Below are positions 1 to 64,000 of a stretch of DNA of 64,000 nucleotides, one piece after another. How positions within the stretch are numbered: the first letter of the stretch is position 1; each line of letters begins with the position of its first letter. This DNA comes from Fidelibacterota bacterium (GTDB lineage: Bacteria; Fidelibacterota; Marinisomatia; SCGC-AAA003-L08; TS1B11). The notes under the pieces are model-generated. The model made no database searches, had not been told where the DNA came from, and saw only the letters and a program-made list of their open reading frames with translations. The stretch lies in contig CP070638.1 of NCBI GenBank assembly GCA_020354025.1, forward strand, positions 2,301,193 through 2,365,192, read 5' to 3'. Made by a program: the position numbers and the translations under genes.

Positions 1-1081
1 ACTCGCCGCGATCCCTGCTACTTCCGCCGATGGTTTTACTCCACTCCTCGTTGCCGCTGGAATCGACCTTTACGAGCCAGACGTCGCTGCTTCCTGCTCC
101 GAAAGACTCCGTCAGCCCGGTGACAATGCATCCTTTATCGTCGGTCGTACTGGCGGAAAAGGCCATTTCGGTCATATTCCCGCCAAAAGTCCGATCCCAG
201 ATCTTCGTACCGCTCGAGTCGGTTTTGATCAGCCAGAAATCACTGCTTCCAGCTCCGGAAGAGCGAGTGTATCCGGCTATGATATAGCCGGCATCGTGAG
301 TCTCTCGGACAAACTGGCCGCTGTCTGAGTTGATCCCACCGAAAGTCCGGCTCCACTCTTCGCTTCCGCTGGAATCGGTCTTGATCAGCCAGATATCGGA
401 CGATCCCGCACCGAACGATTCCGTATAGCCAGTGATGATATACCCGTCATCGGAGGTCTGCTGGACCGAATAGCCAAGCTCATGCAAACCTCCACCGAAC
501 GTTCGATTCCACATTTCAGTGCCGCTGGAATCAGTCTTGACCAGCCAGATATCGAACAATCCCGCGCCGAATGATCTTGTCCAGGCCAAAATGATGTACC
601 CACCATCGGTTGTCTGCTGGACAGCATGACCGTCGTCATGGTCTGTCCCTCCGTAAGTACGGCTCCACTTTTCGTTACCGCTGGTGTCGGTCTTGATAAG
701 CCACAGATCAGCGTCTCCCACCCCGAAAGACCAGGTAAAGCCCGTAGTGATATAGCCACCATCAGCGGTCTGCTGGACGGCGTGGCCTCCATCGTTATTA
801 TTTCCTCCGAAAGTGCGGCTCCACTGCTCTTCGCCACTGGAATCGGTCTTGATAAGCCAGACATCACCTCCCCCGGCTCCGAAAGAGTCCGTTCGTCCCG
901 TGATAATGTAGCCACCATCGTCTGTCTGCCGGATAGAGGCGCCCCCATCACTGCCACTTCCACCGAAAGTACGGGTCCATTGGACCTCAGGTTGGGACGA
1001 GGCCGATTGAGGAGTAGAGAGCAGGAATAGCCCAATAGCGAAGACTGAAATAATACGATGGTGTTGCATACGGGATTTCAT
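1..1081 (-). CDS. Exported repeat protein (52-residue beta-propeller-like repeats), 3'-truncated by window edge
   Basis: Open from an ATG at 1081 to the window edge without a stop, giving 360 visible codons. A second in-frame ATG at 1069 is possible. The N terminus is a signal peptide: basic MKSRMQHHR, then a hydrophobic stretch and a small-residue region near residue 28. From residue 38 the protein consists of six complete 52-residue repeats and the first 11 residues of a seventh. Each runs TFGG...D.G..VQQT.DGGYIITG.T.SFGAG..D.WLIKTDSSG.E.W.R. Such repeats occur in large secreted proteins of environmental bacteria and probably form a propeller. The function is unknown. The C terminus lies outside the window; a sorting tail like those on the two lyases here would be expected but cannot be seen. 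The gene follows the GH106-like gene by 79 bases on the same strand. Confidence 0.85.
   Translation of the reverse strand, partial: MKSRMQHHRIISVFAIGLFLLSTPQSASSQPEVQWTRTFGGSGSDGGASIRQTDDGGYIITGRTDSFGAGGGDVWLIKTDSSGEEQWSRTFGGNNNDGGHAVQQTADGGYITTGFTWSFGVGDADLWLIKTDTSGNEKWSRTYGGTDHDDGHAVQQTTDGGYIILAWTRSFGAGLFDIWLVKTDSSGTEMWNRTFGGGLHELGYSVQQTSDDGYIITGYTESFGAGSSDIWLIKTDSSGSEEWSRTFGGINSDSGQFVRETHDAGYIIAGYTRSSGAGSSDFWLIKTDSSGTKIWDRTFGGNMTEMAFSASTTDDKGCIVTGLTESFGAGSSDVWLVKVDSSGNEEWSKTIGGSSRDRGE
35..970 (-). repeat. Six tandem 156-bp coding repeats
   Basis: Reading the minus strand from 970 down to 35, six in-frame units of exactly 52 codons follow one another without indels. A seventh begins at 34 and leaves the window. 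The units share the protein frame TFGG / DGGYIITG / SFGAG / WLIKTDSSG, but the DNA has diverged, so this is an old amplification rather than a recent slippage event. Unit 6 is the most divergent near its middle. Confidence 0.9.
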
Positions 1082-1160
1082 CAATTACTCAGAGAGTATA
1101 TCTCTGAGGGCATCTATTTGCATTTACCGTTGTCCACTACCAGACTACTGCGCTTCGTTA

Positions 1161-4100
1161 CTATGATTCGAGTTCCACTTCCACGGTCTCATGATAATAC
1201 GGGATGATCCGTACCGGGCCCAGCAGACCTGATTCCAGGCAATCACTTTCCCGCAGTACGGCACCCTCGTGATTGAACCGGCTACGCAGGTCGGTCAAAT
1301 TCTGATCGTAGATATCCCACCGTCTTTGATTTGCCAGCAAGTTAGCCACCACAATCGAAACCTTGTTTTTCCCCACCCGTACATGGGAGGTAATATCAGC
1401 TGAGAATGGTGGCCAGGGTCGATAGGTGACCAGCTCGTCGTTCACCCATATCTCGGCGCAGTAGCGTACCTCACCCAATTCCAGCATCAGCTTTATCTCG
1501 GGATCCTGGTATGAATCCGGGAGGTCAAACTCCCTCGAATAGACGGCTCTGCCAGAGTACCAGGATAGCCCTTGTTCAGTCCAGGAAGCCAAGCTGACCG
1601 TCCCCGTGCCACATACAACCGGTAGCGGCTCCAGAATACCATCGTCATAATCCTCAGCCACCACCTTGACAGACAGTATATTTGTTCCCTCCCGTAGATA
1701 ACCGGAAATGTCCACTTCATCACTTCCTGTTGAGAATCCGACCTCATGGCTGTTAACGAACATCTTATACTTACCCGAAATTGCTGGCCGCTTCAACGCT
1801 CTGGCTCCAACGGGAAGAGATTGACGATACCACAGGATTACAGGGAAGGTGACCTCATTGCCAGGCACAGGTACTTCCCCCCAAGGTCCCAAAGGGGGAT
1901 AGACATATGGGAATGCGGGACACCAGATACCGTCGTCTATTGATGTTTCCCACTGGTGATCGGAAATCAGCCGTACTTTACTGCCGTCGGTGAATTCGAT
2001 CTCTCCCTGCAACAACAATCCCTGACACTGTTCCACCTTGATAAGGAATACGTTTTCGCCCTTATTCAAGTGGGATGTAATCTGGTAGACCTGCGGATCT
2101 TTCCAATTGGAACCACTCCCAACGACCTCTTGGTTAAGATAAAATGTGTGGGGCTTATCCGCTGTGACACAAACCCAGCCGGAGGCCACATCCTTCCCAA
2201 GGTTGAGCCGCCTGCGGAACGAAACAGCCTTCCCACCCAGCGTTCCCCAATGCCGATCGTAGCTGTAATAATTGATCCAGGCCCCATCCCAACTGCTAAG
2301 ATAACGCTTACAGGCCTTATGGGGGCTGCAGGTATCCTTTACCTTTATCCGTTTCCAATCACTGCTATCGAAATCTGGATCAGTCCACCCGAGCAATTCG
2401 CCGTTATCTCCATTGCGTTCCGGGCGAAATCTCATCACGGGAAGTTCTATGATTGACGAGGAAATCCCGGATTTCCACTGTTCATCTAAAACTTTAGGCG
2501 CGGGAATGAAATTCCAGTTACCGCCTAGCTGTATAGGTTCCGAGCTATCGTATCGCTCAACCCGGTTTGCGACTACTTCGCGATTGCCGTTTACCGTTCG
2601 TTCAAGTTCCAGATGTATAGTCTTTACATCGCCCCTGCGCCAACCACGAAGAGCGATTTTGTCGCCATCACGATTTACTATGACCGTATCCTGAAGGTTC
2701 GTCCGGGATAGCATTACTTCCGGCGCTCTGCTATCCGTTGGAGTGCAAACGATGTAGCAGGCATCCCAGGGTTTGAGGTAGAGCGGGATAGTTAGCTTCC
2801 CATTTACCCATGAGTAGTTAGTGATCGGTCTTATCTCCCCTGTCTCAGGATCCCACAGCTCAGGCTTGCCTCCATCACGAAAAGACAGGGTAATATTCTT
2901 AGATAACTTCTTTTCATTCACCAGGAGATAACATTCCCCAGTCGCTACGCTTCGATGAAGTATGCGGAGACCTGAACCATCTCCTCGCACAACCTCTACA
3001 TCCTTATCGATACAGTTGCTGATAATCTGAGGGATTTGGTTTACCCCTTTGGTAAAATATGCCTTCCCACCTTTAGCATTGGTACATAAGATATATTCTT
3101 GTTCATAATTTTTATCGGTTTCCAAGTATCCGATGCGGACGGTCCGGGGGTCAAATCCGAAGATTTGCATAAAGATGTTCATGACATAACCGTCATTCTC
3201 GCCCTTTTCCATAGAATTTTTCGGCAGCTGATTCAGCGCAACTACGGTTCCCCCATTGTTAAAAAAGGTCCTGATCTTGGAGGCCACGTCCCTTTTGATG
3301 GTCGTGAGCGGTGGAAGAATGAGCACGGAATAATGTTCATCGGCTATCTGTAGCCTTTTGTCGGATACTTCTGAGCAGATCACCGCTTCAGGATCAACGA
3401 TATCATAATCGATCATATTATCCAAGAGGATTTCCTGGACAGCGTTGTATTGCGTCTCAAGAATATCCCCTCTCTCGCCACCTCCAAGGGTTCCGACATC
3501 CTCTTTTTCATCCATTCCATCGGCCCACAAACTGGTAATAGGGTAAAGCAGACACACGTCACAGACATGGCTCCCGATGGTACCGATGAATGAAATCCGC
3601 CGACTAAAATCTGCAAGTTTCTTGAAGTATTTCCAGTAAGGATTCCGATAGAACCAGCTGGGCGGCCAATCATCCATGCACTCAGGTTTCTCGACACTAT
3701 AATGGAAGAGGTGAGGGACAAACATGTTAAGTCCATAGGCACCCAACAGCGCCAGCCCGATCTTATATTCAAACAGAGGCACCACCCAGCCACCACCGCC
3801 AACGGCTTCCACCATGGCGCGCTTCTTACCTTTTAAATGGACTAGAGAACTGAGCTGCTTTGCCTTATACCAACGAACCCGTCGGGGAAAAGAATAGCGG
3901 TAATCTTCGTTATCTGTACCCGGGATTTGAACAGGCCCCCACGTTGCAAAATAGCTGCCCTGATTCTGATAGTCCCTTATGGTCTCGAGGGTATGACCCG
4001 TCATCCATATTCTATGATCCTCACACCAATGGGCGATCTGTTCGAACCACGCTTCGGTATAGAGGGCTGCGAACACGTCAAAATAGTCGCACCTGATCCG

Positions 4101-4955
4101 CGGCGTTTCTTCACCGACATTATAGAGTAGGTAAGGTAGGTATGATCTTAGATCGTACCCTTTCCGCGTTTCGAACTCACGGAGGAAATCTCTCGACCAG
4201 ACTAATTCGGTTTCTTTGAGATTAGCATAGATTTCATCAAAGAATATCCCCGGTATAGTGGTACCAAAATATGTCCCGAATCTCCTGAAGTATTCTTCGT
4301 GAGTCATCTGGATGAACTGGGCAACGGTCTCCCTATTCAGGTAATCGATCTGAATCCCCGTATCACGCAATTCGCTGAAACACATAACACTCCATCGACC
4401 CTCAGGTACCTGCCAATCATAGTTCGCCATGTCGGTAATGTCGAGAATGCTATTCGGGTCCAGGCTCTGTCGGTTGATGAGCCTTCCAGCGAGGACAGCT
4501 ACTATGTCTCCTGAAAAATCGAGGGCGAGTGTCCGAGGCCCTGAAATCTCCCATTTTTCAACCTTTAATCCTCTTTTGGAATACTCCCGATTGGATGATA
4601 CCACCCTGCCCCCGGCGCTTCCACTGGGCCATTTGTCCTCGTCATAAAGAGCCGCGAAAAAACCTTTCTCTGCACCGTATTCCACCACGGCCTTCACCGC
4701 TTTCCACCATCCCTCAGAAAAATACGGGGTTTTACTCCCCTCAATTCCTGAACGAGCATGCAGGAAAGCCCCGTATACTCCTTTATTCAGCATCTCATCG
4801 ATCTGGAATCGGAGCGTATCCTCATCTAAGGTATCGTTCCAGGCCCAGAAAGGCAGGAGTGAGAATTCTTTCGGGGGATCCACAAAGAGTCGTTTTAAAT
4901 CAGAATCCTTATGTATGCCATACCAGCAATCAAGTGGCATTGTACTGTCTTTCAT
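1161..4955 (-). CDS. GH106-like glycoside hydrolase (alpha-L-rhamnosidase family), cytoplasmic
   Basis: A 1264-residue protein of the large GH106-type glycosidase class. The N-terminal half is a TIM-barrel-like region with PFWAWND near residue 35, the YDEDKWPSG motif near 104, and FFDE at 238-241 at the end of a predicted strand, a likely place for an acidic catalytic residue. A glutamine-amidotransferase-like region follows at about 500-620. The C-terminal third holds beta-sandwich modules, including a galactose-binding-like repeat ending in ELGEV..C.EIWVND near 1170. Members release terminal L-rhamnose from pectin and other plant or algal glycans. There is no signal peptide, so it should act on imported oligosaccharides. 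The ATG at 4955 has no clear ribosome site; MPLDCW five codons later is an alternative start. GH106-like proteins outside the characterised set may use other substrates. Confidence 0.75.
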   Translation of the reverse strand: MKDSTMPLDCWYGIHKDSDLKRLFVDPPKEFSLLPFWAWNDTLDEDTLRFQIDEMLNKGVYGAFLHARSGIEGSKTPYFSEGWWKAVKAVVEYGAEKGFFAALYDEDKWPSGSAGGRVVSSNREYSKRGLKVEKWEISGPRTLALDFSGDIVAVLAGRLINRQSLDPNSILDITDMANYDWQVPEGRWSVMCFSELRDTGIQIDYLNRETVAQFIQMTHEEYFRRFGTYFGTTIPGIFFDEIYANLKETELVWSRDFLREFETRKGYDLRSYLPYLLYNVGEETPRIRCDYFDVFAALYTEAWFEQIAHWCEDHRIWMTGHTLETIRDYQNQGSYFATWGPVQIPGTDNEDYRYSFPRRVRWYKAKQLSSLVHLKGKKRAMVEAVGGGGWVVPLFEYKIGLALLGAYGLNMFVPHLFHYSVEKPECMDDWPPSWFYRNPYWKYFKKLADFSRRISFIGTIGSHVCDVCLLYPITSLWADGMDEKEDVGTLGGGERGDILETQYNAVQEILLDNMIDYDIVDPEAVICSEVSDKRLQIADEHYSVLILPPLTTIKRDVASKIRTFFNNGGTVVALNQLPKNSMEKGENDGYVMNIFMQIFGFDPRTVRIGYLETDKNYEQEYILCTNAKGGKAYFTKGVNQIPQIISNCIDKDVEVVRGDGSGLRILHRSVATGECYLLVNEKKLSKNITLSFRDGGKPELWDPETGEIRPITNYSWVNGKLTIPLYLKPWDACYIVCTPTDSRAPEVMLSRTNLQDTVIVNRDGDKIALRGWRRGDVKTIHLELERTVNGNREVVANRVERYDSSEPIQLGGNWNFIPAPKVLDEQWKSGISSSIIELPVMRFRPERNGDNGELLGWTDPDFDSSDWKRIKVKDTCSPHKACKRYLSSWDGAWINYYSYDRHWGTLGGKAVSFRRRLNLGKDVASGWVCVTADKPHTFYLNQEVVGSGSNWKDPQVYQITSHLNKGENVFLIKVEQCQGLLLQGEIEFTDGSKVRLISDHQWETSIDDGIWCPAFPYVYPPLGPWGEVPVPGNEVTFPVILWYRQSLPVGARALKRPAISGKYKMFVNSHEVGFSTGSDEVDISGYLREGTNILSVKVVAEDYDDGILEPLPVVCGTGTVSLASWTEQGLSWYSGRAVYSREFDLPDSYQDPEIKLMLELGEVRYCAEIWVNDELVTYRPWPPFSADITSHVRVGKNKVSIVVANLLANQRRWDIYDQNLTDLRSRFNHEGAVLRESDCLESGLLGPVRIIPYYHETVEVELES

Positions 4956-4961
4956 TAGAGT

Positions 4962-4995
4962 TGGATTGAAAGAAATCGCAGCAACTGGATTGAAA
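4962..4995. repeat. Pair of 10-bp direct repeats upstream of the GH106-like gene
   Basis: The plus-strand word TGGATTGAAA occurs at 4962-4971 and again at 4986-4995, 24 bases apart. This is just upstream of the GH106-like start codon and in place of a recognisable ribosome binding site. It could be a tandem regulator site, but chance is not excluded. The rest of the 4956-5148 gap shows no gene. Confidence 0.3.
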
Positions 4996-5148
4996 AGGAC
5001 AAAAGCAAACCATCAATTCCGTAATCCTGTTCAAGCCTCAGAAAGGCCAAGTTCCTGTCCCACGCAAGCGTGGCCTACCACCGACGTTTGGACCACTCCG
5101 ATCCAGGCCAGACCGTGGGATGGAAGGGAACCGCCCGTTTCTGAAAGG

Positions 5149-6408
5149 CTACACAGGGACTTGACTGTAATTCCCGGCTACTTTCCGGAATGCGGCAGCA
5201 TACTCTTTGATTATCCTAGGCTCGTAGTGTTTGAACCATGGTATCGAGAAGACGCGTTCCTGGACACTTTCCGACACAGGGAGGCTCCCCTTGGGTTGTC
5301 TTACATCTTGAGAAGCATTGGCGATTATTGTGGGCTTACCTTCATTAAAGACATCGATCTCATTAAGAAGTGGGTGCAGGTGCAGCGCGAAATTGCACCC
5401 TGGATGGCAATCATCAACACCTTCAGCCCGTACTTCTCCACAGAAGCTAGAGATGGGAAGTCCATCTAATTCTTCGGTCAGGTAGCGACCGTGGGCAGCA
5501 TACCACCCGCCCATCGTGCTGCCCGAATCCTTTGGTGGCCGGATCGGCCTGATGCCTGGAGTTCCTTCCAGCAGGTCCCAGAAATAATTCATGGCCCGGT
5601 CAATTTCCGCCATCCTCTCCGGGTATCGTTTCAGCTGTTCCCGAGCCACCGCTGACGAAAGCTGGTGCATCCGGTACTTAAAACCGCCCCAGGGCAGGCC
5701 CGCACCGGCTTTGATATCCTCCAGCTGTAAATCGGTCTTATGGCGGGCATAGTGGCCAAAGGCCATGGCAAGCTCGAAGATGCGTTGGTCATTGGTGCAT
5801 AAGATACCGCCCTCACCCGCGGGCAGCGATTTCTGGGACATCAGCGAGAAGGCGGATACATCACCGATCGTTCCGGTTATCCGGCCTTTGTACAGGGAAC
5901 CGTGGGAATGCGAACAGTCTTCGATCACCTTCACGCTGCGTCGGCCCGCAATATCCAGTATACAGTCCATGTCAGCCGGGTATCCGCCGTAATGTACAAC
6001 AACTATAGCTTTTGTCCTGTCGGTGATACGATGCTCAATATCCTCGGGATCGATGCACAGAGTCTCCGGATCAATATCCGCGAAGACGACGGTACCGCCG
6101 AGGGAGAAGACCGGCAAACAGGATGCCCAGTAGGTCATACTGGGGCAGATAATTTCGTCACCATGACCGATACCCAAGCCGAACATCGCAGCGTGCAGGG
6201 CTGCCGTTCCGCTGGAATGACCCAGGGCGTACTTCGTGCCCAGCCAGGCGGCAAACTCCTTCTCAAACTCCTTAGTGACATCCCTGGCCGACATCTTGCC
6301 GGCTCTGAGAACCTCCAGCACAGCGTCCTCGGTCTCCTTGGTGATGATTGGCCAGGTGAATATGTCACCAGGATCCAGTGTGACGACTGTGTCCTTTTTT
6401 CCCATCAT
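5149..6408 (-). CDS. DegT/DnrJ/EryC1/StrS-family PLP aminotransferase
   Basis: A 419-residue fold-type I aminotransferase of the sugar-aminotransferase family, which usually transfers an amino group from glutamate to a keto sugar. The substrate here is unknown. Recognisable parts are the glycine-serine phosphate-binding turn GHSSGTAALHAA near 63-74, the strand D..CSHSHG near 164-170, and the PLP lysine K193 in SQKSLPAGEGG. The two adjacent ATG codons at 6408 and 6405 both sit behind AGGAG. It follows the metallophosphoesterase gene after 38 bases and is probably co-transcribed with it. No nucleotide-sugar genes accompany it, so a role in surface-glycan synthesis is not supported by context. 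Confidence 0.88.
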   Translation of the reverse strand: MMGKKDTVVTLDPGDIFTWPIITKETEDAVLEVLRAGKMSARDVTKEFEKEFAAWLGTKYALGHSSGTAALHAAMFGLGIGHGDEIICPSMTYWASCLPVFSLGGTVVFADIDPETLCIDPEDIEHRITDRTKAIVVVHYGGYPADMDCILDIAGRRSVKVIEDCSHSHGSLYKGRITGTIGDVSAFSLMSQKSLPAGEGGILCTNDQRIFELAMAFGHYARHKTDLQLEDIKAGAGLPWGGFKYRMHQLSSAVAREQLKRYPERMAEIDRAMNYFWDLLEGTPGIRPIRPPKDSGSTMGGWYAAHGRYLTEELDGLPISSFCGEVRAEGVDDCHPGCNFALHLHPLLNEIDVFNEGKPTIIANASQDVRQPKGSLPVSESVQERVFSIPWFKHYEPRIIKEYAAAFRKVAGNYSQVPV

Positions 6409-6446
6409 AACAAGCTCCTATTCATTTCCCCCGATGGGCCTTGAAA

Positions 6447-7373
6447 TCAGCTCTGCTGCGCGAGGGAGTAATCACGATCTTCCGGCTTAATATGTCCTCC
6501 CTTGCCCCAGCCTCCGGTTGCGGTGGACTCCTTTTTTAGGGGGACGAAAGAAACCTCGATATGATCGTCAGTAACCCGGCAATGATAAAATCCCAGCTTC
6601 GGATCGCCATCCTCCCAGCGGTCAGCAAACTGCGCCATAGCCGTGGCGGGTGATTTGTAAAAGCGCATTCCATCCACAATCTGCTCCGGGCGCTGACAAT
6701 GTATATGTCCACTGAAGACGATCTCAACATGGGCCGCCTTATAGGTTTCGAAAATTCTCTGACGGTAAGGTTGGTTGATACCGAAATACCACGCCTGATA
6801 GCTCTCCTGTTTCGTGATGTCGAAATTGGGCTCATCGGGATCATCGATGAACAGAGCGTAGTGATTGGTCATGACATGGTGCCGTGCACGTGGTAGATGC
6901 TTGAGATCATCAAGCCATTGCCACATCTGCTCCTCCTCCGGGAGACCAGAGCCGGCTAAGGCGGCGTAGAATCCGCTGAAACGTACATTCCGGTGCACAA
7001 ACGACCATGGGAATTCACCAAAGAATCGGCTGTACCTGCGCAATTGTTCGCTGGTTACATTCAGACCGATATCATCACGTTCCGGTTTGGGTCCCTGCTT
7101 ATCCGTATGCTTATTCCCCGTGTCCATATTGCCCGGGATGGCATGATAGGGTATGCTCATGCTGTCCAATGATGCTTTCATCTCTTCAAATTCAAAATCG
7201 TGGATTGATCCATCTCTGGTAATATCGCCACCGATCACCATGAGTTCAGGTTGAAGCTGCATGATTTGTCGGCGCGCCGTTTGCCAATTCTCGTCGTACC
7301 TGGGATTATACCGGAAGGAACGTTTTGATCCTGGCTGGATATCGGAAACATGTACAAAATGCCAAGTGTCCAT
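6447..7373 (-). CDS. Calcineurin-like metallophosphoesterase
   Basis: A 308-residue cytosolic phosphoesterase. The metal-binding blocks appear in order: SDIQPG (10-15), GGDITRDG (48-55), GNMDTG (81-86), TNHYAL near 170 and SGHIHC near 220. The first block has D-x-Q where the classical motif is D-x-H, so one metal ligand differs from textbook members. The same D-x-Q is seen in the gene remnant at 11225-11335, which suggests a subfamily trait. The likely substrate is a phosphomonoester or phosphodiester, not identified. The start at 7373 has a good AGGAGC ribosome site five bases upstream. Genes on either side encode PLP enzymes. Confidence 0.88.
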   Translation of the reverse strand: MDTWHFVHVSDIQPGSKRSFRYNPRYDENWQTARRQIMQLQPELMVIGGDITRDGSIHDFEFEEMKASLDSMSIPYHAIPGNMDTGNKHTDKQGPKPERDDIGLNVTSEQLRRYSRFFGEFPWSFVHRNVRFSGFYAALAGSGLPEEEQMWQWLDDLKHLPRARHHVMTNHYALFIDDPDEPNFDITKQESYQAWYFGINQPYRQRIFETYKAAHVEIVFSGHIHCQRPEQIVDGMRFYKSPATAMAQFADRWEDGDPKLGFYHCRVTDDHIEVSFVPLKKESTATGGWGKGGHIKPEDRDYSLAQQS

Positions 7374-7523
7374 GGGTAGCTCCTAAATCAGAAGTAAGTG
7401 TCGTTAATCAGATTCAACAAGCGATTCATCTGAGTAGATCCGTGAGCATACCGGGTTCTGAATCCTCGATAGTATGATCAGCATACCCGGCACGTGTAAA
7501 GTCCTTTTTGTTATCTCCAATGC

Positions 7524-8699
7524 TTATAGCTGGGCGATGCTCTGCTCAAGATCCGCAATAATATCCTCTGCGCGTTCAATGCCAACAGACATGCGGATCA
7601 TCCCGTCTGAAATTCCAGCGGCCAACCGCTGCTCCCTGGGTATAGAGGCATGGGTCATGGAAGCTGAGTGCTGAATCAGAGTTTCGACATTCCCTAGGGA
7701 TACAGCCAATGTACACAGACGCAGCTGATCTACAAGTCGACGGCCCTTTTCGACTTCGCTTACATCGAAGGCCACCATGCCACCATAGCCTGACATCTGT
7801 TGTTGTGCCAGTGCATGTTGGGGATGGGAGGGCAAACCCGGGTATAATACCTGCTTGATTTTAGGATGTCCTTCGAGATATCGGGCAACAGCGAGAGCAT
7901 TGGCGTTATGCCGTTCCATCCGAAGCGGTAGTGTACGGATACCCCTCAGTACCAGCCATGCGGTAAGGGGCGCGATGACTGCACCCAAAATTTTATTGGT
8001 ATGCCACCGCATTTGACTGATGACTTCCTTGGTGCTGACGATTCCCCCGGCGATAAGATCTCCATGGCCACCCAGGTATTTGCTGGCACTATGAATCACT
8101 ACATCCACACCATGATCAAGGGGGCGCTGATTGAAAGGAGTGGCGAACGTGTTGTCCATAACCACCTTCAATCCATTCGGATGTGCAAACTGCACTGCAG
8201 CAGGGATATCGATCAGCTCCAACGTTGGATTGGCCGGTGTTTCGAGGAGGAGGACGCGTGTTTTATCGGTCAATGCGCTATCCAGGTTCTCAGGATTGGT
8301 GGCATCCACCTGAGTTACGCTTATGCCGAAAGGATCCAGTATTTCAGTCAGTAGGGAATGTGTAGTGGCATAGAGACAGTTGGAGGCAATAATGTGGTCT
8401 CCGGGTGCCAGCAGCGTCATAAGGGTGACATTGATAGCAGCCATCCCTGAGGAGAGGGCCAGGGCAGCGGTACCGCCTTCCAGCTCGCACAGGGCCTGTT
8501 CCAGGGCAGCCTGCGTCGGATTGCCCTTCCTACCATACGAATACCCGGGTTGTATTCCCTCGGTAATCGCCGCCCCCTGCTCGACATCAGGCAGTGCAAA
8601 GACCGCTGACTGGTAAACCGGAACAGAGAGAGAGCCCTGGTTCCTCAAAGGATCTTCCCCGGCATGGACAGCAGTAGTATAAATTGGATCTTCAGCCAT
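7524..8699 (-). CDS. Cystathionine gamma-synthase / gamma-lyase family PLP enzyme
   Basis: A 391-residue member of the Cys/Met metabolism PLP family. The PLP lysine is K207 in HSASKYLGGHGD. The substrate-channel motif YSYGRKGNPT (53-62) and the phosphate-binding region ALSSGMAAI near 81-89 are intact. Known reactions are trans-sulfuration between cysteine and homocysteine, or methionine gamma-elimination. Sequence alone does not separate synthase from lyase. I place the start at the ATG at 8699, seven bases after GGAG, rather than the TTG two codons upstream. It lies 53 bases downstream of the LL-diaminopimelate aminotransferase gene, in a run with pdxB that suggests amino-acid metabolism. 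Confidence 0.85.
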   Translation of the reverse strand: MAEDPIYTTAVHAGEDPLRNQGSLSVPVYQSAVFALPDVEQGAAITEGIQPGYSYGRKGNPTQAALEQALCELEGGTAALALSSGMAAINVTLMTLLAPGDHIIASNCLYATTHSLLTEILDPFGISVTQVDATNPENLDSALTDKTRVLLLETPANPTLELIDIPAAVQFAHPNGLKVVMDNTFATPFNQRPLDHGVDVVIHSASKYLGGHGDLIAGGIVSTKEVISQMRWHTNKILGAVIAPLTAWLVLRGIRTLPLRMERHNANALAVARYLEGHPKIKQVLYPGLPSHPQHALAQQQMSGYGGMVAFDVSEVEKGRRLVDQLRLCTLAVSLGNVETLIQHSASMTHASIPREQRLAAGISDGMIRMSVGIERAEDIIADLEQSIAQL

Positions 8700-8752
8700 A
8701 AGCAAGCTCCGATGTCAGGTCGTATTTCAATGCTAGTTTCATGAATGTTGCC

Positions 8753-9982
8753 TTAGGTGACAGCCTTTAGACGCTCAACGGCCCGTTCAATATTTTCAGG
8801 CAGTGCGAAAGCGGATATTCGAATATATCCTTCACCAGAGGGGCCAAAACCTACCCCAGGTGTAACTACAATGTGGGCCTTGTCAAGCAGATACTCAAAG
8901 AAATCCCATGAATGCATTCCATCTGGTGTTTTCATCCAGATATAGGGGGCGTTCCTGCCCCCATAAGCCGTATAGCCGAGTTTCGTCAAAGCCTCTAGAA
9001 GTCGAGCGGCGTTATTCAGATAGATGTGAATGATCTCGTCGGTTTGCTCAAATCCAGCTGGACTAAAAACTGACGCGGCCCCAACCTGCGTTATATACGA
9101 GGCTCCATTGAACTTGGTGTTCTGTCGGCGCTCCCAGAAGGGATTGACCTTCACCATTTCCCCAGACTTCGTACATGCATTGAGCTGATTGGGAATTACG
9201 ATATAACCACACCTGATACCCGTAAATCCGGCACTCTTCGAAAAACTCCTGAATTCGATGGCAACATCCCTGGCACCTTCAATTTCGAATATGGAATGAG
9301 GGATATGCCCATCCACGATATAGGCCTCATATGCAGCGTCATAGAGAATTATTGAGGAGTTCTCATGGGCATAATCGATCCATTTTGAGAGATCATCCCT
9401 GGTTGCCACCGCACCGGTCGGATTATTGGGAAAGCACAAGTAAATGAGGTCTATTTTTAATACCGGTGGTACCGGCACAAAATTGCTCTCCGCTGTGCAG
9501 GGTAAGTAAACCACCCCGTCATATCGGCCATCGGGCATCATCGATCCTGTCCGGCCTGCCATTACATTGGTATCGACATACAGTGGAAAGACGGGATCAG
9601 GCACTGCGACCAAATTATCCGTACCGAAAATGCCCGCGATATTGCCAAGGTCACATTTTGAGCCATCACTGATGAAGATCTCATTCCTTTCAAAATTGAT
9701 CCCACGAGAGGAGTAAGAATTTTCGATAATTGCGTCGATGAGAAAATCATAGCCCCTGGCGGGGCCATATCCTCTGAAAGTCTCCAGAGCTCCCATTTCC
9801 TCAATCGCTGTTTGCATCGCCATAACAATTGCTGGTGGCAGGGGCTGAGTAACATCGCCAAGACCAAGACTGATTATGTCAGCCTCAGAGTGTTGGGTGC
9901 GAAAGAGATGTACCTTTTCCCGCAATCTAGGAAATAGGTAATCGCCCGGCAGCTTTAAATAATTCTCGTTAATGTTTGCCAT
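8753..9982 (-). CDS. dapL: LL-diaminopimelate aminotransferase
   Basis: A 409-residue class I/II aminotransferase that closely follows the DapL pattern: SLGLGDVTQPLP near 38-49, FRGYGPARGY near 69-78, ISDGSKCDLGNI near 104-115, CFPNNPTGA near 183-191 and the PLP lysine K249 in SFSKSAGFTGIRCG. DapL converts tetrahydrodipicolinate straight to LL-diaminopimelate, bypassing DapD/DapC/DapE, for lysine and peptidoglycan. The length is typical. The ATG at 9982 follows AGGAGC with a five-base gap. It is 27 bases downstream of pdxB, so the two are probably one transcript. Confidence 0.93.
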   Translation of the reverse strand: MANINENYLKLPGDYLFPRLREKVHLFRTQHSEADIISLGLGDVTQPLPPAIVMAMQTAIEEMGALETFRGYGPARGYDFLIDAIIENSYSSRGINFERNEIFISDGSKCDLGNIAGIFGTDNLVAVPDPVFPLYVDTNVMAGRTGSMMPDGRYDGVVYLPCTAESNFVPVPPVLKIDLIYLCFPNNPTGAVATRDDLSKWIDYAHENSSIILYDAAYEAYIVDGHIPHSIFEIEGARDVAIEFRSFSKSAGFTGIRCGYIVIPNQLNACTKSGEMVKVNPFWERRQNTKFNGASYITQVGAASVFSPAGFEQTDEIIHIYLNNAARLLEALTKLGYTAYGGRNAPYIWMKTPDGMHSWDFFEYLLDKAHIVVTPGVGFGPSGEGYIRISAFALPENIERAVERLKAVT

Positions 9983-10009
9983 TATCTGCTCCTGGACTCT
10001 TCCGCTTTG

Positions 10010-11173
10010 CTAGCGACCTTGGCCATGGTTCGCGACTTGAAATCCAAGTCCAGTCAATCTCGCGGCCACACTTGGCGCAGGCGACTGCAACTGCACTCCC
10101 GTGTGTGTGAATTCCCGGCGAACAGGATATTGCCGGCGTAATTTGATGAAATGGGCTGCTCGCTCATCTGCCGTGAATGGTCCCATTTTTCGCATCCTGG
10201 TATCATCGAGCTCAATTGAGTACACCCTTTGAATTATCCGGTGGATAAGTTCCTGCTCATTCATAATCGATGGGTCGATCTCAATGAGCAGCTTTTCACC
10301 CTCTGATAGAAAATCACCCAGTACATTGCGTTCCCTAATCCCGAAATACCGGCACATGGCTTGATAAACCATCATTACAGCCCCTACCCTACCATCCACA
10401 GTAAATCCTGCGATGTGCGGGGTAGCGATATCCACCTTATCCATCAATGTCAGATCGATATTCGGCTCATTCTCCCACACATCCACAACTGCGCCAGCAA
10501 GGTGACCAGTCTGCAAAGATTCAGTCAAAGCCGCCGTATCAGCAACTGCCCCGCGAGCAGAATGTATGATAAAGACTCCGGATTTCAGCGAATCCAGGAA
10601 ATGCCTGTCCACCAAGTGATAGGTTCGATCTATCCCATTCCGTGTCAGGGGAGTATGCAGGGTAATAAAATCACAATCGAACAACTCTGCTAATGACAGA
10701 TAGCAGGCATCACCGGTCTCTCTTTGCAGCGGTGGATCATTCAGTAATACCTGCATCCCTATCGCCTCAGCCTTTTGCGCCACTTTACTACCGATGTGCC
10801 CAACTCCGATGATCCCTATCGACATTCCGGCCAGATCCAGATCATATTTTGCAGCGAGGTAGAACAAAGCAGCCATGACGTATTCAGCAACGGCATTAGC
10901 GTTGCCACCTGCTGCAGAGGCGAAACCGATATCACGAGCCTTCAGGTACTCCACTTCGATATGATCGGTTCCCGATGTTGGCGTGGCAACAAAGCGGACA
11001 TGGGTATCATTCAGCAGATCAGCATTCACCGGAGTAACAGCCCGAACAACAACTGCATCAACATCACGCAGATCAGCTCGTGAGAATTTTTCAGCGGGAA
11101 TGGTTTTAACTGTGCCTATACTGGAGAAGCATTCGCGTGCATAGGGAATATTTTGGTCAGCCAGAATTATCAT
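10010..11173 (-). CDS. pdxB: 4-phosphoerythronate dehydrogenase (vitamin B6 pathway)
   Basis: A 387-residue D-2-hydroxyacid dehydrogenase of the PdxB type, oxidising 4-phospho-D-erythronate on the DXP-independent-of-Pdx1 route to pyridoxal phosphate. The N terminus MIILADQNIPYA and TPTSGTDHIEVEYL near 89-102 are PdxB hallmarks. The NAD site is GIIGVGHIGSKVA near 123-135. Catalytic Arg, Glu and His fall in HSARGAVAD, VWENEP and TPHIAGFT. The C-terminal domain (about 290-387) is the PdxB-specific dimerisation region. No good ribosome site precedes the ATG. Upstream is a 51-base gap and then the chimeric gene remnant at 11225-11335. Three PLP-dependent enzymes lie downstream on the same strand. 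Confidence 0.92.
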   Translation of the reverse strand: MIILADQNIPYARECFSSIGTVKTIPAEKFSRADLRDVDAVVVRAVTPVNADLLNDTHVRFVATPTSGTDHIEVEYLKARDIGFASAAGGNANAVAEYVMAALFYLAAKYDLDLAGMSIGIIGVGHIGSKVAQKAEAIGMQVLLNDPPLQRETGDACYLSLAELFDCDFITLHTPLTRNGIDRTYHLVDRHFLDSLKSGVFIIHSARGAVADTAALTESLQTGHLAGAVVDVWENEPNIDLTLMDKVDIATPHIAGFTVDGRVGAVMMVYQAMCRYFGIRERNVLGDFLSEGEKLLIEIDPSIMNEQELIHRIIQRVYSIELDDTRMRKMGPFTADERAAHFIKLRRQYPVRREFTHTGVQLQSPAPSVAARLTGLGFQVANHGQGR

Positions 11174-11224
11174 AATTACTGAAACATTCAGTTACCTGTT
11201 CATCAGTTCCTGGGATTACTAATA

Positions 11225-11335
11225 TCAATTCAGTGTACTTACCCGGTAATCCCAAATAGGCCATTTACCAGCAGTACTGCCTTGGTCGCGCCCCGGCTGC
11301 ATATCGGCGACATGGGCGAAAGTCCAGGGTTTCAT
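11225..11335 (-). pseudogene. Chimeric gene remnant: metallophosphoesterase start joined to corrinoid-protein end
   Basis: From the ATG at 11335, the minus strand reads MKPWTFAHVADMQPG. This matches the start of the metallophosphoesterase at 7373 (MDTWHFVHVSDIQPG) at 9 of 15 positions. After that point the same frame stops resembling the family and ends at a TGA at 11225. In another frame, the bases from about 11299 down to a TAA at 11239 read SRGATKAVLLVNGLFGITG. This matches the last residues of the corrinoid protein at 13192 (SRDATKAVHLVKDLLGITA) at 13 of 19 positions, also directly before its stop. The two pieces overlap at CAGCCGGG, present in both families. I read this as a deletion scar joining two former genes. 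Either half is short, so each match alone would be weak. Confidence 0.65.
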
Positions 11336-11703
11336 GACTAATCCTGTATTATAAACACTTGCAAATCACTGGAAAATATTGAACACCGGGACAGAAACTA
11401 AGAGAGGCCGGGGACAATTGCAAGGTTTTGCTGATGTCGATATGCTTGCCTCCTGCATGTGATCTTCAGCCATATTAAACTACCCGTTGGTTCATAGTTG
11501 ATCGGAGTCAGTGCTCTTACAGCCTCGGGAATCCTGTTGACTCCCGGAAGTCTTCGTATCTACCTTTCTTCGAAATTGAATTGATGCCGGGTATCACGGC
11601 AGCCGATGAATGAGGCTGAAGGCTATCTAAAGACACAACACTCCCGGTAAATAATGCCAGTCCTGATTCCCACGAGATACTAATCCATCCATATAAATCA
11701 ATA
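11336..11703. other. Intergenic region between divergent pdxB side and plus-strand sulfatase
   Basis: About 370 bases separate the minus-strand remnant from the only plus-strand gene of the window. I see no tRNA, riboswitch or convincing full gene. Near 11458-11470 the minus strand has ATGGCTGAAGATC, identical over 13 bases to the start of the cystathionine-family gene at 8699, but the similarity does not continue. The region should hold the promoters for both directions; only the TATAAT at 11348-11353 stands out. Confidence 0.5.
11348..11353 (-). promoter_or_regulatory. Candidate -10 element (TATAAT) upstream of the chimeric remnant
   Basis: The minus strand has a perfect TATAAT at 11353-11348. 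The -35 position 17 bases further upstream (TTTTCC) is poor. It lies 12 bases before the remnant's ATG and about 175 bases before pdxB, so it could be an inherited promoter that now drives pdxB. This is weak evidence on its own. Confidence 0.35.
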
Positions 11704-13095
11704 TTGTTAGGGGAGGCTAAAATAAACAGAGCTAAGCAACCGCCAAATATTCTCTTTATCATGGACGACCAGCACCGATTCGACTACCTCGGATCAGCCG
11801 GTGCCGGTTTCATTAATACCCCCCACCTTGACCATCTGGCCGCCAAAGGGATCCGATTCACTCAGTGCTGCACAAATAGTCCCGTGTGCGCTCCGGCCCG
11901 GATAGGATTGGCCACGGGCATGCTGCCCAGCCGCATGGGCGCTATATCGAACCGCAGCTTTCTGCCGCAATCGGTATCAACATATTACCAACGCTTGCGT
12001 GATCATGGCTATCGTGTGGGCTGTGTCGGCAAGCTGGATCTCGCGAAGCCGGATCCCTATAATGGAAGGTTCGGTGACCGGCCCTGTGTGTTCGGATTCG
12101 GCTTCACGCATCCTGAGGAATGCGAAGGCAAAATGCACGCAGGCAGTTCGCCCACTCCCATTGGCCCATATACACACTACCTCAATGAGCGCGGGTTGCT
12201 GCAGGCCTTTCATGAAGATTATCAGATGCGTAAGGCAAAGGGTTGGGTGAAGGACGCTTCTCATGATTCAGTTCTACCAGCGGATGCTTTTGAAGACGCC
12301 TACATTGGCCGCCGGGCCGCCGAATGGATTGAGGAGATTCCGATGGATTTCCCATGGCATCTCTTTGTCAGCTTCGCTGGTCCCCATGATCCGTTTGATC
12401 CTCCTACCAAATACGCGGACCGCTATCGTGAGGCAAAGATGCCAGAGCCGATACGCGACTCCATGGATAAGAAGCCCGTAAGGATCAGGAATAGAGTGCG
12501 ATCAATTGAAGGGGGAGAGATCGCGATCGCGCGGCGACAGTACTGCGCGGCCATCGAGTTAATCGATGATCAGGTAGGATTGATCCTGGAGGCCCTGGAA
12601 CATAGCGGGATTCGGGACCATACCTACGTTATCTTTGCTAGCGACCACGGCGAGATGATCGGCGACCATGGGCTATTCAACAAGCATGTGGCTTATGAGC
12701 CCGCACTGAGGGTTCCCCTGATCATTTCCGGACCGGGCATCAGGGAAAATCACATGTCTGATGCACTGGTCGAATTGATCGATCTGAATCCTACTATTTG
12801 TGAGCTCGCCGGGCTGCCACTCCAGGAGAACATTGATGCATTGTCGATGGGGCCGATCCTACGGGATCAAAGAGAAGTACATCGAACAGAGACCATCGCT
12901 ACCGAGGAAGGCTACCGGTGTCTTCGAACCGGGAAGTATAAATACATAGAAACAATAGGGGACCTGACTGAGCTGTACAACCTTGAGAGTGATCCCGATG
13001 AACTGAACAATATCGCCGATGACGAGCCTGAAGCCATCAATACCTTAGGCCGACGGATGAAAGAACGTCTGATTGAAGGTAAATGGCTCCGTTAG
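11704..13095 (+). CDS. Sulfatase (arylsulfatase family, Cys-type), the only plus-strand gene
   Basis: A sulfatase of up to 463 residues. The formylglycine signature is C62-A-P-A-R with TG following, so the active-site cysteine needs maturation by an FGE or anSME enzyme encoded elsewhere. Metal-site residues are seen in ILFIMDDQH near 17-24 and in ASDHGEMIGDHG near 318-329. There is no signal peptide, so it should be cytosolic. The start is unusual. The only conventional initiator, TTG at 11704, has no ribosome site. A very strong AGGGGAGG (11709-11716) sits five bases before an in-frame ATA at 11722, where family alignments would place the start. The gene converges on the corrinoid-protein gene. 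Its substrate is unknown. Confidence 0.88.
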   Translation: MLGEAKINRAKQPPNILFIMDDQHRFDYLGSAGAGFINTPHLDHLAAKGIRFTQCCTNSPVCAPARIGLATGMLPSRMGAISNRSFLPQSVSTYYQRLRDHGYRVGCVGKLDLAKPDPYNGRFGDRPCVFGFGFTHPEECEGKMHAGSSPTPIGPYTHYLNERGLLQAFHEDYQMRKAKGWVKDASHDSVLPADAFEDAYIGRRAAEWIEEIPMDFPWHLFVSFAGPHDPFDPPTKYADRYREAKMPEPIRDSMDKKPVRIRNRVRSIEGGEIAIARRQYCAAIELIDDQVGLILEALEHSGIRDHTYVIFASDHGEMIGDHGLFNKHVAYEPALRVPLIISGPGIRENHMSDALVELIDLNPTICELAGLPLQENIDALSMGPILRDQREVHRTETIATEEGYRCLRTGKYKYIETIGDLTELYNLESDPDELNNIADDEPEAINTLGRRMKERLIEGKWLR

Positions 13096-13191
13096 GACGG
13101 ACGAGAATAGCTAATCCTCTGCAAAGTTCCTTAATCCTATAACCTATCGGGGGATGATTTAACAGCAGGTAATAACCGGTATCTCGCCTTT

Positions 13192-13866
13192 TCAAGCCGT
13201 AATCCCCAGCAAGTCCTTTACCAGGTGCACCGCCTTAGTCGCGTCCCGGCTGTAACCGTCCGCCCCGATCTCATCGGCGAACTCCTGATTCACCACCGCA
13301 CCCCCAACAATGATCTTGTTTTTGAGGTCGGCTTCGCGGAGTATATCGACCGTTGTGCGTATGGATTCTCTGGTGGTAGTCAACAGCGCCGACATGCCAA
13401 TGACCGCTTCCGGGTGTTCCCGGCCTTGCTCCAGAAAGGTCTCCGGAGAAACGTCGATACCCAGGTCGATCACGTCAAATCCGCCGCCCTCCAGGACCAC
13501 CGCCACCAGATTCTTGCCAATGTCGTGCATATCACCTCTGACGGTTCCGATGACTATCACACCCAATTTCCGGGAATCTTCGCCCCGTAGGAGGGGGTCA
13601 ATCAACTGCATGCCCGCCTTCACAGCCTGGGCGGACATCAGCAAGTCTGGCAGGAAGTATTCCCCATTGGAGAACTTGTCACCCACCACCTCCATACCGG
13701 CAATGAGTCCCTGCTGGAGTATCTTTCCTACCTCCAGATGTTTGGATAACGCGGTTTCAATCAGCTCAACCACACCCGGCTTTCCGGCCATATCGGGAGG
13801 ATACTTCGATAGTGCATTACTGCGACCACGAACCACCGCGTCTTTAATCTGTTCGATCGGATTCAT
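13192..13866 (-). CDS. Corrinoid (B12-binding) methyl-carrier protein
   Basis: A 224-residue methyltransferase corrinoid protein of the MtbC/MtvC type. An N-terminal helical cap domain (about 1-90) is followed by a Rossmann-like B12-binding domain. The lower axial ligand is H114 in DMHDIGKNL (D-x-H-x-x-G), with GMSALLTTT and GGAVV as the other B12 loops. In known systems one methyltransferase methylates the bound cob(I)amide from a methylated substrate and a second passes the methyl group on. It lies directly downstream of two URO-D-fold methyltransferase genes (60-base gap), which fits such a three-part system. The end of a second, lost copy seems to survive at 11239-11299. Confidence 0.92.
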   Translation of the reverse strand: MNPIEQIKDAVVRGRSNALSKYPPDMAGKPGVVELIETALSKHLEVGKILQQGLIAGMEVVGDKFSNGEYFLPDLLMSAQAVKAGMQLIDPLLRGEDSRKLGVIVIGTVRGDMHDIGKNLVAVVLEGGGFDVIDLGIDVSPETFLEQGREHPEAVIGMSALLTTTRESIRTTVDILREADLKNKIIVGGAVVNQEFADEIGADGYSRDATKAVHLVKDLLGITA

Positions 13867-13925
13867 AGGATTAATCCTTACCTTTATCTTTGAACATTAA
13901 TATTATGCCATGCTGGTGATCCAGC

Positions 13926-15047
13926 CTAGCCGTACTCAAGTCCAGCTTCGATCAGGGCCAAATAATTATTCAGCACTTTCTCGTCCAGCACCGGTGGGAT
14001 TGGCGAGGCAGTCGGGCAGAGTATGAAACCCCCGCCTTCGGCGGCATCCGTTATAGCTTGCTTCACCGTCTCCCGGATATATTCCTCATCCTTTGTATAG
14101 AGATCGTCGAGCTGGATGTTGCCTTCAATGCTAATCCGGCCCTGCATTAGTTGCCTGGCTTCGTGCAGTTCCAGGTCCCCCATGGGCGGAGCTTCGACGG
14201 GATGAATGCAGCCGGCACCCATATCGATGAAATCCCCGATCACCTGTTTCAGGTTGCCGTGACAGTGGACGTGAACCAGACCTCCCGCTTCCAGAATGGG
14301 CGCCCACAGCCGCTCATCATAGCGGGTAGTGAAGGCCGTGAAATCGTCTACGGACATCCAGGGTGGAGTGGCCTGCTCCATGCCCAAGGTGGCGAATACC
14401 GGCCCCACCTTCGCCGATAGCAGCGCCTTGACCAGCAGCTCCGCCCGATGGTAGAACTCATCCAGCAGCCGGAAAATGGCTTCCCTTTCTGTCAGGCTCC
14501 AGATAGCCAGTGTCTCCAGGCCCAGCCAATGGGTGACGTGCCCGATTGGATCCATGCCGATACTAGCCATTAATACCCCGTTGGAACCCATTTTCGTCTG
14601 CAGCTCAAAGAATCTAGTTACGTCCGGCTCCCTGAATTGATAGGGAATGGACAGGAACCGCTCCACATCCTCCAGTGACTCGATCAGGTATTTCTTGGTC
14701 ATGCCAGGTTTGCCCTCCCGGCTTACCCACTTTATAGTTTTCAGGGGACCCAGAGGTGCCTCGAAGGTCCTCGTCTCCTCGTCGAATCCCTCCTGCCCGC
14801 TCGGCTGCACTTCGATCCGAATTGCCGCATCGGAATGACAGGACAGCAGATTTTCCTCCGGTGGATGCCAGCGGTAGGCCCACTCGGTATTCTCAGCTAC
14901 GGTATCAATCAAGAATCGGAAGCTCGGGTGCCGGGAAGGTGGCAATCCAGCTGTGTCATTCAGGGGATCAACCCCCCGGATAACTATCGGTACCCGGTCA
15001 GGCTGCCGACATCGTAGGGCGGTTATATAGCGTTCGTGTTTAGTCAT
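13926..15047 (-). CDS. URO-D-fold (uroporphyrinogen decarboxylase-like) methyltransferase, copy 1
   Basis: A 373-residue protein of the URO-D superfamily. It starts with the usual helix MTKHERYITALRCRQPDRVP. It lacks the context of haem synthesis and sits directly before the corrinoid-protein gene, so a cobamide-dependent methyltransferase role is far more likely than decarboxylation of uroporphyrinogen. The candidate metal site is the cluster HVHCHGN near residues 258-264, which resembles but does not equal the H-x-C zinc motif of MtaA/MtbA. A cysteine in FILCPTASP near 345 could be the third ligand. The substrate is probably a methoxylated or methylated compound; which one cannot be told. 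Confidence 0.82.
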   Translation of the reverse strand: MTKHERYITALRCRQPDRVPIVIRGVDPLNDTAGLPPSRHPSFRFLIDTVAENTEWAYRWHPPEENLLSCHSDAAIRIEVQPSGQEGFDEETRTFEAPLGPLKTIKWVSREGKPGMTKKYLIESLEDVERFLSIPYQFREPDVTRFFELQTKMGSNGVLMASIGMDPIGHVTHWLGLETLAIWSLTEREAIFRLLDEFYHRAELLVKALLSAKVGPVFATLGMEQATPPWMSVDDFTAFTTRYDERLWAPILEAGGLVHVHCHGNLKQVIGDFIDMGAGCIHPVEAPPMGDLELHEARQLMQGRISIEGNIQLDDLYTKDEEYIRETVKQAITDAAEGGGFILCPTASPIPPVLDEKVLNNYLALIEAGLEYG

Positions 15048-15098
15048 AAGGATCTTTTAAGTCATCGAGCCACTGGTACCGCTCGGCTGTCCTATCAG

Positions 15099-16220
15099 CT
15101 ACCCGTTCTCCAAAACCTTTTTCAGGAATTCCATGAAGTACACATAATTGTTATAGGGCACGTCGGGCGGGAGAGCGTGATCGGGTCGAGGAATATAGCC
15201 GCCGTCCTTCACCAGGGGCGGTACCTTTTTCAGCACTTCGGCCTCGATCTCCTTGCGCCCTTTCATAAGCTCCATTTTGTCCAGACCGCCCATCATCAGC
15301 AGGTCCCGGCCGTATTCGCGGCGCAGCTGCAGCACGTCCATCCCCGCCCGGACTTCCAGGGGCCACATCCCGTTCACGCCGCACTCAAGCCAGAGCGGAA
15401 TCAGCAGAGAAATATCACCATCGGAATCCACGAAAATTAAATCCACCCCCTTGCTATGCAGGAAGTCGGTAATCCGCCGGTAGCGGGGTATCATAAAGCG
15501 ACGGAATAGTTCCGGCGAGATGAGCGGGCCGTCGTTGTAGGCCATGTCTTCCCAAAAGCAGAACCAGTCGATTGTCGTCTCAGACAGTATTCTCTCCATC
15601 ATCTGGATAATTAGGTCAGCCCGGTCATCCATCATCATCTCGACAAAATCGGGCTCCTCGTAGAACAGGCGACTGAGCCGCTCGAAACCCACCATCTGCC
15701 ACAACGGTCCATAGAAGCCGCAGTCAAGTGATCCACGCAGGGAGACGACATAATCCCGCTGGTGGTGTCCTTTCAGATTCTTAATCCGCGCCAGTCGAGC
15801 GTCTATATTCCCTGTCAGGTGGTTGCGGTAATGGAGGTAATCCTCCCGGGTCTCAATCGGAAAGCGTAGTGAGAGCCGCCGCTCGCCGTCCTTCAGCTGG
15901 TCGCAGCGTGCTTTCTGGACAATTCCCTTCGAGCTGCGCACGACTAAGTATTCACCGTCATCTTCCAGCACTTTTTCTTCAAATGGCGGTTCGAAGCTGA
16001 GCCACATCCGAATATGCAGCTTGAGATCACAGTCGTGTACTCGCTCCTGATCCCGCTCGAAGCTGGGTCGGTCCTTGATTTCAGGATGCCCTTCTTCGGC
16101 CCATCGCTCGATAGTTTCAGCCCACCACCAGGGCACCCAGTAGGGAACCCGGTCAACAGGTTCAAAATGCAAGCACCTGAGGAACCTCTCCCGCGCGCTC
16201 ATCTGTCCTGATCCCCTCAT
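15099..16220 (-). CDS. URO-D-fold methyltransferase-like protein, copy 2
   Basis: A 373-residue URO-D superfamily protein with the start motif SARERFLRCLHFEPVDRVP. The ATG at 16220 could be replaced by the second ATG at 16202, which has GAGGGG ten bases upstream. Where zinc-dependent relatives have H-x-C, this copy reads FVDSDGDIS, so it has no zinc-type cysteine there. It may therefore be the substrate-specific first methyltransferase rather than the methyl-acceptor enzyme, or a structural partner. It sits between a sulfatase (16-base gap) and URO-D copy 1 (51-base gap), tying the methyltransferases to the sulfatase/arabinofuranosidase run. Confidence 0.8.
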   Translation of the reverse strand: MRGSGQMSARERFLRCLHFEPVDRVPYWVPWWWAETIERWAEEGHPEIKDRPSFERDQERVHDCDLKLHIRMWLSFEPPFEEKVLEDDGEYLVVRSSKGIVQKARCDQLKDGERRLSLRFPIETREDYLHYRNHLTGNIDARLARIKNLKGHHQRDYVVSLRGSLDCGFYGPLWQMVGFERLSRLFYEEPDFVEMMMDDRADLIIQMMERILSETTIDWFCFWEDMAYNDGPLISPELFRRFMIPRYRRITDFLHSKGVDLIFVDSDGDISLLIPLWLECGVNGMWPLEVRAGMDVLQLRREYGRDLLMMGGLDKMELMKGRKEIEAEVLKKVPPLVKDGGYIPRPDHALPPDVPYNNYVYFMEFLKKVLENG

Positions 16221-16235
16221 GAGTATGCGCCGCTG

Positions 16236-17588
16236 CTAATCCCCAGCCTTATATAGCGGTGGCCGGTTGCGGACCATTTCATAGCGCTGGTAAGCATGAG
16301 CTGGCAGGAAGGGATCGTTGGTCTCTTTGAGCCACACTTCCAGCTTTTCGTTCAGCTCATCCCTGAGCGACTGATATTCGGTGTTGTATATCAGGTTCCG
16401 CCGCTGGTAGGGATCATACTTGTTATCGATCAACAGCCAGTCCTCATCCCGGAACCTGGCAAAGGTATGCCTTTTTGTCCGGACACCCCGCCAGGCCCGC
16501 ATGCCGGCGCGGTCCTGCACCACGGCGCAGGGATTGATGACCTCGATCAGCAGGGAATCAGGCTCCGGTTCAGCGGCTGTGCCCAGAATGAAGGCAGACA
16601 GGTCCTTCCCCTCCACCGTGGAGGGGACGTCGATATCCATCAGTCCCAGCATCGTGGGAAGGATGTCCGGAGTTCCCATCAGGAGGTCGGTCACCTCATC
16701 GGCCGCCACTTTCCCGGGATATCGCAGAATGAAAGGCACCTGGATCGTCTCTTCATAAGGCCACTGCTTGTGGAACAGGTACAGCGAAAACAGCTGCTCA
16801 CCATGATCGGAAGTGAAAACCACGACGGTATTTTCAGCTAAGCCCAGCCGATCCAGTGCTTCCAGAAGGCGGCCCATATTCCAGTCAAGGGAGGTTACTG
16901 CGGCGTAGTAGGTGGCAATAATACTCCTGTCGGCAAGGAAGACATTCTCCCGCAGCTCAATTTTCTCGGGCGGGTATAGCTTAAGATACTTCTCAGGAGC
17001 GATGTAGGGATCGTGCGGTGGTCCCCAAGAAAGAAACAGACAGAATGGCGATCCCTCCCGGTGCTCTTCCAGGTAGCGGATAGCCAGATCGGTCTGTGTA
17101 TCCGGCTCCCATCCCTTAATAGGAATTCTTTTATCGGTGTCGGTATAATAGAATGAATTGAAGTAATCATGGCTCATATTAACCGCAGCCCAGTAATCGA
17201 AACCGTGCCGCTTCGGGCCGGGTGGTACGAACTGGGACTCCCCGCTCAGATGCCCATTCAGGTGCCATTTGCCGATGTAACCGGTCTGATAGCCGGCTGA
17301 TTTGAGCATGTCCCCGATGCACAGCTCAGTGTCCGGTAACGGGGGACCGTTGGTGATGATCCCATGGCTGAGCGGATATTTACCGGTCATAAGCGAAGCC
17401 CGAGTTGGGCAGCATACCGGGTAGGTGGAAATGGCGTTAGTAAACCGCAGACCCTCGCTCGCCAGCCGGTCCAGATTGGGAGTGATAACCTGCCCGTTAC
17501 CCGCACAACCCATGGCCTGCCCACGCATCTGATCGGCGAATACGAACAGTAGATTGGGCTGCTTGTTAGCTGATCTTTCAGATGGCAA
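16236..17588 (-). CDS. Sulfatase (Cys-type), module A
   Basis: A 450-residue sulfatase. The signature is C59-C-P-T-R with MTG following, so C59 is the formylglycine precursor. Metal-site aspartates lie in LLFVFADQ near 13-20 and in FTSDHGEQLF near 275-284. The initiator is a TTG at 17588, six bases after AGGAG. No signal peptide is present, unlike most glycan sulfatases of Bacteroidota, so it should desulfate imported sugars. It follows the GH51 gene at 17624-19699 after 35 bases. The pair mirrors the GH51-sulfatase pair at 21786-25203; the two sulfatases are clear paralogues (for example HT/ITPN.DRLA.EG, YQT.YIGKWHL). Confidence 0.9.
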   Translation of the reverse strand: MPSERSANKQPNLLFVFADQMRGQAMGCAGNGQVITPNLDRLASEGLRFTNAISTYPVCCPTRASLMTGKYPLSHGIITNGPPLPDTELCIGDMLKSAGYQTGYIGKWHLNGHLSGESQFVPPGPKRHGFDYWAAVNMSHDYFNSFYYTDTDKRIPIKGWEPDTQTDLAIRYLEEHREGSPFCLFLSWGPPHDPYIAPEKYLKLYPPEKIELRENVFLADRSIIATYYAAVTSLDWNMGRLLEALDRLGLAENTVVVFTSDHGEQLFSLYLFHKQWPYEETIQVPFILRYPGKVAADEVTDLLMGTPDILPTMLGLMDIDVPSTVEGKDLSAFILGTAAEPEPDSLLIEVINPCAVVQDRAGMRAWRGVRTKRHTFARFRDEDWLLIDNKYDPYQRRNLIYNTEYQSLRDELNEKLEVWLKETNDPFLPAHAYQRYEMVRNRPPLYKAGD

Positions 17589-17623
17589 TTATGACTCCTG
17601 TGATTTCACGTTATAATGATTTT

Positions 17624-19699
17624 TCATACCCGAGATACAATATCTCTGGGGCTGCGAGCTCGGACTTCTTCGTACGGCTCCTCTTCCACCTCGATGGATT
17701 CCGGTCGATCAACTCGCTCGTGTTTGTGCAGCTGGAGTATGGTCACGGAGTGCTTCGGGAAGTCGCAGAAGAAGCTTTGCCCGAAGTCGTTGGCCGGTTT
17801 TTCCGAGATCCAAATCCGATCCGGATCCTCGAATGTGTTTTCGTCCATGAAATGCTCGCCCTCTAATCGGATAATCAATCCCTGAGGGTCAGGCCGCCAG
17901 CCTACAATGCTTATCCGGCTATGGATGGTCTCGCTCCGGTGCCTGTTTACAACGGCCAGATACACTATCTCGCCATCGAAGCTCATGGTCGCCGAGGCGT
18001 CAAGGTAGGGAATGCGTTTCCTGGCCTGCGGACGGCCCTGCTCATACTCGGGTGCGGGGAATGACTCACACTCGATGGCTGACTCCAATAGAGTCTGCCC
18101 CTGATGATGCATATACATTTTAAAGACCAGGTACTGCGGATTGAAGAACAGCCCGAACCGGTTCACGCGGATCATGGCCAGGCAGTTCACCGTCATTGAA
18201 AAATTGGCCAGATTTACCACATCGCACTGCCGCCGGAAGGCGTGCAGCATGCCGGCGGTGTAGATCCCATCTCTCACCGCAAATTCAACATAGTGATCCG
18301 GTGCCCGATAGGCCCAACAGTTCCATTCGTCGAAGGCGACCGGGATTTCCGGGCCCTCGGGATTCGCAGTCCTAATTTCCTGGCCTGTCAGCTGGATCTG
18401 TTCTTCAACACCGTATGGTGACGAGACGATATAATCGTAGAACTCCAGGGCGAAATCCGGATCTTCCAGATCCTCTTTCTTCATATGGGGACGGTACTTT
18501 TTCGCATAGGAATGGAGCGAGAGGTAATCGATGTATCCCCGTGCAATCCTGAACAGCGCCTGATTCCAGCGCCGGTAAAACCAATTTCGCCCGCCAGCGG
18601 CCACCAGCTTAATGGCGGGATCGATCTTGCGCATAGCCTTGCCAATTGCTAGATGCCGCCGGGCGTAGGTTTCCTCGTCAACATGCCCCCCCTGCCAGTT
18701 ACCAAAACTCTCATTCCCGATGCCCCACAGCTGAACATCATATGGTTCGGGACGGCCATTCGCAGCTCGTTTGGCACCGTATTCAGTATCAGTAGAACCG
18801 TTGCAGTATTCTACAAGGTGGGCTGCCTCTTCGGGCGTTCCATCCCCTGCGTTGACCGCCACATATGGTCTGGCGCCCGTAAGCCGACACAGCTCCATAA
18901 ATTCATCAATACCCACATCGTTGGGCTCCCACTGCTCCCGGGCCTGCCACCCGTCGCCCCGCACACCACTGCGAGCATAGTTGGGCCTGGGCGGGCGCCG
19001 GTCCCGGTCCCCAATGCCGTCCTCCCAGTGATAATAGGAGACGAAATTCCCACCCGGCCACCGGATGTTTGGCGGTTTTATTTCGCCCAAGGCTTCGACA
19101 ACATCACTCCGGTACCCCGAGAGATGATCATCCGGCATCAGCGAGGCAGTCCCGAGCCAGAGCTTTCCCGGTCCCCGGAAGGTTATTGTAAGGATTCCCT
19201 CGCGATCGGTTTGGGAGGGCTGCAAATCGAAGGTAAAGCGGCTCCAGTCGGTGCCTTTCGGGACAATCTCCCGACAGGCATAGATGCTGTTGGTTCCTTT
19301 CAAGGCCACCACGATCGGTGTGGTAATTTCCTCCTGCCTCAGGTTAAGCCGCAGCTGGTAGGTCCTGCGCTTCTCGAGGTACAGGCCGCCCTGCCCGATG
19401 CCGATCTCATGTTCGAGATGCTCCTCACTCTCGATTCTCTGAGATTGGTTGCCGCAGTAAAATACCGTATTGTCGTGCATGAAATGGGTGTTCTGTGTCC
19501 GCCCGATAGGGAACCATGGCCTTACCACTCCGTATTGATCACCCTCGCCGTCATCGGCTTCAAACTTGCGGCTTGTCAGCATTTCAGCCCATAGGCCGCC
19601 GTAAAAACAGTCAAAGGCCAACTCCAGGAAGTGTCCGTAGATGTCCGGATTGATAACACCTATACTTCTATCGGCTTGGACTTCTATTGCGGTTTCCAT
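17624..19699 (-). CDS. GH51 alpha-L-arabinofuranosidase, module A
   Basis: A 691-residue GH51-family enzyme releasing terminal alpha-L-arabinofuranose. It begins INPDIYGHFLELAF near 17-30. A carbohydrate-binding-like beta region covers about 90-200. The (beta/alpha)8 barrel carries the acid/base glutamate in WGIGNESFGNW near 334-344 and the nucleophile glutamate in VAFDEWNCWA near 457-466. A C-terminal beta domain closes the protein. There is no signal peptide, so it is cytoplasmic. The ATG at 19699 follows AGGTG. It is paralogous to the enzyme at 23197-25203 through nearly its full length. Its own sulfatase lies 35 bases downstream. The substrate is likely an arabinose-bearing, perhaps sulfated, oligosaccharide. 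Confidence 0.92.
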   Translation of the reverse strand: METAIEVQADRSIGVINPDIYGHFLELAFDCFYGGLWAEMLTSRKFEADDGEGDQYGVVRPWFPIGRTQNTHFMHDNTVFYCGNQSQRIESEEHLEHEIGIGQGGLYLEKRRTYQLRLNLRQEEITTPIVVALKGTNSIYACREIVPKGTDWSRFTFDLQPSQTDREGILTITFRGPGKLWLGTASLMPDDHLSGYRSDVVEALGEIKPPNIRWPGGNFVSYYHWEDGIGDRDRRPPRPNYARSGVRGDGWQAREQWEPNDVGIDEFMELCRLTGARPYVAVNAGDGTPEEAAHLVEYCNGSTDTEYGAKRAANGRPEPYDVQLWGIGNESFGNWQGGHVDEETYARRHLAIGKAMRKIDPAIKLVAAGGRNWFYRRWNQALFRIARGYIDYLSLHSYAKKYRPHMKKEDLEDPDFALEFYDYIVSSPYGVEEQIQLTGQEIRTANPEGPEIPVAFDEWNCWAYRAPDHYVEFAVRDGIYTAGMLHAFRRQCDVVNLANFSMTVNCLAMIRVNRFGLFFNPQYLVFKMYMHHQGQTLLESAIECESFPAPEYEQGRPQARKRIPYLDASATMSFDGEIVYLAVVNRHRSETIHSRISIVGWRPDPQGLIIRLEGEHFMDENTFEDPDRIWISEKPANDFGQSFFCDFPKHSVTILQLHKHERVDRPESIEVEEEPYEEVRARSPRDIVSRV

Positions 19700-19736
19700 T
19701 GATACACCTATTGTGTCGAACTCAGCAGCACGCTTT

Positions 19737-20798
19737 CTAATCCTGGAATATGATCATCGCCTTGAGCACTCCATCAGCGTATCTGTCCACCAGGTCGAAA
19801 GCCGCTTTCGCCTGCTCGAAAGCGAAACGATGAGAGATCAGAACGTCGGTGTTGATTTTCTCGCTCTCCAACAAATCGAGGGCGGCCTGAGTACACCCAC
19901 TCTGACGACGGGTTTTCTTAACGGTTAGCTCCTTCCATCGGAGTAGATCAAGATCAAAAGAAACGCGCTCCACCTTGAGGGATCCGACGATGATAAGTTG
20001 CCCACCCGGCTTAAGTAGCTGTACAGCTTGATCAACAGCCTCCTGGTCCCCGCAGCATTCAAAAACGACATCCAACTGCAGCGGCTGCATCGCGGTGATC
20101 TCAGATACAATGTCTATTTTATCGGGATTGCCCACCCAGTTAGCTCCCATGGACAGGGCAACATCCAGTCTATAGTCCAACTTGTCGGTCACATGAACTT
20201 CCGCTGCACCCTGGTCAAATGCTGACAGAAGCACATTCAAGCCTATCGGACCTACTCCGAGAATACCGACTTTTGCATTCTCCAGCGGGACAGACTGCTT
20301 GACGGCATAGACGGCGATAGAAAGCGGTTCGGCATAGGCGATCTGCTCAAGACTGGTCTGTCTCCGGGCTGGGAAGCAGCAGTCTTCAGGCATAACTATG
20401 TATTCTGAAAGGCAGCCATCCATGCTACCGGGACATCCCAGGAACAGAAGATCCCGACAGGTATTATAACGACCAATCAGGCACTGATCACACTTCCCAC
20501 ATGCAATCGTTGGATCCACTGTCACAAGATCACCGGGCTTTACTCGTGTGACTTTACCTCCAACCTGCTCAACAACCGCAGAACATTCATGCCCGATCGT
20601 GAACGGATACTGCACTACCTGACCCCCGATACGACCCTCCTTATAGTAGTGCATGTCAGTACCACACACTCCAACGGCGGCTACTTTGAGCAGGACGTCG
20701 GTGTCTTTCTCGATCTCGAGCTGGGGAGTCTCCCGCATTTCCATGCTACGGATGCCGGTGAGCATCATGGCTTTCATCATCTTTGCTTCATGGGGCAT
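19737..20798 (-). CDS. Zinc-dependent medium-chain (sorbitol/L-threonine-type) dehydrogenase
   Basis: A 353-residue NAD(P)-dependent medium-chain dehydrogenase of the polyol/L-iditol class. The catalytic zinc site is GVCGTDMHYY near 40-49 and TIGHECSAV. The structural zinc loop is CGKCDQCLIGRYNTC (C-x2-C-x2-C-x7-C). The nucleotide site is GILGVGPIGLNV. I place the start at the ATG at 20798. It shares one base with the stop of the upstream aldo/keto reductase (TGATG) and has GGAAG seven bases upstream, so translation is probably coupled. The reading frame extends further up, but that part looks antisense-derived. Together with the reductase it may oxidise or interconvert arabinose or arabitol released by the GH51 enzymes (inference from context). 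Confidence 0.88.
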   Translation of the reverse strand: MPHEAKMMKAMMLTGIRSMEMRETPQLEIEKDTDVLLKVAAVGVCGTDMHYYKEGRIGGQVVQYPFTIGHECSAVVEQVGGKVTRVKPGDLVTVDPTIACGKCDQCLIGRYNTCRDLLFLGCPGSMDGCLSEYIVMPEDCCFPARRQTSLEQIAYAEPLSIAVYAVKQSVPLENAKVGILGVGPIGLNVLLSAFDQGAAEVHVTDKLDYRLDVALSMGANWVGNPDKIDIVSEITAMQPLQLDVVFECCGDQEAVDQAVQLLKPGGQLIIVGSLKVERVSFDLDLLRWKELTVKKTRRQSGCTQAALDLLESEKINTDVLISHRFAFEQAKAAFDLVDRYADGVLKAMIIFQD

Positions 20799-21751
20799 CA
20801 GTAGTCTTCCAACAGTCCGTCGATAGCCGCCAGCTCTTCGGTGGAAAGATCCCATTCGGCCGCGGGAGCCGTTTCCTCGATCTGGGACGACCGGCGGGCA
20901 CCTACGATAGCCGAGGTGACCTCGGGCCGCCGCAGACACCAGCCAATGGCCAGCTGGGCGACGGTCCGGCCCTGCTTCTCGGCGATCAAACGCAGCTTCT
21001 CCACCAGCTCCAGGTTGGAGCTCAGCTGGGGCTCAAGGAACATCGGATCCCGGCGGCGATGATCATCTTCGGGCAGCTCCTGGAAACGTTCCCGGCTGAA
21101 CTTGCCCGTCAACAGCCCCTTCTGCATCGGGCTGTAAACTACCACCCCGATCTCGTTTTCGGCGCAGAATTGAAGTAGCTCTTCCTCCACGCCCCGCCGG
21201 AGCATACTATAGGGCGGCTGCAGAGACGCCACAGGGTGTATCGCCTGTACCCTGTGCAGCTGGCTCACGCTGAAGTTGGATACGCCTGCGTAGCGAATTT
21301 TGCCAGCCTTGACCGCATCAACGATTGCCCCCCAGGCTTCCTCTATATCCTCATCCGGTCTTGGCTGGTGAATCTGGTACAGGTCAATGACATCTACCTG
21401 GAGCCTCTGCAGGCTGGCCTCGATCTCAGATAGAATCCGTTCCCGTTTTAAATTACCCCATACCTTGCCGTCCAATCCCCACTCACGGCCGCACTTCGTG
21501 GCGATCGGAGGTTTTTCGCTCAGGTTTTTCAAGGTCTTGCCGACAATCTCTTCTGACCGGCCAAGCCCGTACACTGCGGCGGTGTCGATCCAGTTGATGC
21601 CAAGATCCAGTGCCCGCAGGATGGCGGCCTCGGACTCCCGGTCTTCCTGTGGCCCCCAGCCAAACTGCCAGCCGCCGCCACCCATAGCCCAGGTGCCCAG
21701 GCCAATAACCGTCAGGTCTAAGTCTGTCCAACCCAATTTCCTTGTTTTCAT
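20798..21751 (-). CDS. Aldo/keto reductase
   Basis: A 317-residue NADP(H)-dependent TIM-barrel oxidoreductase. The catalytic tetrad is visible: Asp and Tyr in DTAAVYGLGRSEE near 56-68, Lys in ATKCGREW, and His in YQIHQPRPDE. The C-terminal cofactor-binding stretch is SAIVGARRSSQIEE. The length is normal. The ATG at 21751 lies 34 bases after the sulfatase of module B, and the stop overlaps the next gene's start. It sits between the two GH51-sulfatase pairs, so a sugar aldehyde is a plausible substrate, but the family is broad. Confidence 0.9.
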   Translation of the reverse strand: MKTRKLGWTDLDLTVIGLGTWAMGGGGWQFGWGPQEDRESEAAILRALDLGINWIDTAAVYGLGRSEEIVGKTLKNLSEKPPIATKCGREWGLDGKVWGNLKRERILSEIEASLQRLQVDVIDLYQIHQPRPDEDIEEAWGAIVDAVKAGKIRYAGVSNFSVSQLHRVQAIHPVASLQPPYSMLRRGVEEELLQFCAENEIGVVVYSPMQKGLLTGKFSRERFQELPEDDHRRRDPMFLEPQLSSNLELVEKLRLIAEKQGRTVAQLAIGWCLRRPEVTSAIVGARRSSQIEETAPAAEWDLSTEELAAIDGLLEDY

Positions 21752-21785
21752 AGCCTTACATCTCCCTGTTGCTTTGTCGCGGTAA

Positions 21786-23216
21786 TTAATCCTTGAGCGT
21801 GGCCGTGCGCAGAATTACACGATTCTTTGTCCAGTGGTCGCGGTACCATGTGCAGAGCTCGAACGTATCGCCAAGCGTTTCCATCCGCTTCTCCAGTGCC
21901 TCTCTGAAATGTTGGCGGACATTGGCGTGCTCCTGACTGCTTGTCAGATTTTGCATTTGAGAGGGATCAGCCTGATTGTCAAACAGCAGCACGCTGCGGT
22001 CGGTGCGATAGACGGCATAGGTGTACCTGTCATCCCGCAGCGCACGCCACTCGTAGCCATCCCGCCAGGCGGCGGTGCAACCCATACCCTGCAGAAATGC
22101 AGCCTCCGGCTCGGGGCCCGTCTGTCCCAGAGCGCAATGGCTCAGATCCATGCCCTCCACCGTATCAGGGCTCGGCAGATCCATCAGACTCAGAACAGTG
22201 GGCATGATATCAGGGGTGTTAAGGCAGACCTCGGAAGTCAAACTTGCCGGGATATGCCCCGGCCAGCGCATTAGCAGCGGCACCCGGACCGCCTCCTCAT
22301 AGAAGACGTTCTTGGCCCGCCGACCGTGTGCGCCGAACAGCTCGCCATGATCCGAGGTAAAAACGACAATTGTATTCTCCCGAAGCCCGGATTCATCTAA
22401 CGCTTTCAGAAGGCGCCCAAGATTCCAGTCAAGGTTGGCGGTCATGGCATAGTAAATCCGCATCCATTCCCCCAGTTGGGCTCGGCCTTCGGGCTTCAAT
22501 CGACCCCAGTCGTCGGCACGGGGGTCGTTCTCGGGCAGATAGTTGATCGGCAGTGGAAAATCCACCTCCCGGAAGTGCTCCAGACATTGAGCTGGCACGT
22601 TGCTAGCTTCCCACGGATCATGTGGCGTACCGTACGAAAGGATCAACGCGAAGGGCATATCGGGATCGCGATTTGCTTCCAGCCAGTGGATAGCTAGCTC
22701 AGTCTGCCCGTCCGGCTCATAGCCCGGGATGTAAATGCGCTCGGGGCTGTCAGTATGGTAATAGGTATCGAAATAGCGGTGGTGGAAGTTGTACGCTGCC
22801 CAGTAGCCGTCGAATCCCAACCTGTAAGGCCCGGCCGGGATATGGGAGTTCTTTGGATCGTGATGATTGCCCAATTGCGCGGCCCACAGGTGCCACTTGC
22901 CGATGTAGGCCGTCTGGTACCCACCACACTGCAGTACGTGTCCGAAGCACTTGTGGTTCGGACTCATGCGCAGCTCATTTATTACCATGCCGGTGCTGCT
23001 GGAGTACTTGCCGGTAAACAGGGAGGCCCGGTATGGTGCACAAAGCGGGTGACCAGAGATGGCATTACAGAAATTCACCCCCTCATCAGCTAACCGATCC
23101 ATGTTCGGCGTATGAGCCCGTTCGTCGCCAGCGTATCCGCAGGACTGGTACCGGAGCTGGTCGGCGAAGATGAAGACCAAGTTGGGAGGGGAGATTTCAG
23201 ATTTCTCGAGAGTCAT
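21786..23216 (-). CDS. Sulfatase (Cys-type), module B
   Basis: A 476-residue sulfatase with signature C59-A-P-Y-R followed by FTG; C59 is the formylglycine precursor. Metal-site residues lie in LVFIFADQ near 13-20 and FTSDHGELFGAHG near 295-307. It has no signal peptide. Its start overlaps the last 20 bases of the GH51 gene upstream, so the two are surely co-transcribed and probably translationally coupled. It is a paralogue of the sulfatase at 16236-17588. Different residues after the catalytic motif (APYR versus CPTR) suggest that the two copies may accept different sulfated positions; that is inference. Confidence 0.9.
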   Translation of the reverse strand: MTLEKSEISPPNLVFIFADQLRYQSCGYAGDERAHTPNMDRLADEGVNFCNAISGHPLCAPYRASLFTGKYSSSTGMVINELRMSPNHKCFGHVLQCGGYQTAYIGKWHLWAAQLGNHHDPKNSHIPAGPYRLGFDGYWAAYNFHHRYFDTYYHTDSPERIYIPGYEPDGQTELAIHWLEANRDPDMPFALILSYGTPHDPWEASNVPAQCLEHFREVDFPLPINYLPENDPRADDWGRLKPEGRAQLGEWMRIYYAMTANLDWNLGRLLKALDESGLRENTIVVFTSDHGELFGAHGRRAKNVFYEEAVRVPLLMRWPGHIPASLTSEVCLNTPDIMPTVLSLMDLPSPDTVEGMDLSHCALGQTGPEPEAAFLQGMGCTAAWRDGYEWRALRDDRYTYAVYRTDRSVLLFDNQADPSQMQNLTSSQEHANVRQHFREALEKRMETLGDTFELCTWYRDHWTKNRVILRTATLKD

Positions 23217-25203
23217 TAACAGCCTGCTTGAACAATTCCAGAACAGTTACCGAGTGGGGCGGAAAACTATACTTAAAGGAGCCCCCCACACTCTGCAACT
23301 CTTCTTCCCTGACAGTGATGTTATCCGGGTTTTCGAAGCTGTTCTCAGTCATGTAATGTTGGCCGTCAAGCCGGATAGCCTTTCCCCCTGGTCTCGGTTC
23401 CCAATCATTGATATTTATCCCAGTTTCCACTATCTCGGTATCGTGCATATTAATAATCCCCAAGTATAGCTTGCTGCCATCATCACTCAGGGTTACCGAG
23501 GCGTCCAGGTAAGGGATATTCCCGATGGCCTGGGGGCGGTCCTGCTCGTATTCTGGGGCGGGGTATGTGTTGCACTCCACAGAGGACTCCAACAGAAGCG
23601 GTCCCTGGTGATTCAGGTACATGTCAAAGACCAGGTACTGCGGATTCAGGAAGATTCCCGCCGGGCTTACCCGAATCATGGGCAGGCAGTTGATCGTCAT
23701 GGCGAAGTTCGCCAGCTTGAGCACTTCACACTGCCGACGGAAGGCGTGAATCACCCCTGCCGTATACAATCCGTCGCGTAGGGCAAAATCCACTTCGAGG
23801 CGGGGCGCCCGGTAAGCCCAGCAGTTCCACTCATCGAAAGCTACCGCGATCTTTGAGCCCTCCGGGTAGGCGGCTTGTATCTCCCTGCCGGTCAGCCCGA
23901 TCTGCTCCTCGATACCGTAGGGTGATGATACAATATAGTAATAGAACTCCCGGGCAAAATCAGGATCCTGTAGATCCTCTTTTTTCATGTGACTGCGGTA
24001 TTTCTTGGCATAGGAGTGCAGAGATAGGTAATCGACGTATTCACCGGCAATGCGGAACAAGGCCTGATTCCATTCGGGGTAGAACCAGTACCGTCCGCCA
24101 GAAGCTACCAGTTTAATGCTCGGATCAACAGCCCGCATGGCCTTGGCGAAGTCCCTGTGTCGTCGGGCGTAGGTCTCCTCGTCCACGTGCCCACCCTGCC
24201 AGTTACCGAACATCTCGTTGCCGATTCCCCATAGCTCTACGCCGTAGGACTCGGGAGACCCGTTTTCAGCCCTTATGGAGCCATACGTAGAATCAGCTGG
24301 ACCGTTGCAGTATTCAACCAGACTGGCTGCCTCTTCTGGTGTACCGTTGCCTGAATTAACCGCAATATAGGGTCGGGCACGGGTCAACCGGCACAGCTCC
24401 ATAAACTCATCGATCCCCACGTCGTTCGACTCCCAGGGCTTCCCACCTTCCCATTCTTCGCCTACCGCTCCCTGGTAGGCATAATTAGGCCGTGGCGGAC
24501 GCCGGTCTCGGTCACCGAGGCCGTCCTTCCAGTTATAATAGGACACGAAATTACCCCCAGGCCAGCGGATGTTGGGTGGTACGATACGGCGGAAGGCTTC
24601 GATTGCGTCCCGCCGGTATCCTGATATATTATCCTCGGGCATAAGTGAAGCAGTCCCCAGCCAGAGAGTCCCGCTACCGGTGAAGGTGATGGAGAAGCTT
24701 CCTTCCCGGTCCGACTCCGATGGTGTCATCAGGAAGGAGACGCGGATCCAATCCGTTCCTTCAGGGGAAATCTCATGGCTGGCATAGGTCCCCCGCTCCC
24801 CATTTAAGGCCACAATAATGGGTGAGGAGATCCCTTCCTGCTTCAGGTTGAGGCGCACCTCGCAGGTCCGGCCTTGTTCGAGATGGAGGCCCCCCTGACC
24901 GACACCAACGGGGTAGTCCGCCGCTCTGCGAGCCACTATCTTCTGCGATTGGGAGCCGCAGTAAAAGGTCGTATTATCGTGTGCAAAGTGTATGCCTTCG
25001 CCGCGTCCTATGGGATACCAGGGCTTGACCACACCATACTGCTGCCCTTCACCATCATCGCCTTCGAATTTCCTCATGGCCAGCATCTCGGCCCATAGCC
25101 CGCCGTAAAAGCAGCGATAGGTGAGCTCTAAGAAATGACCGTATATATCCGGATTGATGGTTCCAATATGCTTTTTAGCGTTTACCACGATGCGGGCTTC
25201 CAA
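23197..25203 (-). CDS. GH51 alpha-L-arabinofuranosidase, module B
   Basis: A 668-residue GH51 enzyme, a close paralogue of the one at 17624-19699. It has the same start (INPDIYGHFLEL), acid/base region WGIGNEMFGNW near 333-343 and nucleophile region VAFDEWNCWA. No signal peptide is present. The initiator is a TTG at 25203, five bases after a perfect AGGAGG, which makes it a confident non-ATG start. The gene overlaps its sulfatase by 20 bases. It opens the run of genes that continues to the corrinoid protein at 13192 and may be the first gene of that transcript after the 72-base gap at 25204-25275. Confidence 0.92.
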   Translation of the reverse strand: MEARIVVNAKKHIGTINPDIYGHFLELTYRCFYGGLWAEMLAMRKFEGDDGEGQQYGVVKPWYPIGRGEGIHFAHDNTTFYCGSQSQKIVARRAADYPVGVGQGGLHLEQGRTCEVRLNLKQEGISSPIIVALNGERGTYASHEISPEGTDWIRVSFLMTPSESDREGSFSITFTGSGTLWLGTASLMPEDNISGYRRDAIEAFRRIVPPNIRWPGGNFVSYYNWKDGLGDRDRRPPRPNYAYQGAVGEEWEGGKPWESNDVGIDEFMELCRLTRARPYIAVNSGNGTPEEAASLVEYCNGPADSTYGSIRAENGSPESYGVELWGIGNEMFGNWQGGHVDEETYARRHRDFAKAMRAVDPSIKLVASGGRYWFYPEWNQALFRIAGEYVDYLSLHSYAKKYRSHMKKEDLQDPDFAREFYYYIVSSPYGIEEQIGLTGREIQAAYPEGSKIAVAFDEWNCWAYRAPRLEVDFALRDGLYTAGVIHAFRRQCEVLKLANFAMTINCLPMIRVSPAGIFLNPQYLVFDMYLNHQGPLLLESSVECNTYPAPEYEQDRPQAIGNIPYLDASVTLSDDGSKLYLGIINMHDTEIVETGININDWEPRPGGKAIRLDGQHYMTENSFENPDNITVREEELQSVGGSFKYSFPPHSVTVLELFKQAVNDSREI

Positions 25204-25275
25204 AACAACCTCCTATTGCACTGATAGAGTCATACGAATGCTCCTACTCTCAACGAGCTGGGGTTTCCTGGGCGC

Positions 25276-26379
25276 TCAAATACTTGCACCTTTGCCTATA
25301 GCAGCCGACAGATCAATGCCCCAACCCGGTCCATCAGGCACCTGTAGGCTGCCACCCCCAAGCAGGTCCCTGTAAGGAACCTGTGACTCATCAACTATAA
25401 AGGGGACCTCCAGTGATGCAATCAGCTCTGATACCGCCGCAGCATGCAGGGAGGCCAGAGTCGAGACAGGACCGGAGGGATTGTGCAAGGACACCTCTAC
25501 TTCCTGATGCCGCTCCGCGCTCTGGCAGATATCCAGCAGCGGGCCCAGGCCCCCGACGTGTTTAACATCCGGCATCACGACATTGGCCCAGCCACAATCC
25601 AGCAAATTGTCGAAATCTTCACGACGGAAGTACGACTCTCCGGCGGCTATCGGTGTGGACGTCCGCCTGGTGATCTCCTCATATACATTACCATACTCGC
25701 AAGGCTCTTCGAGCCAACTGGGTGAGAGGCCATCCAACTCCGGCAACAGCTGCATGAAAACCTCACTATTGAAACGCCGGTGAAAATCGATCATCATGTT
25801 AAGGTCGGGGTACTCGCTGCGGATTCTGCGCAGAATTGCCAGACCTTCCCGGCTACACTCAAGTTGATCGCCATATGCCGTTACCCTTTCAAAAGGTGCA
25901 CATTTTATTGCCTTCAAACCATGGTACTGCGTATCAGTGATCACCGATAGGTAGTCTTCCGCTGTCCTAGTGGTCAACGCACGGTTGATGGTCGCATATA
26001 CCGGGACTTGTTCCTGCGCTAGCTCACTAGAAAGAAGCCGCCAGACGGGTACATCTTCTCTCTTTGCCAGCAGCTCATACAGCGCCTGGTTAATACCCGA
26101 TACCGCTGTCGCCGTCAGGAAATCAGGGGCCGATGACAGTTCATCCTGCTCGAGATCCCGGATACTCTCGAGGGAGAGGGCGATTCCATTGACGAACCGC
26201 TTAAAAAGGTCCTTAATCTGCCGTACGCAGGCTCTGTCATCCCCACTGTGGGAGGCCTCCCCGATGCCCGCGTGAATCCCGTCCGAGACAAGGACAAACA
26301 GGTGGTCGCCTTTAAGCAACAGCCCCTCGCCGTGGCCATGGGCATCCGGTACCAGTCTGCATTCCAGGTGGAGGGCCAT
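25276..26379 (-). CDS. Enolase-superfamily protein (mandelate racemase / muconate lactonizing type)
   Basis: A 367-residue member of the enolase superfamily, which abstracts a proton next to a carboxylate and dehydrates or epimerises sugar acids. Candidate base lysines are K156 and K159 in LKAIKCAPF. Metal ligands are D198 (MMIDFH), the glutamates of LEEP near 224 and E248 (AGESYF). PDVKHVGG near 270-277 is the next barrel end. The N-terminal capping domain is slightly short compared with the family and no ribosome site precedes the ATG, but an in-frame stop just upstream blocks a longer start. A sugar-acid dehydratase is the likeliest role in this carbohydrate context; the substrate is unknown. 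Confidence 0.85.
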   Translation of the reverse strand: MALHLECRLVPDAHGHGEGLLLKGDHLFVLVSDGIHAGIGEASHSGDDRACVRQIKDLFKRFVNGIALSLESIRDLEQDELSSAPDFLTATAVSGINQALYELLAKREDVPVWRLLSSELAQEQVPVYATINRALTTRTAEDYLSVITDTQYHGLKAIKCAPFERVTAYGDQLECSREGLAILRRIRSEYPDLNMMIDFHRRFNSEVFMQLLPELDGLSPSWLEEPCEYGNVYEEITRRTSTPIAAGESYFRREDFDNLLDCGWANVVMPDVKHVGGLGPLLDICQSAERHQEVEVSLHNPSGPVSTLASLHAAAVSELIASLEVPFIVDESQVPYRDLLGGGSLQVPDGPGWGIDLSAAIGKGASI

Positions 26380-26466
26380 GGAGGCTGCTATTCAGTATGC
26401 GATCTGATTTCCGTCCCTACCAGCGAATATCCTTTGCCTCGGTCTTATCCGCGACCGCCCGGATTA

Positions 26467-28464
26467 CTAAGGCCTCTGCTCTCCGTAGCCTCTGACTGCA
26501 TGTCGTAACTTCTCACCCTCAATCCCCAGGATATCCTGCAACGCCAGGGCGGCGGCCTTGCGATGGTAGTAGTCCTCGTCGTTGATCATTATATCTCCCA
26601 GTACCGGAATAATGTGTGGATCGACTTCAAGCACGATCGGACCGACACCCCCTATAGCATGAATGGCATATTTTCGTGGCGGACCACCGTTTTCATCCCG
26701 GTAGTCGCTCGGGTCCTGCATAGCCTGCTTGATTGCCGGGATAGCGTCTTTGACCGCCTCGCCCATACCTGAGCTGATGCACCAGATAATGTAGCTGGAC
26801 CACCAGCGCTTACGCTCGTCCGGGGACGAGGTGCCTTCGATAAGTGTCGGAATGGCGCCCAGCGACGCCTCGCCAGCGTTGCCAATATTAAAGGCGATCA
26901 TCCGCCGGATTCCGAATGTCGGATCGGTCAAAGCCGTTTCTATCAAGGCGGGCAGGATTTCCCCACCACCAGCCACCATTTTATCAAGGGCGTGTGCGGC
27001 GTGATAACGCACGCGTGCATCCTCATCTTTCAGTGCCTGGATGTGCTGCTTTACAGCGATGGGTTCCTGGATGGCGTCACTGATGCATCCCAATGCCAGA
27101 GCGGCAGCGGTCCGTACTCGGGCATCTGCGTCATTCTGAATCATGTCGATGAGAGTAGGGACGGCATCAGCCGCAGGTGCACCAATATCAGCCAGGGCCA
27201 GGGTCGCATTCAGGCGAATTTCGCTGTCCTCCGAACCCAGGCCTCGCTCAAGCTCCGGCATCACCTCAACTGCGGCCGCACCCAGTTCGACAAGGGCCGC
27301 GGCGGCCTGGACTCGTATGTTGCCCTCAGCCCCTTCCAGCGCTCCTGCTACCAGCTGATCCACTGTCATCGCGCGAGCATCGGGGAGGTCTGACGGTGCC
27401 TCTTCCTTTGCGCTGGCAGTCGTCTCACAGCCACCAGCGGCCTCATATACCCGAGCTGTATTGCCGGATGGAGTGACAAACCGCCTACCACACGGACTGA
27501 AGGAGCTATTACACACCCGACCGAATCCGGTGAGTGAAGTCATCCGCTTCCAAGTGGATGTATCCCACAGGGAGGCCCGGCGGCTCTGGTCCTGTGGTGC
27601 CCGCTCTACCACCAGCAGGGTGGACCCATCAGGGCCGAAAGCGGCGGCTAGCACCTCCCAACCGAGGTCCAGTTCTGTAAGAATTGTTCCCAGCCGCGCG
27701 TCCCATATAATCACCGTTTTATCCCGTGAGCCGGAAGCTATCAGCGTCATCTCGGGATTATACACTGCAGTGGTAGCCCCCTGCCCGTGCCCGTGCAGAT
27801 TGAGCAGGCGGGTACCATTGCGGGCGTCCCAGACTGCGACCTCGTGGGAGTAGGCGGCGGTAACTATACGACCTCCGTCAGGTCGGAAACCGATGTCCAT
27901 GGTGTTAACCCTCAAGCCTGGATGTCCAAAAGGTGCCAACTGATACCACAGCTCCCCGGTCTCCGAGTCGTAAACCTCCGATCTCCCACTAAGTCCGATT
28001 GCCAGCAATGAACCGTCGTGGTTAAAGCCGGCACAGGTAACGGGGCCGTCGGGTTTTCCAAGAGGTGTGGAGCTAATTTCCGTCCCGGTTGCTACATCCC
28101 ATACTTTTATGAAACAGTCGTCGGCATACGTTCTTATCCTTTTCCCGTCCTGGATGAAGACGGCTGCTCGTACAGGCCCAGCGTGCCCGGACAGAATAGC
28201 CAAAGCTTCCCCCGATCCTGAGTCCCACAGGCGGGCGGTGCTGTCTTGGGACAGGGTAAGGATTACTGATCCATTGGGATTGTAGGTCGCCAGCGTTATA
28301 TCGTCAGCGTGCCCGGAAAGGGTGAGCACTTCCTGCGGCCGGGTCCAGGGATTGGCGGTGGTGGTCCGCTCTCCGCAGGAGGTATGACTCCATATCACCG
28401 CCAGTCCAAGCACCAGAATGCCCACGACCTTAAGTGTTTTGATATTGCGCCAATCGATTGTCAT
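26467..28464 (-). CDS. WD40-HEAT repeat lipoprotein-like protein
   Basis: A 665-residue protein starting at the ATG at 28464. I prefer this start to the ATG two codons upstream because AGGAGG lies seven bases before it. A hydrophobic segment (about 10-28) ends in SHTSC, a loose lipobox, so the protein is exported and possibly lipid-anchored. Residues about 45-340 form a WD40 propeller (repeats such as LSGHADDITLATYNPNGS, LHGHGQGATTAVYNPE, GSRDKTVIIWDA). Residues about 360-650 form HEAT repeats (AAAALVELGAAAVEVMPELE, NATLALADIGAPAADAVPTL). This combination points to a protein-interaction scaffold at the cell envelope. The function is unknown. It follows the sugar isomerase gene after 27 bases. 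Confidence 0.85.
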   Translation of the reverse strand: MTIDWRNIKTLKVVGILVLGLAVIWSHTSCGERTTTANPWTRPQEVLTLSGHADDITLATYNPNGSVILTLSQDSTARLWDSGSGEALAILSGHAGPVRAAVFIQDGKRIRTYADDCFIKVWDVATGTEISSTPLGKPDGPVTCAGFNHDGSLLAIGLSGRSEVYDSETGELWYQLAPFGHPGLRVNTMDIGFRPDGGRIVTAAYSHEVAVWDARNGTRLLNLHGHGQGATTAVYNPEMTLIASGSRDKTVIIWDARLGTILTELDLGWEVLAAAFGPDGSTLLVVERAPQDQSRRASLWDTSTWKRMTSLTGFGRVCNSSFSPCGRRFVTPSGNTARVYEAAGGCETTASAKEEAPSDLPDARAMTVDQLVAGALEGAEGNIRVQAAAALVELGAAAVEVMPELERGLGSEDSEIRLNATLALADIGAPAADAVPTLIDMIQNDADARVRTAAALALGCISDAIQEPIAVKQHIQALKDEDARVRYHAAHALDKMVAGGGEILPALIETALTDPTFGIRRMIAFNIGNAGEASLGAIPTLIEGTSSPDERKRWWSSYIIWCISSGMGEAVKDAIPAIKQAMQDPSDYRDENGGPPRKYAIHAIGGVGPIVLEVDPHIIPVLGDIMINDEDYYHRKAAALALQDILGIEGEKLRHAVRGYGEQRP

Positions 28465-28480
28465 CGACATCCCTCCTACC

Positions 28481-28494
28481 TAGTATTAATACTA
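28481..28494. promoter_or_regulatory. 14-bp perfect palindrome TAGTATTAATACTA
   Basis: This AT-rich perfect palindrome overlaps the stop codon of the sugar isomerase gene and lies 17 bases before the WD40-HEAT start. It could be a dimeric regulator site or a weak RNA hairpin. Its position in a very short gap makes coincidence possible. Confidence 0.3.
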
Positions 28495-29346
28495 TCCCGA
28501 ATATTCAACACCATTGTCACACAGAACTTCTCCAATATAACTTTTATCGCACCGGGCATTAGCCAGTACCACCTGCAGATCGAACTGCTCAGGACTTTCC
28601 ACCACACAATCTCTGACGAACTCGATTGATATATACCCTTCGAAGCCATGCTCTACCAGCGCCCGGGTCAAGACCGCATAGTCTATATCCGAATTATTCA
28701 GCAGCTCCATTTTACCGTTGTGGCGCCCCTGATAATGCACGTGTGGGACCTGTTCCGCCAAGGCCAAATAATCCCGCACGGCCTTTTCGGTAGAGCGAAA
28801 ATCGAAAGGCTGGAAGCAGATCTTGAAGTTGCTGGAATTAATCTGCCGGAGCAGCTTCTGAGCGGCATCCAAACTGTCCAGCAGTGTTTTCTTATGTAGC
28901 TCACTAGTAACGAGCAGCCCGTTTTTCTCCGCGGTATCGATCATTCCGGCCAGGAATACGAGAGAGCGGTCATATTCAGTCTCTTCGAGCTGGTCCGTCC
29001 CTTTGATCCCAGCAAAAATTTTGATTATTTTCGCTCCCAAGATTTTTGCATATCGCGTGATTCTATCGAACAGCTCAAGTTCCTGCTGCCGCTCGGCTCC
29101 GGACAGGTGCAGCTTCGGGTAGAACCCAACGACCGGAAATGACAATTCCAGCGAATCACCGAGCTTGCGAAGCTCCCGGATCACAGTCTCACTCTCCCTT
29201 GAGACGTGGTATTGCCACACCTCAAGCATGCTGAAACCGGCTTCAGCGACCGGGTGCAACAGATCCCTTATCTGGAAGTAAGGGATCTTCTGCGCCGTCC
29301 AGCGGTGGGGATCCAGGGCAATTGAGTTTAGCAGCAGGTATATCAT
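28492..29346 (-). CDS. Sugar phosphate isomerase/epimerase (xylose isomerase-like TIM barrel)
   Basis: A 284-residue single-domain TIM barrel of the AP-endonuclease-2/xylose-isomerase family. Typical ends of strands carrying metal ligands are seen: GFSMLEVWQYH near 36-46, IIKIFAGIKG, LLVTSELHKKT (Glu), HYQGRHNG and YISIEFVRD (Glu). Family members isomerise or epimerise sugars or inosose derivatives; the precise substrate cannot be assigned. It begins 10 bases after the stop of the DJ-1/PfpI gene and is followed closely by the WD40-HEAT gene, so all three are probably in one transcript. Confidence 0.83.
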   Translation of the reverse strand: MIYLLLNSIALDPHRWTAQKIPYFQIRDLLHPVAEAGFSMLEVWQYHVSRESETVIRELRKLGDSLELSFPVVGFYPKLHLSGAERQQELELFDRITRYAKILGAKIIKIFAGIKGTDQLEETEYDRSLVFLAGMIDTAEKNGLLVTSELHKKTLLDSLDAAQKLLRQINSSNFKICFQPFDFRSTEKAVRDYLALAEQVPHVHYQGRHNGKMELLNNSDIDYAVLTRALVEHGFEGYISIEFVRDCVVESPEQFDLQVVLANARCDKSYIGEVLCDNGVEYSG

Positions 29347-29356
29347 TATAATATAT

Positions 29357-30490
29357 TTATGCCCTCTCCAGATATCCCAGAACCCACCGCAGCAGCTCGG
29401 GTAAATCGGTTGTATCCCGGGCTGTGATCAGGTTGCGGTCAGCCACTACCGGTCGATCAACCGGCTCAGCACCACAGTTTGCTAAATCCCATTTCATTTC
29501 CGCTGAGCCCGCGATTTTCCTCCCAGCCAGCACACCAGTCGAGATGAGCACACTGTGTCCTTCCGCAACACTCACCAGCAGCCGGCCGCTTTCAAGATGC
29601 CTGCGCACCAGATCCAGGAATGGTCGGTTCACCCGCATCTTATCTGCAGCCCAATCTCCGGGTACCAGCAGGGCATCAAAATCCCTTTCCAGCGCTTTTC
29701 CTGGCGATAGATCGCATTGGGCTTCCAACTGGCTGATCCGGCTGTGGCATACATCCCCCTTCTTCCCTCCGATAAGCTGCACTGCAGCACCCTCGGACTG
29801 GAACCGGTAATATGGGTACCATACCTGTTGCGCCTGATAACGCGGCTCAAGCAGAATTCCGATAGTTCTATCCTCCATGCGGTTTGACCGGGGGATTTTC
29901 GCCGCGGTTTCGCCACCGGCTTCAAACCAGGCGACAACCGCTTCCATGAACGGCGGCAGATCGCGTGGCTCCCGGGCGGTAATCAGGTTACCATCTATGA
30001 CCGGGGCTCTATCTATATACACGGCGCCAGCATTGACCAGATCATCCTTCAATGTGTGATAGCAGGTTGCTCTTCGACCGTTGAGTACCTCCAGGGCTAC
30101 CAAGAAACTCCCGGCGTGACAGATAGCGCTTAGCAGCTTCCCGGCCTCGACATGCTTTCGCGTCAGCTGGAGCATCCGTGAATCGGCCCGCAGTTTCATG
30201 GGGGCAAAACCGCCTGGACAGTGGATAAAATCGAACTCCTGCTCTAACGCGACTTCGATTGCCAGATCGCTCACCAGCGGCTCCCCGTGATAATCGTGAT
30301 ATATCTTAGGAGCCTCATCCCCGATAAAGAATACATCCATCCCAGCTTCTTTCAGCCGGAAATAAGGGTAATACGCCTCGTGGATCTGGAAATTATCTGC
30401 TACCAGTATGGCCGCCTTGCGACCAGCCAGTGGTTGCGGCAGCGGCTTAGCTTCAGCCGCTATAGCCGCCGATTTGTAGCCGCTATTCAT
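29357..30490 (-). CDS. Tandem DJ-1/PfpI-domain protein with one degenerate active site
   Basis: A 377-residue fusion of two DJ-1/PfpI (type-1 glutamine-amidotransferase-like) domains, about 24-195 and 207-377. Domain 1 has the usual nucleophile elbow, C124-H125 in SAICHAGSF. Domain 2 aligns without gaps over the same region but reads SVAEGHSV, with Ala309 and Glu310 in place of Cys and His, so it cannot be a cysteine hydrolase. The rest of the domains match well (HVEAGKLL / HLESGRLL, DGNLITARE / DRNLITARD). DJ-1 family proteins include glyoxalases, proteases and chaperones. One active and one dead domain may form an internal pseudo-dimer. No substrate is evident. Confidence 0.88.
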   Translation of the reverse strand: MNSGYKSAAIAAEAKPLPQPLAGRKAAILVADNFQIHEAYYPYFRLKEAGMDVFFIGDEAPKIYHDYHGEPLVSDLAIEVALEQEFDFIHCPGGFAPMKLRADSRMLQLTRKHVEAGKLLSAICHAGSFLVALEVLNGRRATCYHTLKDDLVNAGAVYIDRAPVIDGNLITAREPRDLPPFMEAVVAWFEAGGETAAKIPRSNRMEDRTIGILLEPRYQAQQVWYPYYRFQSEGAAVQLIGGKKGDVCHSRISQLEAQCDLSPGKALERDFDALLVPGDWAADKMRVNRPFLDLVRRHLESGRLLVSVAEGHSVLISTGVLAGRKIAGSAEMKWDLANCGAEPVDRPVVADRNLITARDTTDLPELLRWVLGYLERA

Positions 30491-30635
30491 GCTACGTCTT
30501 CAAGACTCCTGCTTTGCCCTTCAATTCCCCTATCACTTATGCTTGGAGACTGAGGATTTTTCAATATGCCGACAAATGAATCGAGAGTTGCCCCCGGCCT
30601 CACACTCTGGATAATATATCTATCTGCCGATAGAA

Positions 30636-31376
30636 TCACTTGTCCAGCAGTGATCCCGATTCCTGATCGAGATAAACAAATGCACCAGGGTGCTTTTTTA
30701 GTATGGACGCCGGATATTGGGTGGAGATTTCCCGATCCTTGAAACAGTTTTTCACCGCTTCAGCCTTCCTGGCATGCGGGACTACAGCAATGATGGTTTC
30801 CGATTTCATGATCTGTCTCACCGACATTGAAATCGCCTGCGAAGGAACATCATCAACCGTCTTGAACCAGCCCTCACCGACCTGCTGTAGTCGGCATGCC
30901 TCGTCCAGATCGACGATTATGTAGGGTTCATCAGTCTCAAAATCAGCCGGGGGGTCGTTGAAAGCCAGATGCCCATTCTCCCCCACGCCGACAAAGGCAA
31001 CGTCGATGGTCATGCCGGAGATAATCCCGCTTATCCGGCGTGCTTCAGCAGATGCATTGGGCGCATCGCCTTCCAGTAAATAGGCCTCAGCCGGGCGGAC
31101 TATCCGGAGTAGTCGCTCCTTAAGGTACTTGCGGAAACTTGCGGGGTGCTCTTCGGAAATGCCGACATACTCATCAAGATGAAACATCGTGGTTCTGCTC
31201 CAATCAATGGACTTGTCCGCTGTGAGAACCTTTAAGAATTCGAATTGTGATGCACCGGTGGCGGCGATGAAATTCGCGTTACCATTCCTGACAATTGCCG
31301 ACCGCAAAACCTCTGAGGCCTGCTGCGCCGCAGCTTCCGCCATTTCCATAGTCGTGCTGTAAACCTTTATCTCCAT
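30636..31376 (-). CDS. nagB: Glucosamine-6-phosphate deaminase family protein
   Basis: A 246-residue NagB-family isomerase/deaminase. It matches the family at AATGASQFEFL near 39-49 (phosphate loop), FHLDEYVGISEEHPASF near 80-96 (with the base-forming Asp) and GVGENGHLAFNDPP near 130-143 (catalytic His and Glu). The expected reaction is glucosamine-6-phosphate to fructose-6-phosphate and ammonia. I use the ATG at 31376, seven bases after AGGAG; a TTG one codon upstream is less likely. Divergent NagB homologues without amino-sugar genes nearby can act on other sugar phosphates, and no nagA is present here. Confidence 0.88.
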   Translation of the reverse strand: MEIKVYSTTMEMAEAAAQQASEVLRSAIVRNGNANFIAATGASQFEFLKVLTADKSIDWSRTTMFHLDEYVGISEEHPASFRKYLKERLLRIVRPAEAYLLEGDAPNASAEARRISGIISGMTIDVAFVGVGENGHLAFNDPPADFETDEPYIIVDLDEACRLQQVGEGWFKTVDDVPSQAISMSVRQIMKSETIIAVVPHARKAEAVKNCFKDREISTQYPASILKKHPGAFVYLDQESGSLLDK

Positions 31377-31438
31377 CAAACTACTCCTTGTTATGGTTTT
31401 TCACCTTCATTATTGCTGAAAAATGTCCACCACACTGT

Positions 31439-32458
31439 TCAGGTTGTCACCTCGATAATTTTGACATTTCTCAAATCCATTGTGCCTAAACCCAGGTCCT
31501 GAGCATAGCTCAATGTCTCCGCCACCATCCCACTACTGAAAGTGTCATCGTGCTCGTCAAGTAGATCAGCGCAGTACGAATCTGTGGCCACTATATCTCC
31601 GGATATAATCAGCCGATTCAAGTCTTTGACAACCGATCCCTCTTTGAGGCTGGGACCCCGCACTGTCATTATCTTCCGGGCGTCAACTATACTCAACTCC
31701 GGACGCAAGGCATCGGCGAATTCGGCGACCGTCTTGAGAAAGAAATCCTCCCCAGCATCACCATTCTCCCGGAGCTGCTGATGCGCATTCACACGTTGAG
31801 GCTGATGAACTGCCCCGAAGAAATTCTTCAGGGCGCAGGTCATGAACGCCTCTCCATGCCGCTTTAGCATGGGCTGATTGATAATAACCGGTGCGTTTAG
31901 CAGGCGACGATTAATTTTAATTTCCGGATTCATTTTCCAGTGATCGGAATGGACCGGATCATACTCCTTCTCATCCTTCGGATGGGTACAGATGACCTCT
32001 ACGTTGACCTCCCTGCCGATCTCAAAGACGTTATTGACTTTGAACACATACTCATGGTCGTTGTATCGATTGAGTACGTAGGCGTCGGAAGAGTCACAGA
32101 CTGTAACATCACCGCAGCCGTACCTACGTATCGCCCGGGCAATCGACATCAAGAAGTGCGGATCGGAGCCGGTCGGGAAAGCCCGATGCGAGCCGTAGTT
32201 GGGTTTGATAAAGACAGTTCCCCTGGAATGCACCAGATCGTTCAAGCCTCCTAACGCTTCGAGGCCTTTCTCCAGCATCCTTCCGGCGTCAGTTCCCTCT
32301 ACGACAATCAATAAAGGCCTGCCATCATCGGCAAACAGATTCCCCTGACCTATCCTCGGTTTCATCCTGGTATTTCCACTAGATTGCCCATTTGCTGGCA
32401 CTACTGCGGCCATCCCCAACCAGGAAAACATCTGCAGAAAGTCCTTCCTTGTAACCAT
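31439..32458 (-). CDS. DUF362-domain protein with Tat-like leader
   Basis: A 339-residue DUF362 protein. The N terminus TRKDFLQMFSWLGMAAVVPANG resembles a twin-arginine leader with RK in place of RR, followed by a hydrophobic segment, so export of a folded, perhaps cofactor-bearing, protein is possible. Conserved DUF362 pieces are VFIKPNYGSHRA, VTVCDSSDA and NQPMLKRHGEAFMTCALKNFFG. The last resembles the family's usual LKTH/MKRH...KN signature. There is no ferredoxin-type cysteine cluster, unlike some DUF362 proteins. The function of the family is unsettled. It lies 41 bases downstream of the symporter gene. Confidence 0.82.
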   Translation of the reverse strand: MVTRKDFLQMFSWLGMAAVVPANGQSSGNTRMKPRIGQGNLFADDGRPLLIVVEGTDAGRMLEKGLEALGGLNDLVHSRGTVFIKPNYGSHRAFPTGSDPHFLMSIARAIRRYGCGDVTVCDSSDAYVLNRYNDHEYVFKVNNVFEIGREVNVEVICTHPKDEKEYDPVHSDHWKMNPEIKINRRLLNAPVIINQPMLKRHGEAFMTCALKNFFGAVHQPQRVNAHQQLRENGDAGEDFFLKTVAEFADALRPELSIVDARKIMTVRGPSLKEGSVVKDLNRLIISGDIVATDSYCADLLDEHDDTFSSGMVAETLSYAQDLGLGTMDLRNVKIIEVTT

Positions 32459-32499
32459 CGTCTCGCCACCTCAGTCCGGCTCCAGCACCTGAAGATAGA

Positions 32500-33966
32500 T
32501 CATCTGATCACATCCAGCTCGGGATCCGCTCCAATCGGGGTCCGGAGCTTGCGGTAGAATCTCTCCGTATCCCGGGAGGGATATTTCCCTGTGAGTAAGG
32601 AGACTATGACCAGCAAGATGAATCCAGCCCCGATGTAGGACAGCATCTGAACAGGGAGGCTGGCGCCCAGCATTTCCAGGGTGATCCAGACCGTCACGCT
32701 CCCGATGATGCTGGCCCAGGCTCCGGATACGTTGGCTCGCTTCCAGACCAGCCCAGCCCAGAAAGCAAATCCGGTGAAGGCGTTCAGTTTCCAGAATAGT
32801 TCCAAGCCCGCGACAACGCCCGGTAGTAGGAAGGCAATAATAATCCCCAGCAGCACTACACCGACAGAAACGAAGCGGCTGATCAGCAGAAACTTCTCTT
32901 CCGTTAGCTCCCGGGTTATGATGTTGCGATAAATATTGCGGATGAATAGCGCCGTTCCAGTGACCATCAACACGTCGCAGGAGGACATTACTGCCGCCAG
33001 GATCGCCGCCACCATCAGCCCCATCAGTCCGACCGGTAGCAGGGCCCGAATCATTTCGCCAAAGGCCAGATCTGGATGGGAAAGTCCTGGGAACAGGTAG
33101 ATGGCGCCCACGCCTATGAATGCCCAGGCTACTGTACAGACCCGCTTCAGCACCGTTCCTACTAGGCTGCCGGTCCGGCCATCCATTTCAGTCTTGCACG
33201 AGCCGCCCGTTTGCATTACCTGCGGCTGGGTGAACATACCCACCAGTCCGTTCAGCGTGATGGTAAATATAAAAAGGACGGATATATCTCCCGGCGAAAC
33301 CAGACTGAAAGCGTGCGTGAGTCCCCTTACTTGCTCCAGCTGGTAGTGCAACGAGGACATTCCCCCGACTTTGACAAGCATGAAGGGAATAAGCAGAAAC
33401 GAAAGCACCAGGGTCAGCATGCCCTGGATGGCATCGGTCCAGACCGCCGCGACCAGGCCGCCGAGTACTCCGTAGAAGACGAACAGCGCTGCAACCGCCA
33501 GAATCGCCCAGTTGGCTGGTAGCTGATGTAGTGATATGGCATCGATAACAAAGCCGGTGCCTTTCAGCATCAGGCCGATATTTACTGCCACGGTGATAGT
33601 GCCGATCACCGCGTAGCAGATTCCGAGGGACTTGGAGTAGCGTTCCTTGAAGAAATCGGCGGTGGTCATCATTCTCAACCGCCGCACGATGGGGAGCTTC
33701 AACCAGTAGAACGGGGAGATGAACAGATACAGCCATTGGTACCAGATGCCCGACAGGCCGACCTGGTAGATTTTGCTCGTTACGGCCACAACCTGGTCGG
33801 TGTTGGTCCCAGCTCCGAAAAACATCATCGACATCATGAACTTCTTAAACCGCTGCCCTCCCAGGAAGAAATCATTCTGGGTTTTAACCTTCCTGCGAGC
33901 AATGTAACCGACCAGCGCAATAAACAGGAAGTAGAGGATGATGACTGTGGTATCGACAATATGCAT
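32500..33966 (-). CDS. Sodium:solute symporter (SSS family)
   Basis: A 488-residue polytopic membrane protein with about 13 hydrophobic segments. It starts with HIVDTTVIILYFLFIALVGY and shows SSS features such as FFLGGQRFKKFMMSMMFFGAGTN.. in TM2 and GLMVAAILAAVMSSCDVLM in TM8. Members couple sodium to uptake of sugars, sialic acid, proline or pantothenate. The substrate cannot be read from the sequence. It is preceded after 18 bases by a 62-residue one-span membrane protein, which suggests a two-part transporter. Neighbouring esterase, dehydratase and MmsA genes point to sugar or sugar-acid uptake. Confidence 0.92.
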   Translation of the reverse strand: MHIVDTTVIILYFLFIALVGYIARRKVKTQNDFFLGGQRFKKFMMSMMFFGAGTNTDQVVAVTSKIYQVGLSGIWYQWLYLFISPFYWLKLPIVRRLRMMTTADFFKERYSKSLGICYAVIGTITVAVNIGLMLKGTGFVIDAISLHQLPANWAILAVAALFVFYGVLGGLVAAVWTDAIQGMLTLVLSFLLIPFMLVKVGGMSSLHYQLEQVRGLTHAFSLVSPGDISVLFIFTITLNGLVGMFTQPQVMQTGGSCKTEMDGRTGSLVGTVLKRVCTVAWAFIGVGAIYLFPGLSHPDLAFGEMIRALLPVGLMGLMVAAILAAVMSSCDVLMVTGTALFIRNIYRNIITRELTEEKFLLISRFVSVGVVLLGIIIAFLLPGVVAGLELFWKLNAFTGFAFWAGLVWKRANVSGAWASIIGSVTVWITLEMLGASLPVQMLSYIGAGFILLVIVSLLTGKYPSRDTERFYRKLRTPIGADPELDVIR

Positions 33967-33984
33967 CTACTGGAAACCTGAGAA

Positions 33985-34173
33985 CTAAGCTCCAATGTTC
34001 TTAATGAGATACGTCCCTACGATCACCAGCATCATCAGGAGCAGAAAAATAATGAAGCCGAAAAAATCCACCCGGTAGCGTTTGAAGAAATTCTTCCAGT
34101 CCAAGTGCAACAGATCGACCAGGATCAAGTCGCTGTACTGGACTGCTCTTTTTTTCGCTCCCCTGGACATCAT
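33985..34173 (-). CDS. Small single-span membrane protein paired with the symporter
   Basis: A 62-residue protein: a basic start (MMSRGAKKR), an amphipathic middle (LDWKNFFKRYRVDFF) and one hydrophobic segment of about 22 residues from FFGFII to GTYLI. It is not recognised by family. The ATG at 34173 has GGAAA seven bases upstream and the gene ends 18 bases before the symporter start. The arrangement resembles other small proteins encoded next to SSS transporters (for instance YhdT with PanF), so a role in assembly or gating is likely by analogy only. Confidence 0.7.
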   Translation of the reverse strand: MMSRGAKKRAVQYSDLILVDLLHLDWKNFFKRYRVDFFGFIIFLLLMMLVIVGTYLIKNIGA

Positions 34174-34234
34174 GTTTTATTTCCTATTTGTATTCATTTT
34201 ACCTCAAACCGGCTTGTACCGCGCGGGCTTCCTA

Positions 34235-35689
34235 TCAACTCATCCAGTTTACACCGGCTTCACGACTCCACTTGGTGGTGGTCTTCTTCAGCCGGGTCCA
34301 GAACTCGATAGAGCTTCTCCCAGTGATGTCGCCGATGCCGAACCGCGACTGATTCCAGCCGCCGAAGGAAAACGGCTCCCGTGGTACGGGTACGCCGATA
34401 TTGACACCGATCATACCAGCGCCAGCCCGCTGGCTAAAATAGCGTGCCATGCCACCGCTGCCAGTATAGATCGCCGCTGCATTACCGTAGGGCGAACGGT
34501 TTTCCAGAGCTAGGGCTTCGTCGATATCCTTTACACGCACAATAACCAGTACCGGCCCAAAGACCTCTTCTCGGGCGATTTTCATCTCCGGCCGCACTTC
34601 GTCAATAATTGTCGGGCTGAGGTAGTAGCCGTTCTCACGGCCAGTGACGATTTCCTTTCGACCGTCAAGCAATGGCTCTGCCCCTTCCTCGATGGCTTCG
34701 GTAATGCAGTCAACTATCCGCTCCTTGGCCTGCTGTGAGATAATCGCGCCCAAATCCTCTCCGGTGACGATACTGCCGGCTTCCTCGCAGATGCGTTTGA
34801 TGATATGGTCAACATCTCCCACAGCCACCAGGACAGCGGCTGCCATACAGCGCTGTCCGGCGCAGCCGGTGAAGGAGGCTACTACATTCTCGGCGGTCAA
34901 TACCTCGTCAGCGTCGGGAAGTACTACCAAGTGATTCTTAGCCCCTCCCATGCAGAGGGCTCGCTTCAGGTTCGACGTTGCCCGTTTATAAACAGCCCGG
35001 GCCACCCGCGTCGAGCCCACAAAAGAAAGGGCTTGTATGTCCGGATGGTCGCAGATTGCTTCCACCACCGTCCTGTCACCATTTACGACATTGAATACAC
35101 CTGGAGGCAGACCACTCTGTGCGAGCAGCTCCGCTATCCTTCCGGCACCTAGCGGCACCTGCTCCGATGGTTTCAGCACCATGGTATTCCCCAAGGCCAG
35201 CATGATAGGAATGGTCCAGTTTGGGACCATAATCGGAAAGTTGAAGGGTGTGATCGAAGCCACAACGCCCAAGGGATACCTTTCCTCCCGGCACTCAACC
35301 CCGGGACTCACCTCCAGAACCCAGCCTCCAATCAGCTGCGGGAGGGAGCAAGCGAATTCCGCCACCTCGGCGCTTTTCTCCACCTCGGCAATCGCTTCGT
35401 CCATGGTCTTGCCGTTCTCCTCCTGTACCAGGCAGGCAAGCTGCTCCTTGTTCTGCTCTAGAAGAGTCTTGTAGCAATAAAAGACTTGTACCCGTTCCTT
35501 GATCGTCTGTCCAGACCATCCGGGAAAGGCACGTCGGGCAACAGTTACCGCCTGATCCAGATCATGAGGCGTCGACAGTGGTACGTAGGAAATGACTTCC
35601 CCGTCGAGAGGACAGTAGACCTCCAGCGAACCGTTCCCACCGGCTTTGAACCGTCCATCGATATAGTTCTGCACTTCAGGATATCTCAT
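34235..35689 (-). CDS. mmsA: CoA-acylating methylmalonate-semialdehyde dehydrogenase family
   Basis: A 484-residue aldehyde dehydrogenase of the MmsA/IolA type. TPFNFPIMVPNWTIPIML near 147-164, the MGGAKNH block near 247-253 and the catalytic C281 in GCAGQRCMA are the features separating this CoA-dependent group from ordinary aldehyde dehydrogenases. It converts methylmalonate or malonate semialdehyde to propionyl- or acetyl-CoA, in valine or inositol breakdown. The start shares four bases (ATGA) with the stop of the esterase gene, so translation is coupled. No other iol or valine genes are visible, so the semialdehyde probably arises from a sugar or sugar-acid route here. Confidence 0.9.
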   Translation of the reverse strand: MRYPEVQNYIDGRFKAGGNGSLEVYCPLDGEVISYVPLSTPHDLDQAVTVARRAFPGWSGQTIKERVQVFYCYKTLLEQNKEQLACLVQEENGKTMDEAIAEVEKSAEVAEFACSLPQLIGGWVLEVSPGVECREERYPLGVVASITPFNFPIMVPNWTIPIMLALGNTMVLKPSEQVPLGAGRIAELLAQSGLPPGVFNVVNGDRTVVEAICDHPDIQALSFVGSTRVARAVYKRATSNLKRALCMGGAKNHLVVLPDADEVLTAENVVASFTGCAGQRCMAAAVLVAVGDVDHIIKRICEEAGSIVTGEDLGAIISQQAKERIVDCITEAIEEGAEPLLDGRKEIVTGRENGYYLSPTIIDEVRPEMKIAREEVFGPVLVIVRVKDIDEALALENRSPYGNAAAIYTGSGGMARYFSQRAGAGMIGVNIGVPVPREPFSFGGWNQSRFGIGDITGRSSIEFWTRLKKTTTKWSREAGVNWMS

Positions 35690-36453
35690 ATACTCAATCC
35701 AACCTTACTGGCAGACCGGATTCGTTCCTTCGAGATCTTAGCCAACGACAGCATCGCCTGCGCATAGCGCCTGCCCAGCTCCCGCGCCGCCTGGGCACTG
35801 AAATGCAGGCCATCTTCGCCGGGTCCCAGACCGCTAGCGTCTACATAGGCGGTGCTCGTAACAACCGTTGGCAGACTCTCCAGCGCTGCGTTCACCAGAT
35901 GCAGCCACTTCCTTTCGATCCGATCCGTCAGGAAATCGCCCAGTCCACCGACAACCACCACCAGACCAGGACAGCCCAGATCCTGGCGCAGGTTGCTGAT
36001 CATCCGGTACAGGCGGGTACCATAGGTACGGGCAGTCTCTTCGTGAATCGAATCGGTCTCTCCGTGATGCCACAGTATCCCGGCCAGCTCACCCGATTGG
36101 CAGGCTAGTTCAGCGCGTGCGATCGCCGTCTTATAGAGCTCGACGCCTTTCTGCCACTTTTCCAGCGGTGAGCCACCCACAGAGCAGGGGATGAGGCCAA
36201 TAATCGCTTCAGGATCCTGCTTGGCCATGACTCTGGCAAAAGCCATCGCGGGGCCGGTACCGCATCTCCCGGGTTTATCGAAATGCACAGGCTCTCTTGC
36301 GGGCCGCCAGCGCAGCTGAGCATCGAGCATGAAAATGCGGGGATGCGTCCTACGATCGATGGCCTGCACCTTGCCACGGCCAGACATATTGGACTGCCCC
36401 ATCAGCAGGTACAACGACAATCGCTTCGATCCGGTTGCACCCGTTATCGCCAC
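35686..36453 (-). CDS. Sialate O-acetylesterase-type (SASA) carbohydrate esterase
   Basis: A 255-residue SGNH-type esterase. The nucleophile serine S21 lies in LLMGQSNMSG, the oxyanion glycine block in VGGSPLEKW near 82-90, WHHGETDS near 118-125 provides the usual SASA motif, and a late D-x-x-H is seen in GEDGLHFS. Such enzymes remove acetyl groups from sialic acid, xylan or pectin. No signal peptide is present. The initiator is a GTG at 36453. It is translationally coupled to mmsA by a four-base overlap, an unusual pairing that suggests acetylated substrates feed the same pathway. Confidence 0.87.
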   Translation of the reverse strand: MAITGATGSKRLSLYLLMGQSNMSGRGKVQAIDRRTHPRIFMLDAQLRWRPAREPVHFDKPGRCGTGPAMAFARVMAKQDPEAIIGLIPCSVGGSPLEKWQKGVELYKTAIARAELACQSGELAGILWHHGETDSIHEETARTYGTRLYRMISNLRQDLGCPGLVVVVGGLGDFLTDRIERKWLHLVNAALESLPTVVTSTAYVDASGLGPGEDGLHFSAQAARELGRRYAQAMLSLAKISKERIRSASKVGLSI

Positions 36454-36543
36454 GGCCGTTTCATTCCCGATATGCGCTTTAAACCAACAGCCCTCTTTGT
36501 CATGACAGGAGTCAATCCATAACCCAGGTACGCACGTGGTGGA

Positions 36544-37227
36544 TCACAGCACCTCACAGGTCGGTGAAGTCACCTCTCCCAAACGCTTCAGTTTAGGCTG
36601 GGGCAGCCCCGCATACAGCTTTTCGAAGCGTTGGTTGATCTCGGCGTTCGCCATTTCAAACAAACTACGCCCCTGCGCGTTGCACTCCACCAGGAAGGGA
36701 CCCAGGTTCTCCACCTCAAGCACCCACATAGCCTGGGCCAGTCCCAGCTCCTCTTTCCAATGGACGTCCTTCACGCTACGGATACCACGCCCATAGAGGG
36801 CGCCCAGGCCGTAGCCCACCGTCGTCAGGTAGACCGCGCCGTATTTGCGAAACGTACTCTGATAGATTTCCTTCTGCATCCCTCCCTTGCCAATGATGAC
36901 GCGCACGTCATACCGCTCAAACAGCAGCGGGATATACTTATCGAACCGGAAGCTGGCTGTAGCCGACACTGCCGGGATGTGATATTCTCCGGGGCGTAGC
37001 TCGTTGACGGCGGGGGAACAGTGAAAGGTCACGTTGCTCAAGGACCGGATATCGACCGGGGGCTGCAGGTTCAAGTCGAATAGCTGGCTATATAATCCCT
37101 CACGGCCAGTGAACAGCACTCCGTCGAGAAAAACGACGTCGCCGATTTCCAGAGACCGTATATCATCTTCTGTGAGCGGTGCCCTCAGCCGCACCTCGCG
37201 CAGTTTTAAATCTTCCAGGTTATTCAT
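36544..37227 (-). CDS. Class I fumarase / L(+)-tartrate dehydratase, beta subunit
   Basis: A 227-residue beta subunit of the two-subunit, iron-sulfur class I hydro-lyases. It starts LREVRLRAPLTEDDIRSLEIGD. It contains HCSPAVNE near 69 and GKGGMQKEIY near 113-122, and ends VENLGPFLVECNAQG. The alpha subunit is encoded 12 bases upstream in transcription order. The pair hydrates fumarate or dehydrates tartrate or another 2-hydroxy diacid. Which one cannot be settled by sequence alone, but sugar-acid genes nearby make a non-TCA role possible. Confidence 0.9.
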   Translation of the reverse strand: MNNLEDLKLREVRLRAPLTEDDIRSLEIGDVVFLDGVLFTGREGLYSQLFDLNLQPPVDIRSLSNVTFHCSPAVNELRPGEYHIPAVSATASFRFDKYIPLLFERYDVRVIIGKGGMQKEIYQSTFRKYGAVYLTTVGYGLGALYGRGIRSVKDVHWKEELGLAQAMWVLEVENLGPFLVECNAQGRSLFEMANAEINQRFEKLYAGLPQPKLKRLGEVTSPTCEVL

Positions 37228-37239
37228 GATCCTAAGTTC

Positions 37240-38181
37240 TCACGCTGGCTGGAAGCTGATTGACTCCCGCCGATAGAAGGGCGTGAACCAGCAGGGGTTC
37301 CCCCGGTATTCGATGGAATTGTCCGCCCCAATACGCGCTGTCGCCCGCCGGTGGGCAAAACAGAAATGTTGGATAGCAATCGGCATCCCGCCCGTATGAG
37401 TGTAAGCGATCTCGATGTGAACGTCCAATATAGCTCCATCCCCGGGAAGTCCCATAACTCCGAAACCGGTGGAATTACCCAACTCCAGCAGCTCCTCTTC
37501 CAAGGTCGCGATGTCCGGATCGGGATTGCGGTCTCCCACTATGCGCAGACAGGCGGCTTCCTTAGCCAGGCGCACACATACATCCTTCGTCCCGCCGATT
37601 CCTACTCCCACCACCAGAGGCTGGCAGGACATTCCCCGTCGGAAAAATTCACTGATACTGTCCAGTAAAAAGCGCTTTAATCCCGCCACGCCGTCGGCCG
37701 GGAACAGCATGCGGTAATCACCGCCGAACAATCCCCCCTTGTGGACCACTGTCAGCTCTAACCAGTTCACACCCGGTTCAAAAGAATAGTCTACGGTCGG
37801 GGCGTGCACACCCACATTGTTGTTCTGATCCTTGCGTGACAGTGGATGGACACGGTTAGGCCGGATAGGAATAGCTGCGGTGGCTTCGGCGGTTGCCCGG
37901 CGCACAGCCTCTTCCAGCCCTACCATGCCGCCCTCAACGACCGCCTCGTTGCCTACCTTGGCATAGAAGCGCGGCAGCCCGGTGTCGGCGCACATCGGAC
38001 GCTGCTCCGCCACCGCAACCTGGTAGTTCTCCATTATCTGTTCCAATACATACCTGGAGAGAGAATGGGTCTCACGCTGACAGAGCTGCCCTACCGCCAG
38101 TCTAGCATCCTCCGGGATGCAAATGGCGGCCCGGCGGTTTAATTCCACAGCGGTCTGGTACAGGGCACTCCCAGCTATCAC
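37240..38181 (-). CDS. Class I fumarase / L(+)-tartrate dehydratase, alpha subunit
   Basis: A 313-residue alpha subunit carrying the catalytic 4Fe-4S cluster. C64 lies in RPMCADTGLPRF, the usual first cluster ligand. A second candidate is in SCQPLVVGVGIGGT near 190 and a third in EEAACLRI-like sequence about 20 residues on. The family loop NNVGVHAPTVDY is intact. The GTG start at 38181 follows GGAG after eight bases. The stop is 12 bases from the beta-subunit start. The cluster is oxygen-sensitive in known members, in keeping with an anaerobic host. Confidence 0.9.
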   Translation of the reverse strand: MIAGSALYQTAVELNRRAAICIPEDARLAVGQLCQRETHSLSRYVLEQIMENYQVAVAEQRPMCADTGLPRFYAKVGNEAVVEGGMVGLEEAVRRATAEATAAIPIRPNRVHPLSRKDQNNNVGVHAPTVDYSFEPGVNWLELTVVHKGGLFGGDYRMLFPADGVAGLKRFLLDSISEFFRRGMSCQPLVVGVGIGGTKDVCVRLAKEAACLRIVGDRNPDPDIATLEEELLELGNSTGFGVMGLPGDGAILDVHIEIAYTHTGGMPIAIQHFCFAHRRATARIGADNSIEYRGNPCWFTPFYRRESISFQPA

Positions 38182-38242
38182 TTCGGATTCTCCAATATTT
38201 CCCCGTGGAGTACCACTGTTCCTTCGGAACAGACCCTTTGAA

Positions 38243-40543
38243 TCACTTCTGCAGTATCGATCTTTTCGAGATCACAGTGTTGTGACCACCCTTCAAGGCA
38301 TAGAAGTAAAGACCACTGGATACCGGTCTTCCGGCCCTGTCTCTCCCATCCCAGACGATAGAATAATCCCCTGCCAGCATATTCCCGGTCACCAACGTCC
38401 TGACGAGCTGCCCGGATACATCATAAACCAGAAGCTGAACCAGACCCGGATAAGCGACCGAATAATTAATAATAGTGGAGGGATTAAAGGGATTAGGATA
38501 GTTCTGATATAAACTGAATTTTTCCGGGGCCGGCGAGTTTCCTGCGGGAGGGTCGCTGATGCCCACGGGGCTGTCCCAGCCGATGAGCTCCAAGGTCACC
38601 GATCTCTGTTCCTCACCCACGGATACTTCGATCGTAAGGGTCGAATCGTCCGGCGATACCAGATTGAACTCCGCTGGTACATCGGCCGTCTTCCGGGGAT
38701 GCATTACGGCCAGAATCAGAGTCTTCTCTACGTTCTCAGCCGGATAGACTTTCAACAACTGGGTACTGTTGTCATCGGCGGTAGCGGCGGGCAGCAGAAA
38801 CTGGACATCCATGACCACATCCCCCTGAGTGATCAGGAACTTACCCGCCTCAACCTTGCTCACGCTGCCATCGGTGTGCAGCAGCCATTCGAATTTGGAA
38901 GGGCGCTCCGCTTCCAGCTCGTCCAGTATTATGATTACATCCGGCTTCAGGAAGACAAAATGCCGCTGGAACCTGGTCAGGCCAGCTTCGGGTCGATAAA
39001 TATTCTCGGCATCACCGATGAGATAATCTAGTGTAGAGTCGGACTCAGCCCGGATAATCCGACTGGTGGCCCCGGCATCGAAAACGGCATCCCTGTCAAA
39101 CCAGTTAGAGCCGACTTCCGGAGTCCACTCACCCAGTTGCCCGTAACCGTTTACTATAACTGTATTGTGATAATGGGTGTGTTTGGGAGTGGACCGACCG
39201 TCATCCCGCACCAGCCATTTTCCATAGGCATAGATATTGAAGTGGTTCACATCCGGGTGTCCGTGCCCGTTGACTAAATGATGGAAAGTGGACATACTGT
39301 CGTACAACGCTTGAATGGCATGTCCATGAAATGGCCCGCACTTGAAACCGATCATGACTGCATCATCCCGGTTCCATGAGCTTCGTGAGGTAATCCAGTC
39401 AGTGTCCTCAAAGTGCTTGAAGGTCGGTAGACTGTCCGGTGGAACAGTCGGGATTGTCTCATCATACCACAGCAGATTAGCCCAGCCCATGCGATCGGTG
39501 ACTCCGATATCCCGGCCAAACATATCCATAGCCAGCCACTGAAAGTGCGGATTTCGGTATTCGCTGGCCAGGTTTAACAACTGATAGGTCGGACCGTGGC
39601 TGACGTAGGTGTAGTTACGGGTATCCCCATAGCGCATAACGCAGTTGTCGGCGGTAAAATCGGGCAGTGTGCAGTAGAGGATGAAATAGCCCATGTTTTC
39701 AAGCCATTCGCTCTGTTTATAAAAATTGATGCCCAGGACTTCCTTGGCCATCTTGTTGAAATGCATCTGGAACTCGGTCATCAGACCGAAATACTGATGT
39801 CCCTCGGTTGAGCTTCCATCATCCCCGGAGATTTTATAGGCCGTATCAAATATATTGTATGCCTGCCTGATCCAGTCTTCAGCGCTATCAACGTCACCGT
39901 ATAGGGCAAAACCGGCGGCCCCCAGGCCGGTGTATTCTACCTGACAGTGGTTCGAGAGGTACCGTTCCTTATGTGTCGGACCGCCCGTCATGGCGTTGGC
40001 GAAATACGCCAGTCCATCCCGGATGGTCGTCTGTTGGCTGGGAGTAAGGTCATGATACAACCAGTCATACCCCAGTGAGATCCCCATCAGACAATGGGCC
40101 GCACCTAAGCTGTGGTTGCCATCCCACGTATTGTATCCACACACCTTGGTCATCCAGCTCGCTGCTTTGTCCAGGTACTTGGAATCTTCGGTCAGCAAAT
40201 ATGCCATTGCCAGCCAGGGAACTGCGTCGCCGTCCCACCGCGTGTCATCCTCGCTCGTGGGATTCTCCCTGGGAGATAGGCTGAGATAGCTGTCTGCCTT
40301 TCCCTGGATGCCACTCCAGATGAACTGGTGGGTGGATGAGATTTTTACCTTCAAGATTTCAATCCGGGCCGAATCCAGCAGCATACGAGGATGGACCGTC
40401 GCCAGAGAATCCAGCCGTGCTGGCCGGGACCACCCACGATTGATCACATAATCCCAAGATAGAGTATCTTGTTGAGCACAACTTGATGTCGCTATCCCCG
40501 ACAGTAACAGGAGCGCGATCATTCTCAGACCGATCCGTTTCAT
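38243..40543 (-). CDS. Secreted heparinase II/III-like polysaccharide lyase with C-terminal sorting tail
   Basis: A 766-residue exported protein. I place the start at the ATG at 40543, seven bases after AGAAGG; the reading frame runs 37 codons further up but without support. The signal peptide MKRIGLRMIALLLLSGIATSSC ends in a possible lipobox. An (alpha/alpha) toroid (about 40-400) is followed by a beta-sandwich of the heparinase II/III type, with HHLVNGHGHPDVNHFNIYAYG near 435-455 as the conserved His-rich block. The last 90 residues are a FlgD/Por-type tail: NYPNPFNPSTIINYSV ... GLYFYALKGG. Lyases of this fold cut uronic-acid polysaccharides. A LacI-type operator and a promoter lie upstream at 40716-40764. 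Confidence 0.87.
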   Translation of the reverse strand: MKRIGLRMIALLLLSGIATSSCAQQDTLSWDYVINRGWSRPARLDSLATVHPRMLLDSARIEILKVKISSTHQFIWSGIQGKADSYLSLSPRENPTSEDDTRWDGDAVPWLAMAYLLTEDSKYLDKAASWMTKVCGYNTWDGNHSLGAAHCLMGISLGYDWLYHDLTPSQQTTIRDGLAYFANAMTGGPTHKERYLSNHCQVEYTGLGAAGFALYGDVDSAEDWIRQAYNIFDTAYKISGDDGSSTEGHQYFGLMTEFQMHFNKMAKEVLGINFYKQSEWLENMGYFILYCTLPDFTADNCVMRYGDTRNYTYVSHGPTYQLLNLASEYRNPHFQWLAMDMFGRDIGVTDRMGWANLLWYDETIPTVPPDSLPTFKHFEDTDWITSRSSWNRDDAVMIGFKCGPFHGHAIQALYDSMSTFHHLVNGHGHPDVNHFNIYAYGKWLVRDDGRSTPKHTHYHNTVIVNGYGQLGEWTPEVGSNWFDRDAVFDAGATSRIIRAESDSTLDYLIGDAENIYRPEAGLTRFQRHFVFLKPDVIIILDELEAERPSKFEWLLHTDGSVSKVEAGKFLITQGDVVMDVQFLLPAATADDNSTQLLKVYPAENVEKTLILAVMHPRKTADVPAEFNLVSPDDSTLTIEVSVGEEQRSVTLELIGWDSPVGISDPPAGNSPAPEKFSLYQNYPNPFNPSTIINYSVAYPGLVQLLVYDVSGQLVRTLVTGNMLAGDYSIVWDGRDRAGRPVSSGLYFYALKGGHNTVISKRSILQK

Positions 40544-40715
40544 GTTGTAGCCTTCTGTTGGTTTTTTCGCGCGGACAGAATGGATAGCCGACCTTAAAAA
40601 CGGCTTGGTAAAAGTGGCCATTAGATCGGAGGGAACCATTACCTGTACATCCACCTGCTCACCATGTATTCATAAGACCCAAGCAGGACCCGATTTCGTC
40701 GGTACATCCTGATTT

Positions 40716-40744
40716 TTCGTATCATCTGAGCCTCGAACCGTCAA
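40716..40744 (-). promoter_or_regulatory. Sigma-70-type promoter for the polysaccharide lyase gene
   Basis: On the minus strand a -35 box TTGACG (40744-40739) is followed by a 17-base spacer and a -10 TACGAA (40721-40716) preceded by TG, as in extended -10 promoters. The predicted transcript starts about 165 bases before the lyase ATG. The spacing is ideal but the -10 itself is weak. The LacI-type palindrome ends two bases upstream of the -35 box. Confidence 0.5.
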
Positions 40745-40746
40745 TT

Positions 40747-40764
40747 TCCGTAAACGTTTACGGA
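40747..40764. promoter_or_regulatory. LacI-family operator, perfect 18-bp palindrome
   Basis: TCCGTAAACGTTTACGGA is fully self-complementary with the central CG typical of LacI/PurR/CcpA-family operators. It sits in the gap between the core-MetE-like gene and the secreted lyase, right next to the -35 box. No LacI-type regulator is encoded in this window, so the regulator acts from elsewhere. Induction of the lyase by a sugar is the natural reading (inference). Confidence 0.75.
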
Positions 40765-40787
40765 GACTAAGTTACCTCGAAATCCGT

Positions 40788-41837
40788 TCAATTGAAACCT
40801 AGATATTTATCCCTCCCACTGACGAGAGCATCGATTTTGCGATCGGCTACACTTCGTGCAAGCATCCAGAAGCCGCAGTCGGGATGCACCCACTTCACCC
40901 GGCCGCTCCCCAGAACGCTTTCAGCTTTATCAATACGAGCAGCTACCTCGTCCGGGGTCTCAACATGATTCACCTTGATGTCTATTACTCCAATGCCGAT
41001 TCCAATGTTGGGATCTACTCCCCTGAGCGCTTCCAAATCCTCATCGGGCCGGTGCGCCATTTCCAGCACCAAGTGGTTACAATGCAGGCTATTCAAGAAG
41101 TCCACCAGCTTCCCCCACCTCCCGGACTGGATCGTCTGCCCGCCATAATTGCCGAAACACAGATGCACCGCCCGTTCACACCGGATTTTATCCAGGATCA
41201 GGTTGATCGCCTTGGCTGCCAGCATCGAATCACCCGGCTGGCCAACAATAAATGCCTCATCGACCTGGATACAGGCACAGGGTAGATCGATCACTTGCTT
41301 GGCCAGGACTTCCGCAATAGCCAGGGTCAGGGCTTCTAAATCATCATAGTGCCGGTCAAGGAGCGTTCTGGCCAGCATATAAGGGCTGGTAAGAGTGAAC
41401 TTGAACCGCTCACCAGCTACCGATCCAGCCCGCTCGCAGTCAGCCAACAGGTTCAAGCTCCCTTCACCGACCGGACTCTCGACCACACCCGCCGGCTGGC
41501 GGCGATAAGTCAGCGCCTCTTGCTTCCGAAATTCCAGCCAGTCACTTCGGCCAACGGCGGTCCTGATCCCCGACATTGAGCAGATGAAATGGTCGATCAT
41601 CCCGTTCGTATCCGGATGATTAATATCAAATCGGTAGAGCTCGCCGTCGGTTGGCAGATCGATCCCCGCCTGCCGTTGGGAGTCGATCACTACCCTGGTG
41701 GCATCAACCAGTGCCTGTTCGCTCGGTTGAGCCCGAAGCCAGTCCGGAACAGGATAGGACCCGACGGTGGTCGTCAGGACGGGTAGGTCGCGATTCTCAG
41801 TGGCTTTTCCACTACGGCTGTAAGTGCTTTCAGGCAT
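40788..41837 (-). CDS. Core-MetE-like zinc methyltransferase (catalytic domain only)
   Basis: A 349-residue protein equal to the C-terminal catalytic domain of cobalamin-independent methionine synthase, starting TTTVGSYPVPDWLR near 23-36. The zinc-site pattern is present: H-x-C in VHLCFGNYGG near 225-234, the Glu in VLEMAHRP and the late Cys in HPDCGFW. Full MetE has an extra N-terminal domain needed for folate binding, missing here. Stand-alone core-MetE proteins have been shown in archaea and some bacteria to take methyl groups from methylcobalamin proteins. A link to the corrinoid system at 13192-16220 is therefore possible. It follows the LamG-like gene by 24 bases. Confidence 0.83.
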   Translation of the reverse strand: MPESTYSRSGKATENRDLPVLTTTVGSYPVPDWLRAQPSEQALVDATRVVIDSQRQAGIDLPTDGELYRFDINHPDTNGMIDHFICSMSGIRTAVGRSDWLEFRKQEALTYRRQPAGVVESPVGEGSLNLLADCERAGSVAGERFKFTLTSPYMLARTLLDRHYDDLEALTLAIAEVLAKQVIDLPCACIQVDEAFIVGQPGDSMLAAKAINLILDKIRCERAVHLCFGNYGGQTIQSGRWGKLVDFLNSLHCNHLVLEMAHRPDEDLEALRGVDPNIGIGIGVIDIKVNHVETPDEVAARIDKAESVLGSGRVKWVHPDCGFWMLARSVADRKIDALVSGRDKYLGFN

Positions 41838-41861
41838 AATTCTAGAGGCTCTCCTTATTGG

Positions 41862-42464
41862 CTACAAACGACTGGTCAGAAATTCTTTCGGTGCTAAGAT
41901 CACGGGGGCAACCCTGATGGTGCTGATCGCCCCTTTGAACCAGCTAACCCGGTTCTGGCGCATACCGATTGAAGTCTGTCCTCCGGTGAGAGGAATGAAC
42001 TCGAAGGCACATGACAGCTCCGGGCTACCGTCGACGAAGTTGGTCAGCTGTGACCCATCGCAGGTAAGAGCCGCATGGTACCATTGACCGAGAGGATGCT
42101 CAAAACCCTTGTTCATCATAGTCTTGTCCCTACCACCGACTGACAGGTAGGTGTCGAGATACCAGGAGTTGTTATCAACCACACGGGTTTCAAATAACAT
42201 CCTATCGTCGTGGCATTCACCCATATGCAGGAACCGCTGCTCATGATGTCCAGCAGGGTAGGGACAGAACAGCACCTCAACCGTAAACTGTTCCAGCCCG
42301 GCCAGCGGATTGATCCCCAGCAATATACCATCATGCCGGCCATCGAACTCCAGGGCCATGCCAGATGGACTTTCTACCTCCCCGGGACTACCAAGAGTCT
42401 CGCATTCTCCACTATAAATACCTTCGGTACTCCCTCCCTGCCAGTAAAAGATGGTTTCCTGCAA
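41862..42464 (-). CDS. LamG/concanavalin-like lectin domain protein
   Basis: A 200-residue protein made of one LamG/laminin-G-like jelly-roll. Family features are ALEFDGRHDGILLG near 37-50, FTVEVLFCPYP, the central GQWYHAALTCDGSQLTNFVDG near 128-148 and the final GAISTIRVAP. Such domains bind carbohydrate or serve as accessory modules. Here it stands alone without a signal peptide. The start is a TTG at 42464 with GGAGG six bases upstream. It lies 29 bases after the probable selenoprotein gene in the same transcript. Confidence 0.8.
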   Translation of the reverse strand: MQETIFYWQGGSTEGIYSGECETLGSPGEVESPSGMALEFDGRHDGILLGINPLAGLEQFTVEVLFCPYPAGHHEQRFLHMGECHDDRMLFETRVVDNNSWYLDTYLSVGGRDKTMMNKGFEHPLGQWYHAALTCDGSQLTNFVDGSPELSCAFEFIPLTGGQTSIGMRQNRVSWFKGAISTIRVAPVILAPKEFLTSRL

Positions 42465-42493
42465 GTTCCGCCTCCCTCCAGCTATTCTCTATC

Positions 42494-43108
42494 CTATACG
42501 GCCGCTCCGGCCACTGCAAGCAATACCTCCGGATCAATCCGTTGCCTGTAATCGGGATTGACGTAGCTGAAGGTAATCCGGCTGCCGGCGTCGGTCACGA
42601 AGACTGCTGGTACCGGCAGGATGTGATGCATCTGCCCAGATGCAACTTCGATATCCAGTCCCTGCCGCTTGTAGCTGGACACAAGCTGCTCATCCAGCCT
42701 GAATGCTATACCGAAGGCGCTGGCCGCTTCTACTTGACTGTCTGATAGCAGCATATACTCAATTCCCAACTTCTCGGCGGTATGCCGCAGCCTTTCAGGC
42801 TGATCCGGACTGATGGCAATTAAACGATAGCCTAAACGACGAAAGTCTCCCTGAATGTTCTGCAGCTGTCCCAGCTGCTTGAGGCAGGGTGGTCACCACC
42901 CACCTCGATAGAATATCAGCACTACTGGGCTCCGACAAGCTATAGCCTGAAGGTCAAACGTTTCCCCGTCAATAGCGATCAATGACACCGACGGTACCGC
43001 GCTCCCAATCAACAGCGGGCAAATTTCTTCCGCGTTCTCAGGCACAGCCCCGGTCGCGAGGGCTCTCACCGATTGTCTCTCCTGATCCAGGTTAAGTCCT
43101 TTTGCCAA
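42494..43108 (-). CDS. Probable selenoprotein: AhpC/TSA (peroxiredoxin-like) with in-frame UGA (UxxC)
   Basis: A 204-residue peroxiredoxin/thioredoxin-fold protein read through an in-frame TGA at 42895-42893. The text before it is LIFYRGGW and after it PPCLKQLGQLQ, giving GGW-U-PPC where cysteine relatives have GGWCPxC. The UGA is thus exactly at the first redox cysteine. The frame stays open and homologous on both sides: YRLIAISPDQPERLRHTAEK follows, then LLSD.. and VPAVFVTDAG. A hairpin that meets bacterial SECIS rules lies 21-24 bases after the UGA. The likely role is thiol-dependent peroxide or disulfide reduction. The start is a TTG at 43108 without a clear ribosome site; it follows the Gfo/Idh stop by 18 bases. 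A pseudogene is the alternative. Confidence 0.82.
42862..42878 (-). promoter_or_regulatory. Bacterial SECIS-like hairpin
   Basis: In the mRNA, GCAGCUG GGA CAGCUGC forms a seven-pair GC-rich stem with a GGA apical loop. The loop begins 21 bases after the UGA at 42893-42895. Known bacterial SECIS elements have an upper stem of at least four pairs, a G within the first two loop bases, and 16 to 37 bases between UGA and the loop; all three hold. The sequence also codes for KQLGQLQ, so the structure is compatible with protein function. Confidence 0.75.
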
Positions 43109-43126
43109 AGTAACTTGGACCAGCGA

Positions 43127-44191
43127 TCAATCAGGACCGGTGTTCTCATACAGCCGCATAACCGTCTCCAGCGAACGATAGGCATCCTCACCCGATATGG
43201 GCGGCTCACGGTTTTCCAGCACTGCCTCTACGAAACCGCGCATAAATCGCGTGCGTGGGCTGTCGGCCGGCTGCTCTTGGGGACGAGCTTCGAGCTCCAG
43301 GGCAGGAGTAACTGCAGTCCACCCGCCCGCCTGGCTGTCGGAAGTATTCTCGGTAGAATACAGCCACAACGGACCGGGATCGCCGATTACGATCTGCCCA
43401 TGCTCGCCGTAGAATCGTACTCCTCTCAGCTCGTCAGGATAGCGGCCGCCCACCATCTTGGAACCTGCCAGAATGCTACCCAGAGCCCCATTGTTAAAAC
43501 GTACCGTCCCAGCGAAGTAGTCCTCTACCTCAACATCAGTGAGAAATGTATCGTACTGCGAATAATATTTGATGGGGACCAGTCCGGAGATATAGTCGAT
43601 GTAGTCGAAGAAATGGATGCAGTTCATCATTAATACGCCTCCGCCACTCCGCTGTTTCGACTTGCGCCAGCCGGATTGCCCACCCCGACCGGTAAATCCG
43701 GTCATCCAATAACTCTCCGGCTTCTCGGATATCCAATGGATCTCGACGGCAATTATCTTCCCGATAGCCCCGCCCTGGACCAGCTCCCGGGCTTTGATGA
43801 TATTATAGTTATACCGATAGACATAGGGCACTGACAGCTTGACGTCATTCTCATGACAAGCCTGAACCAAGCGGTGGGCATCTTCAAGAGTATTCGCCAG
43901 TGGTTTCTCCATAACGATATGCTTGCCGGCTTCTGCTGCCTGAATACCCATGGAGGCGTGGAGATCATGTGGTGTGGAGAAACAGACCGCTTCCACCTCC
44001 TTGGCAGTAAGAATTTCATTGAAATCCAGCGTCACCCTGCAATCGGCCATTTCTGCCAGTGAAAGAGCGAGTTCCTCGTTGTGATCCATCACCATGACCA
44101 CCCTGGTGTTGTCCAGGTTCTGGATCGCTCTCAGATTTGCCACAGATATCTCTCCGCAGCCGACCATTCCGAAATTCAGCATATTCTTCAT
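43127..44191 (-). CDS. Gfo/Idh/MocA-family NAD(P)-dependent oxidoreductase, copy 1
   Basis: A 354-residue sugar or inositol dehydrogenase-type protein. The Rossmann start is FGMVGCGEISVANLRAI near 6-22. The dinucleotide-domain signature EKPLANTLEDA near 97-107 carries the conserved EKP. The C-terminal alpha/beta domain includes VHWISEKPESYW and GGGVLMMNCIHFFDYIDY near 186-203 with the usual His. The family oxidises or reduces sugars, often to keto sugars. It is not a close copy of the Gfo/Idh protein at 53412-54371. It precedes the selenoprotein gene by 18 bases. Confidence 0.9.
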   Translation of the reverse strand: MKNMLNFGMVGCGEISVANLRAIQNLDNTRVVMVMDHNEELALSLAEMADCRVTLDFNEILTAKEVEAVCFSTPHDLHASMGIQAAEAGKHIVMEKPLANTLEDAHRLVQACHENDVKLSVPYVYRYNYNIIKARELVQGGAIGKIIAVEIHWISEKPESYWMTGFTGRGGQSGWRKSKQRSGGGVLMMNCIHFFDYIDYISGLVPIKYYSQYDTFLTDVEVEDYFAGTVRFNNGALGSILAGSKMVGGRYPDELRGVRFYGEHGQIVIGDPGPLWLYSTENTSDSQAGGWTAVTPALELEARPQEQPADSPRTRFMRGFVEAVLENREPPISGEDAYRSLETVMRLYENTGPD

Positions 44192-44236
44192 CAGGATGTA
44201 GTTCCTCTAATCATGAATTAGCTGCTACCCAACCGG

Positions 44237-44542
44237 TCAGGAGGTCCAGTCTAGTGCAATGGTGACCAGAGCTTCTTTGCGCGACCACAGGCGCTGGTAA
44301 GCCTGCGGTGCCGCTTCAGCCGGAACCTTATCGCTGATCAGGGACTGGATCCTTATCCGGTTCTTGGCCAATAACGCCAGCGCTACACGCAGGTCGGCCT
44401 GTATGGTTTTCACCGGGAACATCTCATCTACCTTCGGTCGGCAGGCGTTATGAGCACCGATGATGGTTATCCCTTTACGGTGGACGGAGCGATAGAAATG
44501 CACTTCGCCCTCCCGGGGAAAAAATATTTGACGGGCTTCCAT
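44237..44542 (-). pseudogene. C-terminal remnant of a zinc-type medium-chain dehydrogenase
   Basis: A 101-codon frame that resembles only the end of polyol/sugar alcohol dehydrogenases: REGEVHFYRSVHRKGITIIGAHN near 10-32, then a helix-rich tail ending AYQRLWSRKEALVTIALDW. The zinc-binding and nucleotide-binding parts are missing. An in-frame TAA lies nine bases before the ATG, and only 49 AT-rich bases separate it from the pectate-lyase-like gene, so no N-terminal half is hidden nearby. It is probably a decayed gene. Translation as a free 101-residue protein cannot be ruled out. Confidence 0.65.
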
Positions 44543-44591
44543 ATTATATTAATTATCTGCTGTTTATGACAATTATGATATTGTATTAATT

Positions 44592-46331
44592 CTATTTCAG
44601 CACTATCATTTTTTTCATTTCAACAAAATTACCCGCTTGCATTTTGTAGAAATAGACACCACTGGGAAGCAAACTGGCATCAAGAATAATTGAATAAATA
44701 CCAGGGGGATGGAATTCATCGACCAGACTTTTAACTTCCTGACCCTGTAAATCGTAGATCGTTATTGTCACAAATTCGGAATTCGTTATCGAATACAAGA
44801 TTTTTGTTTCTGGATTGAACGGATTGGGATAGTTTTGAGATAAAAGGTAGCCAGTCGGCACCTCCGGCGATAGACGAATACCCGCCTGCACCCCACCACC
44901 CAGCGGATCCACATCTGCTGGCCCGCTAACATCATTTGACAGTACCTCAGCTACTGTTGAGTGATCCCAGAAATTATACTCGGCTTTCACAGTATCACCT
45001 GATAGATTAGTCAGGTCATAGGGTATATTTCCGTTAAGGGTATTACCCCCTACGCTGGGAGCAGCTACAGTACCAGGGCCGGAGAGTAAATTGTGTCGAT
45101 GAACATCGAGAAGACCGCCGCCAAGGTCCATCATAACTTTATTATCTAAAAGATAAATCCCGGCTTTATTGCCCGTTATAATGTTGTTCTCGATACGAGC
45201 CAGGATACCATCCGTATATTGAGTTCGAATACCGTATTGCGAGCAGTTTTCAATGGTATTGTTGCGAACGATGATGCTTACCCAATCGCTCAAGCGCAGG
45301 CCGCTTTTAGTGTCGTGTGAGTAGTTATTCTCGAAGATGACGAAATTTGTATTCCCCCCGAATCTCGGCCCATTATTCCTGGGGCCTGCGAATTCACAAT
45401 TGCGTACCACCAGTATGCCCGTACCGGTCATCCTGATAGGTTGATTGCCATCGTAGGAATAGCAGCCGGTGATGACGGCCTTGCCGGCAGGATTGTCAGT
45501 ACCCCAGCTGTTGATCATTATCGTTTTATCATCAGAAGCCCCATAGCTGCAATCTCTGATAATACAGTCGAGACAGTAGTTTCCACCACCGTTTAACGTC
45601 ATGGCATCTTCACAGATAATGTTAACCATCACGTTCTCGATGAGATTACGGTGACCGCCGCGGGTGTGCAGTCCATCAGGGAAGCGATCCCAGGTAAAGT
45701 TCCTGACTATGTTGTCATCCCCATGAATCCGCAGGGAAGGCCCACCTTCCTCCTGTGAGCACGCAGCACTTCCATTATAATAAAACGTGATATTTCTGTC
45801 TTCGCCGTCGATGATCAGATTATTGCCATAAAAATCCCTTCTGGGAGAAACGGACGAATCCCAATTCAGGTTGAGGGTATCATCGGTGAAACCGAAAAGA
45901 ATCCGGCCGCCCCCGTTAGTCTCGATGGAATCCAGAGCTGAATCAAAGGCTGCCTGGGTGGGCTCGGCGAGAACATAATCCGGATAATTATATTCAGTAT
46001 CAAAATCCCTTACGGTAATGTAATCTACTTTCCTCAAGGTATCTGAGCCGTCGGGACCGCTCACTATCAGGGTGATAGTGTATACGCCCGGCTGTAGATA
46101 CTTATGGTTCGGTGCTAACTCGGTGCTGGTTGAATCATCACCGAATTCCCATAGAAAGCTGGTGATCTCCCCTGTTGACAAGCTGACAAACTCAGGTCTG
46201 TAGTACAGATCCCAACCAGAGGTTGGGACTGCAAAAAAATCAGCAACCGGAGCATCTGAAGCAGCCGTGATTGTCGGCAAGACACAGGCAAACACTATCA
46301 CCCCAGATAAAAATTTGACTTTTTTAGACAT
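44592..46331 (-). CDS. Secreted PKD / right-handed beta-helix (pectate-lyase-like) protein with sorting tail
   Basis: A 579-residue exported protein starting at the ATG at 46331 (GAGGGTG upstream). The frame continues up to 46451, but the signal peptide MSKKVKFLSGVIVFACVLPTITAA fixes the start. A PKD domain covers about 30-110 (SFLWEFGDDST, PNHKYLQPGVYTITL). A beta-helix covers about 125-440, with coils such as NLIIDGEDRNITF, HRNLIENVMVN, GKAVITGCYSYDGN and GIRTQYTDG. A FlgD/Por-type tail ends it (NYPNPFNPETKILYSI). Polygalacturonan lyases of families PL1 and PL9 have this fold; no family was fixed by eye. The stretch is AT-richer than its neighbours. Confidence 0.83.
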   Translation of the reverse strand: MSKKVKFLSGVIVFACVLPTITAASDAPVADFFAVPTSGWDLYYRPEFVSLSTGEITSFLWEFGDDSTSTELAPNHKYLQPGVYTITLIVSGPDGSDTLRKVDYITVRDFDTEYNYPDYVLAEPTQAAFDSALDSIETNGGGRILFGFTDDTLNLNWDSSVSPRRDFYGNNLIIDGEDRNITFYYNGSAACSQEEGGPSLRIHGDDNIVRNFTWDRFPDGLHTRGGHRNLIENVMVNIICEDAMTLNGGGNYCLDCIIRDCSYGASDDKTIMINSWGTDNPAGKAVITGCYSYDGNQPIRMTGTGILVVRNCEFAGPRNNGPRFGGNTNFVIFENNYSHDTKSGLRLSDWVSIIVRNNTIENCSQYGIRTQYTDGILARIENNIITGNKAGIYLLDNKVMMDLGGGLLDVHRHNLLSGPGTVAAPSVGGNTLNGNIPYDLTNLSGDTVKAEYNFWDHSTVAEVLSNDVSGPADVDPLGGGVQAGIRLSPEVPTGYLLSQNYPNPFNPETKILYSITNSEFVTITIYDLQGQEVKSLVDEFHPPGIYSIILDASLLPSGVYFYKMQAGNFVEMKKMIVLK

Positions 46332-46402
46332 TGCTACACCCTCGTTTTTGCGTTTCCTATCGCGATTTAGGCTCACGGTATGGTAGGTAGACCTAATTCG
46401 CA

Positions 46403-48238
46403 TTATACAATATCGATCCATACCGGACTGGTCCAAGCCATACCAGGCCACACAAGCGGCTCTTGGGTGATGCGTGCATAGTACAGGCAGTCACCGCGCA
46501 CCTCATCCTCCAGAGAGAATGATGCATCCATGGATTCAGGCTGCGGGAATTCGGACATGATGGTTACGAAGGCGCTGTCTTCACCGAATCGAAAGCGCAG
46601 AACCTCAGCCCGCAACAGGATATCCGTACACCAGACTTGCAGCTCGATGGATACATGGTCCCCTTTTTTTCTCTGCCCGACACCACCCATCGGAACCCCG
46701 GCTACTGAAAAATCGACCAGGATTCGTTCACCGGTGGTAGCATAGCAGCGTCTGTTACGCAGCGCGTCAAATATGGCCTCCCGCGTCAGTTCCTCAGCCC
46801 AGACTGCAGCAATCCCTCCGTGTCTTCGGCCTGCCTGTGAGCTGTGCTCGTCAGAGGAGCCGATAACACCGAGCCGGCGCTCCTTCATCCAGTAGCTTTG
46901 GGCATAGTAAGGCCCTGAGATGGAGACATTCGAACGCCGCTCCGGCCGGCGCATCCGGTTATGTTCATACGATAGTATATGCTGTGGATTCCAAAGCTCG
47001 CTCTGACCGTGGTGGGAGTATATCTCCATAACCGGCCGGAGCCCCTGATCATCGCAGGCATCCAGATCTATTGCTTCACTCAGGCTGCCATCCAGGGATA
47101 TCCTCCTCCAGCCCAGACCGGTATGGTGCGGTATCAGAATGGCCCGAGAAGGATCCAGCATAGCTTGCAGATGACCTTCTTGTTGCGCATCGGCAAAGAT
47201 GGCATTCCCACGCGTAGCGGCGCTGGCGGTAAAACTCTCCTCATCGCGGTGATAGAGATTATGGTGCCCGGTGAACTGTCCCGGATTGCGCTCGTCACCC
47301 AGCAGGGTTACGAACCGGCCAGGTTCGTAGGCTTCCCGGGCCCACTTTATTGTCTGTTGATAGCCCCCCTGCCCAAGCGACTGCCAGTGATCCGTAACTC
47401 CCGCAAAATCCAGCCCGCTGACCTCCCGGCCATAGGCGTAGGGCTCAGTTCCGTAGCCATCATGGGACAGCTTGGTATGGAGATGGATGTCACCCCAATA
47501 GGGACCCCGGCATCCCCTACCTACCCGCACGACGTTCGACAGCACATCGCGAAACCGGAACCGATATGCTCCCTCCTTCTCCAATCTTACCGGAACCTTG
47601 ATACTGCCGATGAAGTCCAGATTTTCCACAATCGTTCTTCCGTCGGAGCATATCAGGCTTTCATTCTCGTATCTGGTCGTTGAGCGGTTATCAAAGCGAT
47701 CCAATGAGACAATCCGCACAACGAACTCTTTACCGGGTTCGACACCGGAAGGCACAATAATCCGCAAGTGTTCCGCCGGACCGGCAGTGGTGGTAAGCAG
47801 CGGCTCGGCTCCCGGCGCCTGCCCCTTCACCCGCACCCAGACCGTGTCCGTCTCAGCCAGATCAGGTGCAAAAGTGTTGGCATACACAATCCGGATCAGC
47901 GTCCCGGACGGGATGCTCCCCCGGCCCAGGGTGGCGATGATGTGCCGCCCGTGCCGCACAATGCCCTCAGGAAAGGGCAGATGGCGTTTTTTTATCTCCA
48001 GATCGAATTCGGCGCCATCTGATTCCGCAGCGACTGAGATATAATGCTCTCCCTGTGGGTCTACATGCTGCAATTCCCGGGTATGACTGGGGCCCGAAAT
48101 CACCATCCACGAATTGGCGTACTGTACCTCGATCCTATCGCCCACCGTCAGCGGTTCGGAGATCTGAATCAACAGCTCCACACTGCAGCGCTCACCAACA
48201 GGGAAGGACTTTGCCTCAATCTCAGCTGTCACCTGCAT
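46403..48238 (-). CDS. DUF3604-domain (PHP-type metal-dependent) protein
   Basis: A 611-residue protein with a beta-rich N-terminal part (about 1-210) and a PHP-like metallohydrolase part starting GPYWGDIHLHTKLSHDG near 225-241. Further ligand motifs are FAGVTDHWQS, LIPHHTGLGW and GSSDEHSSQAGRRHGG. These are the DUF3604 hallmarks. PHP domains hydrolyse phosphoesters; what DUF3604 acts on is not established. No signal peptide is present. The start overlaps the end of URO-D copy 3 by 17 bases, so the two are co-transcribed. The gap to the pectate-lyase-like gene is 71 bases. Confidence 0.85.
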   Translation of the reverse strand: MQVTAEIEAKSFPVGERCSVELLIQISEPLTVGDRIEVQYANSWMVISGPSHTRELQHVDPQGEHYISVAAESDGAEFDLEIKKRHLPFPEGIVRHGRHIIATLGRGSIPSGTLIRIVYANTFAPDLAETDTVWVRVKGQAPGAEPLLTTTAGPAEHLRIIVPSGVEPGKEFVVRIVSLDRFDNRSTTRYENESLICSDGRTIVENLDFIGSIKVPVRLEKEGAYRFRFRDVLSNVVRVGRGCRGPYWGDIHLHTKLSHDGYGTEPYAYGREVSGLDFAGVTDHWQSLGQGGYQQTIKWAREAYEPGRFVTLLGDERNPGQFTGHHNLYHRDEESFTASAATRGNAIFADAQQEGHLQAMLDPSRAILIPHHTGLGWRRISLDGSLSEAIDLDACDDQGLRPVMEIYSHHGQSELWNPQHILSYEHNRMRRPERRSNVSISGPYYAQSYWMKERRLGVIGSSDEHSSQAGRRHGGIAAVWAEELTREAIFDALRNRRCYATTGERILVDFSVAGVPMGGVGQRKKGDHVSIELQVWCTDILLRAEVLRFRFGEDSAFVTIMSEFPQPESMDASFSLEDEVRGDCLYYARITQEPLVWPGMAWTSPVWIDIV

Positions 48239-49244
48239 TCACCTGCTCCATTTCTCCCTCAGCGTAATTCAATCGCACCCCGTGCCGGATAAATTCCTCG
48301 CAGGCGTATCCCTGCCAACGAGGATCCAGACCGATGGATGCGTTATCCTCGTAAAATCCGGCGATGAAACCACCTCGTCCTTTCCATAGCCGGTCCAGCA
48401 TCTCTCGCGCTCGAGACCGGATCCGGGCTTCATCACGCGTCTGCAGCGTGTCCCGAATATCTACCGGGCACCAGAAAGTGATCCTGCCATGCTTCTGGTA
48501 GGCTTCAAGCTGATCGATCCCATGCAGATCCGGCTGGTCGAGCTGCAAGACATCGATCCCGACTGCCATTAGGTCCGGCACGATCGCTCCCATCTGGCCG
48601 CAGGAGTGCATGAACACCTTCAAGCCCCGCTTATGAGCTAAATGACACAAGTCGCGAAAACGGGGCTGGAACTCCTCCCGCCATAGTTGCGGACTGATGA
48701 AAAGTTGATCCTGTGTTCCCCAATCCTCCCAGAACATAACACTGTCCACGCCAGCGTCAGCATAGCGGACTATCATCTTCTCCAGTAGCGTATCAATTCG
48801 ATCATGCAGTCGCTGTACCTTTTCCAATTCCCCCAGCAGATCAACCAGGTAATTCTCCAGTTTTCTTAGTTTACGGGCTATACCAAAGGCAAATCCGGGC
48901 AGCTCTCCAATGAGCCATCTATCAGGATACTGCGATCTGACCTCTTCGACCCGGGTGTAGCTCCCCGACTCCGAGTAATCCGGAAACTCGTATTTATCAG
49001 CCCTGCTTAGCTCGTCCAGTACACCCCTGACCACCTGCCCTTTTGAAGTCGCATCCACCCGGCCCCAGGTGTTGCCCCACTCATCGATGCGTTCCCATTG
49101 ACCGTTACCAACTATCTTCCAGTCCGTTGCCCGGGAGCTGGCAAGGTAGCGACTGGATACTATGTCGGAATCCGCGAAGGACCGAGCCACCCTCTCAGGG
49201 CATCTAAAATCCAGGGTTGACTGTACTATTTCCCGTGAGGTCAA
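48222..49244 (-). CDS. URO-D-fold methyltransferase, copy 3 (H-x-C zinc motif)
   Basis: A 340-residue URO-D superfamily protein. I place the start at a TTG at 49244. It overlaps the TGA stop of the EamA gene (TTGA) and has GGAGG seven bases upstream; the 32 codons above this in the open frame belong to the EamA coding region. It opens LTSREIVQSTLDFRCPERV. Unlike the other two copies, it carries an exact H-x-C in FMHSCGQMG near 218-226, the zinc motif of MtaA/MtbA/CmuA-type methylcobamide methyltransferases. A further Cys in ITFWCPVDI may complete the site. Its lies far from the corrinoid gene, but it could serve the same pathway. Confidence 0.82.
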   Translation of the reverse strand: MTSREIVQSTLDFRCPERVARSFADSDIVSSRYLASSRATDWKIVGNGQWERIDEWGNTWGRVDATSKGQVVRGVLDELSRADKYEFPDYSESGSYTRVEEVRSQYPDRWLIGELPGFAFGIARKLRKLENYLVDLLGELEKVQRLHDRIDTLLEKMIVRYADAGVDSVMFWEDWGTQDQLFISPQLWREEFQPRFRDLCHLAHKRGLKVFMHSCGQMGAIVPDLMAVGIDVLQLDQPDLHGIDQLEAYQKHGRITFWCPVDIRDTLQTRDEARIRSRAREMLDRLWKGRGGFIAGFYEDNASIGLDPRWQGYACEEFIRHGVRLNYAEGEMEQVNAGDS

Positions 49245-50206
49245 GATTCCGCCTCCACCGACGGCTGGACTTCCCCCTTTTGCACAACCACCGGCAACTC
49301 CGCTTTTTTCCCGGCGGTTAAATGGATAATCCCCAGCCAAACTGCCCCCGCCATGATCACTACGCCACCAAGCAGCTCTCTTTCAACGGGAAGCTGACCT
49401 AAAAAGATGTACGCCAAAGGCAGAACCAACAGTGGTTGGGCGATTACCACCAGGCTAGAGCGGGACAGGTCCCAGTGGCGATAGGAACGGTACATCAGGT
49501 GGAAACTGGCACACGGCCCCAGGAAGGCACCCAGCAGGAGCACCAACCAGTGTGAGAGCGATGCACTAAAATCCATCTGGCCGGATATCAGATTCCAGAT
49601 CGCGATGACCAGGAATGCGATCACGACCCGGTAGAATACCATAATGCTGGGCTCGTTCCGGCTGACCGCGATCTTCGCGATAACCTGCTGTACGGCAGCC
49701 ATGAAAGCGGCTGAAATGGCCAAAATCAGCCCGATCCCCACGATCTCCCACCTTCCGATCGCACTCACCACGCACCCCACGATCATAACTGCGATCGGGG
49801 GCAATTCCTTCAGAAGCAACCTCTCGCCCAGAATCAGGAAGCTCAGTATGATGATCAATACCGGGCGGAAGCGGCCAAGGAATGCGGTGAACGAGGGGTC
49901 CAATTTAGATAATGCGGTCCAGCCGAGCAGCATCCCCACGCCTGTCGCCAGACCTATAAACACCAGTGGTCTCGCAGAATGGGCTGGCAAGGCCAGCTGT
50001 TTCAAACTGCCGGTGAAAACAATAATCGCTAATGAATAAACACTCGCGGCCGCGGTCCACAAAAGCGCGAAGGTTGCTGGATTGAATCCCGCCAGCGCAT
50101 ACTTGGCGGTTACGAAATTGGTGGAGAGGAGCGAGGCCCCGGCCAGGGCAAAGAGAAATCCCCTGACCGGATCATACCCGTTCACACCACCCTGCGATTC
50201 CGTCAC
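49241..50206 (-). CDS. EamA/DMT-family transporter
   Basis: A 321-residue protein with ten predicted hydrophobic segments in two repeats, starting GFLFALAGASLLSTNFVTAKYAL. The second half contains YRSYRHWDLSRSSLVVIAQPLL near 225-246, a usual EamA boundary. I use the GTG at 50206. It comes one base after the stop of the nitrilase gene, with GGAG five bases upstream. Members move metabolites, amino acids or sugars. The substrate is unknown. The last bases overlap URO-D copy 3 by four bases, so nitrilase, transporter, URO-D and DUF3604 genes form a tightly coupled unit. Confidence 0.88.
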   Translation of the reverse strand: MTESQGGVNGYDPVRGFLFALAGASLLSTNFVTAKYALAGFNPATFALLWTAAASVYSLAIIVFTGSLKQLALPAHSARPLVFIGLATGVGMLLGWTALSKLDPSFTAFLGRFRPVLIIILSFLILGERLLLKELPPIAVMIVGCVVSAIGRWEIVGIGLILAISAAFMAAVQQVIAKIAVSRNEPSIMVFYRVVIAFLVIAIWNLISGQMDFSASLSHWLVLLLGAFLGPCASFHLMYRSYRHWDLSRSSLVVIAQPLLVLPLAYIFLGQLPVERELLGGVVIMAGAVWLGIIHLTAGKKAELPVVVQKGEVQPSVEAES

Positions 50207-50207
50207 G

Positions 50208-51101
50208 CTAGCTCCGCTCCAGTGCCTGCTGAAGAGTCTCATCCAGCATGCGTTTTACCGCCGACAGTCGCCGGTTGCGGGTCGGCTTGTGGTTGAATAC
50301 CCGGCACGAGGCCTCGAGCGGTACAGTGACCACCTCATCTACGAAATCGGTCACCGATGTCCGGAGGAACACTTCACCGGTCGGGTCCACTCCCATCACA
50401 GTACCAGCGTGATTGGATACCACGCCCGTCAATCCCTCAGTTGACGGACCGACGGCGTTGCACGCCATAACATATACATTATGGAAGTACGCCGTCGCCC
50501 GGAACATTTTCTCCCAGGAGTGCTGACGTTCTTCGATGATCTTACGGCGGAACTCGTCGGTCAGTAGCTCTGGCCATTGACCGGTACGAGCAGCGTGGGT
50601 GCTCAGGATCAGGTCCACTCCGTGGAGACCGTGAACGAAGGCGATTTCGGGGAAATTGCTGTCATAGCAGATTGTGATCCCAAACCGCACATCCCCAACA
50701 TCGAATACCTCCACCCGCTCGCCAGCGGCAAAGTACTGGTATTCATCGCTGGACATATTGATTTTACGCTGCCGACCCAAGTAGACGCCCCGATCTACCA
50801 CTATCACGCTGTTATACACCACATTATTCGCCAGCTCGGCCAATCCTACACAGATGCAAATCCCGTGCTCCTTCGACAGTTCGATAACTGCTTTACTTAG
50901 GGGGCCATCCGGAATCGGCTCTGCGTTCTCCACCATTTTCGGGTGGCCGCCGTGCCCGGTCAACATGCACTCCGGCAGCAGCAGCAGGCGGGCGCCTTCC
51001 CTATGGGCGGTCTCGCAGGCCTCCTTAACCAGGTCGAGATTGCGATCGGGATCAATTAGTACGGACCTGAGTGATGCGATGGTTACCTTGATATCCTTCA
51101 T
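50208..51101 (-). CDS. Carbon-nitrogen hydrolase (nitrilase superfamily amidase)
   Basis: A 297-residue nitrilase-superfamily enzyme with the full catalytic triad: E44 in LLPECMLTG, K113 in RQRKINMSS and C145 in GITICYDSNFPE. It should cleave an amide or carbamoyl group in the cytosol, for example from an omega-amide or N-carbamoyl compound. The substrate is not apparent. The ATG at 51101 follows AAGGAAA. It is one base from the next gene (EamA transporter), so uptake or export of its substrate or product through that transporter is a reasonable guess. Confidence 0.9.
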   Translation of the reverse strand: MKDIKVTIASLRSVLIDPDRNLDLVKEACETAHREGARLLLLPECMLTGHGGHPKMVENAEPIPDGPLSKAVIELSKEHGICICVGLAELANNVVYNSVIVVDRGVYLGRQRKINMSSDEYQYFAAGERVEVFDVGDVRFGITICYDSNFPEIAFVHGLHGVDLILSTHAARTGQWPELLTDEFRRKIIEERQHSWEKMFRATAYFHNVYVMACNAVGPSTEGLTGVVSNHAGTVMGVDPTGEVFLRTSVTDFVDEVVTVPLEASCRVFNHKPTRNRRLSAVKRMLDETLQQALERS

Positions 51102-51149
51102 TTACGTTTCCTTTCCCGAACCACTTCGCCGCTGTCGATACCAGCCGGA

Positions 51150-52400
51150 TTAAAAGTCCAGATATGCAATCTCACCTTCCGGGAAGGTCTCAAGGACTGT
51201 TAGCATCGCCCTGGCCGGAAATACGGTGGCGATATCCCGCAGGTAGAAGCCGGGCTGGAGGGAACCATCCGGTGGGAGGAGCCCTTCGAAGAATGCTCCT
51301 CTTAGGTTTGGATCTTCCACATCCTGATTGAACTGCGCCCGCTGCAGAAATCCCAGCGCTCTCTCAATGGCCACCACATACCTGTCCTCTCCCAGCCGCC
51401 GCCACAGATCACACCACATAATTACCGCACAACCCACGGCGGAAGTGGCAAAATCGAAGCTCAGATGCTGACGGGTTCTGGTGGTGGTATGGTAGTAATA
51501 GCCGCCATCGATATTGCTGTTATTGATGTACCAATCCCCCGCCCGGACCGCCGCCTGCAGGTACTTCTCCTCACCGAAAGCGTCGTAGGCCTGGAGCATG
51601 GGATACCCCCACCACCAAGCGTGCCGGGCATGGATGCTCCCCCGGCCGTCGAACACATCCGGGAAGCAGGGGGGATACCGCAGCCAATTACCGGGGGGAT
51701 TTTCGTCCTTCAGCAGACGATCACAGACCTCCCGGAATATTCGTCGATAGGAAGACTCACCGAAAACCTGGTAGGCAATCCAGAAAATAGCGTCGTCGTT
51801 AGTGGGGCGCGATTTCTCAATCGGTGCCAATTCGTCCCTGAGGGCGGAGTAACCGTTATAAAATAGACCCTCGCCCTCAATGTACATATTCCGGGCTACC
51901 CAGTCCACTCCGAGGTGGAAACTGTTCAGCCACTTGTCATCACGGGTAGTCAGATACAGTTCGTAGAGGGCGGCGAATCCTTCCACCTGCGAGGCTGTAT
52001 TTGCCTGCTCCGCCTTTCGGCCGTGAATGAAGCCGAAATACTTCTCATCCGTCACGTCCAGGACCTGGTCGCGGATCATGTACTCCCCGCCCAGCAGGGC
52101 ATGCCGAAGGTATTTCTCATCACCGGTTTTAGCATAAGCCTTCAGCATAAGTCGAACGGCCTGACCGGTATGCCAGAATGGTCCGTAGAGCTTCCACTCG
52201 CGATTCCTGGTGTCGTACTCCCCGCGGATAACTCCGTAATGGGGCGAGTCGACATCCATCACCTGGGCGATATCGATGAGCCAATCAGATCCGTTCAAGG
52301 CCCGGCGCAGGAGCTCCTCCCGGGTGATCGACCGGCGGACGGGGTGTTCACTCTGAGCCGAAGCCCGGCTCTGGTCAACACTCAGTGAAGATTGCTGCAT
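51150..52400 (-). CDS. Six-hairpin (alpha/alpha-toroid) glycosidase-like protein
   Basis: A 416-residue all-helical protein. A repeated pattern of helix pairs with aromatic ends (GPFWHTGQAVRLMLKAY near 74-90, TASQVEGFAALYELYL, TNDDAIFWIAYQVFGE, HARHAWWWGYPMLQAYDAFGE, YYYHTTTRTRQHLSFDFATSAVG) marks an (alpha/alpha)6 barrel, as in GH88/GH105, GH127 and epimerase-type enzymes. No family could be fixed. It may be an unsaturated-uronyl hydrolase acting after the lyases, but the catalytic Asp pair has not been identified. There is no signal peptide. A 132-base gap separates it from the amidohydrolase gene upstream. Confidence 0.7.
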   Translation of the reverse strand: MQQSSLSVDQSRASAQSEHPVRRSITREELLRRALNGSDWLIDIAQVMDVDSPHYGVIRGEYDTRNREWKLYGPFWHTGQAVRLMLKAYAKTGDEKYLRHALLGGEYMIRDQVLDVTDEKYFGFIHGRKAEQANTASQVEGFAALYELYLTTRDDKWLNSFHLGVDWVARNMYIEGEGLFYNGYSALRDELAPIEKSRPTNDDAIFWIAYQVFGESSYRRIFREVCDRLLKDENPPGNWLRYPPCFPDVFDGRGSIHARHAWWWGYPMLQAYDAFGEEKYLQAAVRAGDWYINNSNIDGGYYYHTTTRTRQHLSFDFATSAVGCAVIMWCDLWRRLGEDRYVVAIERALGFLQRAQFNQDVEDPNLRGAFFEGLLPPDGSLQPGFYLRDIATVFPARAMLTVLETFPEGEIAYLDF

Positions 52401-52532
52401 ATCTGTAATTGTCCTTATTGATTGTCTGTTCTAGTACTTCCGGGACGCATGAGATCGACCTATAGAATTAGCTGCCCGGAACTGTAAACGCATCACTTTA
52501 CCCATCAATGACGCCATCCCGAGTTTATTTTA

Positions 52533-53372
52533 CTACTCAAGCTTGTATATCTTTGCCGCCGTGCCGCCCAGTATCTTCCACCTGATATCTTCGGACAGAT
52601 TCAAGGCCCGTATGAGCTGGTCATAGTCATGCAGCACATCGTGGGTCTCGAAATAGGCCACATCACTGCCAAAAACGATCTTTTCCCAGGCATCCAGCCC
52701 ATCAGGATCACGATAACGGGTGTAGCGGTTCCACCAAAGCATTTCCGCCAGGAATTCCGGCTTTTTCTTTTTAAGCGTTGAGCCGGTCAGATCGAAATAC
52801 AGATTAGGATTCCAGCGGCAGCTCATGGCGGCCTCCTCGAACCAGGGATTCCCAAGATGTGCGCCATGGATCTGCCACTCGGGGAACAGACGAGCCAGCG
52901 TATCCAGGTAGATCGGCCGCATGTAGTTGCAGTCCAGGAAATACCCGCCAAGCAGATCCGCTCTGGTAGCCGCTTTCATGAAGCCTGCACTCTGTAAACG
53001 TTGCAGGATACCAAGGTGGAACAATCCCGGTAGCTGCAGTTCCTGGCATCGCTCGTATATAGGCCAGAAGTCCTTGTGATTGTAAGGGAGGGGCGGGGCG
53101 GTGAATTTGACCCCGGCAAAACCGTGGCCCTTGAAGCGGGCGATATCCTCAGACGTGTGCTTTTTCCAGTCAAACTTTGGAAGCCCCAGGATCAAGTCAG
53201 GGTATTTGGTGATGGCAGCCTTGAGCTGCTTGATCCCATCCTCAACCTCCGGCGAGATAAGGCAGACCTTGGAGATGCCCAGCGCGGCATACTCGTCTGC
53301 CAAAAGGTCAGGGTAGTCCGACACATCCTGGTAATGGTGGTGGGCGTCGATAATCATGTGCTTTCCCATCAT
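52533..53372 (-). CDS. Amidohydrolase-family (Amidohydro_2) TIM-barrel protein
   Basis: A 279-residue metal-dependent hydrolase. The first metal motif is IIDAHHHYQD near 7-16, followed by KFTAPPLPYNH near 89, LFHLGIL near 116 (His), IHGAHLGNPWFEEA near 166-179 and a late Asp in VFGSDVAYFETHD near 240. Related enzymes hydrolyse lactones such as 2-pyrone-4,6-dicarboxylate or fuconolactone, or decarboxylate aromatic acids. A sugar lactonase is a fair guess next to Gfo/Idh dehydrogenases, which make lactones. The ATG at 53372 has AAGGAG upstream. Confidence 0.85.
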   Translation of the reverse strand: MMGKHMIIDAHHHYQDVSDYPDLLADEYAALGISKVCLISPEVEDGIKQLKAAITKYPDLILGLPKFDWKKHTSEDIARFKGHGFAGVKFTAPPLPYNHKDFWPIYERCQELQLPGLFHLGILQRLQSAGFMKAATRADLLGGYFLDCNYMRPIYLDTLARLFPEWQIHGAHLGNPWFEEAAMSCRWNPNLYFDLTGSTLKKKKPEFLAEMLWWNRYTRYRDPDGLDAWEKIVFGSDVAYFETHDVLHDYDQLIRALNLSEDIRWKILGGTAAKIYKLE

Positions 53373-53411
53373 TTATGCTCCTTCAGTTATAGTCCGGCCT
53401 CAGGCACCGGC

Positions 53412-54371
53412 TTAGATATTGCCTGCCTCGATTTCCTCAACCAACTGCATGGTTTTCAGAGCATCCTCAAAATCGGGCATAGGCTTTTCACCGGCAACAA
53501 TAGAGTCTACAAAATGCTGGTTTTCTGCGCGCAGCCCGTAGTACTCGATAAACTCCTCCGAGCCAGCGAACCGCCGCGCGTCCAGGGTCTGCGGTGATTT
53601 GGCGTCGCCGTCGGAAAAAATAAGGGTAGTTTCATCTGGATTAACGTAAGCCGAGATGCTCTTGCCGTGGATTTCAAACGTATGCGACCGCGCACCGGCC
53701 GAATAGTTGGTCAACAGGGTGCCGATAACTCCGTTCTCGAATCGGATTAACGCCTGCCAACAGTTGTCGTGATCGGTGAAGGCGTGGGAGTTGGCGGCGA
53801 TTATCTTGCGTGGCTCGCTACCAGCCAGCCAGCGCAGGGTATCCACGGCATGAATGCCGTTTGAAAGCAGCTTACGCCCCGGCAACCAATCATCCTTCAG
53901 CTCATGCTTGTAGAAGGTCGCGCTGACGGTGCAGATGCCCTTCTCGGCCACTTGGTTGCGGGCTTCAACCAGCACCGGAATGAACCGGCGGTTGAATCCC
54001 ACCTGGGTGCTGCAGCCCGACTTTTTCGCTGCCACTACCATGGTCTTCATCTCATCCACCGACAGCGCCGGGGGCTTCTCGATGAACAGGTGCTTGCCAG
54101 CTGTCAGCACGTCACAGGCGATTTGAGTCAGCCCATACATCGGCCGCATGATAGCGTACACCGCATCGATATCCGCCTGCTCCAGCAGTTCCCGGTAGTC
54201 GGTGTACTGCCGGGGAATGGTATACTGCCTAGCCAGCTCCTGCATCCGGTCCAGGTGCTGGTTTTCACAGATCGCGACCAGTTCGACGCTTTCGATTCGG
54301 GACAGCGAAGAATAGTGCGCCCGGCGAGCGAAATTGCCGGTTCCGATAAATCCGATCTTCAACTTTTCCAT
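53412..54371 (-). CDS. Gfo/Idh/MocA-family NAD(P)-dependent oxidoreductase, copy 2
   Basis: A 319-residue oxidoreductase. It starts KIGFIGTGNFARRAHYSSL near 5-23 (nucleotide site), with EKPPALSVDEM near 97-107 carrying the EKP motif and GIHAVDTLRWLAG near 171-183 carrying the catalytic-domain His. It is shorter than copy 1. The next gene downstream is the amidohydrolase (39-base gap), so a dehydrogenase-lactonase pair oxidising an aldose to an aldonate is plausible. The gene lies 42 bases after the ABC permease gene. Confidence 0.9.
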   Translation of the reverse strand: MEKLKIGFIGTGNFARRAHYSSLSRIESVELVAICENQHLDRMQELARQYTIPRQYTDYRELLEQADIDAVYAIMRPMYGLTQIACDVLTAGKHLFIEKPPALSVDEMKTMVVAAKKSGCSTQVGFNRRFIPVLVEARNQVAEKGICTVSATFYKHELKDDWLPGRKLLSNGIHAVDTLRWLAGSEPRKIIAANSHAFTDHDNCWQALIRFENGVIGTLLTNYSAGARSHTFEIHGKSISAYVNPDETTLIFSDGDAKSPQTLDARRFAGSEEFIEYYGLRAENQHFVDSIVAGEKPMPDFEDALKTMQLVEEIEAGNI

Positions 54372-54413
54372 AACCTTATGTCTTTCTCTTTCTCATCTGA
54401 TGAAAGTTATCGG

Positions 54414-55559
54414 TCAGGCCGCATAAGGATCTGCGGCATCCCTGAGGCCGTCACCCACAAAGTTGAATGACAGAATCACCAGAATGATGAACAGTACCGG
54501 CAGCAACAGCCAGGGATGATGAGCCATATCCTGGACGTTCTGACACTCCTTCAGCAAAACCCCCCAACTCGTGATGGGCGGACGCAGGCCGAGCCCCAGG
54601 TAACTGAGTGCCGTTTCGCCCATGATCATATGCGGGATTCGTAGCGTCAGTACCACGATGATATGGCTCATAAAAGATGGCAGCAGGTGCTTGTAGATGA
54701 TCCGCCACCGGCTGGCCCCAGCCAAATAGGCTGCCACGGCGAAATCCTCCTCGCGCAGGGCTAGGAACTTGCCCCGGATCGCCCGGGCTACCCCAACCCA
54801 CCCCAACAGTGATAGTATAACTGTAATGGCAAAATACACTTTTAGGGGCGACCACGTCATGGGCAAGGCGGCACTCAATCCCATCCACAGCGGAATGGCA
54901 GGAAAAGCCCGCATCACTTCGATCAAGCGTTGAATCAGTAAGTCAGCAGTGCCGCCAAAATAGCCCGATATCCCGCCTAGTATGAGCCCGATAATGAAGC
55001 TCAGTATAATACCGATGAAACCAATGGACAGCGATATTCGTGAACCGGCGATTATCCGGGACAACATATCCCTTCCCATGCGGTCGGTACCCAGCAGAAA
55101 GAGCGTTCCACCCGGCTCGACACCCAGCAGATGGATATCGGATTCGAACAGTCCCCACATACGGTACTGGTCACCTCGACAGAATAGCCGGAGACGATAG
55201 GTCTTATCCTTTTCCTCGTAATACTTCTCCCGTAATGTTACCGGATCGATCTCGAATTTCAGCCCATACACGGCTGGCTGGACGTGCCACCGACCTTCAT
55301 AATACAAGTGGATTTTTTGACTGGGGGCATACAAGTGACGTATATGCCGCACGTTGGGATTATATGGGGAAACGAACTCGGCGAATAATGCCAGCAGGTA
55401 CATGACCCCCAGGACGTACAGTGCGACCACCGCCAGTTTGTGCTTACGGAATTTCCACCACATCAGCTGTCGGGGTGTGGCTACATAGTAGCTTTCCCCT
55501 TCAGGCAGATCGCTTTTTTCCCGCCTAAAACGTAACGATATCCCGAGACGTCTACTCAT
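54414..55559 (-). CDS. ABC transporter permease, OppC/DppC type
   Basis: A 381-residue inner-membrane permease with six spans. A cytosolic N-terminal stretch of about 35 residues precedes TM1. A long periplasmic loop lies between TM1 and TM2 (about 70-165) ending GTDRMGRDMLSRIIAGSR, a hallmark of OppC proteins. The ATPase-contact loop is AAYLAGASRWRIIYKHLLPS near 278-297. The start overlaps the OppB-type gene by eight bases. Peptides, nickel or oligosaccharides are known cargoes; oligosaccharides fit this neighbourhood best. Confidence 0.93.
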   Translation of the reverse strand: MSRRLGISLRFRREKSDLPEGESYYVATPRQLMWWKFRKHKLAVVALYVLGVMYLLALFAEFVSPYNPNVRHIRHLYAPSQKIHLYYEGRWHVQPAVYGLKFEIDPVTLREKYYEEKDKTYRLRLFCRGDQYRMWGLFESDIHLLGVEPGGTLFLLGTDRMGRDMLSRIIAGSRISLSIGFIGIILSFIIGLILGGISGYFGGTADLLIQRLIEVMRAFPAIPLWMGLSAALPMTWSPLKVYFAITVILSLLGWVGVARAIRGKFLALREEDFAVAAYLAGASRWRIIYKHLLPSFMSHIIVVLTLRIPHMIMGETALSYLGLGLRPPITSWGVLLKECQNVQDMAHHPWLLLPVLFIILVILSFNFVGDGLRDAADPYAA

Positions 55560-56535
55560 ATTGAATCCTGGGATCAGACCAGGCCAGCAGGATATCGGAC
55601 AGTAAGGTACTGATCACGGTCAGCGTGCATAGTAGCAGAATAAAGGCTCCGGCCAGATAAACATCCTGGCTTCTTAAGGCCCCTAGCAGCATCGGGCCGG
55701 TGGTCGGGAGACCAAGTACTACCGCCGTGATAGTAGCGCCGGAGATCATCTGCGGTAGCAGGATACTGAGGCCGCTGATCAGGGGATTCAGCGCCATCCG
55801 TACCGGATACTTCAGGAGCAGCTTCACCTCTGAAAGACCTTTGGCGCGCGCCGCCATTACATAAGGCTTGTTGAGCTCATCCAGCAGATTGCCCCTCATA
55901 ACTCTGAGTCGTCCCGCAGTGGAAGTGGTTCCTACTACTATGACTGGAATCCATAAATGCTTCAGCAAATCTCCTACCTTGGCGACACTCCAGGGAGCGT
56001 TGGCGAACTCTGAGGAAAATAGCCCCACCAGGCTAACGTCGAAAACCACGTAGCCGATGAACAGCAGCAAAAGCGCCAGCAGGAAGTTCGGTAGTGCCAA
56101 TCCGACGAAGGCGACGATCGTTATCAGGTAATCCGCCACGGAATATTTGTGGGTTGCCGAAAAAATGCCGACAGGGATCGCAAGCAGGTAGATCATGAAC
56201 ATGGCGGTAAAGGAAATGATGGCTGTCAGCAGGATCCGTTCGCCGATTACTTCTTCCACCGGCCTTTGCCACTCCCAGGAATAGCCGAAATCCCCGTGGA
56301 GAATATTCCAGACCCACTTCCCGTATTGGACATAGATCGGCTGATCCAGGCCGTATTCTTCCCGTAGGGCCTCGATCAGATCCACATTGATAAGTTCGTC
56401 CTGCGCCTGGAGCTGGGCTATTTTGGTGGTGAGGTAATCTCCCGGTGGGAGCTGGATAACGGCGAAGGAGATCATGGAGATGATGATCAGCGTCGGTATC
56501 ATATAGAAGATGCGCCGGATGATGTAGTTGATCAT
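55552..56535 (-). CDS. ABC transporter permease, OppB/DppB type
   Basis: A 327-residue permease with six spans, starting INYIIRRIFYMIPTLIIISMI. The early periplasmic part contains LREEYGLDQPIYVQYGKWV near 62-80, typical of OppB/DppB. The ATPase-contact loop is AARAKGLSEVKLLLKYPVRM near 229-248. It forms the heterodimeric channel with the OppC-type protein encoded next. It begins 10 bases after the stop of the OppF-type ATPase gene. Confidence 0.93.
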   Translation of the reverse strand: MINYIIRRIFYMIPTLIIISMISFAVIQLPPGDYLTTKIAQLQAQDELINVDLIEALREEYGLDQPIYVQYGKWVWNILHGDFGYSWEWQRPVEEVIGERILLTAIISFTAMFMIYLLAIPVGIFSATHKYSVADYLITIVAFVGLALPNFLLALLLLFIGYVVFDVSLVGLFSSEFANAPWSVAKVGDLLKHLWIPVIVVGTTSTAGRLRVMRGNLLDELNKPYVMAARAKGLSEVKLLLKYPVRMALNPLISGLSILLPQMISGATITAVVLGLPTTGPMLLGALRSQDVYLAGAFILLLCTLTVISTLLSDILLAWSDPRIQYE

Positions 56536-56545
56536 CGCCTGCTTC

Positions 56546-57556
56546 CTACAATCCCTTCAAGCTGAGATCCCGAGACCGGTGGCAGGCCACCTGATGTCCG
56601 TTGGCAACCTGTTTCATGACCACCGGCTTAGTACTACAGATATCCGTAGCGTACCGGCAGCGGTGGTGGAAATAGCAGCCTGAGGGTGGATTAGCCGGAT
56701 CAGCCACGTTCCCGCTCAGGGTGTAGGTTTCCGGCCGGTCACGCTCACTGATGCGCGGAACCGCCATCAGCAGGGCTTCGGTATAGGGGTGCCGGGGATG
56801 GCGGAAGATCTCTTCCGTATCCGCGAGCTCAACTAACTTGCCTACATACATTACCGCCACTCGGTTGGAGACGTATTCCACCACCGACAGATCGTGCGAG
56901 ATCAGCAGATAGGTCAGTTCCAATTCCTGCTGTATGTCGCTCAGCAGGTTTAGAATCTGAGCCTGGATCGATACGTCCAGCGCGGATACCGGTTCATCGG
57001 CGATGATCAGATCAGGATTCAAAGCCAATGCCCGAGCGACACCGATCCTCTGCCGCTGGCCTCCCGAAAAAGCATGGGGGTAACGTCTCAGATACCGGCT
57101 ATCCAGTCCCACCAGATCCATCAGCTCGACCACCCTGGCATCCAGATCAGCAATCTGTGTCTCCCGGTTCACCAGAATCGGTTCCCCGATTATTTCCCGG
57201 ACGGTCATCCTGGGATTGAGCGAGGCGTAAGGATCCTGGAAGATCAGCTGAGCGTGACGCCTTAACGGGCGCAGCTCGGTGTCGCTCAATTCATTAATTC
57301 TCATCTGGCGATCATCCAACGTAAAGATTATTTCACCCGCGGTCGGCTTCAACGCCCTTAAGATCAGCTTGCCTACGGTGGACTTGCCGCAGCCGCTCTC
57401 GCCAACCAGACCCAGGGTCTCCCCTCTTCGAATATCGAACGAAACATCGTCCACAGCCCGGACTTGACCCTTCTCTCGACGCAACAAGCCCTTCTTGATT
57501 GGAAAATACTTCTTGAGGCGTCTGACGCTGAGCAATATCTGATTATCAGCACTCAT
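56546..57556 (-). CDS. ABC transporter ATP-binding protein, OppF/DppF type
   Basis: A 336-residue ATPase. Walker A is GESGCGKST at 52-60, the signature is FSGGQRQRIGVARAL and Walker B is LIIADEPVSALD. The C-terminal oligopeptide-transporter extension (PRHPYTEALL, then the cysteine pattern CYFHHRCRYATDIC) often binds an iron-sulfur cluster in this family. It pairs with the OppD-type ATPase encoded 18 bases upstream in transcription order. Confidence 0.94.
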   Translation of the reverse strand: MSADNQILLSVRRLKKYFPIKKGLLRREKGQVRAVDDVSFDIRRGETLGLVGESGCGKSTVGKLILRALKPTAGEIIFTLDDRQMRINELSDTELRPLRRHAQLIFQDPYASLNPRMTVREIIGEPILVNRETQIADLDARVVELMDLVGLDSRYLRRYPHAFSGGQRQRIGVARALALNPDLIIADEPVSALDVSIQAQILNLLSDIQQELELTYLLISHDLSVVEYVSNRVAVMYVGKLVELADTEEIFRHPRHPYTEALLMAVPRISERDRPETYTLSGNVADPANPPSGCYFHHRCRYATDICSTKPVVMKQVANGHQVACHRSRDLSLKGL

Positions 57557-57574
57557 GGTTATTCGCTCTGGGGA

Positions 57575-58612
57575 TCACTCCACAGCATTCTGTTGAGGTC
57601 CCGCCGTACCGGTCATTTCCTGCTCCACAACGAAACAGGCTACTGCCCGTTCCGGCAGTACATTGGTAAGCTTCGGATTTTCCATGGTGCAGTCGTCCCG
57701 GCCGATTGGACAGCGGGGGTGGAAGGAACAACCCTTCATTCTCATGAAGGGATCGGGAACATTCCCCTTGATTGCACTCAGCCTCTCCTTGGATGCATCC
57801 CCCAGCTTGGGTACCGACTCGATCAGACCTACCGTGTAGGGATGCAGCGGCTCCGAGAAGACCTTGTCTGCAGGTCCCTGTTCCACGATCCGCCCATTGT
57901 ACATGACAGCCACCTCGTCGGCGATCTCGGATATGACCGCCAGATCATGAGAGATAAAAATGATCGAAATATTCAAGGTTTCCTTCAGCCGCTTGAAAAG
58001 GCTCAGTATCTGCGCCTGGATAGTCACATCCAGGGCAGTAGTCGGCTCATCAGCGATTAGAAGTTGGGGCCGACAAACAATAGCCATAGCAATTACTGCC
58101 CGCTGGCGCAGACCGCCCGACAGCTCGAATGGGTACTGATCGATGCGCACCTCGGGCTTGGGAATACCGACTTCGCTCAGGATGTCCAGCACCCGCTCCC
58201 GGGCTTCCCTGCCGCTTAGCTTGTGATGCTGGACCAGTGCATCCCGAATCTGGTTCCCGATGGTATACAGCGGGCTGAGGGCTGCCATGGGCTCCTGGAG
58301 GATCAGCGCTATCTCCTTCCCGCGGATCTTCCGAATGGACTTGCCTTTACCGTCTAGTGTTACCAGATCTGTCGGTGCCGAATCGCCGTGAAAGATGATC
58401 TGTCCTGCGCATATTTTCCCCGGCGGGGGAACAATCCTCATGATGGCCTGCGAAAGCACACTCTTTCCGCAACCGCTCTCACCAACGATCCCCAGCGTAT
58501 AGTGGTGGTAGATCTCCAGACTGACGTCCTGCACTGCTTCCACCGTGCCTTCATCCAGGAAGAAACTGACATCCAGATTCCTGATTTCCAGCAATGTTGA
58601 CCGATCATTCAC
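57575..58612 (-). CDS. ABC transporter ATP-binding protein, OppD/DppD type
   Basis: A 345-residue ATPase with Walker A GESGCGKS near 44-51, signature [15 protein letters not shown] and Walker [13 protein letters not shown]. The C-terminal extension reads [11 protein letters not shown] and [14 protein letters not shown]. The start is a GTG at 58612. The signature has Leu in place of Gln (SGGLRQR), an allowed variant in OppD proteins. It lies 44 bases after the ceramidase-like gene. Confidence 0.93.
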
Positions 58613-58656
58613 AAGTATCGCCTTCGGGATGTACGCACATGTCTCCTGCTCTCAGC

Positions 58657-59850
58657 TCAGGCGGCGGCCAGGTCCTCCAACACCGTGATAATATTATCGC
58701 GGATAGTTTCCCCAGTACCGGGCATAAACTTGGCCGAATTCGCCTCATAGCCGCCCTGGTTGTAGGCCTTCCGACCCGGAATGTAGCTGACATAGCCGTT
58801 GCTGGTCGTCAGCAGAAAGGTATGAGTGAAGGGCGACTGCTCTCTGATCTCGATCTGGAATTCTACGAAGTACTCACAGGGAATCCCTACCAGCGCGATA
58901 TCGTTAAGGGTTATGGCTGTGATATCGAAATCATATGTGGTCCCCTGCCGGAATTCCTGGATGTCTTCATTCAGGTCCACCTTTTCAGGGACTAATTCCA
59001 GCTGCAGCTCTTTGCGTAGGATTTTCAGACCGTTGCCCTTCTGGGTCTTGATAAACGGCATTGTTTCCAGCACTTTATCGGCCAGAGCCCGGCCGAGCTC
59101 CTCCATGGCCTCAAATCCTTCGCAGTGCCGTCGAGGGTGGACATCCCCGCACGCGCCGCCAGTATACATCGCCGATCCGAACAGCTGTGCCTCGACCTCT
59201 CTGACCGCGACGCCAGGAAAATCGGCTGAAATCAATCCGGGTACGAATCCCACTGTCAGCGGGTGGCAGGAATAGTTAATAAGCGTTACCAGCGGGCGCT
59301 TGTCTAGCTTCCTGAAAGAGATGATACCCACCTGGTTGTCGACTGCCTGGTTCGGTTTCAGACCCGGATGATGCGGCAGGTACAGCACCTTACCGTCCTC
59401 CTGCAGGATGCGACGATTCAGCGACATCTCCAGCTCGTTCGAGCCGCTTCCTACAAGAAACTCACGGGTATCCTGGAGAGCTGAATAGACTGCCCCGGCC
59501 AGTTTCTGTTCGATTACCGTCCAATAGGGGTCATTCCTGACACCCTCCCGGCTGCGGTATGAAAAAGGCCCCGAATGCTGATGGGTTGCGTGCAGGATGA
59601 CGTGCTCACGGGGAATTCCTGTATATTCGGTGATCATACCGGTTATATTGTTCACTGTCAATCTAGGTAGGTTGATCAGATCGGCGGAAACGATAACCGC
59701 GATCTGGTCACCCTCCTTGAGAACGACCGCCCGGCCATACAGCTCGTCATGCACCCCTTTGTGAAATTCCATTGGATCAGCGAAGAAACCGCCGTTGGAA
59801 CAGGTCAGGATCGGCGGTGTAATATTTACCTTGGCATAACCGATTTCCAC
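58657..59850 (-). CDS. Neutral/alkaline ceramidase N-terminal-domain-like protein
   Basis: A 397-residue protein starting at the GTG at 59850, which has a perfect GGAGG six bases upstream; the 33 codons above it in the open frame are unsupported. The start VEIGYAKVNITPP, the block ILHATHQHSGP near 106-116 with zinc-binding histidines, the NYSCHPLTVG strand and GGACGDVHPRRH all follow the ceramidase N-terminal family (PF04734-like). It lacks the C-terminal domain and signal peptide of true ceramidases. In environmental bacteria such proteins are common next to sugar genes and are probably not ceramidases; the substrate is unknown. Confidence 0.83.
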   Translation of the reverse strand: MEIGYAKVNITPPILTCSNGGFFADPMEFHKGVHDELYGRAVVLKEGDQIAVIVSADLINLPRLTVNNITGMITEYTGIPREHVILHATHQHSGPFSYRSREGVRNDPYWTVIEQKLAGAVYSALQDTREFLVGSGSNELEMSLNRRILQEDGKVLYLPHHPGLKPNQAVDNQVGIISFRKLDKRPLVTLINYSCHPLTVGFVPGLISADFPGVAVREVEAQLFGSAMYTGGACGDVHPRRHCEGFEAMEELGRALADKVLETMPFIKTQKGNGLKILRKELQLELVPEKVDLNEDIQEFRQGTTYDFDITAITLNDIALVGIPCEYFVEFQIEIREQSPFTHTFLLTTSNGYVSYIPGRKAYNQGGYEANSAKFMPGTGETIRDNIITVLEDLAAA

Positions 59851-59873
59851 AGTAATCCTCCTGCTGTACTCTA

Positions 59874-60959
59874 TCAGACTAACGGGTCCGACTGCATTAT
59901 CACTTCCCGTGCCAGGCGGCTGACGCCGCCCCCTTTGGTCCCGAACCAACCGTTGCCGTCCCGGTCGAAGACAATAGCGTATACTCGGTTGTCCACCAGC
60001 AGACTGTTACCTCCCCCAACATGCCGACCTCCGGTAAAGTTGCTGGTGTAATTCCTGAAGGTAATGCCATCGAAAACGCTCACTCCGCCCTCGGCATCGT
60101 ACTTCTCTGGATCAGGTGCACATCCAAACCACAGGTTGCCGCCCGGCCCTGTCTCGATGGCATAAACGAAATTCCCCGCCAGGCCGGCTTCTTTATCATA
60201 GACGGTAAAGGACTGGCCATCGAACCGGCAGGCACCTCCCGCCCGCAGTCCGAACCAGACGTTGCCTGCAGAATCCATATGGACGGCACCATCTCCGACC
60301 TCGTTGGACGGAAGACCGTTGGAAGTATTGTAAGCCTCCCAGTCACGGCCGTCATAACGACACAGACCTCCACCCTTCGTGCCAAACCAAGCATTACCTT
60401 CCCGGTCGAACACTATGGAATAAACCCGGTTGTCGCATAGTCCGCTATTGCCCCCACCGACGTATCGGCCTTGGGTGTAATCGCTGGTGAGATTCTCGAA
60501 GCGAGTACCGTCGAACCGGCTTACCCCACCCTGCCGGATATATACATCCGGTGGTGGCGCGCAGCCCAGCCATACCTCACCAGCCTTGCTGATAGCAACG
60601 GCATATACGTGATCACCCGCTAGGCCATCCTCCATTGTATAGCTCTGCCAGGTTTGCCCGTCATACCACGCGGCCCCCCCTCCCGCTGTAGCTACCCACA
60701 GTCGACCCTCACGATCAACCGCCATGTCCCAGACGTGCCCCTGGCCGAATCCGCAGGCCTCGGAGGTGAACTTCCGCCAAATACTGCCATCAAAACAGGT
60801 GAGGCCGTTCGGATTCTTACAGCCAAACCACAGCCGGCCTTCATGATCGACAGTCGCCGAGTAGACCAAGTTGCTCAGTAATCCGTTTTCCTCTTTATAG
60901 CCTTGCCACAGCGGCATCGATTCCAGCTCTCCGGCCGGCTCTGTCCCCTGATCTTTCAC
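59874..60959 (-). CDS. Two-component-sensor-type beta-propeller protein, stand-alone
   Basis: A 361-residue protein of propeller repeats of the Reg_prop type. Units end in pairs such as GRLWFGCKNPNGLTCFDG, GRLWVATAGGGAAWYDG, GNAWFGTKGGGLCRYDG, GNVWFGLRAGGACRFDG and GNGWFGTKGGGVSRL. Such repeats form the periplasmic sensing domain of hybrid two-component systems in Bacteroidota that detect oligosaccharides. Here no membrane segment, kinase or signal peptide is attached. The start is a GTG at 60959. It may bind a carbohydrate or a protein partner in the transporter cluster, or be a stray sensor fragment. Confidence 0.83.
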   Translation of the reverse strand: MKDQGTEPAGELESMPLWQGYKEENGLLSNLVYSATVDHEGRLWFGCKNPNGLTCFDGSIWRKFTSEACGFGQGHVWDMAVDREGRLWVATAGGGAAWYDGQTWQSYTMEDGLAGDHVYAVAISKAGEVWLGCAPPPDVYIRQGGVSRFDGTRFENLTSDYTQGRYVGGGNSGLCDNRVYSIVFDREGNAWFGTKGGGLCRYDGRDWEAYNTSNGLPSNEVGDGAVHMDSAGNVWFGLRAGGACRFDGQSFTVYDKEAGLAGNFVYAIETGPGGNLWFGCAPDPEKYDAEGGVSVFDGITFRNYTSNFTGGRHVGGGNSLLVDNRVYAIVFDRDGNGWFGTKGGGVSRLAREVIMQSDPLV

Positions 60960-61010
60960 TGCGTCCTGTCTGCCCTGATACTCAAATCTCGGTTACTATA
61001 TGCTGACTCA

Positions 61011-62744
61011 CTATACCCTGCCAATTCGCCGGACAGGTTCCGTGAACAAGGGCACCTTCTGACTCTCATAATACTTCTGAAACAGTCCCTCATTCTGCAT
61101 CAACTCAGTAATGGTACCCTTTTCAACTATTCTCCCCTTCTCGATTACGTAGATATAGTCAACGTCCCGCAGGGTAGCGAAATGGTGGGCGATGATCAGG
61201 GTGGTACGTCCCGTCTTTAGCCGGTTCAACGCCTGCTGCACATACTGCTCGGATTCGGTATCCAGAGCGCTGGTAGCCTCATCAAGTACGATGATCCGGG
61301 GATTTTTCAAGAACACCCGTGCCAAGGCAATTCGTTGCCGCTGCCCGCCGGAAAGCGTCCGGCCTCCCTCAGCAATCATAGCGTTTATCCCGTTATTCAT
61401 CTTCTGCACGAACTCCAGGGCGAAAGCACTCTCAAGTGCTTCCAGAACTTCCTCGTCCGAAGCCCCCGGCTTTCCGAGGAGCACGTTATCGGCGACTGTC
61501 CCGGAAAATAGAATAGTCTCCTGCATGACAATCCCGATATTACGCCTTAGTGAGTCCAGGGACACGTCCCGAATGTCCACGCCATCTATCAGCACCTGCC
61601 CCTCGGTAGGATCGTAAAAGCGAGAGAGCAGGTCCATGATGGTGCTCTTGCCCGCACCCGAGGGACCGACGAAGGCCACTTGGGAACCCGGCTCAACAAT
61701 GAATGAGATATCCTGTAATACACGGCCAAATCTCTTCCGCTCATAGCTGAAAGATACATTCTGGTAAGCGACCTGGCCGGTAACGCTCTCCAAGATTGTG
61801 ATCGATCCCGAATCCCTCACAGATGGTTGGGTGTCGAAGAATTCCATAACCCGGTCCATTGATCCAATGCTGGCCCCGATTTCTGTCGCCATAGAAGCCG
61901 AGCGCCTCAATGGGAAAAACACGTGCCCCAGCACCAGAAGCAGCCCGGTAATATCACCTATAGTCATCTGGGCGCGGGAAATCAGATAGATTCCCAACCC
62001 GACGACTAGCAGCCTGGTTGCTTCCGGCAGTTGCTGCCCCACGGCGGCAAATAATGACTGCACCCGTGCCATGCGCAAGGTCTCAAAGAAGTGCGACTCC
62101 AGCCTTTCTTCCACCACGCTGCCAGCTATCTCCTCATGCGTGAACGATTGCAGTACCTTCATTCCCACAATCTTTTCTGAGACATCGCTGGTGATCTTCC
62201 CCATTTCTTCCTGCACCTGGCGGCTCCTGGTCCTCATTTGCGGGAGAAAAGACCTGATAAGCCCGCCGTACACCACACAGGCAGCCAGTACCGGCAGATA
62301 AACCAGCAGCGGGAAGGTGAGGATGAGATACCCGGTAGCGGCTGTCATAGTGATGATATCGAAAATGAGATTGATAATGACCGCGCTGAATAGCAGCTGG
62401 GCTACGGTGATATCGTTGGTGAGCCGCGAGATGACTTCACCGGTTTGATGCCGGGTATAGAAATCAGCGCTCAGGCGTTGCAGATGGCGGTAGAGTTCTC
62501 GCCGCATGCGCTTGATTACATTGCCGGAGATGTAGGCCGGCAGATAGACCCGGAAATAAGTAATGACCAGCAGTAGCAGCAGGAAGCAGGCGGCCGACAG
62601 GTAGACTATGAGCAGCTCCCTCCTGGTCAAATCCCCGAAATTGTTCAGCAGCCAGCGGCTAACCGCCACCAGGCCTAGACCGCCCAGTGCTTTCAATGCC
62701 GCCAGTAGGCAAGCTGTCAGCAACACCCATTTCAGGGGACGCAT
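61011..62744 (-). CDS. ABC exporter (fused membrane and ATPase domains, MsbA/MDR type)
   Basis: A 577-residue half-transporter with six membrane spans (about 1-290) and a C-terminal ATPase: Walker A GPSGAGKST at 360-368, signature LSGGQRQR at 464-471, Walker B LDEATSALD at 487-495. The H-loop is AHHFAT instead of the usual AHRLST; the catalytic His is kept. It should work as a homodimer exporting lipid, lipopolysaccharide or a drug-like compound. The annotated ATG at 62744 places TM1 almost at the N terminus. No in-frame ATG exists above it before the stop of the upstream gene. It sits inside an importer cluster, 102 bases after the binding-protein gene. Confidence 0.92.
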   Translation of the reverse strand: MRPLKWVLLTACLLAALKALGGLGLVAVSRWLLNNFGDLTRRELLIVYLSAACFLLLLLVITYFRVYLPAYISGNVIKRMRRELYRHLQRLSADFYTRHQTGEVISRLTNDITVAQLLFSAVIINLIFDIITMTAATGYLILTFPLLVYLPVLAACVVYGGLIRSFLPQMRTRSRQVQEEMGKITSDVSEKIVGMKVLQSFTHEEIAGSVVEERLESHFFETLRMARVQSLFAAVGQQLPEATRLLVVGLGIYLISRAQMTIGDITGLLLVLGHVFFPLRRSASMATEIGASIGSMDRVMEFFDTQPSVRDSGSITILESVTGQVAYQNVSFSYERKRFGRVLQDISFIVEPGSQVAFVGPSGAGKSTIMDLLSRFYDPTEGQVLIDGVDIRDVSLDSLRRNIGIVMQETILFSGTVADNVLLGKPGASDEEVLEALESAFALEFVQKMNNGINAMIAEGGRTLSGGQRQRIALARVFLKNPRIIVLDEATSALDTESEQYVQQALNRLKTGRTTLIIAHHFATLRDVDYIYVIEKGRIVEKGTITELMQNEGLFQKYYESQKVPLFTEPVRRIGRV

Positions 62745-62846
62745 GAACGTCCACAGCCGGGGCAGCAGGGAAACAGTGGTGGGAGCACTCAGAGGATTGA
62801 CCCCGTTCTTAGTGAGTGATATGCTATCGTAACGGCGGGCATACGA

Positions 62847-64000
62847 CTAGTTCTTACGGGTAGGATCGATCCAGAACTGCTCGGGCAGGGTCAACTGCAA
62901 GCGGCGCCCCCGGACGTAAGAGTACAGGGATTTCTCCGGCACATTCATGAAGTAATTCTTCCTGGCCAGTAAGGCCGGCACCTCCCCTACCAACCCGATC
63001 GCCCAGATATTCTCGGCATAAAGTTCGTAAATCTGCACGTAATACATTATCTCGTCCTCCACGCCGCTCTTCTGTCGTTGCACCTCGAGCCAGTTCAGCC
63101 GCTTGAACTCCGGCGTCGGCTCCTCACCCTGCTGGCCGAGGGTGCTGTACCAGAGCCCGAATAGCGGGGCAACATAGTCCGACCTGGTCAGGGCTGATGG
63201 GGGGTTGAACGATCCCAGTGGCCGGGCCTGAATCATAATCTCCGATGACTGGGTTCGGCTGGTCAGCAGCGAACCCTCAACGATCCTGACCTCGACTTTA
63301 ATACCCACCGCCTTCCAGTACTCGCAGACTATCTGTAGCAGGTCCGCTTTGTTCAAATCCGAGGTCTCGATGAACATAAAGAACTGTTCGCCCTCAGGGC
63401 TGAGTCGAAAACCGTTCTTGTCCCGCTGGGTGAGTCCCAGTTCATCCAGCAGTCGATTGGCTGCCTCCGGGTCGTACTCGGCGTACGCCCGGGCAAACTC
63501 GGGGCGATAAAAGGGCGTCACTTCGGCTGCGGTGGCCTGTCGTGGAACGCCAATATACTTGTAGAACAGCAGATTGAGCTCTTCCCTGTTGATGGCCAGC
63601 GAGAGGGCGATGCGGAATCTCCGCTCCCGCAGCAGCGGGCCTACGACCGGGTGGGTGCAGGTATAGTCCAGATAGAGGGTGACATCGGAGCCCCGATCCT
63701 GGGGCCAGGTCATAAGGGTGTAGCCGTGCCGCTCCTCGTTTTCCTTAAGCAGGGGGTAGTCCTTGAAATCCAGTCGCCGCCACTGGAAATCGAAATCGCC
63801 GGCGATGGTCTTCATGGCCAGGACCTGCTCATTGGAAGTGATATGAACCATTATCGAGTCGATATAGGGCAGCTGTCGGCCGTCGGTGTCCACCGCCCAG
63901 TAGTAGGGATTACGGATAAATACATAGGTATTCGGAGAGCTCCGCTCTTTTGATAGAATCCACGGCCGCAGGGTCGGCAGGTCGGGATTGAAGTACCCGT
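62847..64000 (-). CDS. ABC transporter solute-binding protein (SBP family 5, OppA-like), 5'-truncated
   Basis: The frame is open to the window edge and ends at a TAG at 62847; the visible 384 codons are the middle and end of a family-5 binding protein. Family blocks are seen: FIRNPYYWAVDTDGRQLPYID near the upstream edge, RERRFRIALSLAINREELN, AEYDPEAANRLLDELG and GIKVEVRIVEGSL. Its partners are the OppD/F/B/C-type proteins at 54414-58612. The start, with signal peptide, lies outside the window. Proteins of this type in polysaccharide degraders often bind oligosaccharides rather than peptides. Confidence 0.9.
   Translation of the reverse strand, partial: GYFNPDLPTLRPWILSKERSSPNTYVFIRNPYYWAVDTDGRQLPYIDSIMVHITSNEQVLAMKTIAGDFDFQWRRLDFKDYPLLKENEERHGYTLMTWPQDRGSDVTLYLDYTCTHPVVGPLLRERRFRIALSLAINREELNLLFYKYIGVPRQATAAEVTPFYRPEFARAYAEYDPEAANRLLDELGLTQRDKNGFRLSPEGEQFFMFIETSDLNKADLLQIVCEYWKAVGIKVEVRIVEGSLLTSRTQSSEIMIQARPLGSFNPPSALTRSDYVAPLFGLWYSTLGQQGEEPTPEFKRLNWLEVQRQKSGVEDEIMYYVQIYELYAENIWAIGLVGEVPALLARKNYFMNVPEKSLYSYVRGRRLQLTLPEQFWIDPTRKN

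Follow-up and report, generated by a model that had tools for sequence, protein, structure and literature searches.

A probable UxxC peroxiredoxin-like selenoprotein with a covarying SECIS hairpin, encoded beside sugar-cassette genes in a Fidelibacterota genome

Results

An in-frame UGA in a peroxiredoxin-like gene

We analysed a stretch of 64,000 nucleotides from the genome of a Fidelibacterota bacterium (the window; positions are counted from its first letter). On the minus strand, between the genes for a Gfo/Idh/MocA oxidoreductase (43127-44191, the upstream neighbour) and a LamG/concanavalin-like protein (41862-42464, the downstream neighbour), lies a frame running from 43108 to 42494 whose two halves share one phase and are split by exactly one TGA (42895-42893), just as a first-pass annotation of this DNA had described. 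With the UGA taken as selenocysteine (Sec), the frame gives a continuous ...FYRGGWUPPCLKQLGQL..., in which the UGA stands for the first cysteine of the motif YRGGW-C-PxC and homology extends to either side of the UGA. The portion 3' of the UGA is intact over 132 codons and conserved to its end. The first-pass annotation had placed the start at TTG 43108, upstream of which six further codons are open and no more. GTG 43069, which AGGAG precedes by nine bases, is the more likely start. Read from there, the gene (42494-43069, minus strand) would encode a UxxC Prx-like (PF00578) selenoprotein of 191 residues. Its putative Sec codon (42893-42895) specifies residue 59, or residue 72 when counted from TTG 43108, and the codon at 42884-42886 specifies Cys62, the invariant second residue of UxxC, which lies at the position of the peroxidatic cysteine of peroxiredoxins. 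None of the other PF00578 matches in the genome has an internal stop.

Homology had been proposed to run through the stop, and the profile search agrees: PF00578 (AhpC/TSA) crosses the UGA codon, covering residues 34-178 of 204 in the TTG 43108 numbering (E 2.7e-22; 79.5 bits against a gathering score of 26), with UxxC present as UPPC. No NCBIfam model reached its cut-off, the best being NF040769, nearly full length at 54 of 120 bits. PF13911 (AhpC-TSA_2/PRX_like2), which touched 13 of 49 aligned relatives, had no match to the window protein at E 0.01. An AlphaFold2 model with cysteine put at residue 59 had a pLDDT of 95.6 and a pTM of 0.91, and the solved structures nearest to it were peroxiredoxins of the Bcp/PrxQ and AhpE kinds; ResA oxidoreductases were among the matches too. 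Aligned to the peroxiredoxin 5epf, Sec59 matches the motif threonine of that protein and Cys62 its peroxidatic cysteine; the PxxxTxxC peroxidase motif is absent, with arginine and Sec at its proline and threonine positions. The active site thus has a thioredoxin motif set in a peroxiredoxin framework.

The product is most likely, on this sequence evidence, a peroxiredoxin-fold thiol oxidoreductase or peroxidase. A narrower version, to which we give slightly less than even odds, is that it is a thiol:disulfide oxidoreductase acting on proteins or small thiols and not a peroxidase. The thioredoxin-like UxxC, the missing PxxxTxxC motif and the ResA-type thiol oxidoreductases among the fold and profile matches speak for this version, whereas the best fold matches are Bcp/AhpE-type peroxiredoxins and the best family is PF00578; the sequence is unable to separate the two activities. 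As to location, we saw no signal peptide by eye in the 191-residue protein. A hydrophobic, signal-like segment opens most of the Sec and Cys relatives that we inspected. It is missing from the window protein and from L051, a relative from the same genus, and these two are therefore probably cytosolic.

Relatives with Sec or cysteine at the same codon

An initial genome scan identified 28 relatives, two of which, both from Acidobacteria, carry TGA at the same codon. Further searches took in 60 relatives of this genome, its phylum (245 genomes) and the Acidobacteria phylum (396 genomes). In total, 40 further relatives with UGA at this codon were found in 37 genomes of two phyla, together with about 37 distinct Cys relatives, although these counts exceed the number of independent events because many of the sampled relatives are close kin. 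In the family alignment, the UGA column holds cysteine in all 27 Cys rows, which bears out the earlier claim that the UGA replaces the first cysteine of GGWCPxC and leaves the second in place; invariant throughout are RG-W-C/U-P-C, one aspartate and one arginine.

A tree built with the UGA/Cys column omitted requires about 10 switches from Sec to Cys or back, at least three of which are forced by well-supported branches. One exchange lies within the window's own family, where a Sec member (L081) stands beside two Cys members (L052 and L053) with full support. The row nearest to the window protein by path is L051, which also has UGA. Two longer UGA relatives of about 300 residues, L082 (in G004) and L083 (in G009), have hydrophobic helices ahead of an RGDWUPFC domain and look, from their sequences, like a membrane-anchored subfamily. 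Separately, two Acidobacteria genomes carry second UGA members, L107 (G245, RGYWUPFC) and L108 (G246, RGHWUPYC), both of which lack the QLGQL hairpin described below at the corresponding place.

One stop in a conserved codon resembles a recent nonsense mutation, and TGC or TGT becomes TGA by one base; the UGA might thus be a true stop in a decaying gene, or a sequencing error. The first-pass annotation had pointed to relatives with the same UGA as a check for a pseudogene. Frames of the UGA relatives are otherwise open, which argues that the window gene is not a pseudogene, and the recurrence of UGA at this codon in 40 relatives from two phyla refutes decay or error in practice. The intact and conserved downstream half, the RNA-level selection on the hairpin and the full Sec machinery in the genome (both below) also stand against it, and we regard it as very improbable.

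A SECIS-like hairpin under RNA-level constraint

A candidate bacterial SECIS hairpin lies at 42862-42878 on the minus strand, where its codons encode QLGQL. It consists of GCAGCUG (42878-42872), the loop GGA (42871-42869) and CAGCUGC (42868-42862). The published bSECIS model has a loop of 3-9 nt, an upper stem of 4-16 bp, a G within the first two loop positions, a distance of 16-37 nt from the UGA and a minimum free energy of -7.5 kcal/mol or lower (PMC13188914). We applied these constraints by hand, and the element fell within all of them, with a stem of 7 bp, a loop (GGA) starting 21 nt downstream of the UGA and -9.8 kcal/mol when folded alone. The energy of this single sequence was not beyond chance (z = -1.09; 27 of 200 shuffles were equally good), and the significance of the hairpin comes from comparison between relatives and not from the energy of one fold. 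Rfam at its gathering threshold gave no match in the window, which is unsurprising since bSECIS elements vary widely.

Among 23 distinct UGA sequences, 94.4% of the pair cells were standard pairs compared with 84.3% in shuffles, and the covariation score was 0.342, whereas shuffles averaged 0.166 and none of 500 reached the observed value. Four of the seven pairs changed on both sides, and sliding the partner strand by one to three bases lowered the score to 0.018-0.163. The seven-pair, GGA-loop stem that the first-pass annotation had called SECIS-like thus covaries. The codons for Q-L-G-Q-L switch jointly, as in CAG TTG GGT CAA CTG, CAA CTG GGT CAG TTG and CAG CTG GGC CAG CTG. A perfect six-pair stem was present in 19 of 22 UGA genes, compared with 2.8% expected under uniform synonymous choice; column-wise codon shuffles equalled this in 0 of 20000 trials on all rows, and p was 0.03 when the nine distinct codings were used.

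The comparison with the Cys genes points the same way. Of the 30 UGA genes, 28 have GGN as the loop codon, compared with 1 of 37 Cys genes, and the hairpin core had a median of -8.9 kcal/mol in UGA genes and -3.2 kcal/mol in Cys genes (p = 1.5e-9). At a strict -7.5 kcal/mol on the 17-base hairpin alone, 6 of 30 UGA genes and 0 of 37 Cys genes passed, the published limit being meant for the whole element. Since the GGN loop and the stable fold occur in UGA genes and far less in Cys genes, a constraint on the RNA shows itself only in genes with UGA at this codon. These comparisons indicate that the hairpin is under RNA-level selection in the UGA genes, and the need for it seems to be what holds the peptide QLGQL constant in Sec members. 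The sole Cys gene with a GGN loop, L003 (L003:1063-1653), is the Cys relative most like the window protein (55-56% identity). Its peptide still reads QLGQLQ, its loop codon is GGA and its hairpin is almost complete; it is perhaps a recent Sec-to-Cys change that has kept a remnant of the hairpin.

The genome encodes the selenocysteine machinery

We searched the genome (3.40 Mb in one contig, 95% complete) for sel genes and found selA, selB, selC and selD, in line with the earlier proposal of a selenoprotein. The match to selA scored 529.8 bits (cut-off 267.9) and is directly followed by selB (328.3 bits, cut-off 242.25). The tRNA-Sec gene (selC) scored 75.4 bits against a gathering score of 47, and ARAGORN calls the same gene tRNA-SeC with anticodon tca (UCA). 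The selD gene (401.9 bits; L087, G000:C1:1667777-1668703) is itself interrupted in frame by a single TGA, within the motif HGAGUACK, which brings the selenoprotein genes of this genome to at least two. No match over the cut-off was found in it for formate dehydrogenase alpha, the enzyme that usually employs Sec, and Sec use here seems accordingly not to be based on that enzyme.

An open frame under recoded UGA leaves the inserted residue unspecified, and the codon might be read as something else, such as tryptophan through a reassigned code or near-cognate suppression. The relatives, however, have cysteine at this position and not tryptophan; tRNA-Sec (UCA), SelA, SelB and SelD are present; a hairpin of bSECIS form lies at the required distance; and UGA terminates other genes of the window normally. 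We give this reading almost no credence. The other long same-frame pair parted by TGA in the window (56546-58612) was considered as a recoding candidate and rejected: it comprises two complete Opp-type ABC transporter ATPase genes, and the TGA between them is therefore an ordinary stop, which provides a control for the codon at 42895-42893.

From the frame, the UGA/Cys exchange, the covarying hairpin and the Sec machinery, all read directly in the DNA, we infer that selenocysteine is inserted. We put the probability that the gene at 42494-43069 is a selenoprotein gene whose UGA is read as Sec at about 0.96.

The surrounding sugar cassette

Nearby in the window are further genes whose products are a heparinase-like lyase, a fumarase-like dehydratase and a protein with a MetE-like methyltransferase domain. 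One further genome of the genus, G001, has the arrangement Gfo/Idh - UGA gene - LamG as well (at L080); its Gfo/Idh protein is 63%, its LamG protein 58% and its selenoprotein 48% identical to those of the window, and a fumarase-like gene (78%) follows. The first-pass annotation had called this operon setting unusual for such a protein. That remark is meaningful only in part: G001 shares the order, but Gfo/Idh - LamG - heparinase-like cassettes that lack the selenoprotein gene also occur in the genus, in G002 and at a second locus of G001. Within the flanking DNA examined, such neighbours are absent from every other sampled family locus.

The selenoprotein might be a dedicated part of this sugar-degradation cassette, alongside the Gfo/Idh protein, the LamG protein, the heparinase-like lyase and the fumarase-like dehydratase. 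The genes share a strand with short gaps and their order around the selenoprotein gene is kept in G001, but the cassettes without the gene and the absence of these neighbours from the DNA examined at the other sampled family loci count against such a role, which we consider doubtful. Because the cassette also exists without it, the selenoprotein gene is better described as an optional passenger, and the evidence tying it to the cassette is weak. The recurring cassette itself, Gfo/Idh - LamG - heparinase II/III-like lyase, lies within 35686-50242 in the window and is found at L080 and L151 in G001 and at L152 in G002; in the window, MetE-like, URO-D-like and fumarate/tartrate dehydratase-like genes lie near it. 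It looks like a cassette for the breakdown of an acidic polysaccharide.

Discussion

We propose that SelB carrying Sec-tRNA(UCA) would bind the hairpin at 42862-42878 and that the ribosome would then decode the UGA at 42895-42893 as selenocysteine. The product would be soluble and cytosolic, have the peroxiredoxin/thioredoxin fold and carry U-P-P-C as its active site. By analogy with thioredoxin-type UxxC enzymes, Sec59 would be the nucleophile, an attacking selenolate that reduces a peroxide or an oxidised thiol or disulfide; Cys62 would resolve the intermediate through a Sec-Cys bond (a selenenylsulfide), which thioredoxin-like reductants would reopen. We infer both this Sec-Cys chemistry and the class of substrate, and hold the chemistry with less certainty than the assignment as a selenoprotein.

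The gene fits a kind of selenoprotein that is already known. The Sargasso Sea study of 2005 described a Prx-like selenoprotein family with UXXC in place of TXXU (PMC1088965), and the GOS study reported 225 Prx-like 1 selenoproteins with PF00578 and UxxC (PMC2398784); environmental precedent for the type had been noted in the first-pass annotation, and both surveys agree with it. A 2026 table places the Prx-like thiol:disulfide oxidoreductase (PF00578, UxxC/UxxU) among the families predicted with high confidence (PMC13188914). The window protein shares with these Prx-like UxxC selenoproteins the PF00578 domain, UxxC in place of TxxU, distant peroxiredoxin homology and the existence of Cys homologues, an assignment made by PF00578 and motif; it differs in being without an export signal and in lying in a sugar cassette. 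With Sec peroxiredoxin (TxxU) it has in common the peroxiredoxin fold and a Sec in the active site, but its Sec is at the first motif position, cysteine occupies the peroxidatic position and TxxU is absent. SelL proper is known for UxxU, whereas the window protein has one Sec; the SelL-related NF040769 is its best NCBIfam match, of nearly full length and the same fold class, but at 54 versus 120 bits. With cd02970/PRX_like2 it shares a CxxC-type motif and a second cysteine aligned with the peroxidatic one. The selenoprotein form listed for PRX_like2 is UxxS (PMC13188914), whereas the window protein has UxxC and no match to PF13911.

A literature search for the exact motif (GGWUP and similar) returned no paper. 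It is conceivable, if rather unlikely, that YRGGWUPxC marks a distinct subfamily that current tables and NCBIfam do not list separately, whose members are mainly exported and are widespread both among Acidobacteriota and in the phylum of the window; the copy in the window's lineage would then have shed its export signal and been taken into a cytosolic step in the degradation of polysaccharides.

Standard gene callers treat UGA as a stop and would break this gene, and its relatives in dozens of genomes, into two pieces or cut them short. Read through, they form a natural experiment in which one type of protein carries Sec or Cys, sometimes inside one bacterial family. The set lets one test what a CxxC peroxiredoxin-like enzyme gains from selenium, and what the SelB of these lineages recognises.
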